Assembly (NCBI GenBank): GCA_003577165.1 | Contig: QEUM01000003.1 | Coordinates: 62,001-126,000 of the forward strand | Length of the DNA stretch: 64,000 nt | Reading direction: 5' to 3' | Origin: Armatimonadota bacterium | Lineage (GTDB): Bacteria > Armatimonadota > Fimbriimonadia > Fimbriimonadales > ATM1 | Shown here: positions 1 through 64,000 of the stretch, one piece after another | Layout: each line of letters opens with the position of its first letter | How positions within the stretch are numbered: position 1 is the stretch's first letter | The notes under the pieces: model-generated | Databases searched by the model: none | What the model saw: the letters and a program-made list of their open reading frames with translations, nothing else | Told to the model about the DNA's origin: nothing | Translations under genes and position numbers: made by a program

Positions 1-361
1 TGTTGGCCGGCTCGACGGGCTTGGGGCCCTTCGGCATGATGACGTACACGCCGCCCGGGTCCTTGCGGAACTCGGCGCCCGCGGCTTCGCAGATGTACTT
101 CATCGCGTCGTCGACTGTTACGCCGGTGAGGCTGAGCGTTATACGCTTGTATTCTTTGTCAGTTGGCGCAAACACGAACTGCAGGTTGAGCCCTGACACA
201 GTCGCAAGCGTTTGCGTCGCGTAGTGAAGGTCCGCGTCGGCGAGTGCCACATCGAATCGCTTCACTTCCTGTTGGTAGGCGTCTTGCGTGTGCGCAGGGG
301 CAACCATGACGAATGCCATGGCTGCCACCGCAACGCAGTTCAAGAGCAGACGCTTTTGCAT
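1..361 (-). CDS. Secretin N-domain protein, partial; probable start of the pilus secretin PilQ
   Basis: The reading frame begins with ATG at 361 and runs off the left edge, so only about 120 residues are visible. An AAGGAGG ribosome site lies about 10 bases upstream. Residues 1-26 form a signal peptide (n-region MQKR, hydrophobic core, cleavage near AHTQ). Residues 35-110 read like an STN or secretin short N-domain (FDVALADADLHYATQTL, then VTVDDAMKYICEAAG, then VYVIMPKG). It is the last visible gene of the pilM-N-O-P set, where pilQ normally stands. In this family the domain sits in the periplasm and leads into an outer-membrane ring that lets the pilus out. Whether the secretin barrel follows cannot be seen, so a second short N-domain protein remains possible. 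Confidence 0.6.
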   Translation of the reverse strand, partial: MQKRLLLNCVAVAAMAFVMVAPAHTQDAYQQEVKRFDVALADADLHYATQTLATVSGLNLQFVFAPTDKEYKRITLSLTGVTVDDAMKYICEAAGAEFRKDPGGVYVIMPKGPKPVEPAN

Positions 362-409
362 GTCCTCCGTCCTCCTTGTACTTGTCTAAACGTGGCTGAC
401 GTCCGGCAA

Positions 410-1108
410 TTAGCCGCCGCCGCCACCGCCGCCTTGGCCGCCGCGCGGACCGCCGCCGAAGCCACCGCCTCGACCGAATCCGCCGCCGCCGAAACCGCCG
501 CCGCCGAAGCCGCCGCCACCGCGGCCGAAGCCGCCTTGGCCGAAGCCACCGCCGCCCTGGCCGAAGCCACCGCCGCCCTGGCCGAAGCCGCCGCCGCCGA
601 AGCCTCCAGAGAAGCCACCTGCGAGCGTGCTCAACTCAGTCGGAATTCCGAATGAGGATTGCCCGGACAGCAGCACCGCGATCAGCATTGGGTCGGCGTG
701 CTGGATGTAGATCTTCCTTGTAACTGAGCCGCTCGGGGGGGCCGTGCCCTGGTCGCTTCCGCCGCCAGCCGGTGCCGGCTCTTCGCGTCGGACGATCTGG
801 TACACCCCGCCCTCCACGCGCCACGTCGCCTGAACCTGGTTCAGGATGTTCCGCAGTGCGGTTTCGAACGCGACGTTGGTCAGTTTCACTGTGACCGTGC
901 CCTGAACGTCGTTGGCGATCGTGTAGTTCGTCACGCCTACGACTCCGAAGAGCATCCTCAAAGCGTCTCTGACATCAGCGTCCTGCAACTCGAGCGATGG
1001 AACGATCTGGTTGCGAGGGTCATTCTGCTGGGCAATCGAGGACGCGGGAGCCAAGAGCAGTACGCCCAGGGCCAAAGCGCCGATGATTGCCATGATACGG
1101 GTCTTCAT
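410..1108 (-). CDS. Stand-alone secretin N-domain protein with Gly-rich tail
   Basis: About 232 residues, exported by a signal peptide (MKTRIMAIIGALALGVLLL, cleavage near SIAQ). Residues 35-105 form an STN-like domain (LELQDADVRDALRMLF and AFETALRNILNQV, ending VYQIVRRE). A second short segment, VTRKIYIQHADPMLIAVLLSG, looks like the start of a secretin N1 (KH-like) domain. The rest is a run of Gly, Phe and Gln and no secretin barrel follows. The start was set at ATG 1108 because GGAGGT lies 8 bases before it; the in-frame GTG at 1117 overlaps that site. It lies between the pilP-like gene and the probable pilQ, so it may be a periplasmic partner of the secretin. The role is inferred. Confidence 0.7.
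   Translation of the reverse strand: MKTRIMAIIGALALGVLLLAPASSIAQQNDPRNQIVPSLELQDADVRDALRMLFGVVGVTNYTIANDVQGTVTVKLTNVAFETALRNILNQVQATWRVEGGVYQIVRREEPAPAGGGSDQGTAPPSGSVTRKIYIQHADPMLIAVLLSGQSSFGIPTELSTLAGGFSGGFGGGGFGQGGGGFGQGGGGFGQGGFGRGGGGFGGGGFGGGGFGRGGGFGGGPRGGQGGGGGGG
541..582. repeat. Tandem 21-bp repeat coding Gly-Phe-Gly-Gln units
   Basis: Two identical 21-base copies (541-561 and 562-582) beginning CGAAGCCACC, flanked by degenerate copies on both sides (about 478-605). They lie inside the tail of the secretin N-domain gene and encode GQGGGGF-type units. The period is a multiple of three, so copy-number change would keep the frame. Confidence 0.85.
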
Positions 1109-1165
1109 ATGGGTCACCTCCGATTCTTCAAACGCAAAACCTGTCTTATCGTTTCTCCAATTGTA

Positions 1166-1867
1166 TCAGTCAATTGACGGACTGCCCACTCCGCCGCCGC
1201 CAACGCCGCCCGGCTGACCGCCGGTTCCGCCTCCGCCGCCGCCCGTGCCGCCGCCACCGCCGCCGGGAATCGAGGGCCTGGATTCCAGTCTCACGATGAT
1301 GCGGTCAGGCCGCTTTCGCGGGTCCCGACGCAGAATCGCCTTCTCGGTGTCCACCGATTCCACGATCCATTCCGAGCCTGGGATCTGCTGACCGGGAGCC
1401 ACGACGTACGTCCTGCCGTCCTCCATCTCGATGATGGCGGCCACAGTGTCTCCGAAGTAGATGCCGGCGATGCGCCGATAAGGCTGCGGCTCGACCGGGC
1501 GCAATTCCTCTGGGATCTCTTCGACGGGCGGGTCGAATTCTGTCGCGTAGGTGGGCGTGTGCTTCCCGAGGATGATCCGGGTGCGAATCGCCGTCTCAAA
1601 GCCCAACTCCTCGCCGAACATCGCGAACGGGTTCTTGCGGGTCAGGAACGACAGGCCCGCGGACTCGACGATTTGCGGGATCGTGTGGGGCTTGAGGTCA
1701 CGCTTGACGCCCGCATCCGGGGGCTCAGGGGCTTTCGCTTTGAACTCAGCCTCGAGTTGGGTCGTCAGGTCGGGGACCGGCTGCACGGCGATGGGCTCGC
1801 GGGACTGGCAGCCCACGAGGGCGCCGAACCCGGCGAGTCCAACCAGAACCATCTTCCTACGATTCAT
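1166..1867 (-). CDS. pilP: PilP-like pilus assembly lipoprotein
   Basis: About 233 residues. A lipoprotein signal ends in GALVGC with Cys20 as the lipidated residue. A KNPF motif followed by residues reading RIAGIYFGDTVAAIIEMEDG, VVAPGQQIPGSEW and IVRLE resembles the beta-rich domain of PilP, which joins the PilN-PilO inner-membrane pair to the secretin. The C-terminal 35 residues are almost only Gly with some Thr, Pro and Gln. Start chosen at ATG 1867, which has AGGAG 5 bases upstream; an in-frame ATG at 1885 gives six extra residues. It follows pilO by about 27 bases in the order pilM-N-O-P. Sequence similarity to PilP is weak, so the name rests partly on position. Confidence 0.65.
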   Translation of the reverse strand: MNRRKMVLVGLAGFGALVGCQSREPIAVQPVPDLTTQLEAEFKAKAPEPPDAGVKRDLKPHTIPQIVESAGLSFLTRKNPFAMFGEELGFETAIRTRIILGKHTPTYATEFDPPVEEIPEELRPVEPQPYRRIAGIYFGDTVAAIIEMEDGRTYVVAPGQQIPGSEWIVESVDTEKAILRRDPRKRPDRIIVRLESRPSIPGGGGGGTGGGGGGTGGQPGGVGGGGVGSPSID

Positions 1868-1894
1868 CGCGTCTCCTAAAGTCATTGTCGGGCC

Positions 1895-2755
1895 TTACTC
1901 CGCCGCACCGCCGCCGACACCGCCGCCGGCCGGGGCTCCACCGCCCACAGGTCCGCCGCCGGTTCCGCCGCTCGTTCTCGGGCGAGGCCGCTCACCGGTA
2001 CCGGAGCCCTGCTGGCCGCCTGCGCCTTGCGCTGGGGCGCTCAGGTCGGGAATCCTGCCGCTCTGTTCGGCGCCGCCAAACACGTATTCGGTGTTCACGT
2101 ACGCGACGACCACGAGGTTGTAACTTCCTCGGAGCCGGCTTCCCGTGCCAGTAATGCCCAGGCCGCGAACCATCGCGACGTAGCCGGGGATCTTCGTCCA
2201 GGACCGAACGTGGTTCGTGATCTGATCGTAGGTTCCCTCGACTGTGATCGTGCCGAGGTCCCACACGCAGACCGGGAAGGGGATGGCCGGGTAGTGGAAG
2301 TAAAACTCGACCAATTCGTTGGGTAAGTCGGTTGGGTAGGGCACGAACGGGCCGACCTCGGCGTTCTGCACCGGCTGCAGGATGCGCACACCGCTCTTCT
2401 GGATCCAACTTCGCAGATCAGCTTCGACCTGCGAGTGCCACTTTCTCACGTCCACCGTGCTCTGCCATCGGTGAGTCATGAGGTTCATTCGCCCCATGCT
2501 CGGGGTCCGAGTGTCCGCGATCAGCTTCCACTCCTGTTCCGCCTCCGACACCTTTTCGAGCGCCGTGCGAACTCTCTCTTGGGCAGCCTTCTGGCTCTCG
2601 GCCGAGGCGATCTGCCGCAATTCAGCGACGTGCTTCTCCCAGTAGCCGATCTCGGTTCTGGTCTTGCTGATGGAGAAGAACCAGAAGCCGGCCCAGGTGA
2701 CCAAGATCAGCACCAAGCCGCAGACGAAGAACGTAATTGGACTCAACCTAAACAT
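1895..2755 (-). CDS. pilO: PilO-like pilus assembly protein
   Basis: 286 residues. One transmembrane helix near the N-terminus (about 7-27, ITFFVCGLVLILVTWAGFWF) is followed by a likely coiled coil (about 35-80, rich in Glu, Ala, Gln and Lys) and a globular periplasmic part. This is the PilO layout: a bitopic inner-membrane protein that pairs with PilN and holds the alignment complex together. The last 50 residues form a Gly/Pro/Thr-rich tail not usual for PilO. The gene follows pilN by 24 bases. Identity to known PilO cannot be judged from sequence alone; the topology and the operon position are the main grounds. Confidence 0.7.
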   Translation of the reverse strand: MFRLSPITFFVCGLVLILVTWAGFWFFSISKTRTEIGYWEKHVAELRQIASAESQKAAQERVRTALEKVSEAEQEWKLIADTRTPSMGRMNLMTHRWQSTVDVRKWHSQVEADLRSWIQKSGVRILQPVQNAEVGPFVPYPTDLPNELVEFYFHYPAIPFPVCVWDLGTITVEGTYDQITNHVRSWTKIPGYVAMVRGLGITGTGSRLRGSYNLVVVAYVNTEYVFGGAEQSGRIPDLSAPAQGAGGQQGSGTGERPRPRTSGGTGGGPVGGGAPAGGGVGGGAAE

Positions 2756-2779
2756 CTGCTCACCAACCCATCCCCGGGC

Positions 2780-3592
2780 TTAACTGCCCGCGGCGCCTCC
2801 TGCTCCACCTGCGCCCGGAGGTCCACCGCCTCCCGGAGGCGCTCCGGTTCTTCCTCCAGGCCCACCGGCCCCAGGAGGTCCACCACCGCCCGGAGGCGGA
2901 GGCCCGCCGCCCGGCTGGGGTGCGCCACCCGGTTGAGGTGCGCCGCCACCGCTCGCTGCCGAGGTGAGCGTTGCCAAGGGATCAGGCGCCTGCAGACCGA
3001 ACTCCATCTGAACCGTGAGGGTCACGTTCGACCATCCGGGGATGGGGCCACGATCGGCGATCTCAGGACTGTAGCCGAAGGGTCCTTCATCGTCTGGCGC
3101 AACCGGGGCAAACCCGCTCCGTCCCACGGCGACCGCGCCGGGGATTCGGAGGAGAGCGATCATGACGTCACTGTACTGCTGGAAAGTCTTGAGGTAGCCG
3201 TTGATCGAAACGGTGCAGCCGCTGGCTCCTGAACTTGTGGCGCTGATCGAACGAACTCGGAAGAAGGAAGGGATGTACTGCTTGACCAGGTCGTAGAGTT
3301 CTGGATACCGGTCCGTGGCCGCGTCCATGTCGGCGACCAGTTGGGTGTTCGTCAAAACGATCTTGGCGTCGGCGATGATCTGGTCCGCTCTTTGAGAGGC
3401 TCGAACCACCTTGTCGGCCTCCGGCTGTAAAAGCGCCGCTTCGGATTTGAAACTTTCGAGGTCGCCTACGAGTTTCCGGTTGTACATAAACGCGAGAACA
3501 AGCGAACCGAGCACGGCGATCAGCATGATCGTAAAGACGGACTTGCTTTGTACGTCCTTCCTGACTGTCTTCGGTAGTAGGTTGAGCTTCAT
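2780..3592 (-). CDS. pilN: PilN-like pilus assembly protein
   Basis: 270 residues. It opens with MKLNLLP, matching the conserved cytoplasmic (I)NLLP stretch with which PilN docks onto PilM. A transmembrane helix (about 20-39, SVFTIMLIAVLGSLVLAFMY) and a coiled-coil-like segment follow, then a small alpha/beta domain (VRSISATSSGASGCTVSING; VMIALLRIPG). From about residue 210 to the end the protein is a Gly/Pro repeat tail (GGAPQPGGAPQPGGG). The gene starts 18 bases downstream of the pilM stop, consistent with co-transcription. In this family PilN bridges cytoplasmic PilM and periplasmic PilO. Confidence 0.78.
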   Translation of the reverse strand: MKLNLLPKTVRKDVQSKSVFTIMLIAVLGSLVLAFMYNRKLVGDLESFKSEAALLQPEADKVVRASQRADQIIADAKIVLTNTQLVADMDAATDRYPELYDLVKQYIPSFFRVRSISATSSGASGCTVSINGYLKTFQQYSDVMIALLRIPGAVAVGRSGFAPVAPDDEGPFGYSPEIADRGPIPGWSNVTLTVQMEFGLQAPDPLATLTSAASGGGAPQPGGAPQPGGGPPPPGGGGPPGAGGPGGRTGAPPGGGGPPGAGGAGGAAGS

Positions 3593-3610
3593 CCTTTCGT
3601 CTGCTCCCGC

Positions 3611-4813
3611 TTAGTCGTAGGCAATATGTAAACCCATGCCGACCGCGACCGCGAATTCTGATGCCGCGGACTGCACATAGGTTTCACCTGAACCAGAAAC
3701 GCTTACCTCGATTCCCTGGAACGGATTGATCTTCGTCACCGGAATGCTCAGGGACTTCTCGATGAACTTGTCGAGGCCTCTGAGGTTGGCGCCGCCGCCA
3801 GAGAGGGCGATCGTCTCGACCTCGCCGCCTCGGCTCTTGTAGTAGTCCACGGACCGCCTCAGTTCGGCGGCGAATTCGTCGAGGTGCGCAACCATCGCGC
3901 CCTGGATCTTCTGGAGGTCGCCGCCGCCCGCGTCTGGGGCAGGCGCAGCCTCGCCCTCTGCTTCGGGCTGACCGCCGCCGCCCTCGTTCTCGCCGGAGAA
4001 CGGGTTATAAGGTTGGAAACTTGGCTGCATCGTCACTCCGGGAACGCCGAATGCGGCTCCTCCCGATTCAGGCGCGGCGGCCTGCGTGCGCTTCTTCTCT
4101 TCGGCCTCCGCAAAAGTGATGGTGAATGCATCCGCGATTGCTTTCGTAAGCGAACTGCCACCGAGCGGAACCGTTCTCGGGAACGCGAGCACTCCCTGGC
4201 GATACATGTTGATCGCGGTGGAACTGTGACCGATGTGAACGACGCACGCGTCCTTCGTTGCGATGTCGTTGTAGTGACAACTCTTGAGGACTCGGCTAAG
4301 GCCGAGGGGCTCGACGTCGATCGCAGCCGGCTTGCAGCCGGCAGCCTTAAGAAGCGCGACGATGGAGTCGATGGCGCTCTGCGGGGAGACGGCCATCACG
4401 ACTTCCATGTTCTGCGAGTTAGCCAAATTCGGATTGTCGATCGGGCGGTAGTCGCTCACGATCGTGCTCTCAGCGAACGGGATGTTCCGCTGAATCTCCC
4501 ACTGCATGTGCTCGCTCAGTTCAGCGTCGCTCATGCGAGGGACTTCCAGGATGCGGACAACGACCGATGACTGACCGTTGATGCAGAAAACGGCCTGCTT
4601 GATTGAGATCCCGGACTCTCCAAGTAGGGCGCGAAGCGCGGCGCCGAGAGTCTGGGGATCGAAGATGCCGGTGTGGTCCACGGTGCCATCGGGCGTCGGA
4701 CACATGCCGAGACCCACCACGGCGGGGCCGCCGGCGCCTTGTCTCACCGCGGCAATCTTGATGGATTGGGTGCCGATGTCAACACCCAGCCCCTGACTCA
4801 AACGCTTAGCCAT
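3611..4813 (-). CDS. pilM: PilM, FtsA/actin-like pilus assembly ATPase
   Basis: 400 residues. The N-terminus has the actin-fold phosphate-binding strand GLGVDIGTQSIKIAAV (about 8-23), and near the C-terminus the adenosine-side motif LSGGGANLRGLDKFIE, both typical of PilM. PilM is a cytoplasmic actin-like protein that binds the PilN N-terminus. A Gly/Pro/Ala/Glu-rich insertion (about 245-300) interrupts the fold between the two halves, longer than usual. The start ATG 4813 has GGGAGG upstream with a 4-base gap. It is the first gene of the pilM-N-O-P unit and has its own promoter. Confidence 0.93.
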   Translation of the reverse strand: MAKRLSQGLGVDIGTQSIKIAAVRQGAGGPAVVGLGMCPTPDGTVDHTGIFDPQTLGAALRALLGESGISIKQAVFCINGQSSVVVRILEVPRMSDAELSEHMQWEIQRNIPFAESTIVSDYRPIDNPNLANSQNMEVVMAVSPQSAIDSIVALLKAAGCKPAAIDVEPLGLSRVLKSCHYNDIATKDACVVHIGHSSTAINMYRQGVLAFPRTVPLGGSSLTKAIADAFTITFAEAEEKKRTQAAAPESGGAAFGVPGVTMQPSFQPYNPFSGENEGGGGQPEAEGEAAPAPDAGGGDLQKIQGAMVAHLDEFAAELRRSVDYYKSRGGEVETIALSGGGANLRGLDKFIEKSLSIPVTKINPFQGIEVSVSGSGETYVQSAASEFAVAVGMGLHIAYD

Positions 4814-4842
4814 GCGTCCTCCCTTCCCTGACGGACGAGTGC

Positions 4843-4872
4843 ATCATATCTGTACGCGGGCTGGCCTGTCAA
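4843..4872 (-). promoter_or_regulatory. Sigma-70-type promoter for the pilM operon
   Basis: On the minus strand a perfect -35 (TTGACA, 4867-4872) is separated by 18 bases from a near-perfect -10 (TATGAT, 4843-4848). It lies 30 bases before the pilM start and just after the hairpin that ends the previous gene, so it would drive pilM-N-O-P and the secretin genes as a separate unit. Confidence 0.8.
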
Positions 4873-4903
4873 GCCGACAACCCACCGCCTCGCCCAGTAA
4901 TGA

Positions 4904-4939
4904 CGCAGGAGGGCGACCCGTTGGTTCTGCCCTCCTGCG
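4904..4939 (-). terminator. Strong hairpin, probable terminator of the giant propeller gene
   Basis: An 11-bp perfect stem (CGCAGGAGGGC at 4904-4914 pairs with 4929-4939) with a 14-base loop, 17 bases past the stop of the 2118-residue protein. No T-run follows on the minus strand, so termination might need Rho, or the hairpin may protect the 3' end of the RNA. Confidence 0.6.
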
Positions 4940-4955
4940 CGCCTTTCGACGATTC

Positions 4956-7900
4956 CTATAGCCTCGACGGTCCGAACCTCGGAGCCACGCTCAAGTAGTA
5001 CAGGTCGGGGCTTCCCGAGCGGGTGCTCGAGAAGAACAGCCAAACCTGCGGAGGTCGAGCCGGGCCCAGTGTCGGGTTCGGGTCGAACAGGTCTGGGAAG
5101 GCGTACACGCTGCCCTCGTTCACTGCCTGCTCGATCGGAATCGGAGACTCGGCCATCTCAGCCTGCCAGGTCACCGAGTTCGTCACGCTGTCCGACTGCA
5201 GGTTGCCGAAGTTGTCTCTGTAGTTGTACGTGATCGTCAGAGTCCGGCCCTCGTCGGGGAGAGTGAAGAACACCCTGCGGTTGGCCGGATCCACTTGGTA
5301 GAACGGCCCCGCCATGCCGGCGACCGTGATCAGAGGATTGCCCGTCGCCGGGTCGATCGCCACCGGGAAGTTCAGCCTGATCTGAAGCCGCTGGGTCTTC
5401 ATGTACGGCCGGAAGTTTTGCCCCGCGCCAGCGGCGCCCCGCTGATACACGAACCACAGTCGAGCCATTCTCGGCGCATCCGTGCTCACGATGGGCGAGA
5501 AGGCTCCGGGTCTCGAGTAGTAGAGCCGGTTCGTCTCGAAACGGTTGTCGAGGAACGCGCTCGGGTTGGAATGGCCGCCTGTGTCTCCCAGGTCACTGAC
5601 CCGGATGACCCGTGGCGTGTACCTCAACTCAACCTGCGCTCCCGGCCCAGGATCGCCACCGGCGAACCGAAGCGTGCCGACGTGCGGGTCGCAGTAGATC
5701 TTGCCACCGGTCTCGCTGTCGAAAGACACGACACCCGTGTCGTCGTCCGTCTGCCGAGACGCCGGGATGTCCACACGAACCGGCGCCTGGTTGGGTCGCC
5801 GGATCCAGATTTCGAGCGGCTGGCGGAGGTTCCAGTTCACGCCTCGGGCGCGGAATGTGGAGGTGTCGCCCTCGCGGGCCAGGGCCTCACGGTTCCGCTC
5901 CGGCAGGTTCTGAATGCCTCTCACATGCCCCAGCGCGTCCGTGTTGGTCTTCATGAAGAAGATCTCCGGCTGAGCGCGGTCACGCAGTTGGCCGGTGAAC
6001 ACGAGGTCAATTCCGGTGATGCGGTCGATCGGCGTCGGGTCCCATGCTGACGAGAAGCCCGTGCCTGGATCCACGGAGAGGTTCTTCGACCAGTCGTCTG
6101 TCTGATCGCCGCCTCCGAGGGACCGTACCAGGCGGACGTTCTGGAACAGGCGGTTCTTGCCGTTGACGTTCGAATACCAGAACACGACCTGGCCGTTACC
6201 GGAGAAGTTGATGACCCGCGGCCGCCTCTTCTCCACGGCCGGATCCCAAGCGATCCAGTTCAGCGGGCCGAGGGCGGGCTGAACGTAGCCCGGCCCCATC
6301 GTGTACGACCGGTAGAAGATTCGATTGTCGCTGAAGTCGGGCCGGCCGTCAGCCGAATCATCCTTCAGCACCCGGCCCGTGAAGAACATCAGGTCACCCT
6401 CGGGAGAAGGTATGGGCACCTGCCTCGGGTTGTAGCAGAACGTCGGGTCGGCGAACTGGGCCGTGCCCACGATCACGCCGGGAGTGCCCGCGAAGAGCGT
6501 CGTCAGCGGCTCGCTGGGCTCTGGGCCTCGATACTTCCACCAGAACGCGTTGCCCATCGGCAGCCAGCCCATCAGGTCACGCAGCGGACTGGTGCCCACC
6601 TGTGCCGGGAGGCTTCCCTGCGGGGTTGCGCGCACGAAGCCGAAGTACAGGCGCCAAGCGTCCTGAGGCTGCGGCGCGGCAATCGAGTTCGGCAAGCCGG
6701 GCCGGTTGGAGACCCAAGCCATGTTCAGGTTGCCCGTCGCGTCGCGGTACACGCCGGGCGCCACGTTCGTCCACGTGAAGTTCGTGGGTCCGGGCAGAGG
6801 CTCATCGACGTGGATCGCGGAGCCGGAGGTGACGCCTCCCGTCAACCGCGTCTCGCGATTGATGAACCGAACGGTCATCGTTGGGTCGGAGAACGCCTCG
6901 ATCGGCTGGTTCCCGGTACCGAGGGCGAGCGCAACGTCGTTCTGGCCGCCGATCAGGAAACTGTCCTCGATGACGTTGATCAGCTGTCGGTACTCACCGA
7001 CAGGATGGCCAAGCGGCACCGCGACGCCGACCAGAGGTTGGCTGTTCGGCGGCGGGGTGAAGCCGTATGGAACGTCCGGGACGGAGAGAACGGTCGGCGA
7101 CCTGTCTCCCGGCCGGGCCTTGTGCAGCGTCACTCGCGGGTTGCCGCTCGCGTCATAGACGCCCTGATCGGGCGCGTACGGCGGGTTGAGATTCGTGATG
7201 ATGTTGGGCCAGCCGTCCAGCCAGGCGAGAGGATCCACAGCCGCGGACTCGAAGGCCACCGGATAGTAAGTGCCATCCGGCCTTCGGATGCGAGTCGCGA
7301 TCCGCAGGTCGAGCATGTTCACGTTCCCCTCGTTGCGGGTCGTGAAGGGTTGGAAGAACAGCCTGAACGGCGCGCCGACGCTGATGTCCGGCACGAACAG
7401 GTTGCCGACCACCCACGGCGCGACAGGCGTATATCCGAGGCTGTGCGGCTCAGAACCGAGGTCCACCGTCTGCTCGACGATCGCCAGGTTCTCGTCGACC
7501 GGCACCGAAACGCCGAAGTTCAAGCTTCGGAACGCCTCCCTTCGGAAGTTCGGCGGCATGTCGGTGAGAGTGTCCTCTAAACCGTCAGGCCGTCCGTTGG
7601 CGTTGCTGTCAACGTAGACGATCGCTCTCGACCGATAACCTCCGTCCAAGGTGTCGCCTGCTGCGTCCACGTAGCCGGTCAAGTTCGCGGGCTGGAAGCG
7701 TAGAATATTGAATTCGACGCCGAACGGAACGCCTTCGAGAATCCTTGTCGTCGGGTTGTTCGGATCGTAACCCGACGGAGGATCGAGCGAAACGTCTTGA
7801 ATGAGAGGATCCGTCGACTGCCCGAACGGGTCGGCGACCAGATCGATGTCCGTTCGATCAATGTCCGGATAGTCGGGGCTCAAGTTCGGACGCGTGGTCG

Positions 7901-10900
7901 GAAGCACTTCCCAAGCGGGCACGTACGGCAGAGGCTTGATCACCGCAGCCGGTCCTCCGCGCCACATTCCGTCGGTGCGCGTCATGCGGACGCGTTTCAG
8001 ACCTGTTCCCGTCAACTCGAGCAGCACGCTGCGGTCGGCGACGTTGAAGCGATTCGCTCCGGACTGCCCGTGGACGACCTGTCCCACGGAAGTCATCAAC
8101 CGCTTGTTGTTCGAGCCGTTGATTCTGTTCTCAGGATCGGTCGCGATCGGAGTCCAGCCGATGGACTTGTTCGCAGGTGGAGTGCCAACGTAATTGCTGA
8201 CCGTGGTCACAGCAATCGGGTTCGCTACTGTGATGTTGCGTGCCAACAGGTTCGGCGGATCGAATTGACGGCCGTTGTACAGAACGATCGCGTCTACCCT
8301 GATTCCGCTTCCCGGAGTCAGGAAGTTCGGGCCGCTGGCGATCATCGGAACGCCGATAACGGCGAAACCGCTACTGGGCGAACCAGGAGCGCGGCCGGAA
8401 ATCAATTCTGCGGGCCGATCGTAAGTGAGGTTTAGGCCACCCGGTCCCGTCACACGGAATCGAACCGTCACAGAGTCCGGCGGCACTGGGTACACAAAAT
8501 CGTACGCCGTGATGTAAAGGGTCTCACCCCATTCGAGAGCGGGGATCGTGGGAGGCGGGTCCTTCTCCGGCAGACCGGCAGGATCCGGTGGCGCAGGCGC
8601 GCGCAGCTGCTCGTATCCGTTCTTGAACACAAACTTCAACTTCATGTCGTCGAAGCCCGGAATCGGATCATCCGGAGTCGCGATCTCGTCACCGGGGGGG
8701 GTGAAGCCGGGATCGACCGAAATGACGCCACCCGTCGAGAACGCGTACGTGAATCCATCAATGCCGGCGTGATACATCCACCCACGCGAAATCGCGGGCG
8801 ATGCGAACACTCGGCTGCCTTCGGATTGGTAGCCCCACGCGAGGCGAGTTCCTGCGCTGTTCGTGTTCGCCGGATTCGCGTAAAGCGCGATGAACGCTCC
8901 GCCCAGTGTGCCGAACGTGATGACGTCGAACGTCCCCACCACGCCTGGAGGCTGGATGGGAGTGAAGTACGGTGAACTCCAGGCGCCGATGCCAAGTTCG
9001 TCAGTCTGCCAAACCAGCGTTCCGTCCGAGCCCTGCACGCAGTACGCCGTGCCGTTGTCGTTCACGAAATACACGAGGTCGTCGGCAGGCGCGGGCGGCA
9101 AAAACCGGCCCTGTGGCACATAGCACGCCGAGGAGAATTGGAACGGCTCGAGCGGCGTGGATGCTGCAGGCGGATACTGCCAGTTGTCGACGGCCGCCGT
9201 GCTGCCACCGATGTCCCTCGCATAGACGAATCCGTCGAAGGAGGGCACGATGACATGTGTGCCGCCGATGGTGGGTGTGCAAGTGAATGCGCCCACCGGC
9301 TCATCCACGAAGTCGGGCCAAGCCCAGTTCAAGTCTGTCGTTCGATTCGCGTTGCCTTGAGCGTCGATCGCGAACAGTCGGCCTTCCGTTCCCGCGGCGA
9401 ACACTTGCTCCGTCGCTGCATCGTAAGCGACCGATCCGACGAATGGCAAGCGAGCCGGGTCTTGCACCACGCTCGTGCCGTTGTAGATGGATCGCGGCCA
9501 AGTCCAGTCGCGCGTAGTCGTGCCGGGCTTGCCGGTGCTCACATCGTAATCGCCTCGACCTTCGCAGTCGATCGCGTAGACGCGGCCATTCTGGCTCGCC
9601 ACAAACAGCACGTCCTTCCCTCCGACATTCGCAACGACCATCGAACTCACGCCGAACGCGCCCGGCATGGACGCGCGGCTTCCGGTCGGCCCGTCTATCG
9701 AGTCGTTCGGGTCCGTCCAACTCGGATCGTTAATATCGGGGATCGAGGGATAAGCCCAGTAAACCGTCGTCCCGCCGTTGCCGTTGCCGTTCGCGTCGAG
9801 ACAATAGATGTGACCATCATCCGCCGCGACAAACACGCACTCCGTGGGAACGACCGGCCCGCCGCTCGTCCGCAGGTTGACTGTCGCAATCGTAGGAGTC
9901 GAGTAGATCGCAGCCTGGTATCGGCCGACGAACATCACCGCATCCGCGACAACGCGACGACCGGCGTCGCCGCCGAAGTTCGAGAAGTTGGTGACTTCGA
10001 GTTCAAGCCCACCCGCAAGTGTGTTGTGCAGGAACGGCCGCGTTCCGATGCGCACCCATCTTCCGCCCTGTGTCTGATCCACGTAGAACGTGACATTCGT
10101 GCCGCTTTCGTGGACGATGTATTCAGCCGCGCGCGCATGAAGCGGCGGGTTCGGCTCGTTCGGGAACCAAACGTACACGTCGTAATACCCGTCGCTCGGA
10201 AGCGCAGGGTCCCATCTCGCACTCGCCGTTGCGGGAGCGGTGATCGTGGCTGGAGCATCCACGTAGTTCGGACCGTACGAGTTGGGTCCAGCGGGAACTG
10301 CCGGGTCGGTCCACCCAGCGTCATGCGTGAACGCGGGATTTGTGTTATCGAAGACTTGGTTGAAGTTCGTGACAAGGGACGGCGACCACACCCACCTCGG
10401 CAAGGAGATGTTCACGCCGCTCGCGTCGATCCCATACACGACGCCGGTCTGAATCTCGACGGAGTTCGTCGGGTCTGTCGGATCGGGTCGCGCCTCATTG
10501 CGCACCGCGACGACGAGGTCCACTGCGCCGATGTCCTTGACCACCGGCGAAGACCAGATCTCTCCCGGCGCAGGAACGGCGATTGCCGAGTCCGCAACGA
10601 CGATGCGATTCGTCACCGGGCCCATCAAACTGTCTCCCGCGTCTCGCGGAACCGAGTTGAAAAGCGTGACGGTGATGTTGCCGAGGGCGTCGGGCTTGAA
10701 TATCCGATTCGTCGTGGTGAGGTTGTTGCCAAGCCGAATCCAGGTGCCGCCTCCGTCGTGCGGAACGATGTCAACGAACTGGTTTCCGTTCTCGTAATCG
10801 ATGCGATAAACCGCGTAGTCGGAGTTCGGCGCTAACACCCCTCCAGGACGCGTGCCGCTGCTCGGGAACCAGACGGAGAGGGAGTAATACTTATCCGGAT

Positions 10901-11312
10901 CGAGTCCCGTGAAACTCCATCTTGCGGTTGCGGTCGCTCCCGCAGTCGGATCTCCCGTGCCCGCAGTGCTGGCAACGACGCTCGTATATCGGTAGGGGTT
11001 TCCTGCGCTGCCGGTCCAGTCCGGGGACTCTTCGAGTGGCGCGGGAGTTGCCCAAGCGCCCGTCGGCTCCGAATAACCGGCTGAGGTGTTGTCCAGCGAG
11101 ATCGAGCGACCCTGTGTGCTCTGCAGGGGGTGCCACCATCGAAGGTTCGCGAGCCCAGGGCCGGGTTCTGTCGGACTTACGTTAACGCCGGAGCGCGAGT
11201 TTTGGCCGCGGTGTGTTGGGCTGTCGCCTTGCGCTTGAACGAGCGCGAATGCGACGCCGGCCAACACGGCGCTGATGCCTGCCTTCCAAACGATGCTTCT
11301 CTTTCGGTCCAT
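4956..11312 (-). CDS. Giant secreted propeller protein with two golvesin-like domains; PilY1-position protein
   Basis: 2118 residues with a signal peptide (core AGISAVLAGVAFALVQAQG). Two copies of a golvesin-type beta-sandwich domain are visible: about 70-250 (ARWSFTGLDPDKYYSLSVWF ... NRIVVADSAI) and about 320-465 (YYDVYVWFPNEP, VDQTQGGRWVRIGT, RRVVADAVMF). A PQQ-like beta-propeller follows (about 465-860, repeated blades such as VFVAADDGHIYCLDANGNG and VYAIDCEG). Later come Ig-like strands, a DSNANGRPD calcium-loop motif near residue 1232, and a C-terminal PD40/TolB-like part (FFSSTRSGSPDLYYLS). The gene is the last of the pilD-prepilin-minor pilin run and lies 12 bases after the 1508-residue protein, so both are probably made together. 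It is likely exported and held on the cell surface or at the pilus tip; the tip role is inferred from gene order. Confidence 0.75.
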   Translation of the reverse strand: MDRKRSIVWKAGISAVLAGVAFALVQAQGDSPTHRGQNSRSGVNVSPTEPGPGLANLRWWHPLQSTQGRSISLDNTSAGYSEPTGAWATPAPLEESPDWTGSAGNPYRYTSVVASTAGTGDPTAGATATARWSFTGLDPDKYYSLSVWFPSSGTRPGGVLAPNSDYAVYRIDYENGNQFVDIVPHDGGGTWIRLGNNLTTTNRIFKPDALGNITVTLFNSVPRDAGDSLMGPVTNRIVVADSAIAVPAPGEIWSSPVVKDIGAVDLVVAVRNEARPDPTDPTNSVEIQTGVVYGIDASGVNISLPRWVWSPSLVTNFNQVFDNTNPAFTHDAGWTDPAVPAGPNSYGPNYVDAPATITAPATASARWDPALPSDGYYDVYVWFPNEPNPPLHARAAEYIVHESGTNVTFYVDQTQGGRWVRIGTRPFLHNTLAGGLELEVTNFSNFGGDAGRRVVADAVMFVGRYQAAIYSTPTIATVNLRTSGGPVVPTECVFVAADDGHIYCLDANGNGNGGTTVYWAYPSIPDINDPSWTDPNDSIDGPTGSRASMPGAFGVSSMVVANVGGKDVLFVASQNGRVYAIDCEGRGDYDVSTGKPGTTTRDWTWPRSIYNGTSVVQDPARLPFVGSVAYDAATEQVFAAGTEGRLFAIDAQGNANRTTDLNWAWPDFVDEPVGAFTCTPTIGGTHVIVPSFDGFVYARDIGGSTAAVDNWQYPPAASTPLEPFQFSSACYVPQGRFLPPAPADDLVYFVNDNGTAYCVQGSDGTLVWQTDELGIGAWSSPYFTPIQPPGVVGTFDVITFGTLGGAFIALYANPANTNSAGTRLAWGYQSEGSRVFASPAISRGWMYHAGIDGFTYAFSTGGVISVDPGFTPPGDEIATPDDPIPGFDDMKLKFVFKNGYEQLRAPAPPDPAGLPEKDPPPTIPALEWGETLYITAYDFVYPVPPDSVTVRFRVTGPGGLNLTYDRPAELISGRAPGSPSSGFAVIGVPMIASGPNFLTPGSGIRVDAIVLYNGRQFDPPNLLARNITVANPIAVTTVSNYVGTPPANKSIGWTPIATDPENRINGSNNKRLMTSVGQVVHGQSGANRFNVADRSVLLELTGTGLKRVRMTRTDGMWRGGPAAVIKPLPYVPAWEVLPTTRPNLSPDYPDIDRTDIDLVADPFGQSTDPLIQDVSLDPPSGYDPNNPTTRILEGVPFGVEFNILRFQPANLTGYVDAAGDTLDGGYRSRAIVYVDSNANGRPDGLEDTLTDMPPNFRREAFRSLNFGVSVPVDENLAIVEQTVDLGSEPHSLGYTPVAPWVVGNLFVPDISVGAPFRLFFQPFTTRNEGNVNMLDLRIATRIRRPDGTYYPVAFESAAVDPLAWLDGWPNIITNLNPPYAPDQGVYDASGNPRVTLHKARPGDRSPTVLSVPDVPYGFTPPPNSQPLVGVAVPLGHPVGEYRQLINVIEDSFLIGGQNDVALALGTGNQPIEAFSDPTMTVRFINRETRLTGGVTSGSAIHVDEPLPGPTNFTWTNVAPGVYRDATGNLNMAWVSNRPGLPNSIAAPQPQDAWRLYFGFVRATPQGSLPAQVGTSPLRDLMGWLPMGNAFWWKYRGPEPSEPLTTLFAGTPGVIVGTAQFADPTFCYNPRQVPIPSPEGDLMFFTGRVLKDDSADGRPDFSDNRIFYRSYTMGPGYVQPALGPLNWIAWDPAVEKRRPRVINFSGNGQVVFWYSNVNGKNRLFQNVRLVRSLGGGDQTDDWSKNLSVDPGTGFSSAWDPTPIDRITGIDLVFTGQLRDRAQPEIFFMKTNTDALGHVRGIQNLPERNREALAREGDTSTFRARGVNWNLRQPLEIWIRRPNQAPVRVDIPASRQTDDDTGVVSFDSETGGKIYCDPHVGTLRFAGGDPGPGAQVELRYTPRVIRVSDLGDTGGHSNPSAFLDNRFETNRLYYSRPGAFSPIVSTDAPRMARLWFVYQRGAAGAGQNFRPYMKTQRLQIRLNFPVAIDPATGNPLITVAGMAGPFYQVDPANRRVFFTLPDEGRTLTITYNYRDNFGNLQSDSVTNSVTWQAEMAESPIPIEQAVNEGSVYAFPDLFDPNPTLGPARPPQVWLFFSSTRSGSPDLYYLSVAPRFGPSRL

Positions 11313-11324
11313 ACGATTCCTCGT

Positions 11325-14300
11325 CTAATATCTGTCAGCAAATTGCGGTCCGCGTAGGGCGCGCGTTCCAACGACCGGCGGCAACTCGAATCTCACGCTC
11401 GACGCGCTGAGTCCGAGCGTCGGCGACGCGAAGTTCATCGTGTTCCCCACCCACTGAGTCACTTCGCCGTACGTCTGAGCGCCGCTGTTCGTGGTTCCAA
11501 AGTAAGAACTTGTGATGAGAACGTCTCCGCCGAGCAGCCTCTTTGCGGCGACCGCTCGGAGTTTGACTCCACGAATGCTCTCGTAAACTGCGTTGGGCAT
11601 CATCCAGACGACGTCCCACTGCGCGCCGTTCTGAACGACCTCGTAAACGCCCGATGAATCGGTGTACATGATCGCGTACAGGATTCGGTTGCCGTTCACT
11701 CCGATTGGCCGCACCGAAATCGTGTTGATGCCAAGAATCCTCTGACGTCCTCCGCCACCCGGCCAGGCCGGCACGTTGACTTCGTTGATCACCTGTCCGC
11801 CATTGATCGGGTCGAAGACGACGATGCCGCCCGGCCCACCGCCGGTCTCCCGGTCTCCAGTGCCGGACGGAACGTCGAGTCCAGTGTTGATGCGCGTCGG
11901 CATCATGTCGCCAACGGCCGCGACGTAAACGAACTGCGCGTTGCCGAGCGCGTCCGTTCCGATCTGGAAGCGCTTGACGCTCGTGAATTGCCAGGTCTTT
12001 CCGCTGAATGTCTGCGGCGTATGCCAAACCAGTTTGCCGATCTGCGGATCACCGGAGGCGTCACGCACGACGTCGCCCACTTCATAGTTCCCTGTAGATG
12101 GGTCAAACGTTGCAGCGTATCGGTCGACGAGTTCGATCAGTCGTCGGTTGCCCGTGTCGGCGATGAGGTAGTGAACCCAGTACTCGTACGCCAATCCGGG
12201 CGGCCCTTGGAACGGGTTGTTCGCGGCGGGCACGAAGTCGCCCCACACGGCGACGTCGCGTGGCTGCTTGAGTTCTTGAACGTCGCCTTCGCTCCAGCCG
12301 TCGGGTCGGTACGTCAAGTCGAGATTCAACTTCTCGATCGATCGAGTCTCGCCGGCGGAGCGATCGATCATCACGATGCGGTCAGCTCCTGTATCTACGA
12401 CTGCGAACTCGTTCTCGTCCAACTTGTACGCCTTCGTCGGGCGAACCAGTTTGGTCACCTTGTAAAGCGTCGTGCCTCCGCTCTGCGCCATTTGGAAACT
12501 CATGTCGGAGGCCCAGTTCGCGAAGCCGGCGGAGTCGAGTTCGACGATGCGCGCCTCGTCGGCAACGATTGTCGTCGCTCGCTTGAATCCGAACACGCCC
12601 TGTCCGGCCCAGGCAATCGCGACTCCATCCCCTGCGACGATCCCGTAGGCTTCTCGCGGCACGCCGAGCAGCGTTTGAGACAGGCGAATGCGGAAATCGT
12701 TGAGCGACTGCACGCCGATTCCTGATGGCCACCGCACGTGCGGATTCGAACGGAACCCAGCGGGAGCCGACGGATCGGTAATCAGCCACCTCACCTGGCG
12801 AAGTCCAGGGTATCCCGGAATCGTAACGATCGAAGGATCGTTCACTGGAATGTCCGAGTCCATCCCGAACAGCGCCGCCTGGCTGGAGGGCGGGAACACT
12901 CCGCCGAGCATGTCGTCGAGCGACGATGAACCTGCAGCGTAAAGCGTGTTGCCCATCACCATCGCGGGGGCGCTGCTTCGGAAACCGGAAATGCCGAAGT
13001 ACCAAAGAAGTGGCGACCACTTCGATCCGGTCGTGTTGGGATCGAGCATCGTCTCCGGCACTCCGTTGCCAGAAACGATCACCGGCATCGAGGCGCTGAA
13101 TGCATTTCGCATCTGGCCCTGGCTGCCGGACATCATGTTCTCGAACCGAATCACGCCTGAAGCCGTGTCGAGGTCGGCCTGATCGTTTTGAAGCGTGTTG
13201 AATCTCTCCGGCACGGACTTGTTGGTGCTCGCCGCGATGTCCGGCTGCCTCATCCTAAAGCCGCGCGGCAGCGGGCCGCCCAATCGAATGTCCACTCGGC
13301 TCGGATTCGCATCAAACGCCAGCAGATATGTGGACGGCACGGGGAAGAAACCAAACCTCTGGTCTGCGGAGACCATCATGTAGAGGACATCTCCCCGAAT
13401 CACGGGGTTGCCGTGGAAGTGAAGTCGCGAAAGCGTGGGCGGCGTCATGCCGAACAGCGTCCACAGGTCGTCTCGCTCGAGGATCGCCGAAGGCACAGTC
13501 ACGTTCGTCGTTCCGTTCAGGGTGACGGTGTATCCGTCATGAAGGTCCCAACGATAAATCAGACGGAAAGCGCCGCGACTGTATTCACGCAGGCAGAAAA
13601 GCGAACCGCCTCTGGTTTCGTTGCCCGTGACGACGAACAAGTTTCCATTCGGCGCGAGAGCGAGAGACTTGAGAGGAGTGCGCTCACGCTGGATGTCGTC
13701 CGGCATGAACAGTTGTCCGCGAATCAGCCTTCCGATAACGTTCGCGGTTCCCCAATCGATGTAGTAGTCAACGCGTGGCGACACGTTGCCGGGGATTCCG
13801 TTCGCGGAGAATCGGATCTGTCCAGGCGAAAACTGAATCGGCGGCCCTAAATTCCAGGAGTTAACAGTGGCGACCGGAACCGGGTCGCCGTTCTGATCCA
13901 CCCACGTGATGTTGAGTCCGTAACTCGACAATCCGCCGGGAAGATAGACGCTCAGTCCCTTCGTCGCAGCGCGCGTGGTGATGGTGACGTTCACTCCATC
14001 GAACGAGTAGGTCGGACTTTCGCCTCTCGCCCCCACCCAGATGCTTGTGATTCCGGCCGTCGCGCCAGTGAGCGTCGAACGATTCGCGACATAAATCACG
14101 CGATCGAGACCGCCGCCCGCTTCTGAAATCGGTATGTAGCCGATCGTCGCTGCGCTGCCCGGTTCGGAAACGTTGGGGGAACCGATGCCGACTGCAGACC
14201 AGTCCTTACCGCCCGTCCTCATTCTCTGGAGGCTCGCGGCGTCGATCACCCAAACTCGGCCGTTGACTTGCGGCCCGTTCTGCACGGGATCGAACACATA

Positions 14301-15851
14301 GACCAAACCCTCCATGTGAATCGGCGAGTAAGGCCCGCGGTTGTCGAGGGAGAGGTCCCAATCTGCGGCCTGCCCATCGGCCCAGTTGATGGTGGTCACA
14401 GGCGGGATGTCAGAAGGCCCAAGCAGGCGGCCTGCTGCGTCTCGCGGATGCGAGTTGAAGACGTTGACTCTGCCGTCTCGATCGACGACATAAACTTGGT
14501 TTCGCGGAACGCCGCCCGCTGGGTTCGCGACCTCGATGCAGAGAGGCGAACTCAGGGGCCCGTTGAGCGGCGTCGAGCGCCACACCAGATCGAACGACGC
14601 ACCGACGCTTGCATCCACGCGCCCGTCGTCGGCGAGTCCATCTCCATCCAGGTCGCGGCTCGGATCTGCCTTGTAAGCGTAGAGCCGGTTGTTGTCACAA
14701 ATGAAGACCAGCCCTTTGTAAACCGAGGGCGGGAAGTAGTTCGTGTGATCGCCCGGGTTGAAGAAGATGGAGGTGTCCTGCCAAGTGCGAAGCAGCGGCG
14801 CGCCAAGGTCGTCCAGCGACGCGTTGGGGCGGCGCGTTCCCTTGCTGAGCGCAGGGTGGCCGGCCGAGAGGGCGATCATGTTGTAAAGGAACTTGATCTC
14901 CGTGCTCGGAATGTTGTAGATGTTGGTGCCGGCGATCGGCCCGCTGTTAGCTCCGAGGCCGATGTTGGTTCCGCCCGCAGGCTCGTTCAAGGCCGATGTG
15001 ATGTTGCCGCTCGTGACGACGAAGAAGCCCGTACCAATGCTGGCGACTCCGACGACGATGCCACTCGAGTTCGTGATGACGTAGTTGAAGCGGTCGAAAT
15101 CGGGGTCGATGTTTTGAACCAGTCCTGGATCGCCTGTGTATCCAACGTTTGCGAGTGTTGACCGAACGATCGCGTGCGTTCCCTGGTGCGCGCCCATGAC
15201 CGACGCATCGAGGGGATTGATCGGATATGGGTAGTTCAGGATCGGGTGCCGAGGCTGACGGATGATCGGGTTGGAGCCTGCGTTCGTCGTCAGGAAACTG
15301 ATAGGAAATCCGTTGAATCCGTCAACCGCTTGAGAGGTTGACTTGTCGAACCAAAGAGTGCCTCCCGCATCGACGAACAGCCTCAGTTTTTCTCGCTCCT
15401 GTGAGTTGAGCGTAATTCCGCCGGGAGCGTGAATCATCAGGATGTCGTACTGCGTGATCTTGTCTTCGCTAATCTGATCGAGATCAACTTCCCAGTACGG
15501 CGCCATGTTCTTCCCGAGGGTTTCCCCTGTCTGGAACGGGTTGGCTCCGCCGAGGATGGCCTGCCACCTTGCCTCCATCGCGGGCGTGACGACCTTCGAC
15601 GCGAGCGGGTTCTCGAACACCCAGCCCGGCGGCTTGAGGTCTGTTCTGCGATCCAAGTTGAAGAACACGTATGGGTCGGCATTCGTCGGAACGCCGGCGC
15701 CCCAGAAACCGGATGTGCTTCGAAGCAGCAGAATGCCCGCTCGCACGCGCGTTTGAGTGAGCGAATAGGAAGTCGGCTGAGAAAGCGCGAGGGCCGCCAG
15801 CGACGCGAGTGCGACTGACGGCAGAAGCCTGCGGATCAGAATTCCTTTCAA
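11325..15851 (-). CDS. Large secreted GATase-like plus propeller protein; PilY1-position protein
   Basis: About 1508 residues. The start is taken as TTG 15851, giving MKGILIRRLLPSVALASLAA, a good signal peptide, with GAGAGG 9 bases upstream; the TTG overlaps the TGA stop of the preceding PilX-like gene (TTGA), so translation is probably coupled. An ATG at 16115 would add 88 residues lying wholly inside that gene and lacking a signal, so it was rejected. Residues about 120-260 look like a DUF4159/GATase-type fold (YDILMIHAPGGITLNSQERE, then FVDAGGTLWFDKST). Propeller-like blades follow, then a calcium-loop motif DLDGDGLAD near residue 400, and late NHL-type repeats (LKQPRDVAV; HYLIADTGNRRLIEL). 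Like PilY1 it sits beside the minor pilins and has a propeller, but there is no von Willebrand A domain visible. Confidence 0.72.
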   Translation of the reverse strand: MKGILIRRLLPSVALASLAALALSQPTSYSLTQTRVRAGILLLRSTSGFWGAGVPTNADPYVFFNLDRRTDLKPPGWVFENPLASKVVTPAMEARWQAILGGANPFQTGETLGKNMAPYWEVDLDQISEDKITQYDILMIHAPGGITLNSQEREKLRLFVDAGGTLWFDKSTSQAVDGFNGFPISFLTTNAGSNPIIRQPRHPILNYPYPINPLDASVMGAHQGTHAIVRSTLANVGYTGDPGLVQNIDPDFDRFNYVITNSSGIVVGVASIGTGFFVVTSGNITSALNEPAGGTNIGLGANSGPIAGTNIYNIPSTEIKFLYNMIALSAGHPALSKGTRRPNASLDDLGAPLLRTWQDTSIFFNPGDHTNYFPPSVYKGLVFICDNNRLYAYKADPSRDLDGDGLADDGRVDASVGASFDLVWRSTPLNGPLSSPLCIEVANPAGGVPRNQVYVVDRDGRVNVFNSHPRDAAGRLLGPSDIPPVTTINWADGQAADWDLSLDNRGPYSPIHMEGLVYVFDPVQNGPQVNGRVWVIDAASLQRMRTGGKDWSAVGIGSPNVSEPGSAATIGYIPISEAGGGLDRVIYVANRSTLTGATAGITSIWVGARGESPTYSFDGVNVTITTRAATKGLSVYLPGGLSSYGLNITWVDQNGDPVPVATVNSWNLGPPIQFSPGQIRFSANGIPGNVSPRVDYYIDWGTANVIGRLIRGQLFMPDDIQRERTPLKSLALAPNGNLFVVTGNETRGGSLFCLREYSRGAFRLIYRWDLHDGYTVTLNGTTNVTVPSAILERDDLWTLFGMTPPTLSRLHFHGNPVIRGDVLYMMVSADQRFGFFPVPSTYLLAFDANPSRVDIRLGGPLPRGFRMRQPDIAASTNKSVPERFNTLQNDQADLDTASGVIRFENMMSGSQGQMRNAFSASMPVIVSGNGVPETMLDPNTTGSKWSPLLWYFGISGFRSSAPAMVMGNTLYAAGSSSLDDMLGGVFPPSSQAALFGMDSDIPVNDPSIVTIPGYPGLRQVRWLITDPSAPAGFRSNPHVRWPSGIGVQSLNDFRIRLSQTLLGVPREAYGIVAGDGVAIAWAGQGVFGFKRATTIVADEARIVELDSAGFANWASDMSFQMAQSGGTTLYKVTKLVRPTKAYKLDENEFAVVDTGADRIVMIDRSAGETRSIEKLNLDLTYRPDGWSEGDVQELKQPRDVAVWGDFVPAANNPFQGPPGLAYEYWVHYLIADTGNRRLIELVDRYAATFDPSTGNYEVGDVVRDASGDPQIGKLVWHTPQTFSGKTWQFTSVKRFQIGTDALGNAQFVYVAAVGDMMPTRINTGLDVPSGTGDRETGGGPGGIVVFDPINGGQVINEVNVPAWPGGGGRQRILGINTISVRPIGVNGNRILYAIMYTDSSGVYEVVQNGAQWDVVWMMPNAVYESIRGVKLRAVAAKRLLGGDVLITSSYFGTTNSGAQTYGEVTQWVGNTMNFASPTLGLSASSVRFELPPVVGTRALRGPQFADRY

Positions 15852-18586
15852 GGGTTCACCTCTCCGAAGTAGAAAAGCTTGGTCCCGACCGGCAGCTTCG
15901 GCATCGGCGGCAGTGTTCTGCCGAATGCGTCGGTGCGGATCGGCGGCGCGTTCGGATTCACCACGCCTCCCACTCGACCCGAAATGAGCACTGGGTCGTA
16001 TTGAATGAACAGATTCGGCACGTAGTCTGTCGCGTTCCCGGGGTTGTGCTGGGACGGAATGAACGTGTTCGATTCTCCGTATTCGGCGGGAATCCATCCC
16101 CAGTGTCGCAGCCACTCTGATTGGTCGGCCATCGTCGGCGGGAAGTTCTCAGCGATGCTGCCGCGAATCGTAATTTTAATGTCGAGCGGCTCACCGTAGA
16201 ACGGGAAGTCCGGGGTTGCTTGGAATTGCGCCAATCGCGTCGGAGCATCCACGTAGGCGTCACGCCGATCGTTGACATTCCAGTTGAACCACGGCCCTGG
16301 AATGACGAAGAAGCTTCCTTCCTGCGCGTACATCGACGCGTGAATTTCCACATCCATCGGCTGAATCGCAGCTCGGCTCAACAAGTAGTTGTTGTTGCCC
16401 CCGGGCGGCGCAATCGAGTTGTCCTTCTTGAACTGGAACTCGTTCTCGTATCCGCCCATCTGCAGCGTGTAGTTGCCGTTCGTCGCGCCGCTAATCGGCC
16501 AAATCTGGAACGACCTCTTCTCGAAGCGTGGGGCCTCCACATCCGTGCCGTATGTCGGAATCGGATTCCCTGGCGGATAGAACGCTGCGGCAAGGTTCGG
16601 CGGGTACTGATTCTCGAACAGATACTCAGGCTGGCCGGAGATGTTCTGGTTGATCAAGAGGTTGATGAACGTCTGCTGAGTCTCCGCGGCGTGCGCAACG
16701 AACAGAGCGGGCACTGCCGGATTGCCGGTGAACGTGTACGAACCAAGCGGCACGGGGAATTGAGCTGTGCCGTAAAACGGGTTGTTCGGATCAACGCGCA
16801 CCCTTTCCGGGTTCGTCGGGTCGTTGTTGTCGCGCATCACTTGCAGCAGGTTGCGGAATGACGACGAGAAGAACTGGGTCGAATTCACGACGACGTTGTC
16901 CTTCGCGAGGAGGGCGATTGTGGACGCGCTGTTCGTGGAGCCGGCGTCGTCCTTCACGATGCTTCCCTCGACGTAGATGCTTCCGTTCATGCTGACGACG
17001 GTGAGCTGCACATTCGTTGGGATGAGTCCGCGAATGCGCACGTTGCCTTCCGCGACGATGAGGCCGTTGAACACTTCGCCGTTGTCGAAGTCCGTTGCGG
17101 ACGGCGACCCGAAGTTCGCCACGCCGGGAGTCATCTCGTTGATGATCCTCAGCCTGCCGTCGGTTCCGTTTCCGAGTTTGAAACGAAGGAGGTGCCGACC
17201 CGTGTCGTTTCGCAGATAGTCGCGCCACGTGTCCTGGTTGTTGCGAATGTTGCGGCTGACGGTGAACCCCGTCGGTTCGAGAAGGATGAACACTCCGTCC
17301 GGCACGTAGAACGGACCGACCCATCGAGATTCGGGGTGGCCGTTGTTCGGATTCAGCCAGTCGAAGCGCTGAGTGAAGTCACCGTCTTCGCTGTCCTTCG
17401 CGACGTCGTTGAGGTTGTCGATGTAGACGCCCTGTCCGTATCCCAACCGGCCGAGGTTGAACTCTCTTCCTGAACCGTCCACCGCGATGCGGCCGCTGCT
17501 GCGCGATGCCAGGCGATATCGGTACTGACCTGTGTTCGGGTCCTGCTCGTCGATGAGGGGCGGCTCTTTATAAGGTATCTGGCGCGGATAGCCTTGTGGA
17601 TCCGGCAGTTCGAGGATGTCGCGCAGCACGCCGCCGAATGTGAGGAACGACGAACTCGCGCTGGTGAAGGCCGTAAAGATGTTGCCGCCCTCATCGCGGA
17701 GCACGAGTTGGCTCGCTCCGCTGTCGTAGAGCAGTTCGCCATGGATGTTCCACTGGTCGCCGAGCGAACGGTTGACCGCGGCGTCCACCGTTCCGTGCAC
17801 GAGAAGGTCGCCGTTGAAGTAAGCGGGCGCGCCGACGAGGATGTTGCCGATGGGCGACGAGACGATCACCGGCGGATAGACCATCGGAACCTGCACCGGC
17901 GTTCCGAGGAAGTTTGCGCCGAAGTCCTCCGGCACTCCGATCTCGATCGGATCCGTCCGCCGCTCCTTGTTCGTCACGAACCGGGCCGACTCGATGATTC
18001 CGATGCTCGCCACTGCGTTGAGCTGCCTCGCGTCCTGAATGTTTTGGCGCCTCACGGCCGTGGGGTCTAGTGAATTGAACGCGCCGGGCCGGCCCACGGA
18101 TTCGATCATTGTGTAGGCGCGAAGTCGCGCCGCATAGGGAATTTGCGCGCCGGCGAACACATCGCTCGGCTCGTATCGCACGCGAATGAGGGCACGCCCT
18201 CGCTCAAAGTTGATGCGGGTAAAGGCGCCCCTGCCATCGGGTCCCCCTTGCCTCAGCCAATAGTAATCGGGATCGGGATTCGTTGCCGCAGGGCTCTCTG
18301 GATCGAAACTCGGATCCAGACCCGGCGGGACGTTCGTGGGAATGGGCGGCTGGGGCCTCCAGTCGGCTCCGTCCTCCGAAAAGCGAAGCTGGTTGAACGC
18401 GTACCGGATGCCCGCCTGCGCCAAATCGTTGGCGATCGAGCGTCGCGTGCCGCCGATCGACAGGTTGATCTGGTTCGACACGATCCGTACGAACAGAAGA
18501 CCGAGGGCGCTGAGAGTAAAGAGGATAGCGAGGGCCACCACAAGGGCGGTACCCCGCGTGCGAATCGTTCTGCGCGCTGAGATCAT
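15848..18586 (-). CDS. PilX-like very large minor pilin protein
   Basis: 912 residues. The N-terminus RTRGTALVVALAILFTLSAL is a PilX-type leader and hydrophobic helix (Gly followed by a helix with no Glu at +5), then IANDLAQAGIRYAFNQL. The body contains beta-helix-like stretches such as VFNGLIVAEGNVRIRG, MNGSIYVEGSIV and IALLAKDNVVVNS, as seen in the adhesive part of long PilX-like proteins. Standard PilX is about 170-200 residues, so this is four to five times longer. It starts 14 bases after the PilW-like gene and its stop overlaps the start of the next gene. It would be cut by PilD and placed at or near the pilus tip. Confidence 0.75.
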   Translation of the reverse strand: MISARRTIRTRGTALVVALAILFTLSALGLLFVRIVSNQINLSIGGTRRSIANDLAQAGIRYAFNQLRFSEDGADWRPQPPIPTNVPPGLDPSFDPESPAATNPDPDYYWLRQGGPDGRGAFTRINFERGRALIRVRYEPSDVFAGAQIPYAARLRAYTMIESVGRPGAFNSLDPTAVRRQNIQDARQLNAVASIGIIESARFVTNKERRTDPIEIGVPEDFGANFLGTPVQVPMVYPPVIVSSPIGNILVGAPAYFNGDLLVHGTVDAAVNRSLGDQWNIHGELLYDSGASQLVLRDEGGNIFTAFTSASSSFLTFGGVLRDILELPDPQGYPRQIPYKEPPLIDEQDPNTGQYRYRLASRSSGRIAVDGSGREFNLGRLGYGQGVYIDNLNDVAKDSEDGDFTQRFDWLNPNNGHPESRWVGPFYVPDGVFILLEPTGFTVSRNIRNNQDTWRDYLRNDTGRHLLRFKLGNGTDGRLRIINEMTPGVANFGSPSATDFDNGEVFNGLIVAEGNVRIRGLIPTNVQLTVVSMNGSIYVEGSIVKDDAGSTNSASTIALLAKDNVVVNSTQFFSSSFRNLLQVMRDNNDPTNPERVRVDPNNPFYGTAQFPVPLGSYTFTGNPAVPALFVAHAAETQQTFINLLINQNISGQPEYLFENQYPPNLAAAFYPPGNPIPTYGTDVEAPRFEKRSFQIWPISGATNGNYTLQMGGYENEFQFKKDNSIAPPGGNNNYLLSRAAIQPMDVEIHASMYAQEGSFFVIPGPWFNWNVNDRRDAYVDAPTRLAQFQATPDFPFYGEPLDIKITIRGSIAENFPPTMADQSEWLRHWGWIPAEYGESNTFIPSQHNPGNATDYVPNLFIQYDPVLISGRVGGVVNPNAPPIRTDAFGRTLPPMPKLPVGTKLFYFGEVNP

Positions 18587-18600
18587 GCTTGTTCCGCGTC

Positions 18601-20637
18601 CTATTTCTGGAAATTGCGTACGGTTACGACATCCTTGACGAGTGCGGACTGAGGCTGTGCGCCGGCTGCTCCCGCGTAGCGCAGGATGGTCAGTTCCACC
18701 CGAATCTGCTGGAGGCTGTCGTAATCAACGGCGATGGAGTCTCCCGACTCATTCAATTGGAAGTCGAAACTGATCGTTATGTTCCCGTCGGGCAGAGGCA
18801 CGTTCGGGTCGCTGTTGAACTCGACGTAACCCTTCTTGAACCTGGGCTGGATGTAGTTCGCGACGTCCGCGTTCCCCGATGGGTCCGGCACTCCGAGGGC
18901 CGTCATGTAATCCGACGGCTCGTCGAGGTCGACGTAGTTGATGAGGTACTGATTGACTCCGACCTTGTGCCCCTGGGCCACTCGGCTGTATCGGATGGGC
19001 CGCCCGAAGTTCGGTCCCGGCCTCTGGTCAGGGCCGATCACCCGCTCGCTGCCCGGAACGACCTTTGAAGTCTGGTTGTCGTAGCCGTATAGAGCAGAGG
19101 CCTGGAGGGGATTCCAGTAGTTGCCTGCAGAAGGGGTGAACCGATCGAGGGCGACGAACCTCCGACCGAGCGCTCTCGTGTTCGCGTTCTGTCCGCCCGT
19201 CGGCGACGCGATCCAACCGTCGAGCGTCGCGTTCACGTTCGCGCCGGTGGTCTGCGGTACGTACCCCAGGGCTTGGTCGGCCGGGAAGCTGAGGGCGATT
19301 CTTCCCCGCTTCGAGTCCATCCGGAAAAGCATCAGCGGAGTGTTCGGACCCGGAGGAGGCGACAGGAAGTTGCCGAGCGCGACGGGCCCGCCCGCCGCGA
19401 GCGCGGCCTGATAGCCGCCGAGATCGAAAACGGGGCTCCCTTGGGTGTAAGGGTCGCTGTTCACGGCCGGATCGAAGTAGGCGATCTCGCTGATCACCGG
19501 GTCGAAGAACCCGGGGCCTGTGGGCCGCCAGCGGGCGATGAAGTAAGGCAGGTTGAGCGTCGGCGCTTCGGGGAAGTACCGCACGACCGTGTCCTTGGTC
19601 CATGCCGCCATCTGCGTGCTGAAGAAGACCGGGGCGGACCTCTTTTCCGGATCGACGATCTCGACGCCGGAGTACTGGATCGGGTTCGACGTGGCGGGCT
19701 CGTTCTTTGCGCTCACCGGCTGGAACCGGACGAGCGATCGGACCCTCGGAATGAAGAGCCCACCGCCAAAGTCGTCGTAGACCGGAATTCCGGTCGCCTC
19801 GTCGTACACAGGCTGAACCAGGTCCGTCAGGCGGTCCGGAGTCACGATTCGCGCCGTCGCCTTCCAGTTCCGAAGCCTCAGGCGATGGGCGTTCAAGTTG
19901 TCGTAGACGCTCAGCGGTTCCCAGCAGAAGAAGCCAGGGTCGTCGATGACGGGGTTCCCGTTCCCGTCTATTGGGAAGAAGGCCGTATTGGCGACGTACC
20001 GACCGCTCGCCTGGTCCCAGATCCACGGGGCCACCTCGGCCCGATAGAGCACATGGAGGTTCTCGTCCGTTTCGCCGGCGCTCGGCTCATCGGCCCCGAC
20101 GATCTGCGGAACCCACGGGTTGGCGTATCGTCCGCTCGCTCCGTTCGACCGGTAGGGCCTCTTGAGGCCCACCCAGTACCTAACGATGGTGAATCCAGGC
20201 GCGACCGGAACGGTGACCTGGCCGACGGGCGCTTTCAGCGTCGGGTCCGTTCGGTTTCTGCCGGGGTTGAACAGGGGGTTCCCAGGGTCACCCTTCGCGG
20301 CGGGCACCATGTCGATCTTTCCGGAATACAGGAACACGCTTCCCCACTGATTCGCGAACGCCGGGTTGACGGGATCGCTGCTGAGTGGAAGTTGAACTTC
20401 GACCGACGACTCGGGTCGCGTGTTGTCGAGCACCAGCACGGCGGTCGACAGTTCTTTGTTCATCTGCTCGACGATGTTTCGCGCTTCAGACTGCGCTTCG
20501 GAAAACGCTTGACCAGCCCGCGTGAGGCGGAACGCCTGGAGGAGCGGAATCGTGATGATCGTGAGAACGATCGACGTGATGGCGATGACCACGATCAGTT
20601 CGATCAGCGTAAAGGCTCGACTTTCTCTTACCCTCAT
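18601..20637 (-). CDS. PilW-like large minor pilin
   Basis: 678 residues, starting at ATG 20637 with GAGG six bases before it; a TTG 12 bases earlier overlaps the preceding stop. Class III leader MRVRESRAFTLIELIVVIA, with processing before Phe after Ala rather than Gly (RESRA|FTLIE), so the usual -1 Gly is replaced by Ala. After the helix comes a PilW-type stretch (FRLTRAGQAFSEAQSEARNI). The long C-terminal part (about 600 residues) is beta-rich with no family I recognise. Standard PilW is about 300 residues or less. It stands between the PilV- and PilX-like genes. Confidence 0.75.
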   Translation of the reverse strand: MRVRESRAFTLIELIVVIAITSIVLTIITIPLLQAFRLTRAGQAFSEAQSEARNIVEQMNKELSTAVLVLDNTRPESSVEVQLPLSSDPVNPAFANQWGSVFLYSGKIDMVPAAKGDPGNPLFNPGRNRTDPTLKAPVGQVTVPVAPGFTIVRYWVGLKRPYRSNGASGRYANPWVPQIVGADEPSAGETDENLHVLYRAEVAPWIWDQASGRYVANTAFFPIDGNGNPVIDDPGFFCWEPLSVYDNLNAHRLRLRNWKATARIVTPDRLTDLVQPVYDEATGIPVYDDFGGGLFIPRVRSLVRFQPVSAKNEPATSNPIQYSGVEIVDPEKRSAPVFFSTQMAAWTKDTVVRYFPEAPTLNLPYFIARWRPTGPGFFDPVISEIAYFDPAVNSDPYTQGSPVFDLGGYQAALAAGGPVALGNFLSPPPGPNTPLMLFRMDSKRGRIALSFPADQALGYVPQTTGANVNATLDGWIASPTGGQNANTRALGRRFVALDRFTPSAGNYWNPLQASALYGYDNQTSKVVPGSERVIGPDQRPGPNFGRPIRYSRVAQGHKVGVNQYLINYVDLDEPSDYMTALGVPDPSGNADVANYIQPRFKKGYVEFNSDPNVPLPDGNITISFDFQLNESGDSIAVDYDSLQQIRVELTILRYAGAAGAQPQSALVKDVVTVRNFQK

Positions 20638-20645
20638 TCCGTACC

Positions 20646-22637
20646 TCAATTCGTATCCCTACGACTTAAATAAGTTTCGACTTCGACGGATCGCCACTGC
20701 TGACCCCACTCTTCGTGGAGCAGCAAGCGCTCGGCGATCGCCGCGCCGCTGTTCCCAGGAACATCCTCTTTCTGCGCGGTGTTCCAAATAACTCTCGCTC
20801 GCACGGAAGCGCCGGCAACGCCGCGCACCGCGTAGCCGAACGAAGTGAAATCGAAGTTCGTGGCGGTAGAGTCCACTTCGCGGATGTCAATGCTCGGCAA
20901 CTGAATCGGATCGACCGCGAGCGGAGCACGAATGTGGAAGTCCTGATCGCGCATCGAAAGGAGCGTGCCTCCGCTCCGATACCAAATCTGCCGCACCGTC
21001 ACCTTCTCACCGAGCGTCGACCACGGGAAGTAGATCTTCGTCGGCTGCCCACCGATGGCGGCGACGGAGGACCCGACATAGCACTGCGAAACGCCGAGAG
21101 GCATTCCGTACACGATTTGGAACTGCGACGGCGCCTTAAACACCTGCAGCGCCCAATCGTTGTGCGCCTGGTACATCGCCCTAAATCTCCGTCCGCGAGG
21201 GTCGATGCCCGTCAGCACGGTGGCGTTGTCGGGGAGGATGATCGAAATCGTTTGCCCCAAGGAAAGCGGGTCGGCCGGCGGAGGAAGCGTCGGATTCGCG
21301 AGCGCGACGATGCCGCGAATGTAATCCACTCGATAACTGCGACCGAGGTTCGGATTCGCAGGATCGGTCAGGAGACTGACGATGCCGCCCGTATCGAGGT
21401 CGAGCAGAACGAAGTCCTGATTGTTGTTGAAGCCGCCCGAACCGTCCGGCACCGGAAAGCCGATGCTCTGATACCGGCGCTTGTCGTTCATGATGTCGTT
21501 GAACGCCTTGATCTTGTCGAGCGAAAGCTTGTGAAGCGGCAGGTTCGTTTTGAAGACTTGGAAGTCGTCGCGAATGATGTGCCAGTCGTAGACGTCGTAG
21601 TTGATCTGCGCTACGAGAGGCTGCCTTTGACGGCCCCTGCGCTCCATGTAGTTGTAGCCGATCGGATTGAAGAGCAGAATCCCCATCTGGCCGTTCAGCA
21701 CCGCGTACTCATAGGGATAACTCGCCGAGAAGGCGCCTGGCGCGACAACGTCGAAAAGTCGGTTCACCTGGACGGAATCGTGGATGAGCTCGCGCCATCC
21801 GGCCGGATTGCCCGCTAACTGCCGGAAACTGAACGGGAACACTTGGTTGTTCGGAACGTCGTATTCGAACCCAGGTCGCACCGTTACGACGACGTCGATC
21901 AAATCGACCTTCCTGTAGCCGAGCGCGTCGTTCACCCAATAACTGAAGTTGACTTTGTAACTGACGTTACGAGACGCGTTGCCCGGAAGCCACAATTGCT
22001 CGCTCTCCACGTCATAAGCGAATTGGTGGTCCGCAGGATTGCGAATTGGATCGCCGGCGTTCGTCCCCTCCAATTCGATGGACTCCATGTTGGCGCCGTA
22101 AACCAGCAAGAGGTTCGGATCGTTGACGATCGGTCCGAAGTTCAGGACCCGCAGGCCGCCGTAATAGATCACTGGATTTCCGATAGGACGAGGTGCCGGA
22201 ATCTTTCCGCCCTCTCCCACGATTCGTCGGAACATGTTGGCGTCGTTGTAATAGCGGTACGGGATGAACGTGTCGGCCCCCCCCGGATTGTCGACGACGA
22301 GAGTGCCGTCTTCCAGCAGTTCGTTGGAACCCGGTCCGAGGTCTTGGGGACGCCGATCCGGATCCGCTTCGATGTAAAGTTGGTAGCCGCTGCCAGGATC
22401 GCGGTAGATGTATCGAACCGCAAGGATCTGAGTCGGCAAATCCTCCGCCGTCGTCTCCAGTGCGTCAAGGGCGCGTCTCGCCATCGCCTGAGCGCGGGCG
22501 TAGTCCTTCGTCACGCCCAGCGTCAAAAAGCCACGCGGATACAGGCGAACGATGGTGAGGATCCCGATGACCATGATCACGATGACCACCAGGACTTCTA
22601 TGAGCGTGAACGCTCCGGTCTTTCGATTACGCTGCAT
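20646..22637 (-). CDS. PilV-like large minor pilin
   Basis: 663 residues. Leader MQRNRKTGAFTLIEVLVVIV carries Ala at -1 and the FTLIEV start of the mature pilin with Glu at +5, followed by a long hydrophobic helix and RALDALETTAED, as in PilV. The remaining 600 residues contain beta-strands and repeated tyrosine-rich segments (VSYKVNFSYWVNDALGY; SYRVDYIRGIVALANP), suggesting a large globular head. GGAG lies 9 bases before the start. It precedes the PilW-like gene with an 8-base gap. Ordinary PilV is 150-200 residues. Confidence 0.75.
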   Translation of the reverse strand: MQRNRKTGAFTLIEVLVVIVIMVIGILTIVRLYPRGFLTLGVTKDYARAQAMARRALDALETTAEDLPTQILAVRYIYRDPGSGYQLYIEADPDRRPQDLGPGSNELLEDGTLVVDNPGGADTFIPYRYYNDANMFRRIVGEGGKIPAPRPIGNPVIYYGGLRVLNFGPIVNDPNLLLVYGANMESIELEGTNAGDPIRNPADHQFAYDVESEQLWLPGNASRNVSYKVNFSYWVNDALGYRKVDLIDVVVTVRPGFEYDVPNNQVFPFSFRQLAGNPAGWRELIHDSVQVNRLFDVVAPGAFSASYPYEYAVLNGQMGILLFNPIGYNYMERRGRQRQPLVAQINYDVYDWHIIRDDFQVFKTNLPLHKLSLDKIKAFNDIMNDKRRYQSIGFPVPDGSGGFNNNQDFVLLDLDTGGIVSLLTDPANPNLGRSYRVDYIRGIVALANPTLPPPADPLSLGQTISIILPDNATVLTGIDPRGRRFRAMYQAHNDWALQVFKAPSQFQIVYGMPLGVSQCYVGSSVAAIGGQPTKIYFPWSTLGEKVTVRQIWYRSGGTLLSMRDQDFHIRAPLAVDPIQLPSIDIREVDSTATNFDFTSFGYAVRGVAGASVRARVIWNTAQKEDVPGNSGAAIAERLLLHEEWGQQWRSVEVETYLSRRDTN

Positions 22638-22699
22638 CGAGAGGTCTCCTCATGCCGTGTGTCGCCTCGATGGGTCGAGCTTCCCCAGGTCGCCGATGG

Positions 22700-23554
22700 C
22701 TATTGGCCGTATCTCCATGACCGCTTGAAGACATCCCGCGAGTCCGAAGGTCGGACGTTGCCGCCAAGGAATAGAACCAATTCGCTGTTCCGGCGGTCCG
22801 GAAGCGGAGACGCTGGATAGTCCGGATCGGCGGGGTCCACTTCGTACGGGAAGGAGCGGTAGAAACTGTTCCACGTCACCACCGTGTCCTCCGGCGGGTC
22901 GTTGTAGCCGAGCTGGCGTGGGTTGTCGTTCGGGCCCCCGCCCATCGTCTGCGCCGTCACCGTCCAAAACAGGATGTAGCGCAGTTCGTAGTAAATGCCG
23001 CCGTTCGGATCCGGCATGGGGGCGACGTCCCAGTTGTCCGCCCCATAGAACAGCGCAGGATCGGAGGGGTTACCGCCGGGAGGCGGCGCAACTCCAATGT
23101 GAGCGTAAGTGACGACGTCCGTCGGAGAGACCGCCGGATCGGTGCGGCCGAGGAACTGCGTGTCGTTGGGATCCCCTGACGATCGCGGATCGATCATCGG
23201 CCAAAAGGCGTTGACATAGGTGTCCCGGGAGGCGTCGTTCAGAGAACTGCTGAACGCGTTCAGTTCCTTGACCCGGCTCCGGAACAAGTACCCTCGCCGG
23301 ATCTGCCCCATCGGCACAGGGTTGTTCGCGGGGTCGTACTCGACGACGTTCAACAGCAGCGGCGGGTAGCCCCCCTGGTCCTGCCTGTAAAGTTGGAGCG
23401 CCTGGACCATGGTCGCCATATTCGTGCTGTCGGTCGCCCGCTTTGCGGCTATCTTTGCCCGGGAGAACACCGGGAAGAGGACCGCGCTCAGGATGGCGAT
23501 GATCGCAATCACCACCAAAAGTTCGATCAGGGTGAAACCTGTTCTACGATTCAT
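22700..23554 (-). CDS. PulG/PilA-type prepilin
   Basis: 284 residues. The N-terminus MNRRTGFTLIELLVVIAIIA is a classic class III leader with Gly at -1 and Glu at +5, followed by ILSAVLFPVFSRAKIAAKRA, a form often seen in Armatimonadota and Planctomycetota. The globular part has no cysteine pair and an extended Pro-rich middle. It is the shortest and most typical prepilin in the locus and directly follows pilD, so it may be a pseudopilin or the major pilin; the window contains no other candidate for the major pilin. Confidence 0.8.
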   Translation of the reverse strand: MNRRTGFTLIELLVVIAIIAILSAVLFPVFSRAKIAAKRATDSTNMATMVQALQLYRQDQGGYPPLLLNVVEYDPANNPVPMGQIRRGYLFRSRVKELNAFSSSLNDASRDTYVNAFWPMIDPRSSGDPNDTQFLGRTDPAVSPTDVVTYAHIGVAPPPGGNPSDPALFYGADNWDVAPMPDPNGGIYYELRYILFWTVTAQTMGGGPNDNPRQLGYNDPPEDTVVTWNSFYRSFPYEVDPADPDYPASPLPDRRNSELVLFLGGNVRPSDSRDVFKRSWRYGQ

Positions 23555-23611
23555 GTTCGCCTCCGCGGAGAGTTCAATCGTCTGACGCAGGCTGCGTCGC
23601 GTTTGTTCCAG

Positions 23612-24637
23612 TTAGGGACCTCCCGTCGCCCAGTTCCAGTAACTCTGGACCCAGCCGAGGAGGGTTCGGTCGAAGAGAGCGGCCAGGATGGCCCCCGCAG
23701 CCAGGTATGGCCCGAACGGGATGTGAGTGAATCCGGGTGTCCAATCGTCCTCGAGCGGCTCCTCGACCAACTCCTGGCCAAACCACCACCGATCCAAACT
23801 GGGAAAGACGATGCCCACCACGTCGATCGCCAGGGCGTAGCCCAAGCCGGACCGAACGAGGCTACTGACCGTCTCCGGAGGTTCCTCCTCACCTTCTCCT
23901 TCGCTTTCCTCTACAGTCTCGGGCGGCCGCCTCAGAAGGACCTGCAGGACGCCGAAAACGACGGCCACGAGGACAGCCAACCCAAACCCGACCAATGCAG
24001 TCGCCGGAAAGAGCACTGCTCCCAGACCCCGGGCGAGCATGATGTCGCCGTGCCCCATCGCGTCCTTCCTGAATGCCAGCCGGCCAAAGAACGCAATTCC
24101 CCAGAACACTGCGACGCCGACCAAAGCCCCGGCGACCGACGCAGGCAGTGCTAGGGAGCCTAAGTGCGCCCAAGCGCCGTCCGCGCCTGCAACGATTAGC
24201 CAGGCATTATAGCCGAGGCCGAATAGGAGTAAGAGCGCGTTGAGACCGATCGGAATCGTGTAGGTCGCCAGGTCGATCGCCGACGCGGCCACCAGCACCG
24301 AGGCGAACGCTGCCAGCACCAGAAACCGCGCGACATCCTCGCCCTCGACCAGGTTCTGCCACCAAAAGGCCGCCCACAAGGACCCCGTGATCAACTCGAT
24401 GACGACGTATCGGGCGCTCACGCGCCCCTTGCAGTGGCGGCACTTCCCCCCGCTCGCGACATAACTCAGGATTGGCACGAGATCGAGAACTCCGAGCCGA
24501 TGGCCGCATGCCGGGCAGTGGCTCGGCGGGGCGATAAGCGACATGCCCCGCGGAAGCCGATACACGACAACGTTCAGGAAACTGCCGATCGCAGCGCCGA
24601 TGAAGAACCCAACTACGGTGGTCCAGGGATAGAACAT
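23612..24637 (-). CDS. pilD: Prepilin peptidase / N-methyltransferase PilD
   Basis: 341 residues. The N-terminal domain has GSFLNVVVYRLPRGMSL and the zinc tetracysteine C41PAC44 and C66RHC69. Two catalytic aspartates of the A24 family are visible: D122 in SAIDLATY and D198 in MGHGDIML. Several membrane helices are spread through the protein, and the closing IPFGPYLAAGA motif is at about 306-316. Between the last helices there is an unusual 70-residue insertion (about 238-305) rich in Glu and Pro, which makes the protein longer than the usual 250-290. It removes leaders of the prepilins encoded downstream and methylates their new N-terminus. Confidence 0.95.
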   Translation of the reverse strand: MFYPWTTVVGFFIGAAIGSFLNVVVYRLPRGMSLIAPPSHCPACGHRLGVLDLVPILSYVASGGKCRHCKGRVSARYVVIELITGSLWAAFWWQNLVEGEDVARFLVLAAFASVLVAASAIDLATYTIPIGLNALLLLFGLGYNAWLIVAGADGAWAHLGSLALPASVAGALVGVAVFWGIAFFGRLAFRKDAMGHGDIMLARGLGAVLFPATALVGFGLAVLVAVVFGVLQVLLRRPPETVEESEGEGEEEPPETVSSLVRSGLGYALAIDVVGIVFPSLDRWWFGQELVEEPLEDDWTPGFTHIPFGPYLAAGAILAALFDRTLLGWVQSYWNWATGGP

Positions 24638-24735
24638 TCCTTTCCGCTCGGAGACAAGACGTTGCCGACCCGCAATTCGAAGGGTCCACCTCTCATGTCG
24701 GTCGCTGGGCGACGCTAAACTCCCCCTTCATAGGA

Positions 24736-26529
24736 ATGCGCGAGGCGGTTGTCCGATTGCCCGACCCGGGCGGCCCACGGTGGAGGTCGTTCACCGACCC
24801 GCTTCGCCATCTCGTCGCGACGACGCTGGAGGACGTGCCGTCGGTGATCGCCGAAGCCGAGAACGAGGCGCAGGCGGGCCGGATCTGCGTCGGGTACGTC
24901 GCCTTCGAGGCCGCCCCCGCCTTCGATCCGAGGTTCCCGGGAAGGCCACACGACCCGGCCTTCCCGCTCGCCGAGTTCCTCGTGTTCGACCGCTTCCACG
25001 ACTCGGATTCCCTCCCCCGCAGGTTCTCAGGGGCCGCGCCGACGCTCGGGTGGCGCCCCGAACTCGCGCAGGAGGCGTACGAATCGTCGGTCCGGCGCAT
25101 CCGGCGCTACATCGAAGCGGGAGACACGTACCAGGTCAACTTCACCTACAGGCTCACATGCCCAGACGAAGCCGACGCTCGGGCGCTCTTCCGAGCCATG
25201 TCCGCGTGCAGGCACACTCTGCACTCCGCGTTTCTCGATACGGAAACCGTCTGCATCTGCTCCGCGTCCCCGGAACTGTATTTCGAACTCGAAGAAGATA
25301 TGGTGCGTTCGCGGCCGATGAAGGGCACGTCGCCCAGGGGGAGGTTTTCCGCCGAAGACGAAGTGATCGCGGACTCGCTGCGAGCCTGTCCGAAAGACAG
25401 GGCTGAGAACCTGATGATCGTGGACATGGTGCGCAGCGACCTCGGACGCATCGCGGTCCCCGGTTCGGTCCATGTGGATTCACTGTTCGAGATCGAGCGG
25501 TATTCGACCGTCCATCAGATGACCTCGACAGTGTCGGCGCGAACGAACGCGACGCTGCTGGACATCTTCAGGGCTACCTTCCCCCCCGCCTCCGTCACTG
25601 GCGCGCCGAAGCGAAGAACTCTGGAGATCATTCGCGAACTGGAAGCCTCGCCGCGCGGCGTCTACACGGGCTGCGTCGGAACGGTCGGCCCGGGTCGGCG
25701 AGCCGCGTTCAACGTCGCGATTCGCACAGCCGCATTTGCCCGAAGCGATCGGGAATGGTTCTACGGCGTCGGAAGCGGAATCGTATGGGACTCCGATCCT
25801 GGGCGCGAATTCCGCGAGTGCGCCCAAAAATCGGCGATTCTCGAGCCACCGAAGGAGTTCGACCTCATCGAGACGATCCTCTGGACGCAGGAGGACGGCT
25901 ATTGCCGACTGCGCCGACATCTCGACCGCGTGGCTGCGTCGGCTCGGTACTTCGGATTTGCGGAGATGAAGGCGGACCCGGTCGCTGTCCTCGACGCCGC
26001 AGTGCGCAATCTCCAATCCAACCCGCTCGCGGTCCGACTTCGGATGAGGGAAGACGGCGCGCTGTTCGCTGAGGCACGGCCTGTCGAGCCTTGGCCGGCG
26101 GGCCGTCCGACAATCGTCGCCGTCTCCGACGAACGCGTGGATTCATCGGATCGAATGCTCTATCACAAGACCACACTGCGTGAGGCGCTCGAACGAGCAA
26201 AGCGCGCGAATCCGGATTGCGATGAAGTCCTGTTCCTAAACAAGGACGGATTTGTCACTCAAGGCGCGATCAGCAACATCGCGGTGGACATTGATGGCCG
26301 CCTGGTCACCCCCCCCGTGACTCACGGCCTCCTGCCGGGCGTTCTGCGACAAGAGATGATCGAGCGCGGACAGATGGTCGAAGGCGCCGTTCGCTTGGAC
26401 GATCTCATCGCCGCCGGCGAGTTCTACGTCCTCAACTCGGTCCGAGGCATGGCGAAAGCGACGCTTCGACTCACGCCGATGACGGAACCCGTACTTGACG
26501 ACAGCGCAACGGGTGCGACGCTCCGATGA
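24736..26529 (+). CDS. pabB: Fused aminodeoxychorismate synthase component I and aminodeoxychorismate lyase
   Basis: 597 residues. The first part (1 to about 370) is a chorismate-binding enzyme: TYQVNFTYRLTCP, MKGTSPRG, KDRAENLMIVDMVRSDLGR and PPASVTGAPKRRTLEII match PabB. The second part is a PLP class IV enzyme (PabC): the Schiff-base lysine K478 sits in LYHKTTLREAL, then DEVLFLNKDGFVTQGAISN and THGLLPGVLRQEM. Together they would turn chorismate into 4-aminobenzoate for folate, with ammonia from a PabA subunit encoded elsewhere. It is read against the surrounding pilus genes, and ends facing pilC. A ribosome site is poor (AGGA directly before ATG). Confidence 0.93.
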   Translation: MREAVVRLPDPGGPRWRSFTDPLRHLVATTLEDVPSVIAEAENEAQAGRICVGYVAFEAAPAFDPRFPGRPHDPAFPLAEFLVFDRFHDSDSLPRRFSGAAPTLGWRPELAQEAYESSVRRIRRYIEAGDTYQVNFTYRLTCPDEADARALFRAMSACRHTLHSAFLDTETVCICSASPELYFELEEDMVRSRPMKGTSPRGRFSAEDEVIADSLRACPKDRAENLMIVDMVRSDLGRIAVPGSVHVDSLFEIERYSTVHQMTSTVSARTNATLLDIFRATFPPASVTGAPKRRTLEIIRELEASPRGVYTGCVGTVGPGRRAAFNVAIRTAAFARSDREWFYGVGSGIVWDSDPGREFRECAQKSAILEPPKEFDLIETILWTQEDGYCRLRRHLDRVAASARYFGFAEMKADPVAVLDAAVRNLQSNPLAVRLRMREDGALFAEARPVEPWPAGRPTIVAVSDERVDSSDRMLYHKTTLREALERAKRANPDCDEVLFLNKDGFVTQGAISNIAVDIDGRLVTPPVTHGLLPGVLRQEMIERGQMVEGAVRLDDLIAAGEFYVLNSVRGMAKATLRLTPMTEPVLDDSATGATLR

Positions 26530-26559
26530 CGCGTTCGCGCGTGCTGGGAATGCCAACAT

Positions 26560-26599
26560 AAGTGGTCATGCCCGCCTTCGCAGGCGGGCATGACCACTT
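26560..26599. terminator. 18-bp inverted repeat between pabBC and pilC; bidirectional terminator or REP-like element
   Basis: The arms 26560-26577 and 26582-26599 are perfect complements (starting AAGTGGTCATGCCCGCC) around a 4-base loop. It lies between two genes that end towards each other, 30 bases past the pabBC stop and 20 bases past the pilC stop, so it can act on both transcripts. The core GTCATGCCCGCC resembles palindromic units scattered through other genomes. Confidence 0.75.
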
Positions 26600-26619
26600 G
26601 GAACCGGCGAAGCCGGTCG

Positions 26620-27855
26620 TCAGACGTTTTGAAGTGCGTCGCCCTGCTGCAGCTGCTCGATGACTTTCAGCATCGGCCCGAGCACTGCGATCGCGATGAA
26701 GCCGACGATCACGCCCAGCGCCACGATGAGAACCGGCTCAAGCGCCGACGTTAGGCTGGCGAGAGTCGCTTCGATTTCGCCTTCGTAGAAGTCTGCGATC
26801 TTCTGAAGCATGTAGTCGAGCGATCCCGATTCTTCGCCGACCGAGATCATGTGCGTGACCATCGGCGGGAATTGTCGGCTCTTCTCGAGAGGATCGGCGA
26901 TTCGGTCGCCTTCTCGGATTCGCGCGCGGGATTCGAGCACCGCGTCGGCGATGATGTGGTTGCCAACCGTTCCTGCAACCGTTTCCATGGCCTGCAGGAT
27001 GGGCACGCCCGAAGTGAGAAGGGTGCCGAGCGTTCGGCTAAACCGAGCCAGGCAGATCTTGTGGTGCAGCTTTCCGAAGACCGGAATCTTGAGCTTGATC
27101 CTGTCCACGACTCTGCGGCCGAACTGCGTGCTCACAAACGCCTTCCAAACAAGCAGGAAGAGCACGAGCCCGATGAGAATCGCCCACCACCTCTGCGTAA
27201 TGAAGTTCGAAGTGTCGATGAGAATCTTCGTGGCGGTCGGGAAGTCCTCGTACTTCATTCCCAAGTCCCTAAACAACTTGATGAACTCGGGGACGACGAA
27301 CACCACCAGGGCGATGACGATCGCGAGCGCGAAGATGATGACGAGCACCGGGTACGTGACGGCGGACTTGATCTTGCGTCGAAGTTCGACGTCCTTCTCC
27401 AAGAAGTGACTCAGCCTCTGGAGCGACTCTTCCAACACGCCGCCCACTTCGCCCGCTCGGACCAATCCGATGAACAGGTTGCTGAACGTGCGAGGGTGGC
27501 GCTGCATCGCGCGGCTCAGCGATTCGCCGCCTTCGACTCTCTCACCGATGTCGGCGATGATCCGGCGAAGTTTCGCGTCGCTCGTCTGCTGGCCGAGCAC
27601 GTCCAGGCATCGAACGAGCGATACGCCCGCGTCCACCATGGTCGAGAACTGTCGGCAGAACAGCGAGAGGTTCGTGAGTTTGACTTTGCCCGTGGACCGC
27701 GCGCGGGTTCGCCGCGTGCGGAGCATCTCGACCTCGAGGATCGAGAAGCCCTGCTCCTCAAACCGTTTGCGGAGCAGTTCCTCGCTGTCAGCCTCGGCCG
27801 TGCCCTTCTGGATGGCACCAGAAGCGTCGCGGAAGGTGTAACTGAACACTGGCAT
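26620..27855 (-). CDS. pilC: PilC, type IV pilus inner-membrane platform protein
   Basis: 411 residues. The start MPVFSYTFRDASGAIQKG is the usual GspF/PilC opening. Two GspF domains follow: about 70-195 (FCRQFSTMVDAGVSLVRCLD, VRAGEVGGVLEESL) and 275-397 (FSRTLGTLLTSGVPILQAME, ISVGEESGSLDYMLQKIADF). Three membrane segments are seen (about 170-190, 222-240, 375-400). PilC is the polytopic base on which PilB and PilT act. It follows pilT by 15 bases and is the last gene of the pilB-T-C unit. Confidence 0.95.
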   Translation of the reverse strand: MPVFSYTFRDASGAIQKGTAEADSEELLRKRFEEQGFSILEVEMLRTRRTRARSTGKVKLTNLSLFCRQFSTMVDAGVSLVRCLDVLGQQTSDAKLRRIIADIGERVEGGESLSRAMQRHPRTFSNLFIGLVRAGEVGGVLEESLQRLSHFLEKDVELRRKIKSAVTYPVLVIIFALAIVIALVVFVVPEFIKLFRDLGMKYEDFPTATKILIDTSNFITQRWWAILIGLVLFLLVWKAFVSTQFGRRVVDRIKLKIPVFGKLHHKICLARFSRTLGTLLTSGVPILQAMETVAGTVGNHIIADAVLESRARIREGDRIADPLEKSRQFPPMVTHMISVGEESGSLDYMLQKIADFYEGEIEATLASLTSALEPVLIVALGVIVGFIAIAVLGPMLKVIEQLQQGDALQNV

Positions 27856-27870
27856 CTTCGTTTCTCCTTG

Positions 27871-29082
27871 TTAGGGCCCAGGGCCGCCCATGCCGCCCGG
27901 GCCGCCGGTGCTGCCTGCGCCTGCGGGCGTATTGATCATCTTCTTCAACTCTTCGACGTTGATAGCGCGGCTGAGCGCGTCCTCGAAGGTGATGAACCCC
28001 TTCATGTACAGGTCACGAAGGTTCTGGTCCATGCTCTGCATGCCGATGCTGCCAGACGTCTGAATCATAGACGGAATCTGGTGAGTTTTGTTCTCCCGGA
28101 TGAGGTTCCGGATGGCCGGCGTGGCGATCATAACCTCGACGGCGGGAATACGCCCAGGCGACCCGGCCCTTCTGAGCAGCTGCTGGGAGATGACCGCCTG
28201 AAGGTTGTTCGCCAACTGAATTCGGATCTGGTCCTGCTGACCCGGCGGGAACACGTCAATGATACGGTCGATGGACTCTGCCGCATTGTTGGTGTGAAGC
28301 GTGGCGAACACCAAGTGGCCCGTTTCAGCGGCCGTGATGGCGAGCGCGATCGTCTCCGTGTCACGCATCTCGCCCACGAGGATGACGTCCGGGTCTTCTC
28401 GGAGGCTGGCGCGGAGCGCGTTCGCGAAGGACTTCGTGTCGTGACCCAACTCGCGCTGGTTGATGATGGAGAGATTGTGAGTGTGGAGATACTCGATCGG
28501 GTCTTCGATCGTGATGATGTGCTCTGACCGGGTGCGGTTGATCTGGTTGATCATCGCCGCCAGCGACGTAGATTTGCCGTGGCCCGTCGGACCAGTAACG
28601 ATCACGAGTCCACGCGGTTTCTTCGTCAGTTCTTCGAGCACCGGCGGCAAGTTCAACTCGCGCACCGTCGGGATACGGTTCGGGATCAGTCGGAACGCTC
28701 CAGCGATCGCTCCTCGGTCACGGTACATGTTCACGCGGAAGCGAGCCTTTCGCGGAAGCGCGTACGAGAAGTCGAGTTCCAACGTCGTCTCGAATCGCTC
28801 GATCTGCTCGTCGGTGATGATGGCGTACATCAGCCGCGAAGTGTCATTCGGACCGAGTTTTTCGTAATTCAGTCGGATCAGTCGTCCGTCCACTCGGATC
28901 GTCGGCTCGCAATCGGTGCAGATGTGCAAGTCCGAAGCGTTCTTCTCGACGACGATGTTCAGAAGTTCGTCGACGTGGAGGGAGTCGACGCGCTTCGGCC
29001 CGGTACCCTCGTCCCCTTCGACGACCTGCTCGATGTAGGTACCCGGTAACTCAAAATCCAGTTCTTCGATAACTCCGCTCAT
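27871..29082 (-). CDS. pilT: PilT, pilus retraction ATPase
   Basis: 403 residues. Walker A GPTGHGKS (164-171), Asp box ITIEDPIEYLH, Walker B VILVGEMRD and the His box TGHLVFATLHTN are present. The PilT hallmark AIRNLIRE is also present (in TPAIRNLIRENKTHQ). PilT is the hexameric ATPase that pulls the pilus back. About 30 extra N-terminal residues precede the usual HVDELLNIVVE opening, and the last 20 residues are a Gly-rich tail (GGPGGMGGPG), which PilT normally lacks. Confidence 0.96.
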   Translation of the reverse strand: MSGVIEELDFELPGTYIEQVVEGDEGTGPKRVDSLHVDELLNIVVEKNASDLHICTDCEPTIRVDGRLIRLNYEKLGPNDTSRLMYAIITDEQIERFETTLELDFSYALPRKARFRVNMYRDRGAIAGAFRLIPNRIPTVRELNLPPVLEELTKKPRGLVIVTGPTGHGKSTSLAAMINQINRTRSEHIITIEDPIEYLHTHNLSIINQRELGHDTKSFANALRASLREDPDVILVGEMRDTETIALAITAAETGHLVFATLHTNNAAESIDRIIDVFPPGQQDQIRIQLANNLQAVISQQLLRRAGSPGRIPAVEVMIATPAIRNLIRENKTHQIPSMIQTSGSIGMQSMDQNLRDLYMKGFITFEDALSRAINVEELKKMINTPAGAGSTGGPGGMGGPGP

Positions 29083-29138
29083 TTCACTCCAATTGGTCTT
29101 TTTGATAGTGGGTCGTTTCCGGCAGAACCCTCAGGGGA

Positions 29139-30899
29139 TCAGAAGCCGGCCGTGAAGACTCGCCTCATCACCTCTTCCGGAGTGGTCGTTCCGTTGAGGA
29201 TCTTCAGCAGGCCGTCCTCGCGCAACTCGTGCATTCCGTTCGCTTTCGCCGCTTCTTTGACGTCTGCGAGCGGCGCACGCCGCACGATGAGTTCGGCAAT
29301 CTCCGCGTTCATTCGCATCAATTCGTAAATGCCCGTTCGACCGCGATAGCCGGTGAATCGGCAGTGATCGCAGCCGCGGCCACGGTACAAAGTGACGACC
29401 GCTTCAGGGTCTTCCACCTTGAAGCCGAACCTGCGCAGTTCTCGCTGATGGACTTCGTAAGGTTCTTTGCACTCGTTGCAGTTTCGCCTTGCGAGTCGTT
29501 GCGCGAGAACGCCGATCACGGTCGCGGAAATCAAGTACGGCTCCACGCCCATGTCCGTCATACGGACCACGGCGGACGGCGAGTCGTTCGTGTGGAGCGT
29601 CGACAACACCAAGTGTCCCGTCAGCGACGCCTCGATGGCGATCTCGGCGGTTTCCAGGTCGCGCATTTCGCCGACCATGATGATGTCCGGGTCCTGCCTC
29701 AAGAAGTGCCTCAGCGCGTTTGCAAATCCGAGACCGGCTTTTCGGTTGACCTGCACCTGCGCGATTCCCGACAGCTGGTATTCGATCGGGTCTTCGATCG
29801 TGATGATGTTTGACTCGATAGAATTCAGCTTGTTCAGGATCGAATACTGCGTCGTCGTCTTTCCTGCGCCCGTCGGTCCCGTGGACAGGAACATTCCGTT
29901 CGGCTGGATGACGAGTTCCTCGACTTGCGCCTGCAGCTCCTCGGTGAAGCCCAGTTTGTCGAGACCAATGAGAACGCTCGTCTTGTCGAGGATTCTCATG
30001 ACGACTTTTTCACCCCATGGCGTCGGGATGGACGAAACGCGAAGGTCGTAATCTTTGCCGGAGTGCCGAATCTCGATTCTTCCGTCCTGCGGAAGTCTGC
30101 GCTCGGCGATGTTCATCTCCGCCATGATCTTGTAGCGGCTGATGAGCGGCGCTTGGAGATTCTTCGGAACCGTCATCGCCTCGTGGAGCACGCCGTCAAT
30201 TCGGTACCGGACTCGCACGCCTCTCTGCTGCGGCTCAATGTGGATGTCCGACGCTCGGTCCACGATGGCTTGCTGAACGAGCGCGTTCGCAAGTCGAATG
30301 ATCGGCGCCTGCTCTGCGACCTGCGCCGCGACCTCTTCGTCCTCTTCGACCGCGATGTTGCGGCTCGCGCCCGCTTCTGCGATCGCTTGGCTGATGTCGC
30401 CGCGCATGCTGATCACAGCGGAGGGAGATCCAGCAGCCGGACCGGCGCCATTCCCCGATGTCTGACCGCCGTAGTACTTCTGAATAGCGTCCTCGATCGC
30501 TCCTCGGACCGCGAGCACCGGCACGGCCCGACAGCCCGATGCCAACTGAATGTCGTCGAGCGCGACGATGTTGTTCGGGTTGGAGGTCGCCACGAACAGG
30601 GTGGCTCCTTCCTTCTTCACCGGAATCACCGTGTGATTCCGGGCAATTCGTTCGGGAACAACGTTGAGCGCGCTGGATTCGACGTTGATCCTGTCAAGGT
30701 CCACGAATCCGAGGCCTTGCTCTTGGGCTATGCCCTCGGTCACCTCGCGCTCGCCGACGAAGCCCAGGTCCACCAGAACCCTGCCTATGTCGGACGTCTT
30801 GGTTTGCTGCTGTACCTTGAGCGCCTCGTCTCTCTGCTCAGGTCTCAGGTAACCGCGTTCGATGAGGTACTCAACCAACGGCTTACGGGATATCGCCAT
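29139..30899 (-). CDS. pilB: PilB, pilus extension ATPase
   Basis: 586 residues. The N-terminal T2SSE_N/MshEN-type domain has two related helical units (about 8-30, LVEYLIERGYLRPEQRDEAL, and 37-61, GRVLVDLGFVGEREVTEG), a fold that in some homologues binds c-di-GMP. A Gly/Ala/Ser-rich linker (about 146-162) precedes the motor. Walker A is GPTGAGKT (341-348), Walker B IIMVGEMRD, His box HLVLSTLHTN. The zinc tetracysteine is C474NEC477 and C510DHC513. It drives pilus assembly. The start is ATG 30899; AGGAG is present 12 bases upstream, a loose spacing. It is first of the pilB-T-C unit. Confidence 0.95.
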   Translation of the reverse strand: MAISRKPLVEYLIERGYLRPEQRDEALKVQQQTKTSDIGRVLVDLGFVGEREVTEGIAQEQGLGFVDLDRINVESSALNVVPERIARNHTVIPVKKEGATLFVATSNPNNIVALDDIQLASGCRAVPVLAVRGAIEDAIQKYYGGQTSGNGAGPAAGSPSAVISMRGDISQAIAEAGASRNIAVEEDEEVAAQVAEQAPIIRLANALVQQAIVDRASDIHIEPQQRGVRVRYRIDGVLHEAMTVPKNLQAPLISRYKIMAEMNIAERRLPQDGRIEIRHSGKDYDLRVSSIPTPWGEKVVMRILDKTSVLIGLDKLGFTEELQAQVEELVIQPNGMFLSTGPTGAGKTTTQYSILNKLNSIESNIITIEDPIEYQLSGIAQVQVNRKAGLGFANALRHFLRQDPDIIMVGEMRDLETAEIAIEASLTGHLVLSTLHTNDSPSAVVRMTDMGVEPYLISATVIGVLAQRLARRNCNECKEPYEVHQRELRRFGFKVEDPEAVVTLYRGRGCDHCRFTGYRGRTGIYELMRMNAEIAELIVRRAPLADVKEAAKANGMHELREDGLLKILNGTTTPEEVMRRVFTAGF

Positions 30900-31100
30900 C
30901 TCTACCGACCACTCCTAAGGAAGCCCGAGGCCCTCTCCTGCACTTACGGGCGAGTTAGCATACCCCCCGAAAGTGCTGGGCCTTCGACGGCTCATCGCTT
31001 GGACGCTCGACGGCGTGCGGAAAGTTCGCCCACCTGTATGGGCTCCCCGCAGTTGAATTGAGTCCTCGCCATCGTGAGGAGTCGGTTTCCGGGCGACCGC

Positions 31101-32510
31101 TTAGCCTCCGCCTCCGCCGCCCTTCTTCTCTCCAGGCTTGGGCGGCGGGCTTCCGCCTCCAATGTCCTCCTCGGAGACCTTCATCACGCCGCTGATCCGC
31201 GTGCCGGTGAGCCGCTCGTTACCCTCGACCGTCGAGACGGTGATGGTCTCGGCTACCAGGTCGTCGCCCGCGCTGTTCGTCATCCGGACTCCCTGCCCGT
31301 CCCCTTCGCTGAAGAGGGTGAGCAGATCGGCCTCCTCCTCGTAGACGGCTCGGTGAGCCGTGATCTCTCTCCAAGTGCCCGCCTTCAATTCCTGCCGAGC
31401 CTTCGGGCTGCCGGTCACGATTGCCTTACGGGACCCCTTTCGGTAGAAGTACTCGATCTTCGAGCAGGTGACCATGACCGGGTAGTAGCGGAGGTTCTTC
31501 GCGCTTCGCACCTCCTCGTCGGACTGCTTCTGGGCCTCCTTGGCTGGATCAACCGCGCCTTCGCCCTGTTTTAGGGCTGCGGGCAGTTCCGGTTGGGCAG
31601 GCGGCAGTTCGGCCGGCGTGACCTTGCCTTGATCCTTCTCCGGCTTGATGAGCAGTCGAACCGCGCCTGTCGCGATCGCGCGCTTCTCCTTGTTATAAAT
31701 CGTCACCTTCGGCGCTTGGAAGACCGCGTCGGGACCGTGGTACTCCACGTCCCCTTCCGCAACGATGATGTCGGTGTCCATCTCGCGCGTGATCTTGGTG
31801 GCGCGAACGAGAAACTCCTTCCCCGCCATCTCCGCGTCGTAGTAGATCGTCCGATCCGGATTGCTGAGGATCTCCAATTTGTCGCCGCGGATCGTGACGT
31901 CCGTCTTCCCTGTCGCCGAGCCCTGCACCGGAACCTCAAGCGGACCCGACCACTCGACGTCCTCCGCTTCCAGGCGCTTGTCCCGATAGGTGAAGAACAC
32001 GTTTGCCGCGCGAAATGTGCCGCCGCCATAGGTTCCCGTGACACCGCTGGCAGCGCGGACCTCCTCTCGGTTGCGATCGATCGTCAGCCTCGGGGCTTGA
32101 ATAGAAACCTTGTCATCCCAGACCTTAGGAGCGCCCGCAACTTCGAACACTCCCGTCGAACTCTCATAGGTCGCGAGTCCGGCCGTGAAGGACGCGCGCT
32201 GCTCGCCCTTGTCATACACCTTTCCATCGCGCAACAGAGCAAGGCGCAAGAACTGCTGGTCCTTCCTCGCGTCGATTTGCGCCGCGTTAAACTGCACGAC
32301 GAGCCGCCCCTTGTCCCACACGGCAACGTCCACGTTCCGCATCATCGAGCCGATGCCTTGGCCCAGCGGGTTGGAGTACGCGCCTTCGAATCGCGCAAAC
32401 GGGTTGATGCGCGCGAGATTGCGAATCCCGAAGTAGAGCCCCAGCATGCCTGCGCCGACTCCCGCGACGATTCCGACGCGGCGAATGTTAGGGGATGAGA
32501 GTAACGTCAT
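31101..32510 (-). CDS. LptA/LptC-like (OstA domain) envelope protein
   Basis: 469 residues. One N-terminal membrane anchor (about 9-28, RRVGIVAGVGAGMLGLYFG) leads to repeated OstA-type beta-strands: ATYESSTGVFEVAGAPKVW, VSIQAPRLTIDRNREEVRA, ADVEWSGPLEV, IIVAEGDVEYHGPDAVF, KVTIYNKEKRAIATGAVRL and a late block with VTGSPKARQELKAG. This is the LptC/LptA architecture that carries lipopolysaccharide-type lipid across the periplasm in diderms, but fused and larger than either. The last residues are PPPKPGEKKGGGGGG. The start overlaps the end of the upstream lipoprotein gene by 23 bases in another frame. pilB lies 200 bases downstream. Confidence 0.65.
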   Translation of the reverse strand: MTLLSSPNIRRVGIVAGVGAGMLGLYFGIRNLARINPFARFEGAYSNPLGQGIGSMMRNVDVAVWDKGRLVVQFNAAQIDARKDQQFLRLALLRDGKVYDKGEQRASFTAGLATYESSTGVFEVAGAPKVWDDKVSIQAPRLTIDRNREEVRAASGVTGTYGGGTFRAANVFFTYRDKRLEAEDVEWSGPLEVPVQGSATGKTDVTIRGDKLEILSNPDRTIYYDAEMAGKEFLVRATKITREMDTDIIVAEGDVEYHGPDAVFQAPKVTIYNKEKRAIATGAVRLLIKPEKDQGKVTPAELPPAQPELPAALKQGEGAVDPAKEAQKQSDEEVRSAKNLRYYPVMVTCSKIEYFYRKGSRKAIVTGSPKARQELKAGTWREITAHRAVYEEEADLLTLFSEGDGQGVRMTNSAGDDLVAETITVSTVEGNERLTGTRISGVMKVSEEDIGGGSPPPKPGEKKGGGGGG

Positions 32511-33366
32511 TTCGAATCAGTTGGTCCGGACTTGTGAAACCGGTAATCGTGATCTCGAGGTCCTGAAACCCGCTCTTCTGGAAGAGGATCGTGTACGACC
32601 CGGGTACCGCCCAAAAACGATACCGTCCGTCTGAGCCCAGGTTCTGGAACCGTACAGGAGTGCCATTCTGCTTCAGCGTCACTTCGGTGCCAGTGGGGTC
32701 TCCACCCCCCGAAAGGGTGACAATTCCCCATAGGTTATACGGCGGCCCGGGAGGATTGGGATCGCTCACGGGCGCGATCAGAATCGGTGGCAGCGAAACC
32801 ACGCCGCCGATCGGGCTTTGGTTGACGAAGAACTCCGCCGGGATGTACCCCGACTTCATGACGCGGCCGACGATTCCAAAGAAGATGAATTCGCTCGCCG
32901 GGTCGTACGCGACATCGGTCAGCGTGAACGCACCCGATGCATTCGTCACGGCACGTCGTCCGCCAAAGGTGACCGTCGCTGAATCGACGGCTCCCAGCGT
33001 CGAAGCGTCGAGCACAGATCCTGTCACCGTAACCGTCTGCGGGCCAATCCAAAAATCTCCGAGGTCGGTGTCCGCCGTGACCGGAGGAAATGTGAATACA
33101 AAGGTCGGAAACACCGAGTGAAGCACGGTCATGGCAGAAGCGCCCGTGTCGACGTTCAAGACGAAAAGGCCGTCGCTTGCCCCCGTGGTCGTGCTCGCGT
33201 TCCCGATTTGCACGGTAGCCTGCGGGTTCGGGGGCCCGCCGGTGTTCACCGCGAGGACACGGCCTGTGACCTGAAAGCCTCCGCCCCCCCCGGCTCCACC
33301 GGGAGAGCAGCCGAGCGCGGCGATCGCAAGGATGCTCAAAAGAGTCAGGAGTTTCCGCATCGTCAT
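32488..33366 (-). CDS. Carboxypeptidase-regulatory-like lipoprotein
   Basis: About 292 residues. A lipoprotein signal ends LAIAALGC (Cys20), and the start is placed at ATG 33366 because AGGG is six bases before it; ATGs at 33372 and 33360 are possible. The Gly-rich stretch after the Cys is a flexible tether. Three beta-sandwich units like carboxypeptidase regulatory domains follow: FQVTGRVLAVNTGGPP, VTVTGSVLDASTLG and LWGIVTLSGGGDPTGTEVT, the last ending VPGSYTILFQKSGFQDLEI. These domains bind or pack surface proteins; no enzyme domain is seen. It lies 8 bases downstream of the 921-residue secreted protein and overlaps the LptA-like gene. Confidence 0.7.
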   Translation of the reverse strand: MTMRKLLTLLSILAIAALGCSPGGAGGGGGFQVTGRVLAVNTGGPPNPQATVQIGNASTTTGASDGLFVLNVDTGASAMTVLHSVFPTFVFTFPPVTADTDLGDFWIGPQTVTVTGSVLDASTLGAVDSATVTFGGRRAVTNASGAFTLTDVAYDPASEFIFFGIVGRVMKSGYIPAEFFVNQSPIGGVVSLPPILIAPVSDPNPPGPPYNLWGIVTLSGGGDPTGTEVTLKQNGTPVRFQNLGSDGRYRFWAVPGSYTILFQKSGFQDLEITITGFTSPDQLIRNDVTLIP

Positions 33367-33374
33367 CTTCATCC

Positions 33375-36140
33375 CTAATATCGCGACCTCACGCGAAAGT
33401 CCCGTTGCGGCGCATTCGCAACAAATTGGTATGTGGTCGTTCTCCTTACCTCGAGTGTTCGCCTCGCAGTCAGATCCGTAAACGTCAGTTGATAAGGGAG
33501 GATCCCGCCGATCACCTCTTCGAAACGAATCGTGTAAGTGGATCCTGCCCTCAGGCCCGAAAGTCTCACATCCCAACTGTTGATTCCGTGCGGGCGCACG
33601 TCTCGGTACATGGTTCCGTTCGACCGAATCATCGCTTGAAGGGCTCCGCCCCACACCGGAGGCAACCCGCAGTCGATCCCGACGTCGTATCCGTCTTTTG
33701 CTCCGATCCTCTGCCCGAATTCGACTTCGCTTCGCTCAACGCCGAGACCCGTCGCGACCAGTTTGGCCGTCCAGGATCCGAAAGGCACGCCCCCCCCACC
33801 CGGCGCTGCGGCCGCTCCAAACACATCCGGTCGAAAAGTGATCGTCACCCCTTCGGGCGCCAAAGCGCGGACGAAAAGAGCCTTCCCTGCCGGAAAACTC
33901 GACAGCGGCGACATGGTGCCGCCCTCCGGCAAGCCGCTGAACGGGTCGTTCGCTCCCGGTATGAATTCAAACATTTGCGTGTCAATCCATCCCGCCGTGA
34001 TCGCCTCGCTGAACGTCTTCGGCGAATCTGCGGCGCGCTGAACGGACAGCGAAGTTGTGGGCACGTCGTTCGGGAATGGATTGACGATCTGATTCCATCC
34101 CACCTGAAGCGGCACCGTATACGGCTGCTCGCCCGGCAGCCGGCCGAACACCGAGAAGCCAGGGACCGCTGCAGGCATGCGAATCATGTAGCCCTTACCT
34201 GGCGCAAAGCCGGAGAGAGCCGGATAGAGGTCGTACGCCAGACGATCCTGCCTCCATCGCGCCACGAGCGTCTCGTTTGCCGGAAGGCCGAGGACAATCG
34301 CCAGATCGGTTTCATAGGGCCTCGCGCCGAATCCGACCATCTGCACCCCCCCCGCTAATCCTCCCGGTAAGAAGTAACTTCCCTCGTCGTCGAGTTGAAT
34401 CGCGAGGGCGAGCGTGTCTCCCCACGTGTTCACGAATTCGGTTTGCAGTATGGTCTCGTTTCCGGACACAACCTGCACGACGTCGACTCTCGCGAGCTTC
34501 GGAGCGTTCAAACCGGGCGCGGGCACGATCGCTCCGAAGGCTCCGTTGCGGAGCGGAGCGTCGACAGGCGCCTGCCCCGGCAGTGTGAGGCGAACGATTC
34601 CGGACGTGTTCGGATCGCCGCCTGCGACCGCACCGTCGAAGCCCACGACCGTGCCATAGAAGTTCTTTGTCGTCGGATCCTGTGCGGTCGCGACTGCGCC
34701 AGCCGGCACGATCGCTCGCGACAGGTTGTCGCCGACCGGTATGTCGACGATGGCCTTGTACCACTGAGTCACAGCGCCCGAGCCGAATACATCGGGCAGG
34801 TTGGGCGTCACGGAACCAAAACCTCCTGCGATGTCCATGCGATCGTCTTGACCGCTTGTGAACATGCGCGCGAAAGTCGCATCCCAATAAATCGGATAAG
34901 AAGTTCCCTGCAGAAGCGTCTCGTTTCCGCCGGAGAGGGTCTCGAAGTAACTGAGCCAGAACGCAAAGACCCCGAAGTCTTCGCCTCCGAGACCGACGGT
35001 GATCGGAATGGACTCCACAAACGTCTTTCTTCCCCGCGCGACCTTGACGTCCAAGACGTACTGCCGGCGATACCAAGACGCGAAGGTCCTTCCCTCGATG
35101 GTCGAGCCCGGCCCTCCGAGCGAGTTCATCGTGCTCTGCGCGAGCGTCGAAAGCGCAGGGATGTTTCCTCGAATCGACGTGTCCTGATAGTAAGAAGCCA
35201 AGAACGTCGAGAAGAAGGCTGGGTATTCGGTAATCACTTTCGCCCACGCCGTGCCCGCCATCCTATAGCGCATCAAGAAGAGTCCGCCCAACGACCCCCC
35301 CACCGGAAGCGGGATCGGGCGCAAGTTTGGGGCGATGAACGAGCTGTTGGCGAGCGCTGGTTGGTTGTGCCAACTGTAATGTCCGCTTGAGTCGTAGGAG
35401 TTCAGGATGACCGACTGGACGATGTCCGGGTCCAATCCAGAAGGCAAAGCCCCGGCAAGCACCGTTCGCATCGTGGCGGCGCGCGCAAAGCCCTCGGCCC
35501 AGGCGTCGTAATCGAAGATCGCTGGCCCGAGGTACGCCAAGAAGAGGCAGTGGATGAAGTTGACGACCGCAGTTTCGTTGGCGAGATACACAGGGAACCA
35601 AATCGCGGGCACGCCGCTGCCGTCGTCGGTGAGATACAGGCCTCCCGCAACCGCGTCCCGGTCGCCAATCGCGTTGTCCATGTTGTAGACGCGGAGCGTC
35701 CCGCCCTGAAACGGCTGGCCGAACAGCACGTCCATCGTGGGTTTTGCTGCGGCGAAGGTGTCAATCAGCAGTTGGCGATATTCGGGAGTGAAGGGCCCGG
35801 GGTCGTTTCCCTCGGCCGGGAACTCGAGGGTCAGCGCTCCGCCCTGGGAGCGAACCGAGTAGGAACTGCTCCCTGAGGATCGAACGACCACGGCGCGCGG
35901 TGCAATGAACCGTTCTCCTGGCTGTACAAGCCCGAGGTCGCGGCGGGCCTGCCAGTACGCCGACACGGATTGGTCGAGCGCCTCATAGTAGTCGGCCGCT
36001 TTCGGCTTGAGGACTTGGGTCACGGCAGACGGCGTAGCCTGCGTGGTACCGAAGTCGAGCGTCCACGCCGAATGGTAGTCCTGTCGAACGGTAGGCGCCG
36101 GCGCTGCGCCGATGACGAGGGCTGCGGCTAGTACGAGCAT
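33375..36140 (-). CDS. Large secreted protein, possibly with a degenerate metallopeptidase-like centre
   Basis: 921 residues with a short signal peptide (MLVLAAALVIGAAPAP). I do not recognise the whole protein. A stretch about residues 194-218, VNFIHCLFLAYLGPAIFDYD followed by AWAEGFARA, resembles the HExxH ... WxxEG centre of gluzincin peptidases, but the second Glu and the second His are Cys and Leu, so zinc binding by that motif is unlikely. Later the protein has repeated beta-rich segments, and the C-terminal portion (LRAGSTYTIRFEEV, LTFTDLTARRTLEVRRT) looks like a beta-sandwich. No Shine-Dalgarno sequence is obvious. It is followed by the small lipoprotein and the LptA-like gene. Confidence 0.6.
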   Translation of the reverse strand: MLVLAAALVIGAAPAPTVRQDYHSAWTLDFGTTQATPSAVTQVLKPKAADYYEALDQSVSAYWQARRDLGLVQPGERFIAPRAVVVRSSGSSSYSVRSQGGALTLEFPAEGNDPGPFTPEYRQLLIDTFAAAKPTMDVLFGQPFQGGTLRVYNMDNAIGDRDAVAGGLYLTDDGSGVPAIWFPVYLANETAVVNFIHCLFLAYLGPAIFDYDAWAEGFARAATMRTVLAGALPSGLDPDIVQSVILNSYDSSGHYSWHNQPALANSSFIAPNLRPIPLPVGGSLGGLFLMRYRMAGTAWAKVITEYPAFFSTFLASYYQDTSIRGNIPALSTLAQSTMNSLGGPGSTIEGRTFASWYRRQYVLDVKVARGRKTFVESIPITVGLGGEDFGVFAFWLSYFETLSGGNETLLQGTSYPIYWDATFARMFTSGQDDRMDIAGGFGSVTPNLPDVFGSGAVTQWYKAIVDIPVGDNLSRAIVPAGAVATAQDPTTKNFYGTVVGFDGAVAGGDPNTSGIVRLTLPGQAPVDAPLRNGAFGAIVPAPGLNAPKLARVDVVQVVSGNETILQTEFVNTWGDTLALAIQLDDEGSYFLPGGLAGGVQMVGFGARPYETDLAIVLGLPANETLVARWRQDRLAYDLYPALSGFAPGKGYMIRMPAAVPGFSVFGRLPGEQPYTVPLQVGWNQIVNPFPNDVPTTSLSVQRAADSPKTFSEAITAGWIDTQMFEFIPGANDPFSGLPEGGTMSPLSSFPAGKALFVRALAPEGVTITFRPDVFGAAAAPGGGGVPFGSWTAKLVATGLGVERSEVEFGQRIGAKDGYDVGIDCGLPPVWGGALQAMIRSNGTMYRDVRPHGINSWDVRLSGLRAGSTYTIRFEEVIGGILPYQLTFTDLTARRTLEVRRTTTYQFVANAPQRDFRVRSRY

Positions 36141-36185
36141 AGATGAGTTCGGGGCTGACCGTGCAGTCAGAGGATAGACGTGCGC

Positions 36186-36296
36186 GCGGCCGAAGCGGTT
36201 CTCCCGCTCGGCCGCAGATGCTACCGCCAGAAGGTGGCGGCGGGCCCGGCGGCCTCAGTCCCGACCGAGGCCGCCCGGAAGGGGGACTTGCCCCCT
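36186..36296 (-). terminator. Cluster of four short hairpins after the 162-residue gene
   Basis: Stems are at 36186-36215 (GCGGCCGA with its partner, one bulged A), 36224-36240 (CCGCCA/TGGCGG), 36248-36275 (GGCGGCCTC/GAGGCCGCC) and 36280-36296 (AGGGGG/CCCCCT, overlapping the TAG stop). They fill the 150 bases between the end of the 162-residue gene and the start of the 921-residue gene, and would stop or process the transcript. None is followed by a clear T-run. Confidence 0.5.
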
Positions 36297-36783
36297 AACT
36301 TGTCTTCTTCTTCGTAAACGATCCCCGTAACATCTCCGCGCCGTCGGCGAGGATCTCGAAGGTGAACGCTTCGGGAGACGTAATGGTGAAGGTGATCTGA
36401 ACCTCACCATCGCCCTCGAGCGGAGTGCCCACGAACGTGAGTTTCTTGTCCTTCAACTGTCCTCGCGCCACCAGTGGATCGGGCTCCTCAGAGATGAAGA
36501 AGTATCCTCGGATTACTCCATCCTCCCCAGTCGACAGCATCGCCATCCCCTCGATCTTGCCCATCCTCTCGGATTCGAACTTCAGATCCAGGCGGATGAA
36601 CCGTCCTCGCAGGTAGTTCGAGCCGGTGATGCTGGCCGAGGATTCACCCTCGTCGCGGAACGCAACCTTCCCAACCCACTCGGCTGCCAGAAATGCGATC
36701 TTGGAGTTGTCCGCAGGCTGGTTCTGCGCAGAGGAGCCGGCAACGAGACAAAACAAGGCAGAAAGAGCAACGATTGCCTTCAT
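36295..36783 (-). CDS. Small secreted lipocalin-like protein of unknown function
   Basis: 162 residues with a signal peptide (MKAIVALSALFCLVAGSSAQ). The mature part is an even run of beta-strands (WVGKVAFRDEGESSASITG, RFIRLDLKFESERMGKIEG, GVIRGYFFISEE, VQITFTITSPEAFTFEIL, MLRGSFTKK), a pattern seen in DUF1579-type small barrels. No catalytic motif is seen. Its TAG stop is part of a hairpin. The gene has hairpins on both sides, so it may be transcribed alone. The family call is tentative. Confidence 0.65.
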   Translation of the reverse strand: MKAIVALSALFCLVAGSSAQNQPADNSKIAFLAAEWVGKVAFRDEGESSASITGSNYLRGRFIRLDLKFESERMGKIEGMAMLSTGEDGVIRGYFFISEEPDPLVARGQLKDKKLTFVGTPLEGDGEVQITFTITSPEAFTFEILADGAEMLRGSFTKKKTS

Positions 36784-36804
36784 GGTCGTGCATACGGCCG
36801 CCCT

Positions 36805-36840
36805 GCCCCACCGGTTACAGGGTCCTGCAATCGGTGGGGC
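36805..36840 (-). terminator. Long hairpin between two minus-strand genes
   Basis: Nine base pairs at the base (GCCCCACCG at 36805-36813 with 36832-36840), extended by a G-T pair and two A-T pairs, then an inner CAGG/CCTG stem. It lies 22 bases after the stop of the 489-residue gene and before the next start, where a terminator is expected. It has no T-run. Confidence 0.55.
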
Positions 36841-36861
36841 TCAAGTCCGCTGCGACGGTAA

Positions 36862-38331
36862 CTACTGCTTTCGAGTGAGGAGGTCTCGAAGGTACAGGTC
36901 GCAGACCGGGCGCTCCTGGTAGTTCTTTCCGAGGAGCCGGATCAGTTTGGCGATCGCCTCTTCTCGAGTGTCTCCGGTGTTCATCTCATGTCGGCGCCAG
37001 AACTGGTCCCACCAGTCGCGGGGTTGGACCTTCATTCCGACGTACTCAGTGGGCCGGCCTGTGTAGCCGGCTGTCACGAGGCTTCCAACATAGTCGGCCA
37101 TCGAATACACGCGATCGATCTGCTCGCGAATGGACTTGACGTCCTGCTCGCTCACGACTCCGTTCGACGTAGCCTTGTAGAACTGAACGGTGACGCGGAT
37201 CGGGAAATTCGGATCGCGCTCGATCGGCAGGTTGTCGATCTCTGTGAACGGCCCTTCGATCTCGCCGTGGCCGATCACGGCGGTCTCGACATCGCTCCCA
37301 GCCCTGTCCATGGACTTCGCCTCGGCCCCCACTGCGCCGAATCCTCCTCCGCCGATGGCCCCTGGCGCAGATTCGGGTCGCGCCGGCCGCTTCTGCTTCA
37401 AGGGGACTTGAATCAAGAGCACCATGTTCACTCCGGCGTACCTCGGGTCCGAAGCATCCGTGCGCGGATCACCGCCGGAGTCGGCGATGAAGTCGCTCAG
37501 CCTCTGCCCCGTCAGGCTCGTTCGGTGGCCGTCGGCGTTATGGAAGAGACGCTGGCCCCAGACCGATCCGGTCGAGAACGCATCGCGCTTGTTGTCGATG
37601 ACCGTCACGCTCGTTCCCTCGCGAGTTGCGAGGATCGTCAGAACAGCCGGGTCGCCTGAATAGGACTGGTAGTTGAAGATGACGGGGTTGAAGGTCGCGA
37701 TGCCGCGAGCAGGAACCGGCAGAAAGCAAGCCTGCGCGCTCACGAGAACGTGCGTGTCTCGCGCAGCAAGCAGCGTCTTGTTTCGACCCAGCCACGAGTT
37801 TGGATTCGTGAGGTATCGCGTCGGCTCGGCAAGGAAGTCGTACAGCGAAACTCTGCGAAGGGGTTCGCCCTTTTGGTTACCGACGAGCAGAGTGAAGAAC
37901 CGCGGATCAATGTCGCCGGTCACGTCGGAAAAGTTGGGATGCCGAATGACCGGCATGCAAGTCACCTCGAACTGACCGGTCTCGGGGTTCTGCGCTCCGA
38001 CCTGAATGGTCATGTCGCTGATGTTCGGACCGACGGCCGAGTTCTTGTACCGGCCCGTGTCCTCCCACGTTACGTTGAGCACATGGAGGCCGAATCTTCG
38101 CGCGAGGGACTGCGCAGCGGGATCAGACACCATTTGCGCCGTCCGCTGAATGGCCTGGAGGTAGTCCACCCTCTCCGTCGTCGTCATCGGCCTCTGGGAG
38201 GGAGCCTTGGGTTTAACCGAAGGCAGGGGATCCCAGCCTTGAGAGCCGGCGCCCCCTGGGAAGAGGCTTGTGAGCGCCACGGCTGCAGCCGCGAAGGTGC
38301 CGCTGATCGCGGCGAATCGTGTGATGTTCAT
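36862..38331 (-). CDS. Secreted protein of unknown function
   Basis: About 489 residues. Start placed at ATG 38331 (MNITRFAAISGTFAAAAVAL), which gives a signal peptide and has GGAAGGG seven bases upstream; an upstream in-frame start at 38376 adds 15 Arg-rich residues and no ribosome site. The mature protein has Trp- and Asp-rich segments (WEDTGRYKNSAVGPNISDMT, VIFNYQSYSGDPAVLTILAT, EGTSVTVIDNKRDAFSTGSV) and a Gly-rich linker near residue 340. I do not recognise the family and see no catalytic motif. It lies within a run of exported proteins on the same strand. Confidence 0.65.
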   Translation of the reverse strand: MNITRFAAISGTFAAAAVALTSLFPGGAGSQGWDPLPSVKPKAPSQRPMTTTERVDYLQAIQRTAQMVSDPAAQSLARRFGLHVLNVTWEDTGRYKNSAVGPNISDMTIQVGAQNPETGQFEVTCMPVIRHPNFSDVTGDIDPRFFTLLVGNQKGEPLRRVSLYDFLAEPTRYLTNPNSWLGRNKTLLAARDTHVLVSAQACFLPVPARGIATFNPVIFNYQSYSGDPAVLTILATREGTSVTVIDNKRDAFSTGSVWGQRLFHNADGHRTSLTGQRLSDFIADSGGDPRTDASDPRYAGVNMVLLIQVPLKQKRPARPESAPGAIGGGGFGAVGAEAKSMDRAGSDVETAVIGHGEIEGPFTEIDNLPIERDPNFPIRVTVQFYKATSNGVVSEQDVKSIREQIDRVYSMADYVGSLVTAGYTGRPTEYVGMKVQPRDWWDQFWRRHEMNTGDTREEAIAKLIRLLGKNYQERPVCDLYLRDLLTRKQ

Positions 38332-38446
38332 ATCGTTACCCTTCCTTCTGCCTCGGACTCGCCTGCCCGAGCGCACGCCTGGAAAATTTGTGTGACTTCA
38401 ATCCTTGAACGTTCACCGTTCTACGCCGGTTACGGTCAAACGATCC

Positions 38447-39733
38447 TCACGGAGCGACGAAACTGTCGATCTGGCTGATCGAGTGGCTGAAGCCGCCGAA
38501 GCCGCTTCCCACGACGACATACCAGTACCGATGCCCCGGGTCGAGCGGCGCGCCGTTGTACACGTAAAACGTCGAGGGCGTGGGCGCGCTGACCCAAATC
38601 GGATCCACTTGAAAGTCGGGGAAGTCGTAGTACAAGTACACGGTGTAACTCGTCGCATTGAACAGCGGTTGCCAGCGGAATGTGAGCGGCGCATACGACA
38701 CGTTGTTGAGGATCATGTCGTCGAGAGGAACTGCAGAAACCGTCGCGCTCGGCGGACTCTCGGAACCCGATTGGTTCGGGAAGTCCGTGTTGAGCCGCGT
38801 AACGACGTAGTAGAAGCGCTGATTCTCCAACAGTTGATCGCTGATGTCCGAATAGAAATTCGCAAGCGGGTCGCGCAGCACTTCGAGCGGCTGAACGTTC
38901 GCTGGACTCGTGCCACGATAGATGCCGTAGCCTAAGAGTTCGTTGTAGAACTCATAATCCCAGAAGAGATCGATCTCGAGATGGGTGACGGCCGGATCGG
39001 CTCGCGTGTGCGACGTTCTCTCTTCCCGTTCGGGGTTAATGTGGTTCTTGATCGCTTCGTAGGCCCTCGCCGACTCCCGACTCCTCGTCGCGTCGACGGG
39101 AGACGTCCACGCAACCGCCGTTAGGTTCTCGACCCCATTCTGCTGTTCGTTCGATGAGTTTCGCAGGAAGAAGTTGACCGTTCCGGTTTGGCCCGCATTT
39201 GCGGTGAAGTTGGTGGTGTCGTTCTCGTAGCCTCGTCCCGACGCGGTCATCGTGTACGAGTAGCCTGCAACGAGGTCGTCGATCCGATATGCGCCGTTCG
39301 AATCCGTGATATCCATCCACGAGCCGAGCGGCCCCCCGGCGAACACGCGCACGCCCTCGAGCGATCGTCCGAACTGATCTTGAACGATCCCCTGAACGTG
39401 GCCCAGTTGATTCACGCGGGCGACCACGATGTTGACGCTGTTGGTGCGCTCCTGCGCGTACACATAGGCGCGATTCGTGCCGCGATAACTGACCCCGTCG
39501 ACGGTCAGGCGCGCCTGAACGACGGTCAGCCCCTCGGTCGCGTCGCGTATGACGAAAGTCCCGACAGGAGATGACGTCGTGGAGAACGATCCGTCCGCGT
39601 AGATGTCCGCGTCGCGAACGGCGTTGCCGTTGATGTCGGTAACTGTGCCGGAGATTTCGCCTATGAATTCCTGCGGCACGCACCCGGCAACGATAATGGG
39701 AGTGAGGAGCAAGAGTGTCAGTATTCGCTTCAT
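38447..39733 (-). CDS. Lipoprotein with carboxypeptidase-regulatory and fibronectin-like repeats
   Basis: 428 residues. Lipobox IIVAGC with Cys18; start at ATG 39733 preceded by AAAGGA. The first half has carboxypeptidase-regulatory-like folds (EISGTVTDINGNAVRDADIY, GHVQGIVQDQFGRSLEGVRV, GSWMDITDSNGAYRIDD). The second half has two fibronectin-like blocks (LEIDLFWDYEFYNELLGYGI; LTFRWQPLFNATSYTVYLYY) ending in VSAPTPSTFYVY, with a hydrophobic closing stretch. Such proteins are usually outer-membrane or cell-surface anchored. It starts 40 bases after the stop of the outer-membrane barrel gene and may be read from the same transcript. Confidence 0.7.
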   Translation of the reverse strand: MKRILTLLLLTPIIVAGCVPQEFIGEISGTVTDINGNAVRDADIYADGSFSTTSSPVGTFVIRDATEGLTVVQARLTVDGVSYRGTNRAYVYAQERTNSVNIVVARVNQLGHVQGIVQDQFGRSLEGVRVFAGGPLGSWMDITDSNGAYRIDDLVAGYSYTMTASGRGYENDTTNFTANAGQTGTVNFFLRNSSNEQQNGVENLTAVAWTSPVDATRSRESARAYEAIKNHINPEREERTSHTRADPAVTHLEIDLFWDYEFYNELLGYGIYRGTSPANVQPLEVLRDPLANFYSDISDQLLENQRFYYVVTRLNTDFPNQSGSESPPSATVSAVPLDDMILNNVSYAPLTFRWQPLFNATSYTVYLYYDFPDFQVDPIWVSAPTPSTFYVYNGAPLDPGHRYWYVVVGSGFGGFSHSISQIDSFVAP

Positions 39734-39773
39734 TGCGATTCCTTTCAGTAATGCCAAGTCAGCAGTTGGACGC

Positions 39774-42350
39774 CTACGGCCCTTGGCGATTTCGGAGACT
39801 TGCGAAGTCAATTCGAAGTTCGATGTCGAGGCTGCTGCTTCGGAAACTGTTCTGACCGGTCAGGATGTCCAGTCCCTCCCGCCTTCTAATCCAGTAAGTC
39901 GCGTCCAGGTTCACGCCGGGGAGGAGTTCGTAGGTGTAGCCCAGGCCGAATGAGATCTGCTCGTCGGCGCGGTAGCCGTCGGTCGAACTGAATCCTCCGC
40001 GAGCGAAAATGCTCTGCCGTGCAGCCAGGACGTAGCGGAGGTTTGCGTCGAAGGACGCGATCGTCTGGTCGAAGCCGCTCACGCCCGCACCGCCGAAGGA
40101 CGTGAGTGTGAAGTAGGCGCCGGCCGAAAGCCGCTTCCCGAACTTCTGGTCGGCGGAAACGCTCATGGAGGTCGAGGTGCTCTTGCCGCCGCCGTCCACC
40201 AACTCCACCTCCGTCCGGTCCACCGAAGCGTACAGCGAGGTGTCGTTGGAAGGCCGCCAACTCGCCGTCAGTCCGATTCGGTTGGCGATCGAGTTTGTCA
40301 GGTTGTCGCCCTCGGCCCGCGAGTGCCCCAAGAAGGCGTCGATCGAGAACTCGTCGGAGGGCCTCCAAGAGGCGTGGATCTGCGCGATCTTTGACCGCGT
40401 GCCGATGAACGAGCCGCCGTAATTGAACCCTCCGCCGCTGAACCCGTTGCCGCCGTATCCGAAACCGTTGCCGCCGGTGAAGTTTGCGAGAGAGGTGATT
40501 CCTCCGCTGTTCGTGTCCGCAAGCGTCAGGTCGAGGCTGAGTTTCTCCGACGCCTCCCAGACGCCGGTAAACGAAAGGTCCATGCCTTCGCTCGATTTGC
40601 CATCGGATTCGATCTGGTTGAATCCGATCCGTGATGTGAAGTGCAGGGCGTCGCTGGCCCTGTAGGTTCCGGAGACGCGGGCTCCGTTGATGACGGCCGA
40701 CGTCGGGATCAGTTCTCCTCCGGTGGCGAATTTGGCCGACTTCGCGTCCGTGTGGACGAGGCCCGCGTCGAGCGTCCAGCGCTTCGCTCGATGTCGGTAG
40801 CCCGCGTTGACTTCGAATTTCTCGTTGGGAATTCCTTGATATTCGCCGTCGGAGTTCCAGGCCGTCAGATAAGCGCTCTTCGTCTCATCCGGTTCATAGG
40901 ACGCTGAGAACCGGACGTCTCTCGTTCGCCCTGAAATCGTCGAGATGCCGCCGCCTTGGAACGAAGGCGTGCCAATCCGATAATCCGACCCGAACAGCTC
41001 AAGGTTGTAACCCCTCCCTGCGTCGTATCGCAGAGTGAGGTCCACTCCCTTCTCGTTTCGACTGAAACCCGTCGACTCGATCCCAATGTAACTGGATGGA
41101 ATGCTCCTCCACCGGCTCTGGATTCTCGCTCTGCCGTAGGTGTAATCGAATCGTGCCGCCATCGCCTCACCGGTTTCGGCACCGAGCGGCGCATCGAGCC
41201 TGCTCTTGGCCGTGGCGAACGACAAAGAACCTTGGCCCCCAATCTTCCACTGCACGTCAACGCCCGTCACCTGGCGCTTGCCGTTGCCGAACGAGCCCGG
41301 TTCAGGCGTCGGCGTGTAAGTGACTCGAATCGTCACCTCGCGAGGCATGAACCGAGTGAAGTAGAAGACGATTGGATTGACTGGATCGAAGTAGTAGTCA
41401 ACGCCTTCGACTTGAAGGACTCCATCCACCGTCACGCGGATCGGTCGGTCACGCAAAGGAGGGTACTGCAGGAAGTACGGCGTATTCGGCGCACCGAAAC
41501 CTTGAAAGAGCTCGGTGATCTCGCGCAAACCTCCGCCGTCGAGAGGCGCCTGTTGGATGTGCGTTAGGCCGATCGACACGCCCGGCAAGATCTGGTAGGA
41601 CAGCCCTCCTCCGGTCACTGTGCCCGACGCTTGGTTCAGGCCGATCGTCTCGTAGGTGACGACAATAGTTTGCGCCGGCGTGATCGTGCGTTCGAGGAAG
41701 GTGATGGTGCCCGCGTACGGATCAAGCGTGTAGTCTTGACCCAGCACCATTTCCACGCCGTCCAGTTGAACTCGCACTGAGCCGTCCACGATGTTGCCGG
41801 CCTGCAGGAAGTAGGGACCCGGGCTGTTGGTTCCAGTGATCGAAATCGTTCTTGCCTGCGCGCGAATTTCGGAGTGCAGCGCGCGCAAGGCAAAGCGGCC
41901 TGCCTTCACCTGAACTTGCGCGCCGCGCATGAGCCGACTGAATCGAACTAACTCGTTGGAGTTCAGCAGGGACGCGTTGATGTCCCCCCCCTCGACTTTG
42001 AGCCAACCGCGCTCGTATCCGACTAAAGTGCGCTGATCCCCGGGACGAGAGAACCCATAGTTGTTCATGGTGACGTCGAAGTAGAAGCCACCGAACAACT
42101 TGGTGCCATTTAGCTGGAGGCTGCGGCGATCCGTAAACTGCTCGTCTCCATCGCCGTAGTAGAGCGACTCGTTGAAAGTGGTCCGGTCGCCCTCGACCTC
42201 GTGCAGATGGAACCCGAAGACCTGGCTGCCGCTGATGTTGATCTTCTTGAGGATCTGGTCGTTAACCCACGAAAGGACGTCTTGACCGGCGCGGGCGTGC
42301 GCCCCCGCGGCCACCAACACGATGAGTGGCGCCCAACGTTTTGCCAGCAA
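39774..42350 (-). CDS. Large outer-membrane beta-barrel protein
   Basis: 858 residues. Start is TTG 42350 with AAGG nine bases upstream, giving MLAKRWAPLIVLVAAGAHARA as a signal peptide. After an N-terminal periplasmic part with Ig-like segments (VRVQLDGVEMVLGQDYTLDP, TFLERTITPAQTIVVTYET) the C-terminal half is a long run of alternating amphipathic strands with many aromatic ends (FSASYEPDETKSAYLTAW, YELLPGVNLDATYWIRR), typical of a barrel. A Gly-rich loop (NGFGYGGNGFSGGGFNYGG) sits between strands. The function (porin, secretion, adhesion) cannot be told. It follows csaB by 11 bases and probably shares its transcript. Confidence 0.7.
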   Translation of the reverse strand: MLAKRWAPLIVLVAAGAHARAGQDVLSWVNDQILKKINISGSQVFGFHLHEVEGDRTTFNESLYYGDGDEQFTDRRSLQLNGTKLFGGFYFDVTMNNYGFSRPGDQRTLVGYERGWLKVEGGDINASLLNSNELVRFSRLMRGAQVQVKAGRFALRALHSEIRAQARTISITGTNSPGPYFLQAGNIVDGSVRVQLDGVEMVLGQDYTLDPYAGTITFLERTITPAQTIVVTYETIGLNQASGTVTGGGLSYQILPGVSIGLTHIQQAPLDGGGLREITELFQGFGAPNTPYFLQYPPLRDRPIRVTVDGVLQVEGVDYYFDPVNPIVFYFTRFMPREVTIRVTYTPTPEPGSFGNGKRQVTGVDVQWKIGGQGSLSFATAKSRLDAPLGAETGEAMAARFDYTYGRARIQSRWRSIPSSYIGIESTGFSRNEKGVDLTLRYDAGRGYNLELFGSDYRIGTPSFQGGGISTISGRTRDVRFSASYEPDETKSAYLTAWNSDGEYQGIPNEKFEVNAGYRHRAKRWTLDAGLVHTDAKSAKFATGGELIPTSAVINGARVSGTYRASDALHFTSRIGFNQIESDGKSSEGMDLSFTGVWEASEKLSLDLTLADTNSGGITSLANFTGGNGFGYGGNGFSGGGFNYGGSFIGTRSKIAQIHASWRPSDEFSIDAFLGHSRAEGDNLTNSIANRIGLTASWRPSNDTSLYASVDRTEVELVDGGGKSTSTSMSVSADQKFGKRLSAGAYFTLTSFGGAGVSGFDQTIASFDANLRYVLAARQSIFARGGFSSTDGYRADEQISFGLGYTYELLPGVNLDATYWIRRREGLDILTGQNSFRSSSLDIELRIDFASLRNRQGP

Positions 42351-42361
42351 ATCTACTCGCC

Positions 42362-43435
42362 TTAGTTCTTACCGGCAAGTGCCGGAAAACTCTCTATTAG
42401 TATATCTATGTTGCGCTTTGCTGCCTTGATCTGGGCCTCGCGCCTATCCAGGATCGTGGCCTTGATCGCCTCGCGGTCGCGCTCGAATCGCTGGAAGGCG
42501 TCCCACAACTTTTCCGGGGTCAACCCATCCGCTGGAAGCGGGTTGGGCAGTCCGAGCAAGTTGGCGAACGCAGTCACCTTGGGGTCGTAACTGATCATCA
42601 TGGGTGGGACACCCGCCGAGGCCGCCAGGATGCCGGCATGAAGCCGCATCGCGACGACGCAGTGCATCCGCTTGAGCCTCGCCAGCATTTGAGCCGGGGC
42701 GTGGATGTTCCGGATGTCCGGCGCGCGCCCGCCATGAAGTTTCGCTATCTGATCCAGGATGGCTGTATCCAGCGTCCTATCCATTTCGACGAGCATGGGG
42801 ACGTAAGAGTTCTTGAAAAGCAGTTGGGCGAAGCCGCCGAACGCGGCAGCCAGGTCCTTAGGTTTGCCCCAGGGCCGGGGCGCGATTCCCACCGTCTTCA
42901 TCGAGCCCAACTCGAATTGGGCCTCGGGCGATTCCTCCGGCATGGCGAGCCAAGCGAGGTCCGCCGTCACCTCTGCGGGACGATTGACACCCAAGGAGCG
43001 CATCGTCTGCAGGCTTTGTGGGTCGCGAACGGTGATGACGTCGACTTGACGAAGCGCGGCGGCCGCCGTCCGCTTACCAAAGAAACTGTTCACCGGCCCG
43101 ATGCCTTGGGCGAGCATCACCACCTTCTTGTCCAGTTTCTTCGCAAGGCTGATTAACTTCGCATAGTATTGAAGAGAAAAGAGACTCGTCACATCCTGCA
43201 AGAGTCCGCCGCCCGCGAACACGAGCGCGTCCGCGCCTTCGAGTTCCTGCTTGACTCGCGCGAAATCTCTCCTGGGAACGGAAGTAATACCAAGATAGCG
43301 AAAAGTCTCGTCAGGATTTCCAGAGAGCGCAGTGAGTTTCACGGGCAAGTTGCCCAAGCCGACTTGTAAGCCCGCAAGGAGCGCGTCGTCTCCGACGTTC
43401 CCGCACCCGTAATAGCCCGCGACTACGATTCTCAC
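42362..43435 (-). CDS. csaB: CsaB-type polysaccharide pyruvyl transferase
   Basis: 357 residues from GTG 43435, matching the usual CsaB length. The GTG overlaps the TGA of the preceding DUF5693 gene as GTGA, so coupled translation is expected; a longer frame to 43846 would be inside that gene and was rejected. Motifs: VVAGYYGCGNVGDDALLAG at the start, then VFAGGGLLQD, VMLAQGIGPVNS, and a late MRLHAGILAASAGVPPM, matching the pyruvyl-transferase fold. CsaB adds a ketal-linked pyruvate to a cell-wall polymer, which in other bacteria is the anchor for SLH domains of S-layer proteins. Here the anchor could tie the outer membrane or S-layer to peptidoglycan-linked sugar. Confidence 0.9.
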   Translation of the reverse strand: MRIVVAGYYGCGNVGDDALLAGLQVGLGNLPVKLTALSGNPDETFRYLGITSVPRRDFARVKQELEGADALVFAGGGLLQDVTSLFSLQYYAKLISLAKKLDKKVVMLAQGIGPVNSFFGKRTAAAALRQVDVITVRDPQSLQTMRSLGVNRPAEVTADLAWLAMPEESPEAQFELGSMKTVGIAPRPWGKPKDLAAAFGGFAQLLFKNSYVPMLVEMDRTLDTAILDQIAKLHGGRAPDIRNIHAPAQMLARLKRMHCVVAMRLHAGILAASAGVPPMMISYDPKVTAFANLLGLPNPLPADGLTPEKLWDAFQRFERDREAIKATILDRREAQIKAAKRNIDILIESFPALAGKN

Positions 43436-45276
43436 AAACTCTGTTCCCTCGGTCCTTTGAAGAATCGGCGAACCGCGAGCCAAAGGATCAGTCCCAGGAT
43501 ACCGCCTGTGACCACGCCGGTCGCGACCCGCACCACCGTCACTTCGATGGGAGTGTGTAGGTGACAAAACGTATTGACGACGCTGGCCTGACCGAGTGCC
43601 GCCAGAAGCGCAGTCAGAGGGAGAAAGGCCCTTGCCCCGTTCTGGAGAAGGCCCACCGATAGGATGAGGGCTGGATGACCTACGAAGAGTTCCTTCGTTC
43701 TCGGGCGTTCCGGAAGCCAGGCGTCCATCATGTTGCGCAGCCAGAGTTCGAACGATCCGACAGAGGACGGCGCGTCGTTGCCGGTACGAATGAGAACGAA
43801 CAGCAGCGCAGCGGAAACCGCCGCGAACACTGTCAAGTGGAGCCAACGGACCACGCCGATCATAGCATCGCGCGCGGGCGTTGCTCGCAGGAGGAGCGCC
43901 GTGCCGACGATCAGCGGTGGGATAGCGTGCGCCGCTTTAACTCCGACGAATTGTTCGACCTTCAGCATGAACGGCAAAGCCGTGAGCATGCCGGCAACGT
44001 GAAGTCCACCCACGAACGAGATGCCGCACGCGACCAAGAACGGCAGCAAGAGCCCGTTCGACTTCGTCTCGTCTTCCCTCCACAACACGCATAAGGTCGC
44101 CCACGTCGGAAATGAGAGCGCTCCGAGAAGGGCGACGTATTTCTCGCCATATCCCAATCCGGCCGAGACGCCGACGGCAAGGAACGCAATTCCGATCGCG
44201 AACAGCGCGATGCCACGCAAGAACTTGGACGCGAGCCAAATCGAAACGGCAGCGATCCCAAGTCCCACTGCGACGGTGGCGGCGCCGGGAATTTCAAACG
44301 GCTCAAGCGGCCGAGCACGCTTCGCATCTAAGCCTTCGCCACGCACTCCGTTCGCGACTTCGGCGACGATCTGAGAAAGTCTGTCAATCGGCAGATCACC
44401 GGCCGGGCTAGCAGATCGCAAGTAGAAGACCCGAATGTTCCGCTCCGCTGCCGCTCTCACGAAGCGATCAACGATCGTCGTCTCCGGCATCCGCAGCAGT
44501 TCGGCGGATGTGATGCTATGGACGCGCAATGTCGAGCCCAACATGCGCTCCGACATCGTCGTGTCGCCGACTTGATTGCCGAACTCGACGGAGCCGTACC
44601 ACATCTTCGACGCCCGAAGCGAGTCCGCCACTGTCTCGACGCCTGCATGCCAACCGAGAACTTGATCTCCGCTGAAAATGATTCCCTCGGCCCCCGTGGC
44701 TGCTGCGTCCTTGACCATGCTGCGAAGCATCGCGCTGCTTCCGGAGGGTGGATTCGCAACGCGAACGATGAGAGAGAGTCCAGCCTTCTTGATGATCTCC
44801 GCGTATTCGCTATTGAATCCGGCGCCGTACGGCTTGAGGTCGGCCATCGGTAGGGGAAGCGTCGTAGGCTTCTGTGACGGACGCAACAGCACTCCATACC
44901 TTCGATCGCTTACGGCTCCGAATCTCTGTTGGATAAGGATCGCAAGCCTCCGGCCTAACGCAGAGTCTCCGCAGTAGAACCGCGGTGTGTCGCCGTGCGA
45001 TGCGACAAGTCGTCCCGAACCGAGGAGATCGTCGAACGTCTCTTCCGGCAAAACGACGGCAGTGACTCCCGCTTTCTTTAGCCTCGCCAGGGTTTCTGTG
45101 AGAGTCAGTTTCGAGGCCGCAGAAACCCATCGCGCTTCCGAGATCTCGACCGCAAAGTGGACGGCCTTATTGCGCGCTTCGTAGCGATGGCGCGTCAGAG
45201 CAATCCAGCCAGCCGCGACCGACGTGATAACGAGCACGACGAGCAGCCAGAGCGGGGGGGAGAACTTCGACTTCAC
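43432..45276 (-). CDS. DUF5693 family multi-pass membrane protein
   Basis: 614 residues. An N-terminal membrane helix (about 8-27) is followed by an extracytoplasmic half with LARLKKAGVTAVVLPEETFD, then about eight membrane helices from residue 330 on (LGIAAVSIWLASKFLRGIAL and others). This is the DUF5693 layout; the family is commonly encoded next to csaB, and its function is not known. It overlaps the rhomboid gene by 4 bases upstream and csaB by 4 bases downstream, so the three form one tight unit. A role in transport or building of the pyruvylated polymer is inferred only from this context. Confidence 0.82.
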   Translation of the reverse strand: MKSKFSPPLWLLVVLVITSVAAGWIALTRHRYEARNKAVHFAVEISEARWVSAASKLTLTETLARLKKAGVTAVVLPEETFDDLLGSGRLVASHGDTPRFYCGDSALGRRLAILIQQRFGAVSDRRYGVLLRPSQKPTTLPLPMADLKPYGAGFNSEYAEIIKKAGLSLIVRVANPPSGSSAMLRSMVKDAAATGAEGIIFSGDQVLGWHAGVETVADSLRASKMWYGSVEFGNQVGDTTMSERMLGSTLRVHSITSAELLRMPETTIVDRFVRAAAERNIRVFYLRSASPAGDLPIDRLSQIVAEVANGVRGEGLDAKRARPLEPFEIPGAATVAVGLGIAAVSIWLASKFLRGIALFAIGIAFLAVGVSAGLGYGEKYVALLGALSFPTWATLCVLWREDETKSNGLLLPFLVACGISFVGGLHVAGMLTALPFMLKVEQFVGVKAAHAIPPLIVGTALLLRATPARDAMIGVVRWLHLTVFAAVSAALLFVLIRTGNDAPSSVGSFELWLRNMMDAWLPERPRTKELFVGHPALILSVGLLQNGARAFLPLTALLAALGQASVVNTFCHLHTPIEVTVVRVATGVVTGGILGLILWLAVRRFFKGPREQSL

Positions 45277-45938
45277 GCCACTACCGCCCCGTTCTTAATA
45301 GGGTTCTTTCCTCCACCCACCAATATTCCGACGAGCATCCCGGCGAGGAAGCCGCCGGCATGCGCCCAATTCGCCACACCGGGCACGGCAAAGAAGATCT
45401 GGAAGAGAAACCACATCCCGAGCATCAGCCACGCGGGCATCGGGAACCGCCAGAAGTAGAACGGAGGCACCATCGAGTCAATTACAGACGAGGGGAATAG
45501 CACTAAGTATGCGCCCATCACTCCCGCGATCGCACCCGATGCGCCAAGCATGGCGACGCCGCTCGACGGGTCCACGAATATCTGCGTAAGCGCGGCAAAC
45601 ACGCCCCAAAACATGTAATAGAGAGCAAAGCGCACAGGCCCGAAAAACGACTCGACCGCAGGCGCAAACACCCACAAATACAAAAGGTTGAAAAGTATGT
45701 GCTGCAGGTTCCCGTGAAGGAAAGCGCTGGTGAACAGAGTCACGACCGGCTCTTTGTCGCCGCCCCGCAATGCAGTCACCACGTCGATCGGCCGCGCCGC
45801 AAGGTCTGAAAACAGGATACGCGGCCCGAGGATTCGCCACTCTCGATCCCACAGGTAGATCAACGCCAACAGGCCGATGAGCGTGATCGTGACCCATGGG
45901 AATTCCGATTTCCGAAGGCGGTCTCCAAGCGGGATCAT
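45273..45938 (-). CDS. Rhomboid-family intramembrane serine protease
   Basis: 221 residues. About six membrane helices. The conserved HGNLQHILFN (75-84), the catalytic serine S134 in GASGAIAG and the catalytic histidine H193 in AHAGGFLAG are all present, so the Ser-His dyad is intact. Rhomboids cut membrane proteins within the bilayer. The gene is first of the rhomboid-DUF5693-csaB set, overlapping the second by 4 bases. A substrate cannot be named; single-pass envelope proteins encoded nearby are possible. Confidence 0.93.
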   Translation of the reverse strand: MIPLGDRLRKSEFPWVTITLIGLLALIYLWDREWRILGPRILFSDLAARPIDVVTALRGGDKEPVVTLFTSAFLHGNLQHILFNLLYLWVFAPAVESFFGPVRFALYYMFWGVFAALTQIFVDPSSGVAMLGASGAIAGVMGAYLVLFPSSVIDSMVPPFYFWRFPMPAWLMLGMWFLFQIFFAVPGVANWAHAGGFLAGMLVGILVGGGKNPIKNGAVVA

Positions 45939-45978
45939 TCGGGCGCCGAAAGGATAGCAGATTGAAGCCGGCTTGAGG

Positions 45979-48048
45979 CTATTGCTTCCGGCCGGCCCAC
46001 TTCGCCCACAACTTCGAGTCCATCAGGGCGGGTATGAACACGCCCCCCACCACCGACCTCGCCCGAAATCCGACGACTTTCCCATCCGTCGTCTGGTACC
46101 AATCCGAGAGAGGCACCCGATCCGGACTTTCAATGACGAAGCGATAAACCGGAGCCATGAGCGCATCGAAATCACTTCGACTCTGCGACAGAGCTGCAAT
46201 CCACACGGACCAATCCAACTTTGTGTACGTGTTCCGGTTGTCCAGTGGAACCCCGAACGGATTCATCACCGTCAAGTAGTGCTGCACTTCCGAAGCGGAC
46301 AGCGATTCCGGAAAGAGGTTGAATCCGAGGGCGCGGTCCCAAACCAAATTGTACTTCTGGCTCCATGTGCCGGGCTTGTCGAACGCCAGTCGAGTGTGCT
46401 TTCCGTCGTTCGCAATCTTCATCCACTCGGATGCCATGTTCGTTGCCGTGGTGGAGTACTGCTCCGCTTCCTGCCGTTTGCCGAGTCGCTCAGCGAGATC
46501 GGCATAGGATCGAATTCCAAGAATCGCCTTGAGGGAGAGATTAGCGTTGTGCGCTAGGTGGCCCGCGAAGTCGTCCGTGCACAGCTGATTCTCCGGGTCG
46601 AGGCCCTTGCTCACGAGATAGTCCGCCCACTTCGTCAGCACCGCCCAATGCCGTTCCGCGAATTGAGAATTCCCCGTCGCATGCGCGAGCGCGCACGCGA
46701 GAATCAGCATGTTCCCACACTCCTCCACGGGCATCTGATTCTCCTCGGTCCTCTCCCCGCCGCCATACACCTGGCCGTTTGCTAATGGATAGGTGCCGAG
46801 GTCGTGAGGAGCGAACGGGTGCTTCCACCTTTCCGATTCTGCGTACAGGATCACCGGCTCGATCTGCGCTTCTAACATCTCTGGATTGAGGAGCAAGAAG
46901 ACCGGCGCGCTCGGGTAGATGACGTCCACCGTTCCAATGCAGCCGTTGCTGAAATTCTCCTTCGAGAACATCATCGCCTTCCCATCGCGCCCCGCCACGA
47001 TCTTGCACGCGCCGATGGCTTGACGATAGGCAAGCGCCGCAAGGTGTCGGAACGGCCCCCCACCCAACTTCTCCAGGTCCGCCTCCAGTTCCCTTTCGAA
47101 TCGCAAACATCGCTCGTACAGGCCCGCATCCTCCGACCATGCGCGCTCGATCATTTCGTCGAACGACGAATCGCCCTTTCGCCAGTACCCCTGGAGCCGG
47201 TCTCCCATGTATTCGATGGACTCGACGTCGTCATAGGCGATGAGAAGCCTGCGCGAGACCGGCTTTTCCTCCACTGTCCCGAGGTCGAACGACATCGCCA
47301 ACACGGGCCAATCGTCGTTCGCTCGCCTCGGCTTCCGTGCGTCGGCGCCCTCGGGAAGTTTGCCGGTGCGCACGAACGCGTCTCGGGCTGTGGTGTGCCC
47401 GTGAACCCCTCGGGCCGAAGAGTCGCCGGAAACAACGGCGAGTTGCCCCCAGTCAATCCTCAGGTCATCTCCCTTGCGACCGAGCACCTTCTGAGACGTC
47501 GTTCCGACGAACAACGCGTTCAACTTGCCAATGTCCCTCGCACTCCAAGTCACTCCCTGGTCCGGCGAATCCACGGCCCACTCGGCCGTTGCATCGAAGT
47601 ACCCACTCACTCGGTGCCTGCGCCCGTCCATCGAGACGGCGGTCATCGCGATCCGCGTGCAAGGTCGCGAAAGCAGTTCGAGTTCTTTAGGAAGAAGCGG
47701 CGCGAAAAACTCGAGGTCGAGTTGCACGCCGTCCACTGTAAAACGATAGAGAGTCCTCGTTGGAAAGACCTCACACGAAATCTGTTTCATCGGTGGCGCA
47801 TCCACCGCATCCGGCCCGAGAAACCGATACGCGCGCCCATCCACTCGGATCATTCCGAACATCGCATGGATCTTCCCGGTCCAGTGTCGAGGCCAATCCA
47901 ATGTGAGGTCGTCTCCGAACGACCATGCGCTCATGTAAGGGTCATGCACGACGAGAGGAACTGCAGGTGAGCGATACGTGGTCCGAACTTCACCGGATGA
48001 AGGTGACGCGACGAGGGAACTTGCGATCATCCAGCCCATGATTGACAT
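45979..48048 (-). CDS. Glutaminase A-like secreted enzyme (DUF4965/DUF1793 family)
   Basis: 689 residues. A short export signal is likely (MSIMGWMIASSLVASPSSGE). The protein matches the GtaA layout: an N-terminal beta-sandwich (VPLVVHDPYMSAWSFGDDLT, DWPRHWTGKIHAMFGMIRVD), then a six-hairpin alpha-barrel with QAIGACKIVAGRDGKAMMF, HPFAPHDLGTYPLANGQVYG, EECGNMLILA and KYNLVWDRALGFNLFP. Fungal members hydrolyse glutamine to glutamate outside the cell. No nearby partner tells its job here; it ends 40 bases before the rhomboid start and a separate transcript is likely. Confidence 0.85.
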   Translation of the reverse strand: MSIMGWMIASSLVASPSSGEVRTTYRSPAVPLVVHDPYMSAWSFGDDLTLDWPRHWTGKIHAMFGMIRVDGRAYRFLGPDAVDAPPMKQISCEVFPTRTLYRFTVDGVQLDLEFFAPLLPKELELLSRPCTRIAMTAVSMDGRRHRVSGYFDATAEWAVDSPDQGVTWSARDIGKLNALFVGTTSQKVLGRKGDDLRIDWGQLAVVSGDSSARGVHGHTTARDAFVRTGKLPEGADARKPRRANDDWPVLAMSFDLGTVEEKPVSRRLLIAYDDVESIEYMGDRLQGYWRKGDSSFDEMIERAWSEDAGLYERCLRFERELEADLEKLGGGPFRHLAALAYRQAIGACKIVAGRDGKAMMFSKENFSNGCIGTVDVIYPSAPVFLLLNPEMLEAQIEPVILYAESERWKHPFAPHDLGTYPLANGQVYGGGERTEENQMPVEECGNMLILACALAHATGNSQFAERHWAVLTKWADYLVSKGLDPENQLCTDDFAGHLAHNANLSLKAILGIRSYADLAERLGKRQEAEQYSTTATNMASEWMKIANDGKHTRLAFDKPGTWSQKYNLVWDRALGFNLFPESLSASEVQHYLTVMNPFGVPLDNRNTYTKLDWSVWIAALSQSRSDFDALMAPVYRFVIESPDRVPLSDWYQTTDGKVVGFRARSVVGGVFIPALMDSKLWAKWAGRKQ

Positions 48049-48129
48049 CTGTCGGAGAGGATTTCGACGCGATTGGACGCGAAACCTCTATCCGCGCGCG
48101 CTCAGAGCCTGCAAAATGGCCCGAACATC

Positions 48130-48414
48130 ATGTGGTTGCTCGCCCCGGCAGTGCTCCTCGTCCCGATTCTCATTTCGACTCTCGTTTCCATGCGGGCAAG
48201 TCGAAATGCCCATCGTCGCGCTGCCCGACGGGTAGGGCCGAGCATCCTTTCGGGGTCTCTCGCCGGCCTCGCAGTCGCAATCTGCTGGGCGTACCTTCGC
48301 TCACGGGCAGGGCACCCGCTCGATCGTTCTCTGTGGGAAGGCGTCGCGATCGGCGGCGTTTTGACGGCGGGACTCGTGAGTTGGATCGTGACCGCCGTCG
48401 GTCGAGCTCGTTGA
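48130..48414 (+). CDS. Small membrane protein, hypothetical
   Basis: 94 residues from ATG 48130, giving a protein with three hydrophobic helices: MWLLAPAVLLVPILISTLV at the start, ILSGSLAGLAVAICWAYL in the middle and VAIGGVLTAGLVSWIVTAV at the end, with an Arg-rich loop between. The same frame extends upstream to 48073, but that part is short of hydrophobicity and looks non-coding. No Shine-Dalgarno sequence is evident. It points away from the glutaminase-like gene. No family recognised, and it could be a chance frame. Confidence 0.45.
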   Translation: MWLLAPAVLLVPILISTLVSMRASRNAHRRAARRVGPSILSGSLAGLAVAICWAYLRSRAGHPLDRSLWEGVAIGGVLTAGLVSWIVTAVGRAR

Positions 48415-48428
48415 CTCACGAGACGGGC

Positions 48429-48902
48429 TTAGGCTTCGACGGAGCCGTCGAATGCGGCGACGACGATCTGACGAACCCGCTCCTCGAGGCCCGGAGCGAC
48501 GCTTTCACGATTGCCCGCGACGTTCAGTGTCTCGATCTGGAATCCGTCGGTCCACGAGCGGAGGATCGCCGCAGCGGCGGTGTCGGGAACTTCGAGAAGG
48601 TCCATTCGAAGGCACGGTTTGCCAAGTCTTCGCGCGCATTCAAGCGTGAAGGCGCTCCCCCCCGACGGCTCGCCGAACGTGAACAGAACCGTCCCATCAG
48701 AATTGCGAACGTTCAGTTCCGTGCGTTCGGCATAGTCCTCCGATTCGGTTTCCACCAGGTGATACAGATCCGAAATGCGACCATCTTCCGCGAGCCTTCC
48801 TCTTGGACACCAGCCGCCGTGCGGGATTCCAAGCGCGATCGCGGCGTCGAGCGCGCCCCGATCCGCTCCCGTCTGGCCTCCTGAGACAATTCGTTTAATC
48901 AA
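48429..48902 (-). CDS. Putative molybdenum carrier-like protein (SLOG fold)
   Basis: 157 residues from TTG 48902. Opening MIKRIVSGGQTGADRGALDA and HGGWCPRGRLAEDGRI are the signature of the molybdenum-carrier family (pfam12694-type), with later VLFTFGEPSGGSAFTLECAR. The fold is Rossmann-like and related to the SLOG group that binds nucleotide-type ligands. The family name comes from one member and a molybdenum role is not proven. The gene is alone; the start has no clear ribosome site. Confidence 0.82.
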   Translation of the reverse strand: MIKRIVSGGQTGADRGALDAAIALGIPHGGWCPRGRLAEDGRISDLYHLVETESEDYAERTELNVRNSDGTVLFTFGEPSGGSAFTLECARRLGKPCLRMDLLEVPDTAAAAILRSWTDGFQIETLNVAGNRESVAPGLEERVRQIVVAAFDGSVEA

Positions 48903-48973
48903 CGTTCATCGATTGCGGATCGGTTATCTGTCGGCATGTCTGGCAGTTCACGATTCGCTGACTCTACTCTTGC

Positions 48974-49459
48974 TTAGGAACGGATGCGCATCCAGGAAAC
49001 GACCGCGCCGATAACAGCGAATATCAACGGCCAGAACGAAGTTTGCGGGAAGTTCTGACCGAGGGCCGCAGATCGCAGAGGCTCGAAGAAAGCCCCTCCA
49101 ATAAATCCGGCCGCCGTCAACCCCCCAACGACTTCGCTCGACTTGTATCCGATGAGTTGTTTCACGATGTATCCGACCCCGGAGCCGACGAGCACGGCCG
49201 CGAGAATCAGCAGGTACCCGAACGCGTGAGGAATCAGGAGGGTCGAAGCGCAGCCCAAGGCGAATCCCACCGACCCGCCGAGGAAAGCCCTTCCCGCGGA
49301 AATCGTCCGCGTTGCGCTTCTTTCCTCCATGCACTCGGGGCAGCGGTAGCCTATCGTCGTCGGCAGCGCGCACTTCTCACAGATCGCCCGCTCGCATTTC
49401 GAGCAGCGAATGATGGCGTCCCGCGACGAATGGCGGAAGCACCTCCCCAAGTCCGACAT
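48974..49459 (-). CDS. B-box-type zinc finger plus membrane protein
   Basis: 161 residues from ATG 49459 (MSDLGRCFRHSSRDAIIRCS). The first 50 residues hold a B-box-like zinc site: C7..H10, then CSKCERAICEKC and CPEC. The rest has about three or four membrane helices (FLGGSVGFALGCASTLLIP, YLLILAAVLVGSGVGYIVK, VGGLTAAGFIGGAFFEPLRS, WPLIFAVIGAVVSWMRI). Its start is 4 bases after the stop of the VPS10-like gene, so the two are probably one transcript. Bacterial proteins of this sort are common but unassigned. Confidence 0.75.
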   Translation of the reverse strand: MSDLGRCFRHSSRDAIIRCSKCERAICEKCALPTTIGYRCPECMEERSATRTISAGRAFLGGSVGFALGCASTLLIPHAFGYLLILAAVLVGSGVGYIVKQLIGYKSSEVVGGLTAAGFIGGAFFEPLRSAALGQNFPQTSFWPLIFAVIGAVVSWMRIRS

Positions 49460-49463
49460 CGGC

Positions 49464-52400
49464 TCAGTCGACCACGATCTGCGCAATTCCAAGCGACTTC
49501 AGCGCAGCGTTGAGTTTCGCCAGGTCCACCGTCAGAAGCGTATTGAGCTGCTTCAACTGCGTCTCCAATTGAGTCGAGAGCATGTCGAACACTTCGTAAC
49601 TCTGCTTCGTCGGCGGAAAGTCTCCCGAAAGCACCACACCCAGCAGGGCCGCGATCTTGTTGTTGAGTTTGATCGGGTAGTTGAGCGGGTCCTGGCCGGA
49701 CTTGTTCCGAACCTGGTAAATCTCTTCCTCGACAGCGCCCATCTTTGCGACCAAGTCCAGACCGAGTTTCTCCGCTTCGGTTCCCTGCCGCACCTTCTTC
49801 GCCTCCGCAACCGCCGCGTTGACCTTGTCCCTGACGGAACGGATTTTGGTGACGGCCCGATTGGCGTCGTCGACGCGTGCGGAGATTTGTCGCGCAAACC
49901 GCGCCTGCTCGATTAAGTCCGCTTCAGTGCATTCCGCTCGCGGGTCTTTTACGAACGAGAACGATTGGTTCAGCGCGTTGCTGCCCACGGTCAGGCGCAC
50001 CGTGTACGTACCGGGGGGCGCGGTGATCGGCCTCGGGCCGGCTGCCCAGAAGATCATTCCCTGCACCATGGTGAACGACGGATATTGAGGCCACAGGCTG
50101 ATTCGATTGAGGCCGGCGGCGCCGGGCGCGCTTTCGTTCTTCGCTACGACGAAGCCGTCGCTGTCGATCACTTCGACTTTCACGCTATCGGTTTGCGAAG
50201 GGAGGGCGTAATTGACGACGATTCCGCTCAGCGGATTGTCTCCTGTCGTCGGGCCGCCGTTGCCGCCAAATCGCGCGCGATATGCGCTTTCGGGCCGGAA
50301 CAAGATAGCGGACGTGGAAACAGCTGACTGAATCTGGCGAAGCGGCGAGATGTCATCGAGTACCCAGAAAGATCTACCGTGAGTCGCAACCACGACATCT
50401 GCATCCTTGACGACCAAGTCATGCACAGGCGACAGAGGCAGGTTGTTCTGAAGCGACTGCCAATGTGCGCCGTCGTCGAAACTCACGTACACGCCCGTCT
50501 CTGTCCCCGCGAACAGGAGGCCGCGCCGCACGGGGTCTTCTCTCACGACTCGAACGGACGCATCAGATCCGATTCCTGTGACGGTCTTCGTCCACGTCCT
50601 GCCGAAATCTGCGGTCTTGAAGATGTAAGGCGCATGATCGTCGTTTTCATGGTTGTCGACGGCGAGGTAGGCGGCGCCCGCCTCGTGAGGAGACGGCTCG
50701 ATCATGCTGCACAGCCCCCATTCGGGCATACCTCTGGGCGTCACATTCGACCATGTCTTTCCGGAATCCAACGATACGTGCACCAGTCCGTCGTCCGATC
50801 CAGCCCAGAGCAGGCCCTTGCGCACCGGCGACTCGGCAAACGTGAAAACCGTGCAGTAGTATTCGACGCCTGTGTTGTCTTTGGTGATCGGCCCGCCGGA
50901 GGGTCCGAGTTTTGCCATCTCATTTCTTGTCAAGTCTGGGCTGATGACTTCCCAACTGTGCCCCTGATTTGTGCTCCGCAGAACGTGCTGGGTGCATGTG
51001 TAGAGAACGCCGGGATCGTGAGGCGAGAACACGATCGGGAAAGTCCACTGCTGGCGGTGTTTGCTGTCTCCCGCTCCGTGGCCCATTGGGTTGTCGGGCC
51101 AGACGTTGACATCGCGACTCATGCCTGTCCGGTGATTGAAGCGCTCCAGGTACCCGCCGTAACTCCCACCGAATACGATCTCCGGATCATCGGGCTTCGC
51201 TGCGACGTATCCGCTTTCGCCGCCGGCGGTGGAGGTCCAGTCATCGGCTGTGATCCCTCGGCCGGACGTGCGGCTCGCGATGCGAACCGTGCTGTTGTCC
51301 TGTTGCGCGCCGAGTATCCGATAGGGGAATGCGTTGTCGGTGGACACGTGATAGAACTGCGCGGTGGGGATGTCCTGTTCCGTCCACGTGCTTCCGCCGT
51401 TCGTGGACACGTTCGCCCCCCCGTCGTTGGCGTTAATCATCCGCAGGGGATCGTTCGGATCGATCCACAAATCGTGATTGTCGGAGTGAGGAGTCCGAAT
51501 CGATCGGAACGTCTTTCCGCCGTCGGTGGACTTGCCCGCGCCTACGTTTAGCACGTACACGGTGTTCTCATCCTTTGGATCGGCGTAGACGTGCGTGTAA
51601 TACCAAGCCCTTTGGCGCCAGTTTCGGTCCTCGTTAACCAGCGTCCAGGTCGCTCCGGCGTCATCCGAACGAAAGATGCCGCCGTCGAGGGCTTCAATGA
51701 TCGCGTAGACGCGCTTCGGATTCGCAGGCGACGGGCTGATGCCGATCTTCCCCAACAGACCCTTCGGCAGCCCGGGGTTCTTCGAAAGGTCCTTCCAAGT
51801 CGCTCCGCCGTCCGTCGACTTCCAAAGCCTGGAACCGGGTCCGCCGCTATTTAATGAGTAGGGGGTTCTCCACGCTTCCCACGTGGCCGCGTAAAGAGTC
51901 TCAGGATTGGATGGATCGAATTCGATGTCGATTGCGCCTGCGCGGTCACCGACGTAAAGGATTTTGGTCCAAGTCCTTCCCCCGTCGGTCGTTCGGAAAA
52001 CGCCTCGGTCTGGATGGGGCCCGTAAACGTGTCCGAGAGCGGCCACGTACACGACGTCCGGATTGTTGGGATGAATCCTAACCTTCGAGATGTATCGCGT
52101 GTCCCGGAGTCCCACGTTCGTCCAAGTCCGCCCAGCGTCAGCCGACTTGTACACTCCATCGCCGTGCGAGATGTTTCCCCGTATGTCGCACTCCCCCATT
52201 CCGACATACACGACGTCAGGATTCGACCTGGAAACGGCGATCGCGCCGACCGAAGCGGTCTTGAAGAACCCGTCGGAGACGCACGTCCAGTCCACGCCTG
52301 CGTTCGTGGTCTTCCACACGCCGCCGCCCGTCGCCCCGAAGTAGAACTCGTCGGGCCGGCCGACCACGCCCGACGCAGCCACACTGCGGCCGCCTCGGAA

Positions 52401-52514
52401 CGGCCCGACCAGGCGCCATTTCAGACCCTTAACGACTTCGTCTCGGGTCACCTGTCCTACCGCTGCCGCGGCGCAAATGAGCAAGGAAGAGAGGAGTGTG
52501 ATTGTCCGATGCAC
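49464..52514 (-). CDS. VPS10/sortilin-type BNR-repeat secreted protein
   Basis: About 1016 residues from GTG 52514, with GGAGG eight bases upstream and a signal peptide (HRTITLLSSLLICAAAAVGQ). A longer frame to 52883 was rejected because it lacks a signal and overlaps the divergent gene. The body is a run of BNR/Asp-box blades: WKTTNAGVDWTCVS, VYKSADAGRTWTNVG, VFRTTDGGRTWTKIL, LWKSTDGGATWKDLS, IFRSDDAGATWTLV and others, forming two ten-bladed-type propellers. A C-terminal helical part (about 920-1016) has an Ala/Lys coiled region. Such proteins are often labelled glycosyl hydrolase without proof. No catalytic acid of a sialidase was identified. Confidence 0.8.
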   Translation of the reverse strand: MHRTITLLSSLLICAAAAVGQVTRDEVVKGLKWRLVGPFRGGRSVAASGVVGRPDEFYFGATGGGVWKTTNAGVDWTCVSDGFFKTASVGAIAVSRSNPDVVYVGMGECDIRGNISHGDGVYKSADAGRTWTNVGLRDTRYISKVRIHPNNPDVVYVAALGHVYGPHPDRGVFRTTDGGRTWTKILYVGDRAGAIDIEFDPSNPETLYAATWEAWRTPYSLNSGGPGSRLWKSTDGGATWKDLSKNPGLPKGLLGKIGISPSPANPKRVYAIIEALDGGIFRSDDAGATWTLVNEDRNWRQRAWYYTHVYADPKDENTVYVLNVGAGKSTDGGKTFRSIRTPHSDNHDLWIDPNDPLRMINANDGGANVSTNGGSTWTEQDIPTAQFYHVSTDNAFPYRILGAQQDNSTVRIASRTSGRGITADDWTSTAGGESGYVAAKPDDPEIVFGGSYGGYLERFNHRTGMSRDVNVWPDNPMGHGAGDSKHRQQWTFPIVFSPHDPGVLYTCTQHVLRSTNQGHSWEVISPDLTRNEMAKLGPSGGPITKDNTGVEYYCTVFTFAESPVRKGLLWAGSDDGLVHVSLDSGKTWSNVTPRGMPEWGLCSMIEPSPHEAGAAYLAVDNHENDDHAPYIFKTADFGRTWTKTVTGIGSDASVRVVREDPVRRGLLFAGTETGVYVSFDDGAHWQSLQNNLPLSPVHDLVVKDADVVVATHGRSFWVLDDISPLRQIQSAVSTSAILFRPESAYRARFGGNGGPTTGDNPLSGIVVNYALPSQTDSVKVEVIDSDGFVVAKNESAPGAAGLNRISLWPQYPSFTMVQGMIFWAAGPRPITAPPGTYTVRLTVGSNALNQSFSFVKDPRAECTEADLIEQARFARQISARVDDANRAVTKIRSVRDKVNAAVAEAKKVRQGTEAEKLGLDLVAKMGAVEEEIYQVRNKSGQDPLNYPIKLNNKIAALLGVVLSGDFPPTKQSYEVFDMLSTQLETQLKQLNTLLTVDLAKLNAALKSLGIAQIVVD

Positions 52515-52570
52515 GTGAAATGCCTCCGGGTCGGTTGAAACGCCGACCTCGAATACCGTACATTCGTCGC

Positions 52571-53557
52571 ATGGGGCACGGTTCCTGCCCGCAGGATAGC
52601 GACCGGACGCGGCTCGGTCGCGCGCGCCGCTGGGCCCATCCGCGGTGTCTTGCGGCGGCGATCCTCGCGCTTCTCTTACTCCTGACCGGATGCTGGCGCA
52701 AAGACGACCGCCGGCTGACCCTGGAGGCGGACGGCAACTTCCTGAGCAAGAAGTGGGCGGAGAGTTCGGAACTCTATGAGCAATTGGTGGAGCGAAGACC
52801 CAACGACGGCACTCTCTGGTTCCGCCTTGGCACCTGCCGCATGCGCCTGAAGCAATACGACAAGGCGATCGGAGCGTTCTCAAGAGCCGAGAGCCTTCAG
52901 TTCGCTCGCGGGTCCTCTCTGTACAACCTCACCATCGCCTATGCGCAGTTGGGGAAGCCCGATGAGGCGATCGACGCCTTGAAGCGGGCGCTCACCCACG
53001 GGTTCGAGGGCCTGCACCTGCTCAAGACCGAACCCCTGCTCTCGCCGATCCGCTCGGACGCGCGTTTCCAGCAGATCGTGACGGAGTTAGACAAAGTTGA
53101 CCGCGCCTCGAGGGGCGCGACCGCATTGAACTGGTGGGTCGGCCGCTGGCAGGTCTATCCCGAACAAGGCGGCGAGCCCTTCGCCGCGACCGTGGAGCGA
53201 GAGCCCGTGCGCTCCACAATCGTCGTGAGGTGGGAGTTGCCGGGGCGGCCGATGCGAGTGATGTTCTTCCACTACTTCCAAGACACCGACAGTTGGCTGC
53301 AGGTCTACACGGGAGACAACGGGGAGAAGGTGCGCCGCTCCGGAGGGCGCGAAGGTTACAGCCTCGTCCTGCATCGCAAGGTGACGCTGGACGGAAAGCA
53401 AGTCGAGGAGAGACTGACGATTCGGCCCGAGCGTCGCAGGGGCATTCGTTACTTGCTTGAGCGACAGGGCTCCGGGTCAGGACAGTGGCAAACCGTAGCG
53501 AACTACCTCCACGTCCGGCCTGGGACGACAACGCGACCCACGACGCCGCTCTGGTGA
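52571..53557 (+). CDS. TPR-repeat lipoprotein
   Basis: 328 residues from ATG 52571. A lipobox LLLLLTGC follows an unusually long Arg-rich n-region, putting the lipidated Cys at 41. Residues about 55-150 are three tetratricopeptide units (ADGNFLSKKWAESSELYEQL, LWFRLGTCRMRLKQYDKAIG, SSLYNLTIAYAQLGKPDEAI), a helical scaffold for protein contact. The second half is a beta-rich domain (VGRWQVYPEQGGEPF, IVVRWELPGRPMRVMFFHYF) that resembles small extracellular barrels of the DUF1579 type. The start is 57 bases from the divergent VPS10-like gene. It could also start at 52502. Confidence 0.72.
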   Translation: MGHGSCPQDSDRTRLGRARRWAHPRCLAAAILALLLLLTGCWRKDDRRLTLEADGNFLSKKWAESSELYEQLVERRPNDGTLWFRLGTCRMRLKQYDKAIGAFSRAESLQFARGSSLYNLTIAYAQLGKPDEAIDALKRALTHGFEGLHLLKTEPLLSPIRSDARFQQIVTELDKVDRASRGATALNWWVGRWQVYPEQGGEPFAATVEREPVRSTIVVRWELPGRPMRVMFFHYFQDTDSWLQVYTGDNGEKVRRSGGREGYSLVLHRKVTLDGKQVEERLTIRPERRRGIRYLLERQGSGSGQWQTVANYLHVRPGTTTRPTTPLW

Positions 53558-53613
53558 TTCCAGCGCGCTGAAGCGACAGGACAGAGGCGGGTCGCGGCGA
53601 ATTGTGCGGAGAT

Positions 53614-56085
53614 ATGTTGGTCTCGCCAATCTGCGCTCTCCTCCCTCTCTTGGCCGGCGTCGTCGTCCAGCAGAGCGGTGGTTCCACCCCGGACACGCTC
53701 ACCGTCGAGCAGTACACGCGGCCGCCGCGGCAGATCGAGAACTTGGTGAGGGCGACTCGCCGCCCATCGAGGCTACTCACGAATCTCAGCCCGAGCGGCG
53801 AACTGTTCATGCTTCAAGTGTCTCGCGACTTCCCGACGATCGCTGAACTGGCAAGACCGCATTACAACCTGGCCGGCCTTCGAGTCGATCCGATAGCCAA
53901 TCGGGAAAGGGGCTCGTGGTTGCGCGGCCTCGACGGAGTGGAAATCTTCGACTGGCGCACCGGCGCATCCAAGACGATCCTCGCGCCTAAGGGCGCGCGA
54001 TTCACGTCGCCGACATGGTCACCTGATGGGAGCAGCATCGCCCTGTTCGCTCACTTCGACTCCGCGACCTATCTATGGATGATCGACGCGAAATCAGGAA
54101 CCGGCAAACAGGTCGGCAAAACTCCCGCGCTGGCGACGTTTGTCACCTCGCCCCAATGGACAGCCTCAGGCGAAATTGCACTGGTACTGATTCCGGAAGA
54201 TCGTGGACCCGCCCCAAAGAAGCCCGACGCCCCAGCGGGGCCTGAAGTCCGCGCAACCGATCCAAAAAAGAACCCGCAGCGCACCTATGCGTCGCTCCTT
54301 CACACACCCGAAGACGCAGCGATGCTCGAGTACTTCGTGACCGGGCAGGTCGCGTTCGTCAGCGTCGCCGACGGGAAAATACGCAAAGTTGGAAAGCCGG
54401 CGATGATCCGCAGCGTGGATCCATCTCCCGACGGCAAACATCTCATCGTTTCGACGATGCTCAAGCCGTTCTCCTATCAAGTCCAAGTGTCGAGTTTCGG
54501 CACCGTGCGCGAGATCTGGGACGAGACCGGAAAGGTCCTCGCCGAGTTGGAGCGGAGAGAACTGTCAGAAGATCAGGGCAACCGTGGCGCACAGCGAGAA
54601 GGCGACTCCAAGCGCAGCATATCCTGGCGGCCTGACGGCGAAGGACTCTCGTTTTTGCAAATCGAACCCGCGCCGAAGGAAGGACCCGCGCCCGCGAACC
54701 GCGCAGATCGCGTGATGCAGTGGCTGCCTCCCTTCGGAAAGGAAGACACAAAGGTCATCTATCAAAGTCAACAGCGAATCTCCAGCGTCGCCTACTCGGC
54801 CGACTGCAACACGCTCTTTCTCACAGAGTCGTCAGGTGGAAAGGAAACTCTCTATTCCGTAACCCTCGACTCGCCGACTCAGCGCAAGGTCATTTACGAA
54901 AGGAAGACGGAAGACTTCTATGATGCGCCCGGCACGCTGATGATGCGCGATGCGCCGACGGGGATTTCGTGCGTCAGAGTCGGGCCAAGCGGCCAGGTCT
55001 TTCTCACCGGAACGCAGTACTCGAAGGACCCAATGAGCGAGGCTCCGAGGCCCTTCCTCGACAGCGTCGTTCCGGGGGGGAAGAAGGAGCGAGTTTGGCA
55101 GAGCCCTCCGGACCGATTCGAGACCGTCGCGTCTCTGCTCGAGGACGACGCCTCCATGCTGATGATCACCGGGCAGAGCCCCACTGAGCCACAGAACTCC
55201 TACCTCTGGAGCGCAGCTTCGAAGTCGGCTCGAAAGATAACGAACAACGAAGACGTAACGCCAGAGATCACGGCCGCGTCTCGACTGCGCATCCAAGTGA
55301 CACGGCCGGATGGATTCAAGTTCTGGGTCAACGTCACTCTTCCGCGATGGCACACGGAGGGCACAAAGCTGCCTGCGATGTTCTGGTTTTATCCGGATGA
55401 ATACACGGATCAGAAGAACTACGACGACTCTCTTCGCACTTACAACAAGAATCGCTTTCCCGCAATGGGCGCGCGCTCGATGCAGTTCCTCATCGAGTTA
55501 GGGTACGCGGTGGTCGAACCGGACTGCCCAATCGTCGGCCCCGCGGGCCGCATCAACGATCGCTACATACCGGACCTACGGAACAACCTCTACGCGACAA
55601 TAGACGAACTGGATCGGAGAAACATCATCGATCGCAGCCGCCTCGCAATCGGCGGCCACAGTTACGGGGCGTTCAGCACAGCGAACGCGATGATTCACAC
55701 CCCCTTCTTTAAGGCGGGAATTGCGGGTGATGGCAACTACAATCGCCTTCTGACGCCGAACGCGTTTCAGAACGAGCAGAGGCTTCTATGGGATGCTCGT
55801 GAAACCTATCTGACGATGTCGCCACTCCTGTGGGCCGAGCAGCTCACCGGAGCCCTGCTCATGTATCACGGCCTCGACGATCAGAACGTGGGTACCAGCC
55901 CGATCAACTCCGAGCGAATGTTTCATGCCTTGGAGGGCCTCGGGAAAACCGCTGCTCTCTACATGTATCCCTACGAGGACCACGGCCCCGTCGCGATCGA
56001 AACCACCCTCGACCTGTGGGCGAGGTGGATTGCATGGCTCGAAAAACACGTTAAAAATGCTGGGCAAAAGGCCGGATCGAAGTAA
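53614..56085 (+). CDS. Secreted S9 prolyl oligopeptidase-family peptidase
   Basis: 823 residues from ATG 53614 with GGAG upstream at short spacing; signal peptide MLVSPICALLPLLAGVVVQ. The first 550 residues form a beta-propeller (SPTWSPDGSSIALFAHFD is a typical blade). The C-terminal alpha/beta-hydrolase has the full triad: S683 in GGHSYGAF, D756 in MYHGLDDQNVG and H790 in PYEDHGPV. Members cleave short peptides or acyl-peptides in the periplasm. The next gene has its own promoter-like box. An in-frame TTG at 53602 is an alternative start. Confidence 0.93.
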   Translation: MLVSPICALLPLLAGVVVQQSGGSTPDTLTVEQYTRPPRQIENLVRATRRPSRLLTNLSPSGELFMLQVSRDFPTIAELARPHYNLAGLRVDPIANRERGSWLRGLDGVEIFDWRTGASKTILAPKGARFTSPTWSPDGSSIALFAHFDSATYLWMIDAKSGTGKQVGKTPALATFVTSPQWTASGEIALVLIPEDRGPAPKKPDAPAGPEVRATDPKKNPQRTYASLLHTPEDAAMLEYFVTGQVAFVSVADGKIRKVGKPAMIRSVDPSPDGKHLIVSTMLKPFSYQVQVSSFGTVREIWDETGKVLAELERRELSEDQGNRGAQREGDSKRSISWRPDGEGLSFLQIEPAPKEGPAPANRADRVMQWLPPFGKEDTKVIYQSQQRISSVAYSADCNTLFLTESSGGKETLYSVTLDSPTQRKVIYERKTEDFYDAPGTLMMRDAPTGISCVRVGPSGQVFLTGTQYSKDPMSEAPRPFLDSVVPGGKKERVWQSPPDRFETVASLLEDDASMLMITGQSPTEPQNSYLWSAASKSARKITNNEDVTPEITAASRLRIQVTRPDGFKFWVNVTLPRWHTEGTKLPAMFWFYPDEYTDQKNYDDSLRTYNKNRFPAMGARSMQFLIELGYAVVEPDCPIVGPAGRINDRYIPDLRNNLYATIDELDRRNIIDRSRLAIGGHSYGAFSTANAMIHTPFFKAGIAGDGNYNRLLTPNAFQNEQRLLWDARETYLTMSPLLWAEQLTGALLMYHGLDDQNVGTSPINSERMFHALEGLGKTAALYMYPYEDHGPVAIETTLDLWARWIAWLEKHVKNAGQKAGSK

Positions 56086-56135
56086 TCCCCCGAAAACAAT
56101 CAGAATGACCGGTGGCGGCTGCGCTCAGGGTTACG

Positions 56136-56141
56136 TATAAT
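56136..56141 (+). promoter_or_regulatory. Perfect -10 box (TATAAT) before the secreted jelly-roll gene
   Basis: TATAAT at 56136-56141, 58 bases before the start and with no good -35 at 16-18 bases upstream (best TGGCGG, 56113-56118). It is the only obvious promoter element in the 114-base gap. Confidence 0.45.
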
Positions 56142-56199
56142 TGACCGCAGGGCCCGGCGCGTTGGCGTCGGACCATTCGGAGTACTAAGGAGAGCACCG

Positions 56200-57255
56200 A
56201 TGCTATCAGGCATTCGATCACTCGTTTTTGCCGCGCTTGCCACCGCATCCTACGGCGCCGCGGCCATCACACTCGGTCAGATCGACGACTTCCAAGACGG
56301 CACGCTTCAGTTTTGGCAAGGAGGGGCGGATCTGCAAAACATCGCAAACGGTGGCCCCGCAGGGACGGGCGACCGGTATCTGCAAGTCACTTCCACGGGC
56401 GGCACTGGACCGGGAAGCGTGCCGGCAACCTTTAACACTTTCCAGTGGTCCGGCGATTACTCGGCCGCCGGAGTGAAAGCCGTCGAAGTCTGGATGAACA
56501 ACACGGGAGCCAACGACCTCCATATGCGGATCGTACTGTTCGGTCCGTTGGGCAGCCGATGGACTTCTGCGAACGCCACGATCCTTCCGGTGGGGTCGGG
56601 TTGGAGGCGGGTCACCTTCCTTCTAAACCAGGCTTCTCTGGTTCGCACACTTGGGTCTGAGTCCTACTCGAACATGATCAGCGGCGTGACATCGATGATG
56701 TTTCGTCACGACGTCGCCCCCCCGGGATCCGGCGGCGACCCGGTCGTAGGACAAATCGGACTCGACAACATCCTCGCGCTCGAAGGGGCACGAGTGCTGC
56801 CGAACTTCTATCAGGTGTTTCGCGGCTTCTACCAGAGCGGCGGCGTCGAGCAGTTGGCCGCAAGCGACGATGACTACATCGTCGTCCAGCGCGGGATCAT
56901 CGCCGTACCCACAGAGAGTCCGGTTACGCTGATCGTAAAGGGCACTGCGCCACTCCAGGCGCCTGCCTCGATGAAACTCAAGTTCGAGACTCGCGCCAAC
57001 ACGGTCAACATCCAGCAGCGCGTAGACGTTTTCAACTACACGACAGGCTCGTGGACACTCAATGTAGACGTTAGAAATCTCGCGACGAGCGACTCGACAT
57101 TCGAGATCACACTGCCCGGAAACCCTGCTGACTACGTTCAGGATTCCGATGGCGAGGTCCAAGTGCGGTTCCGATGCAAAGAGAACGGGATCGTCGGCGT
57201 CGCCAACTGGCGGATCTTCTTCGACTACATCGGCTGGACGCAGATCCCGTCATAG
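56200..57255 (+). CDS. Secreted jelly-roll-like protein of unknown function
   Basis: 351 residues with a signal peptide (MLSGIRSLVFAALATASYGAAA) and a clear AAGGAG ribosome site. The N-terminal half is a beta-sandwich of carbohydrate-binding type, starting IDDFQDGTLQFWQGGA and including VKAVEVWMNNTGANDLHMRI and WRRVTFLLNQASLVRTLG. The second half has YIVVQRGIIAVPTESPVTLI and MKLKFETRANTVNIQQRV, also beta-rich. The opening is common in exported PEP-CTERM-like proteins, but no C-terminal sorting motif was seen. Function not known; a surface sugar or matrix role is a guess. Confidence 0.7.
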   Translation: MLSGIRSLVFAALATASYGAAAITLGQIDDFQDGTLQFWQGGADLQNIANGGPAGTGDRYLQVTSTGGTGPGSVPATFNTFQWSGDYSAAGVKAVEVWMNNTGANDLHMRIVLFGPLGSRWTSANATILPVGSGWRRVTFLLNQASLVRTLGSESYSNMISGVTSMMFRHDVAPPGSGGDPVVGQIGLDNILALEGARVLPNFYQVFRGFYQSGGVEQLAASDDDYIVVQRGIIAVPTESPVTLIVKGTAPLQAPASMKLKFETRANTVNIQQRVDVFNYTTGSWTLNVDVRNLATSDSTFEITLPGNPADYVQDSDGEVQVRFRCKENGIVGVANWRIFFDYIGWTQIPS

Positions 57256-57279
57256 TGGTCAGAGCCCGTGGTACGGCAG

Positions 57280-57298
57280 GCTGAGGGAACCCCTCGGC
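57280..57298 (+). terminator. Short GC-rich hairpin
   Basis: Stem GCTGAGGG/CCCTCGGC with a 3-base loop (one G-T pair), 24 bases past the stop of the jelly-roll gene. It has no T-run. Confidence 0.45.
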
Positions 57299-57362
57299 CC
57301 GCCGCGCCCCGTGCGGACCCGGTGAGGAACCTTTCGGACCTCCGAGCCAGAATAACAGTCTT

Positions 57363-58418
57363 ATGACCTTCAGGAAAGTGACCGCGCCGGGAGCCCTTTG
57401 CCTTGCGGCGGGCGTGATCGTCGCCGTGTCCGCCCCACAGGCCTGGGACGTTTCAACCGCGGGCCGCACGGCAGTTCTCGACGCCCTCAGCCCGACGGCT
57501 CTCGCCGCCCACGTCGGCTACCTCGCGTCCGACGAACTCCAGGGGCGGGCCACACCCTCGGCCGGCCTCGACCTCGCCGCAAAGTACATCGCCGGAGAGT
57601 TCAAGAAGGCGGGTCTGAAGCCCGTCGCAGGAGAGAGTTACTTCCAACAGGCGACATTCACGTCGAGAGACGGCACCGAATACCACGCATCGAATGTCAT
57701 CGGCATCCTGGAAGGATCGGATGCGAAGTTGAAAGACACGTTCATTCTCCTGAGCGCGCACTACGACCACCTCGGAAACAACCCCAGAATCGAAGGCGAC
57801 TCGATTTACAACGGCGCGAATGACAATGCGAGCGGCACCGCTGGAGTGATTCAATTAGCGCACGCGCTTTCGAAAGCGAAGCCTCGCAGGTCGATCGTCT
57901 TCATCGGCTTCTGCGGAGAAGAACGCGGCCTCTTGGGCTCCCGCTATTACGGCAGAAATCCAGTCGTTCCCCTCAAGCAGACCATCTGCCAAATCAACTT
58001 AGAGCAAATTGGAAGGTTTGACGAAGTCGGCGCGCCGCAGCCCGTCAAAGGAAGTATGACCGGATTCGACTTTTCGGATGTCGGCCCGCTCTTCTCGAAG
58101 GCTGCGCAAGCGGTCGGCACAGACATCCAAAAACACCCACAGAACAGCGATGCGTTCTTCTCACGGAGCGACAACCAATCGCTCGCGGACCTGGGAATTC
58201 CGGCACACACGATTTGCGGGGCCTACGTGTTCCCCGACTACCACAGGCCGTCCGATCATGCCGACAAGCTCGATTACAAGACGATGGCAACGCTCCTCAA
58301 GGGCATCGCTGTCGGCGTGCTAACGATCGCGGACTCGGATCGAGCCCCCCAGTGGAACGCTGACAACCCGAAGGCAGCCAAGTACCTCGCGGCCTGGCGC
58401 GCGCTCCACGGAAACTAA
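57363..58418 (+). CDS. Secreted M28-family zinc aminopeptidase
   Basis: 351 residues with a signal peptide (MTFRKVTAPGALCLAAGVI). The M28 zinc site is nearly complete: H133 in SAHYDHLG, D154 in GANDNASG, E186/E187 in CGEERGLLG, and H294 in DYHRPSDH. The fourth acidic ligand, usually Asp in NLDMIG, is E214 in INLEQIGR. Such enzymes remove N-terminal residues from peptides outside the membrane. The TAA stop shares bases with the stop of the convergent ATPase gene. No Shine-Dalgarno is visible before the start. Confidence 0.92.
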   Translation: MTFRKVTAPGALCLAAGVIVAVSAPQAWDVSTAGRTAVLDALSPTALAAHVGYLASDELQGRATPSAGLDLAAKYIAGEFKKAGLKPVAGESYFQQATFTSRDGTEYHASNVIGILEGSDAKLKDTFILLSAHYDHLGNNPRIEGDSIYNGANDNASGTAGVIQLAHALSKAKPRRSIVFIGFCGEERGLLGSRYYGRNPVVPLKQTICQINLEQIGRFDEVGAPQPVKGSMTGFDFSDVGPLFSKAAQAVGTDIQKHPQNSDAFFSRSDNQSLADLGIPAHTICGAYVFPDYHRPSDHADKLDYKTMATLLKGIAVGVLTIADSDRAPQWNADNPKAAKYLAAWRALHGN

Positions 58419-60367
58419 CCAGAAGACCGCAGCGGCCTGGTTGTCGCCCTCATTCCTCCGGCTGCGCCGGCCATCAGCCTCAGCCCGTTGAGAATCACGA
58501 CGAGCGTCGTGCCTTCGTGGCCCAGCACTGCGACGCCAAGTTGCAGCGCTCCAGCGGTCGAGAGGGCCGCCAACACCACGATCGAAAGGGCGGAAATGAC
58601 CAAGTTTTGGCTGACAACTCTTACAGTCGCCTTTCCCAGGCGGATGAGAAGCGGGACTCGGTCGAGGCGATCTTGAACCAGCACAGCGTCCGCGGATCCG
58701 ATGGCGACGTCACTGCCCAAACCTCCCATCGCAATTCCTACATCTGCAGCGGCGAGTGCGGGAGCGTCGTTGACCCCGTCCCCAATCATGAGAACGGGCC
58801 CGCACTCCGCCCTCAGTTCTCGGATCTTCTCGAGCTTCTCGCCCGGCAGGAGCGCAGCGTGCACACGTTCGATGCCCACCTGGCCCGCAATGGACAGAGC
58901 GGCGGGCCGACTGTCTCCTGTCAGGACAGCAACGCACCGCACGCCGACTTCCTCGAGCCCTCGAACGAGGTCCCGAGCCGACTCGCGCAGCGTGTCCTCC
59001 AAAGCGAACGCGCAAACGGAGTCCCTCCATCGCAGAAGCACAACGCTGTATCCCTCGCGCCGCATCGAATCGCACATGGCGTCGAATTCCGCCGGAATAT
59101 CACACCCCTCGAACTTGAAGAATGTGGTTCGTCCGATGCGAACGTCCTCGCCGTCAACCTTCCCTCGCATCCCCATTCCCCCGACGACGGTCACGTCGGT
59201 TGCCGACGGAATTTCCCATCCGCGTCTCTTGACTTCTTCGAGAAACGCGTTGGCAAGAGGGTGGCTGCTGTGGGACTCGATCGCTGCGGCAAGTCGAACA
59301 CAACACTCGGCCTCGCCGTCAAGAGGCTCGTCGAAATTGTAATTACGAGGACTCGGGGATTCCCCCCCCTGTGCTCCTCTCGCGATAGCGCCGACTGCGC
59401 AGTCTATGACAGCAGCCTTAATCAGCCGAAACCTCCCCTGAGTGAGCGTCCCCGTCTTATCCATCGCCACGGCTCTTACTTTTCCTGCTGCCTCGAGCAC
59501 CGCTCCCCCCCGCACGAGAATCCCCTTCCTCGTGCTGAATGCAAGGGCGCTGAGCACCGCCGCTGGCGTGCTGATCACCATCGCGCACGGCGACAGGGCT
59601 ACGAGGAGAACGAGCGACTCATAAAACGCCGTGTCGAACGACCGATCGATCCAAAAGTACCGAACCATGAGGGAGACCAGCGCAGCGACGACAACCCCGA
59701 TCGTGTAGGTCTTCCCGAACCAACTGCTGACCCGCTCCCCGGACGTCTTGTTCTCCCGGGCCTCCCTGACCAGCCGGATGATCCGGTCAATGGTCGCGTC
59801 TTGAGCGGCGGCAGTCACCCGAATCGTGATACCGCCTTCCAGGTTCTGGGTTCCGGACATCACCTCGTCCCCGGCTCCCCTCGGCACAGGGGTCGCCTCC
59901 CCCGTCATCGTTGACTCATCCACACTGGTGCCGCCCGTCTCGATGATCCCGTCAGCCGGCACCAGGTTATAGGGGTCCACTCGAACCAGGTCCCCCGGCC
60001 TGAGTTCCTCGACCGGGACCTTGACGGCCATCCCATCCCGCACCAGCAACGCCGAGGTCGGCCTCAGCCTAACAAGCCTCTCGATTCCCTTCTCGGTGCG
60101 GCCGAGCGTGTACGCCTCGAGCGTGGCGCTAAGGCTGAACAGCATCAGGAGCGTTGCAGCCTCGAAGTACCTTCCGATGGCCACGGCCCCTGCCCCCGCG
60201 AGGATCATCAGCAGGTTGATGTCAATCTCGCGGCGGATCACCGACTGGGCGGCCGTCCGAAGCGCCTGAATGCTCCCAAACGCGATGGAGACCGCCGAGG
60301 CGTCCGTTCGACCGGTAAAGGCCGCGACTGCCCAAGCCAATAAGCAAATGAGGGTCGCGAACGCCAT
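58415..60367 (-). CDS. P1B-4-type metal-transporting ATPase
   Basis: 650 residues. P-type core: phosphorylated D303 in DKTGTLT, TGEATPVPRG actuator loop, GDGVNDAPALA hinge. The membrane metal motif is S259PC261 (in ALSPCAMVISTP), not CPC, and near the end H617EGTT (in LGHEGTTLVVILNG) is the partner motif of the P1B-4 class. That class, such as CoaT and CtpD, exports Co, Fe, Zn or similar ions and has six membrane helices and no N-terminal metal-binding domain, as here. It reads against the M28 gene and towards it. No ribosome site is visible. The exact ion cannot be named. Confidence 0.9.
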   Translation of the reverse strand: MAFATLICLLAWAVAAFTGRTDASAVSIAFGSIQALRTAAQSVIRREIDINLLMILAGAGAVAIGRYFEAATLLMLFSLSATLEAYTLGRTEKGIERLVRLRPTSALLVRDGMAVKVPVEELRPGDLVRVDPYNLVPADGIIETGGTSVDESTMTGEATPVPRGAGDEVMSGTQNLEGGITIRVTAAAQDATIDRIIRLVREARENKTSGERVSSWFGKTYTIGVVVAALVSLMVRYFWIDRSFDTAFYESLVLLVALSPCAMVISTPAAVLSALAFSTRKGILVRGGAVLEAAGKVRAVAMDKTGTLTQGRFRLIKAAVIDCAVGAIARGAQGGESPSPRNYNFDEPLDGEAECCVRLAAAIESHSSHPLANAFLEEVKRRGWEIPSATDVTVVGGMGMRGKVDGEDVRIGRTTFFKFEGCDIPAEFDAMCDSMRREGYSVVLLRWRDSVCAFALEDTLRESARDLVRGLEEVGVRCVAVLTGDSRPAALSIAGQVGIERVHAALLPGEKLEKIRELRAECGPVLMIGDGVNDAPALAAADVGIAMGGLGSDVAIGSADAVLVQDRLDRVPLLIRLGKATVRVVSQNLVISALSIVVLAALSTAGALQLGVAVLGHEGTTLVVILNGLRLMAGAAGGMRATTRPLRSSG

Positions 60368-60420
60368 CAGACAGTCGATTCTGCCCCAGGGCCGAATGGT
60401 GGAGCGATGACGCCCGTCAG

Positions 60421-60426
60421 TATAAT
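60421..60426 (+). promoter_or_regulatory. -10 box of the tRNA-Ser gene
   Basis: Perfect TATAAT 12 bases upstream of the tRNA. The -35 region (60397-60403, TGGTGGA) matches weakly. Confidence 0.55.
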
Positions 60427-60437
60427 GACGGCTACCC

Positions 60438-60529
60438 GGAGAGATGGCTGAGTGGTCGAAAGCGCCCGCCTGCTAAGTGGGTAGGTAGAGAAATCTGCCT
60501 CTCGGGTTCGAATCCCGATCTCTCCGCCA
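60438..60529 (+). tRNA. tRNA-Ser (anticodon GCU)
   Basis: 92 bases including encoded CCA (60527-60529). Acceptor GGAGAGA pairs perfectly with TCTCTCC (60519-60525), and G526 is the discriminator base. The anticodon loop CTGCTAA gives GCU at 60472-60474. The long variable arm (GTAGG to CTGCC region) is diagnostic of Ser. The T-arm CGGGTTCGAATCCCG is intact. It reads AGC/AGU codons. Confidence 0.97.
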
Positions 60530-60539
60530 TGCGAATTTT

Positions 60540-61565
60540 GTGGAACAGTACTTTCGACGGTCTTTCAACGTGACTCTCGCCCGAACCTTGCTTCTGGCTT
60601 CGGTGGCGACGCTCGCCGCCGCCGCATCTGCGCTCGACCTGAAGGAGTACCTTCAGGTTCGGAAGCAGTACGGCATCACCGACGCCGCGGGCAGCGCCGC
60701 GCTTGAGACCCTCATCGGTTCAGCCGTCCTCGAGGTCAAGGCGGTGGTCAAGGGCGTCATCCGAACCAACGACGGCACGACGCTGATGGTCCTCGCTCCC
60801 GGTGGCATCCTGTCTCTGCATGCCAGCGAGACGGAGCCCTGGCTGTCCGTGCCGAATTCCCGCGCTCGGCTGATCGTCCGAGCGTCGCGCGAAAAGGACT
60901 ACTCGCCCCTCCGAGCCGACATCGTCGCCTCCATCTCCGAAGCGCAGATCGGAGCATGGGAGCAAACGGAGGCCGCGAAGGCAAAGCCCCGCCAAGACCC
61001 ACGAACGACGACGAAGCGAAACGACTCGAAGGCCGTTCCTCTGACGCGCGGCAAGGGCCCCGATTGGAACGTGTCTGCCCACGCCGCGATTCCTTACTAC
61101 GCAGATTTCATCCTTCGCTACAACAAAAAGCTGTCGCCCGAAAAGGCAACTGAAATAGCGACGGGCATCATCGGGTTCAGCCTGCAGTACGGCGTGGACG
61201 CGCGGTTGATTACGGCGATGGTGCTCGTAGAGAGCGGATTCAATCCATCGGCGACTTCCCGCGTCGGCGCAATGGGACTTGGACAACTCATGCCGGGAAC
61301 CGCGCGCGGCTTAGGCGTCCGCAACGCCTACGATACGATGGACAACCTTTACGGGACCGTCCGCCTCGTGCGGGGCCACCTCGAAAAGTATCACACGGTG
61401 GGCGCAGACGGTCAAAAATATGGCGACATCGTGCTGATGCTCGCCGCATACAACGCCGGCAGCGGCGCCGTAAGAAAGTATGGCGGAGTCCCTCCGTATC
61501 GTGAAACGCAGAATTACATCCAAAAGGTCATCGACTGGTACAGACGCCTCTGCGGACAGTCGTAA
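60540..61565 (+). CDS. Lytic transglycosylase (SLT family)
   Basis: 341 residues from GTG 60540; a second GTG at 60570 (MTLARTLLLASVATLAAAAS) would leave a cleaner signal peptide, and no ribosome site decides. The C-terminal third is an SLT domain with catalytic E231 in VLVESGFNP, GLGQLMPGTARGLGV and LMLAAYNAGSGAVRKYGG. It cuts peptidoglycan glycan strands, giving anhydro-muramic ends. The N-terminal part (about 25-150) has an unassigned beta-rich region and a linker rich in Lys, Arg and Thr. It follows the tRNA gene by 10 bases. Confidence 0.93.
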   Translation: MEQYFRRSFNVTLARTLLLASVATLAAAASALDLKEYLQVRKQYGITDAAGSAALETLIGSAVLEVKAVVKGVIRTNDGTTLMVLAPGGILSLHASETEPWLSVPNSRARLIVRASREKDYSPLRADIVASISEAQIGAWEQTEAAKAKPRQDPRTTTKRNDSKAVPLTRGKGPDWNVSAHAAIPYYADFILRYNKKLSPEKATEIATGIIGFSLQYGVDARLITAMVLVESGFNPSATSRVGAMGLGQLMPGTARGLGVRNAYDTMDNLYGTVRLVRGHLEKYHTVGADGQKYGDIVLMLAAYNAGSGAVRKYGGVPPYRETQNYIQKVIDWYRRLCGQS

Positions 61566-61584
61566 CTTGGAAGTCGGCTGAGGA

Positions 61585-63834
61585 ATGAGCCGAAACTCCA
61601 CCATCACTCTCGGCTGTGACCGGCTTCCCCCCGAAGCAGTCGGATGCCTCTCCTGCATCGACCGAGTTCAGAACCGGCTCGCGCTCGTGCACGGCGTGCG
61701 CGCGGTGGAATTTCTCGAAGATAAGAAGGCGGTTCGCATTTACCTCGACGACGCCGCAGACGCGGACCGCATCGAACGATCCGCGATTCGCGTCATGCAG
61801 GAGGTCGCCGCAGGCCTCACGCATGACACCTTTCGCGTCGGCGGGATGGACTGCCCGGGCTGCGCGCGCGAGATCGAAATCGGCCTCACCAAACTTCCGG
61901 GCGTGAGTTCCTGTACCGTCGACTTCGCGACTGCGCGCATGAAGGTCGAATACGACCGCGCGCGCACGGACGCAGAACGAATCCGCCAAGAAGTCCGCAA
62001 ACTCGGCTTCTCTGCGAGTTCACTTTTCGACGTCGAAGCGGAATCTTCGAATCTCGAAATCATCACACTCGGCGTCGGCGGAGCGCTCTGGGTGATCGCA
62101 AGCCTCGAAGCGACGCCGGACACGTTGCGCATTCCGCTCTTCGTGCTCGCAGGGCTGGTCAGTGGATGGAAGATGCTGCTGTCGGGTCTCTTCGGCCTCT
62201 CGAAACTCGCATTCACCATGAACACCTTGATGGCGGTGGCCGTGATCGGCGCAGCGGCCGTCGGCGAGTGGAGCGAGGCGTCGAGCGTCGCCTGGCTCTT
62301 CTCTTTGGGAACCCTGCTTCAGGCTCGAACCTACCGCCGCACACGAGCGGCCATCAGCAGCCTTGCGGAGTGCGCTCCAAAAACCGCGCGCGTTCGACGC
62401 GACGGAAAGGTGCTCGAAATGGACGTTCGCCAAGTCCAGGTGGGAGACGAAGTGGAGATCCTCCCGCACGCGCACGTTTCGGTGGACGGCACAGTGGTCG
62501 AGGGAATCAGCACGATTGACAACTCGGCCCTCACGGGCGAGCCGGAGCCGTGCTACGCCTCAACCGGTTCGAAGGTTCTGACAGGCGGCATCAACGGCCA
62601 GGGCCGGCTCGTCGTGCGTGCAGACGTCGAATTCGCCGACACGACTTACGCGCGGACGCTCGATCTGATTGAGAAGGGACAATCGAGCCGCTCGAAACGA
62701 CAAGAACTGATCGATCGCTTCAGCGCGTGGTACACGCCGACGGTAATCGGACTCGCTGCTCTCTATGCAGTCGCGGGACCTCTTCTGTTTTCTGTTCCGT
62801 GGGAGCACTCGCTCCGTCAAGCCTTTTGGCTTCTGATGGTCTCCTGCCCCTGCGCGCTCGTAATTTCCACTCCCGTCGCGACTGTGGCTGCCATCGGCGC
62901 CGCAACGAAGCATGGCGCGCTTGTGAAGGGCGGCAGCGCGCTCGAAGCGCTCGCGTCGATCCGTCATTGGGTGTTCGACAAAACAGGGACCCTCACCCAC
63001 GCTCGACTCGAAGTCGAGAAGATAGTCACGCTTCGGGGTGACCAGGCTCGCTGGATGAGCGTGGCGGCCACGCTCGCAGAACAGAGTTCCCACCCAGTTT
63101 CGAGGGCGATCTCAAGATTCGTAACGGAGGCCGAACGCCTTCCTGCGACTCAAGTCCGCGACATCGCTGGGTCCGGCATGGTCGGCGTCATCGGAAGCAA
63201 CGAGTACCGCCTCGGCTCGGCGGAATTCGTCGAGACAAACGACCGCGGCGGCTCGCGGACCTATCTCTCCGAAGACGGCGAGGTCGTCGCGATATTCGAA
63301 TTCGGGGACCAACCGAAGAGAATCGCTCGTGAGTCCGTGCAAGACCTGCACAAGTTGGGCGCGAAGATCACTCTCCTCAGCGGCGACGATGAGCATGCGG
63401 TTCGGTCAGTCGCAGAGGGCCTGAGCGCAGACGACTGGAAGGCGAACGTCAAACCTGATGAAAAAGCTCATTACGTCGAGTCGTTGTCGAATGTCGAGCC
63501 AGTCGCCATGGTGGGCGACGGCATCAACGACGTCGCCGCGCTTCAGCGCGCGAACGTGGCAGTCGCGATGGGCGCCGCGGGATCCGAAGCGGCGATCGAG
63601 TCTGCGGAGATCGTCGTCCTGAACGACAGCCTTGCTGCCATCCCGTGGCTCGTTCGGCTCAGCCGACGATACAGGGCGATTCTCCTTCAGAATGTGTCTT
63701 TCAGCCTCGCGACGAAAGCGGGCCTCATCGTTGCGGGCCTCTTATGGACCGATCCACCCTATTGGGTCGCGGTCGCAGGCGACATGGGAGTGTCGCTTCT
63801 GGTGACGCTGAACGCTCTGAGACTTCGCGCCTGA
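61585..63834 (+). CDS. P1B-2-type Zn/Cd-transporting ATPase
   Basis: 749 residues. An N-terminal heavy-metal-associated domain has GMDC90PGC93; a degenerate first copy has C21LSC24. The membrane CPC site is C421PC423 and D465 in DKTGTLT is phosphorylated. The final helices carry K711 (SLATKAGL) and D733 (AGDMGVSLL), the pair used by ZntA-type pumps, so zinc, cadmium or lead export is likely. The gene follows the lytic transglycosylase by 19 bases. Seen residues support the class; the ion is inferred. Confidence 0.92.
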   Translation: MSRNSTITLGCDRLPPEAVGCLSCIDRVQNRLALVHGVRAVEFLEDKKAVRIYLDDAADADRIERSAIRVMQEVAAGLTHDTFRVGGMDCPGCAREIEIGLTKLPGVSSCTVDFATARMKVEYDRARTDAERIRQEVRKLGFSASSLFDVEAESSNLEIITLGVGGALWVIASLEATPDTLRIPLFVLAGLVSGWKMLLSGLFGLSKLAFTMNTLMAVAVIGAAAVGEWSEASSVAWLFSLGTLLQARTYRRTRAAISSLAECAPKTARVRRDGKVLEMDVRQVQVGDEVEILPHAHVSVDGTVVEGISTIDNSALTGEPEPCYASTGSKVLTGGINGQGRLVVRADVEFADTTYARTLDLIEKGQSSRSKRQELIDRFSAWYTPTVIGLAALYAVAGPLLFSVPWEHSLRQAFWLLMVSCPCALVISTPVATVAAIGAATKHGALVKGGSALEALASIRHWVFDKTGTLTHARLEVEKIVTLRGDQARWMSVAATLAEQSSHPVSRAISRFVTEAERLPATQVRDIAGSGMVGVIGSNEYRLGSAEFVETNDRGGSRTYLSEDGEVVAIFEFGDQPKRIARESVQDLHKLGAKITLLSGDDEHAVRSVAEGLSADDWKANVKPDEKAHYVESLSNVEPVAMVGDGINDVAALQRANVAVAMGAAGSEAAIESAEIVVLNDSLAAIPWLVRLSRRYRAILLQNVSFSLATKAGLIVAGLLWTDPPYWVAVAGDMGVSLLVTLNALRLRA

Positions 63835-63839
63835 CCGCC

Positions 63840-64000
63840 CTACGCGAATCCCGCCTGCGCCGCGGTCTCTTCCGACCTCACGCACGAGATGAGCACGGCT
63901 CTTTCCGTCGCGGGCGAGAACACAAAACCGGCTCTCGTCAGCGCTGCCCTCGCATCCACGGCGAATTCCAGGCGAAAGTTTCGGTCCTCCGACAGGCGAA
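63840..64000 (-). CDS. C-terminal fragment of a gene running past the right edge
   Basis: An open frame enters from the right edge and ends with TAG at 63840-63842, giving about 52 residues. It reads RLSEDRNFRLEFAVDARAAL, then TRAGFVFSPATERAVLISC, ending AAQAGFA. The pattern of two Asp-containing short repeats then AL..AGF looks like the C-terminal half of a small leader-type peptide or of a protein such as nitrile-hydratase-like leaders. It points at the Zn/Cd ATPase stop with 5 bases between. Too short to name. Confidence 0.4.
   Translation of the reverse strand, partial: RLSEDRNFRLEFAVDARAALTRAGFVFSPATERAVLISCVRSEETAAQAGFA

What the first reader, a model, noticed from the sequence alone, without database searches (positions are those of the whole stretch)
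4956..15851. Two giant propeller proteins replace PilY1 in the minor-pilin cluster
Order: pilD, prepilin, PilV-, PilW-, PilX-like, then a 1508- and a 2118-residue secreted propeller protein, tightly packed and on one strand. Elsewhere that last slot holds pilY1, which has a von Willebrand A domain plus a C-terminal propeller. Here neither protein shows a von Willebrand A domain; instead one starts with a DUF4159/GATase-like fold and the other with golvesin-type domains. This looks like a rebuilt pilus tip complex of a kind not described in the standard model.
Basis: partly seen in the sequence, partly recalled or inferred. Interest (0 to 1): 0.82.

Follow-up and report, generated by a model that had tools for sequence, protein, structure and literature searches.

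The report
Giant propeller pair in pilus-tip operon
In the bacterial phylum Armatimonadota, the gene slot that in well-studied bacteria encodes the pilus-tip protein PilY1 instead holds two very large secreted proteins with propeller domains; the arrangement is kept across most of the phylum, which suggests, but does not prove, a different way of building the working end of a grappling-hook-like pilus.

Summary
One strand carries pilB-T-C-D, prepilin, V-, W- and X-like minor pilins, a 1508-aa and a 2118-aa Sec-exported protein, then pilM-N-O-P, split secretin and aroK-aroB: a canonical type IVa pilus locus. The big proteins are no local oddity: the 1508-aa family is in 200/251 Armatimonadota genomes. 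In 55 loci it lies directly behind the X-like pilin in 50/50 assessable cases, with the 2118-aa gene next in 49/50. The block stays together where pilM-Q has moved away. V and W keep Glu5; X lacks it, as PilX/GspK tip pilins do. The 1508-aa protein has a DUF4159-like N-domain, a predicted tandem beta-propeller (pLDDT 83), a Dx[DN]xDG calcium-type loop kept phylum-wide, and a conserved C-terminal tail. No PilY1 (PF05567) or vWA domain matches. Tip location and contact with X are inferred. Some lineages keep V-W-X without the pair. Verdict: real, phylum-wide; probably a functional PilY1 analogue built from different domains.

The parts
29139..30899 (-). PilB extension ATPase (586 aa)
   Evidence: T2SSE 1.8e-135, MshEN; type_IV_pilB 633 bits against gspE 602
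27871..29082 (-). PilT retraction ATPase (403 aa)
   Evidence: TIGR01420 pilT_fam 496.7 bits, cut-off 319
26620..27855 (-). PilC platform protein (411 aa)
   Evidence: T2SSF 1.6e-66; best NCBIfam hit is a PilC model, below its cut-off
23612..24637 (-). PilD prepilin peptidase (341 aa)
   Evidence: A24_N_bact and Peptidase_A24
22700..23554 (-). Prepilin (284 aa), GFTLIELLVV
   Evidence: N_methyl 5.2e-9
20646..22637 (-). PilV/GspI-like minor pilin (663 aa), keeps Glu5
   Evidence: N_methyl 5.7e-5; best NCBIfam hit PilV, sub-threshold; SLxEVL in relatives
18601..20649 (-). PilW/GspJ-like minor pilin (682 aa), keeps Glu5
   Evidence: N_methyl 2.5e-6; FTLxELL in relatives
15848..18586 (-). PilX/GspK-position tip pilin candidate (912 aa), no Glu5
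   Evidence: Helix start G-QTLVIA / G-TALVVA without Glu5 in relatives with an intact N-terminus; predicted 58-residue N-terminal helix then beta-rich body, pLDDT 81, pTM 0.84
18380..18553 (-). Predicted pilin-type alpha1 helix of the X-like protein (residues 12-69)
   Evidence: DSSP on the AlphaFold2 model
11325..15851 (-). BIG1508: Sec-exported DUF4159-like plus tandem-propeller protein, in the PilY1 slot
   Evidence: Signal peptide by sequence; family in 200/251 phylum genomes; model pLDDT 82.9, pTM 0.80; matches to double propellers
15339..15476 (-). DUF4159 core match in BIG1508 (residues 126-171)
   Evidence: 21/21 family members
14625..14654 (-). Dx[DN]xDG calcium-type loop DLDGDGLADD (residues 400-409)
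   Evidence: Kept, exactly or with small changes, in about 22 of 24 representatives across the phylum; same motif class as PilY1's calcium blade (PMC3123361)
11328..11399 (-). Conserved C-terminal tail SVRFELPPVVGTRALRGPQFADRY
   Evidence...PxxADR end in most relatives; VRFE predicted as a strand
4956..11312 (-). BIG2118: Sec-exported golvesin + PQQ-propeller + ~1240 aa of unassigned sequence
   Evidence: next gene after BIG1508 in 49/50 loci
9927..10355 (-). Golvesin_C domain, best copy (residues 320-462)
   Evidence: Golvesin_C 9.2e-26 for the whole protein, two stretches
9003..9437 (-). PQQ/BamB-type propeller match (residues 626-770)
   Evidence: PQQ_2 1.2e-8; BamB and designed PQQ-type propeller structures match about the same stretch
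3611..4813 (-). PilM
   Evidence: PilM_2 7e-47; TIGR01175 above cut-off
410..3592 (-). PilN-, PilO-, PilP-like genes and N-terminal half of a split secretin
   Evidence: STN domain in 410-1117; N/O/P by gene order and conserved position only; secretin channel ORF lies outside the window, PF00263 1e-36, followed by aroK and aroB

Best explanation
This is the tip/priming module of a type IVa pilus. The minor pilins V, W and X initiate the filament, with X (no Glu5) outermost. BIG1508, secreted by Sec into the periplasm, docks on X, probably through its conserved C-terminal tail, and caps the filament as PilY1 does elsewhere. Its calcium-type loop in the first propeller may tune extension or retraction, as PilY1's does. 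BIG2118 joins the same complex as the larger adhesive piece, its golvesin-type domains binding surfaces or polysaccharide. Shown here: operon identity, linkage, domains, Glu5 pattern, predicted folds, motif conservation. Inferred: secretion, tip location, docking through the tail, calcium control, adhesion.
For: T4aP locus by HMM: PilB over GspE, PilT and PilM above cut-off, with aroK-aroB after the secretin. BIG1508 in 200/251 phylum genomes. X directly upstream on the same strand in 50/50 assessable loci, BIG2118 downstream in 49/50; NTGA junction at the X stop in 32/50. V-W-X-BIG1508-BIG2118 stay linked in family f2, where pilM lies elsewhere, e.g. G012: block near 20-38 kb, the matching PilM at 2.54 Mb of one contig. 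X lacks Glu5, V and W keep it, as PilX/GspK do (PMC7541494). In M. xanthus models PilY1 caps PilX through a C-terminal strand, LQNVYELP (PMC11046646); BIG1508 ends in a conserved tail, SVRFELPP in this order. Calcium-type loop in about 22/24 representatives.
Against: No direct evidence of tip location or of binding to X. G054/G055, G064, G102 and G115 keep V-W-X without any BIG gene behind it, so the pair is not needed for the minor-pilin module. The FELPP tail is order-specific; other classes end differently, so the resemblance to M. xanthus PilY1.3 may be chance. Foldseek gives tandem WD40/NHL propellers with low TM-scores, and PilY1 (3HX6) is not among the 50 listed. Operon linkage alone would also fit an exported cargo.
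Confidence: 0.6

Rival explanations
1. The locus works like a type II secretion system and the two giant proteins are its co-encoded exported cargo, released or displayed on the surface after being pushed out by the X-like tip pilin.
For: T2SS substrates contact GspK, and PilY1 has itself been called an analogue of T2SS substrates (PMC7541494). Minor pilins V/W/X correspond to GspI/J/K. The F. ginsengisoli genome paper assigned 21 genes to T2SS.
Against: PilT and PilM are present and PilB outscores GspE; pilM..secretin-aroK-aroB is the T4aP arrangement. A cargo gene fixed directly behind the tip pilin across a phylum (50/50) would be unusual.
Confidence: 0.17
2. The pair are envelope-side accessory proteins (outer-membrane or periplasmic scaffolds that stabilise the secretin or gate the pilus) and never travel on the tip.
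For: BamB-type propeller in BIG2118; PilC/PilY1 has also been reported in outer-membrane fractions (PMC13190605).
Against: Linkage follows the minor pilins, not the secretin: in f2 genomes the pair stays with V-W-X away from pilM. No clear membrane anchor beyond the signal peptide by hydropathy, apart from one borderline window in BIG1508 at 262-282.
Confidence: 0.13

Closest known systems
PilY1/PilC (PF05567) with minor pilins FimU-PilV-PilW-PilX (Pseudomonas, Myxococcus, Neisseria)
   Same: Gene slot behind pilX in a T4aP minor-pilin operon; Sec-type signal; variable N-domain plus propeller; Dx[DN]xDG calcium-type loop; conserved C-terminal end
   Different: No PF05567 match; two proteins instead of one; 1508 and 2118 aa; tandem propellers with DUF4159-like, golvesin and PQQ/BamB domains
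PilX/GspK tip pilins
   Same: No Glu5, long N-terminal helix, last minor pilin in the order
   Different: 912 aa with a large beta-rich body; no Pfam or NCBIfam match
ComZ of Thermus thermophilus (tip pilin with beta-solenoid)
   Same: Oversized tip-type pilin in a minor-pilin locus; weak solenoid-family hits (FapA, bactofilin, MinC_C) in relatives of X
   Different: ComZ is not among the 50 listed Foldseek matches of the X model; carbohydrate-binding-module-like folds score weakly instead
Type II secretion pseudopilus (GspG-K)
   Same: Homologous minor-pilin set and platform proteins
   Different: PilT and PilM present, PilB-type ATPase, aroKB-linked secretin

Membership tests
PilY1/PilC | C-terminal PF05567 propeller domain | tested here: not met
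   No hit in the window proteins (E<=1) or in 21 + 15 family members (E<=0.05); 0/251 phylum genomes, but that search had no positive control
PilY1/PilC | Gene directly behind pilX in a minor-pilin operon | tested here: met
   50/50 assessable loci for BIG1508
PilY1/PilC | Calcium-binding Dx[DN]xDG loop in a propeller blade | tested here: inconclusive
   Motif met in BIG1508 in about 22/24 representatives, between two predicted strands but with local pLDDT 54-70; calcium binding itself not tested
PilY1/PilC | C-terminal strand donated to PilX | tested here: inconclusive
   Conserved C-terminal tail with a predicted strand at residues 1486-1489; no complex could be predicted
PilY1/PilC | N-terminal vWA with MIDAS (only in a subset of the family) | tested here: not met
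   No vWA hit; the DxSxS-like DKSTS at residue 169 is not conserved in relatives
PilY1/PilC | Located at the pilus tip and needed for piliation | not testable with these tools
   Needs proteomics, microscopy and mutants
Type IVa pilus locus | PilB, PilT, PilC, PilD, PilM, secretin | tested here: met
   PilN/O/P by position only
PilX/GspK tip pilin | Pilin-type N-terminal helix without Glu5 | tested here: met
PilX/GspK tip pilin | Family HMM match | tested here: not met
   No Pfam or NCBIfam match for the pilin part
ComZ-type tip pilin | Beta-solenoid inserted in the pilin sheet | tested here: inconclusive
   Weak solenoid-family hits; ComZ not among the listed Foldseek matches
Type II secretion system | No retraction ATPase; GspE-type ATPase; GspC/GspL | tested here: not met
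   PilT 496.7 bits, PilB over GspE; no GspC/GspL gene recognised in the cluster

The most novel reading that the evidence does not exclude
A phylum-wide T4aP tip in which the jobs of PilY1 are split between two dedicated giant proteins that are not PilY1 homologues: BIG1508 as the calcium-responsive cap on the X pilin and BIG2118 as the surface-binding adhesin. This would be convergent evolution of a propeller-tipped pilus, with the slot behind X being swapped between lineages (PD40-type propeller protein in G097, a Big_5 protein in G091, nothing in G054/G055).
Probability: 0.33. Interest if true: 0.78.

Novelty: new variant of a known kind. Interest (0 to 1): 0.62.

Why it matters
PilY1 is described as the tip adhesin and regulator of T4aP, yet it is mainly proteobacterial, so how pili elsewhere are capped is largely open. 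A conserved, differently built pair in the same slot, sharing a propeller and a calcium-type loop, makes it testable which PilY1 features (propeller, calcium loop, C-terminal strand) are functionally required and which are lineage history. It also names two concrete proteins to look for on pili of Fimbriimonas, whose cells were reported to bear fimbriae.

Tried and rejected
Apparent X-BIG1508 fusion in G031 (2433-aa frame): an out-of-frame upstream extension, not a fusion. MIDAS motif in BIG1508: not conserved. ComZ-like solenoid for X: suggested by weak Pfam hits, not retrieved among the listed Foldseek matches. Homology between BIG1508 and BIG2118: profile comparison aligns one ~175-column propeller stretch (E 1.5e-6), consistent with generic propeller blades, not a full duplication. 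Loss of the pair together with the whole pilus in the 1.5-Mb genomes G054/G055: first suspected, but they keep prepilin-V-W-X elsewhere. Laying the whole genome in the Python box was not available; a 21-row alignment was too diverse for the genome-contig scan, an 8-row one worked. No paper found on golvesin and pili. The C-terminal half of BIG2118 was not modelled: the second structure job went to X.

Full report
Observation. The minus strand of the window reads PilB (29139-30899), PilT (27871-29082), PilC (26620-27855), PilD (23612-24637), prepilin (22700-23554), V-like (20646-22637), W-like (18601-20649), X-like (15848-18586), BIG1508 (11325-15851), BIG2118 (4956-11312), PilM (3611-4813) and N-, O-, P-like genes and the first half of a secretin. 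BIG1508 starts with TTG overlapping the stop of X. Beyond the window edge follow the secretin channel ORF (PF00263, 1e-36), aroK and aroB, the neighbourhood known from proteobacterial pilMNOPQ (own knowledge). NCBIfam places the ATPases as PilB (633 bits against 602 for GspE, both below their cut-offs) and PilT (497, cut-off 319), and PilM above cut-off. This is a T4aP locus with a retraction motor.

Domains. BIG2118 carries two Golvesin_C stretches (9e-26) and a PQQ/BamB-type propeller near residues 626-880; about 1240 C-terminal residues have no assignment. BIG1508 matches DUF4159 weakly on its own (2.7e-4) but in all 21 family members (best 9e-7), some of which also show NHL or PQQ_2. An AlphaFold2 model of residues 309-1508 on 27 sequences (alignment A4) has pLDDT 82.9 and pTM 0.80, and Foldseek retrieves two-propeller proteins (Sro7, Lgl2, DDB1) and NHL domains. 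TM-scores over the whole chain are low, so this supports tandem propellers, not a specific relative. PilY1 (3HX6) is not among the 50 matches listed. Neither protein matches PF05567 or vWA.

Spread. BIG1508 was found in 58/61 and BIG2118 in 57/61 close genomes. Across the phylum BIG1508 was found in 200/251 genomes, an X relative in 233/251. A pattern scan of genome contigs gave 34 loci, nearly all with Armatimonadota titles; the patterns were narrow, so this does not prove that the family is confined to the phylum. In 55 loci with BIG1508, X lies directly upstream on the same strand in 50/50 assessable cases and BIG2118 downstream in 49/50 (G092 lacks it); W and V are upstream in 44 and 40, limited by locus edges. 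PilM was seen downstream in only 26, in part because loci end early; in family f2 (G012, G020) the pilM-Q part lies elsewhere while V-W-X-BIG1508-BIG2118 stay together. The linkage is therefore to the minor pilins.

Not obligatory. Genomes in which BIG1508 was not detected still have V-W-X. G054/G055 (1.5 Mb) have prepilin-V-W-X and then unrelated genes; G064, G102 and G115 likewise, with a long X; G091 has a 1101-aa secreted protein with a Big_5 domain behind X; G097 has a PD40-propeller protein (497 aa) and a 442-aa protein; G142 and G227, where BIG1508 is detected but divergent, keep a pair of similar size. The slot behind X thus looks exchangeable, as expected for a tip or adhesin position, but it also shows that the pilin module can exist without the pair.

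Minor pilins. V and W keep Glu5 (LIEVL, LxELL); X does not (G-QTLVIA, window G-TALVVA) in relatives with an intact N-terminus. Lack of Glu5 marks PilX and GspK, placed at the tip (PMC7541494). The X model shows one helix from residue 12 to 69 followed by a beta-rich body (pLDDT 81, pTM 0.84); its fold matches are weak, mainly jelly-roll carbohydrate-binding modules, and ComZ is not among those listed.

Comparison with PilY1. PilY1 proteins are defined by the C-terminal propeller; a third of the characterised ones have vWA, two have DUF4114 (PMC13190605). Models of M. xanthus place PilY1 on PilX through a C-terminal strand (LQNVYELP in PilY1.3; PMC11046646). BIG1508 ends in a conserved tail, SVRFELPP...PxFADR in this order and ...QPxxADR in others, with VRFE predicted as a strand. 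The motif likeness is short and order-specific and is offered only as a lead. PilY1 also carries a Dx[DN]xDG 'calcium blade' (PMC3123361). BIG1508 has DLDGDGLADD at residues 400-409, kept in about 22/24 phylum-wide representatives, between two predicted strands of the first propeller but at low local confidence. DUF4159 being a GATase-like alpha/beta domain is own knowledge.

Interpretation. The best reading is a T4aP tip complex with BIG1508 in the PilY1 role and BIG2118 as a further surface-binding part. It works like PilY1 by position, export signal, architecture and motif; it is not filed as PilY1 because the defining domain was tested and not found. 'Replaced' is not supported: PilY1 is mainly proteobacterial (PMC4471445) and no Armatimonadota genome searched had it, though that search had no positive control. 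Secretion, tip location, docking, calcium control and adhesion are inferred. The same genome has a second PilM-N-O-secretin-PilB-PilT set without such proteins, so experiments must tell the two systems apart.

Noticed in passing
G000:C18:137700-157600 (L132): A second T4P-like set in the same genome: ExeA-like AAA protein, PilM, N-/O-like, 894-aa secretin scoring best as GspD, a PilB/GspE-type ATPase and PilT, with no giant propeller genes nearby.
   Followed up: partly
window 410-1117 and L134:15671-17362: The secretin is split into two adjacent ORFs, a 235-aa Gly-rich STN protein and a 564-aa channel protein; the same split is seen in relatives such as G003 and G004.
   Followed up: partly
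window 24736-26529 (+): A chorismate-binding/aminotransferase IV gene (pabB type) lies on the opposite strand between PilC and PilD; it is not at this place in G003 or G004, so it looks like a local insertion.
   Followed up: no
L144 (G097), L143 (G091), L136/L137 (G054/G055): The slot behind the X-like pilin is variable: PD40-propeller protein plus a 442-aa protein, a 1101-aa Big_5 protein, or nothing.
   Followed up: partly
window 49464-52883 (-): Another large propeller protein (1139 aa, Sortilin-Vps10/BNR repeats), not linked to the pilus genes.
   Followed up: no
window 39774-42350 (-): 858-aa ORF without any Pfam match near CarboxypepD_reg proteins.
   Followed up: no
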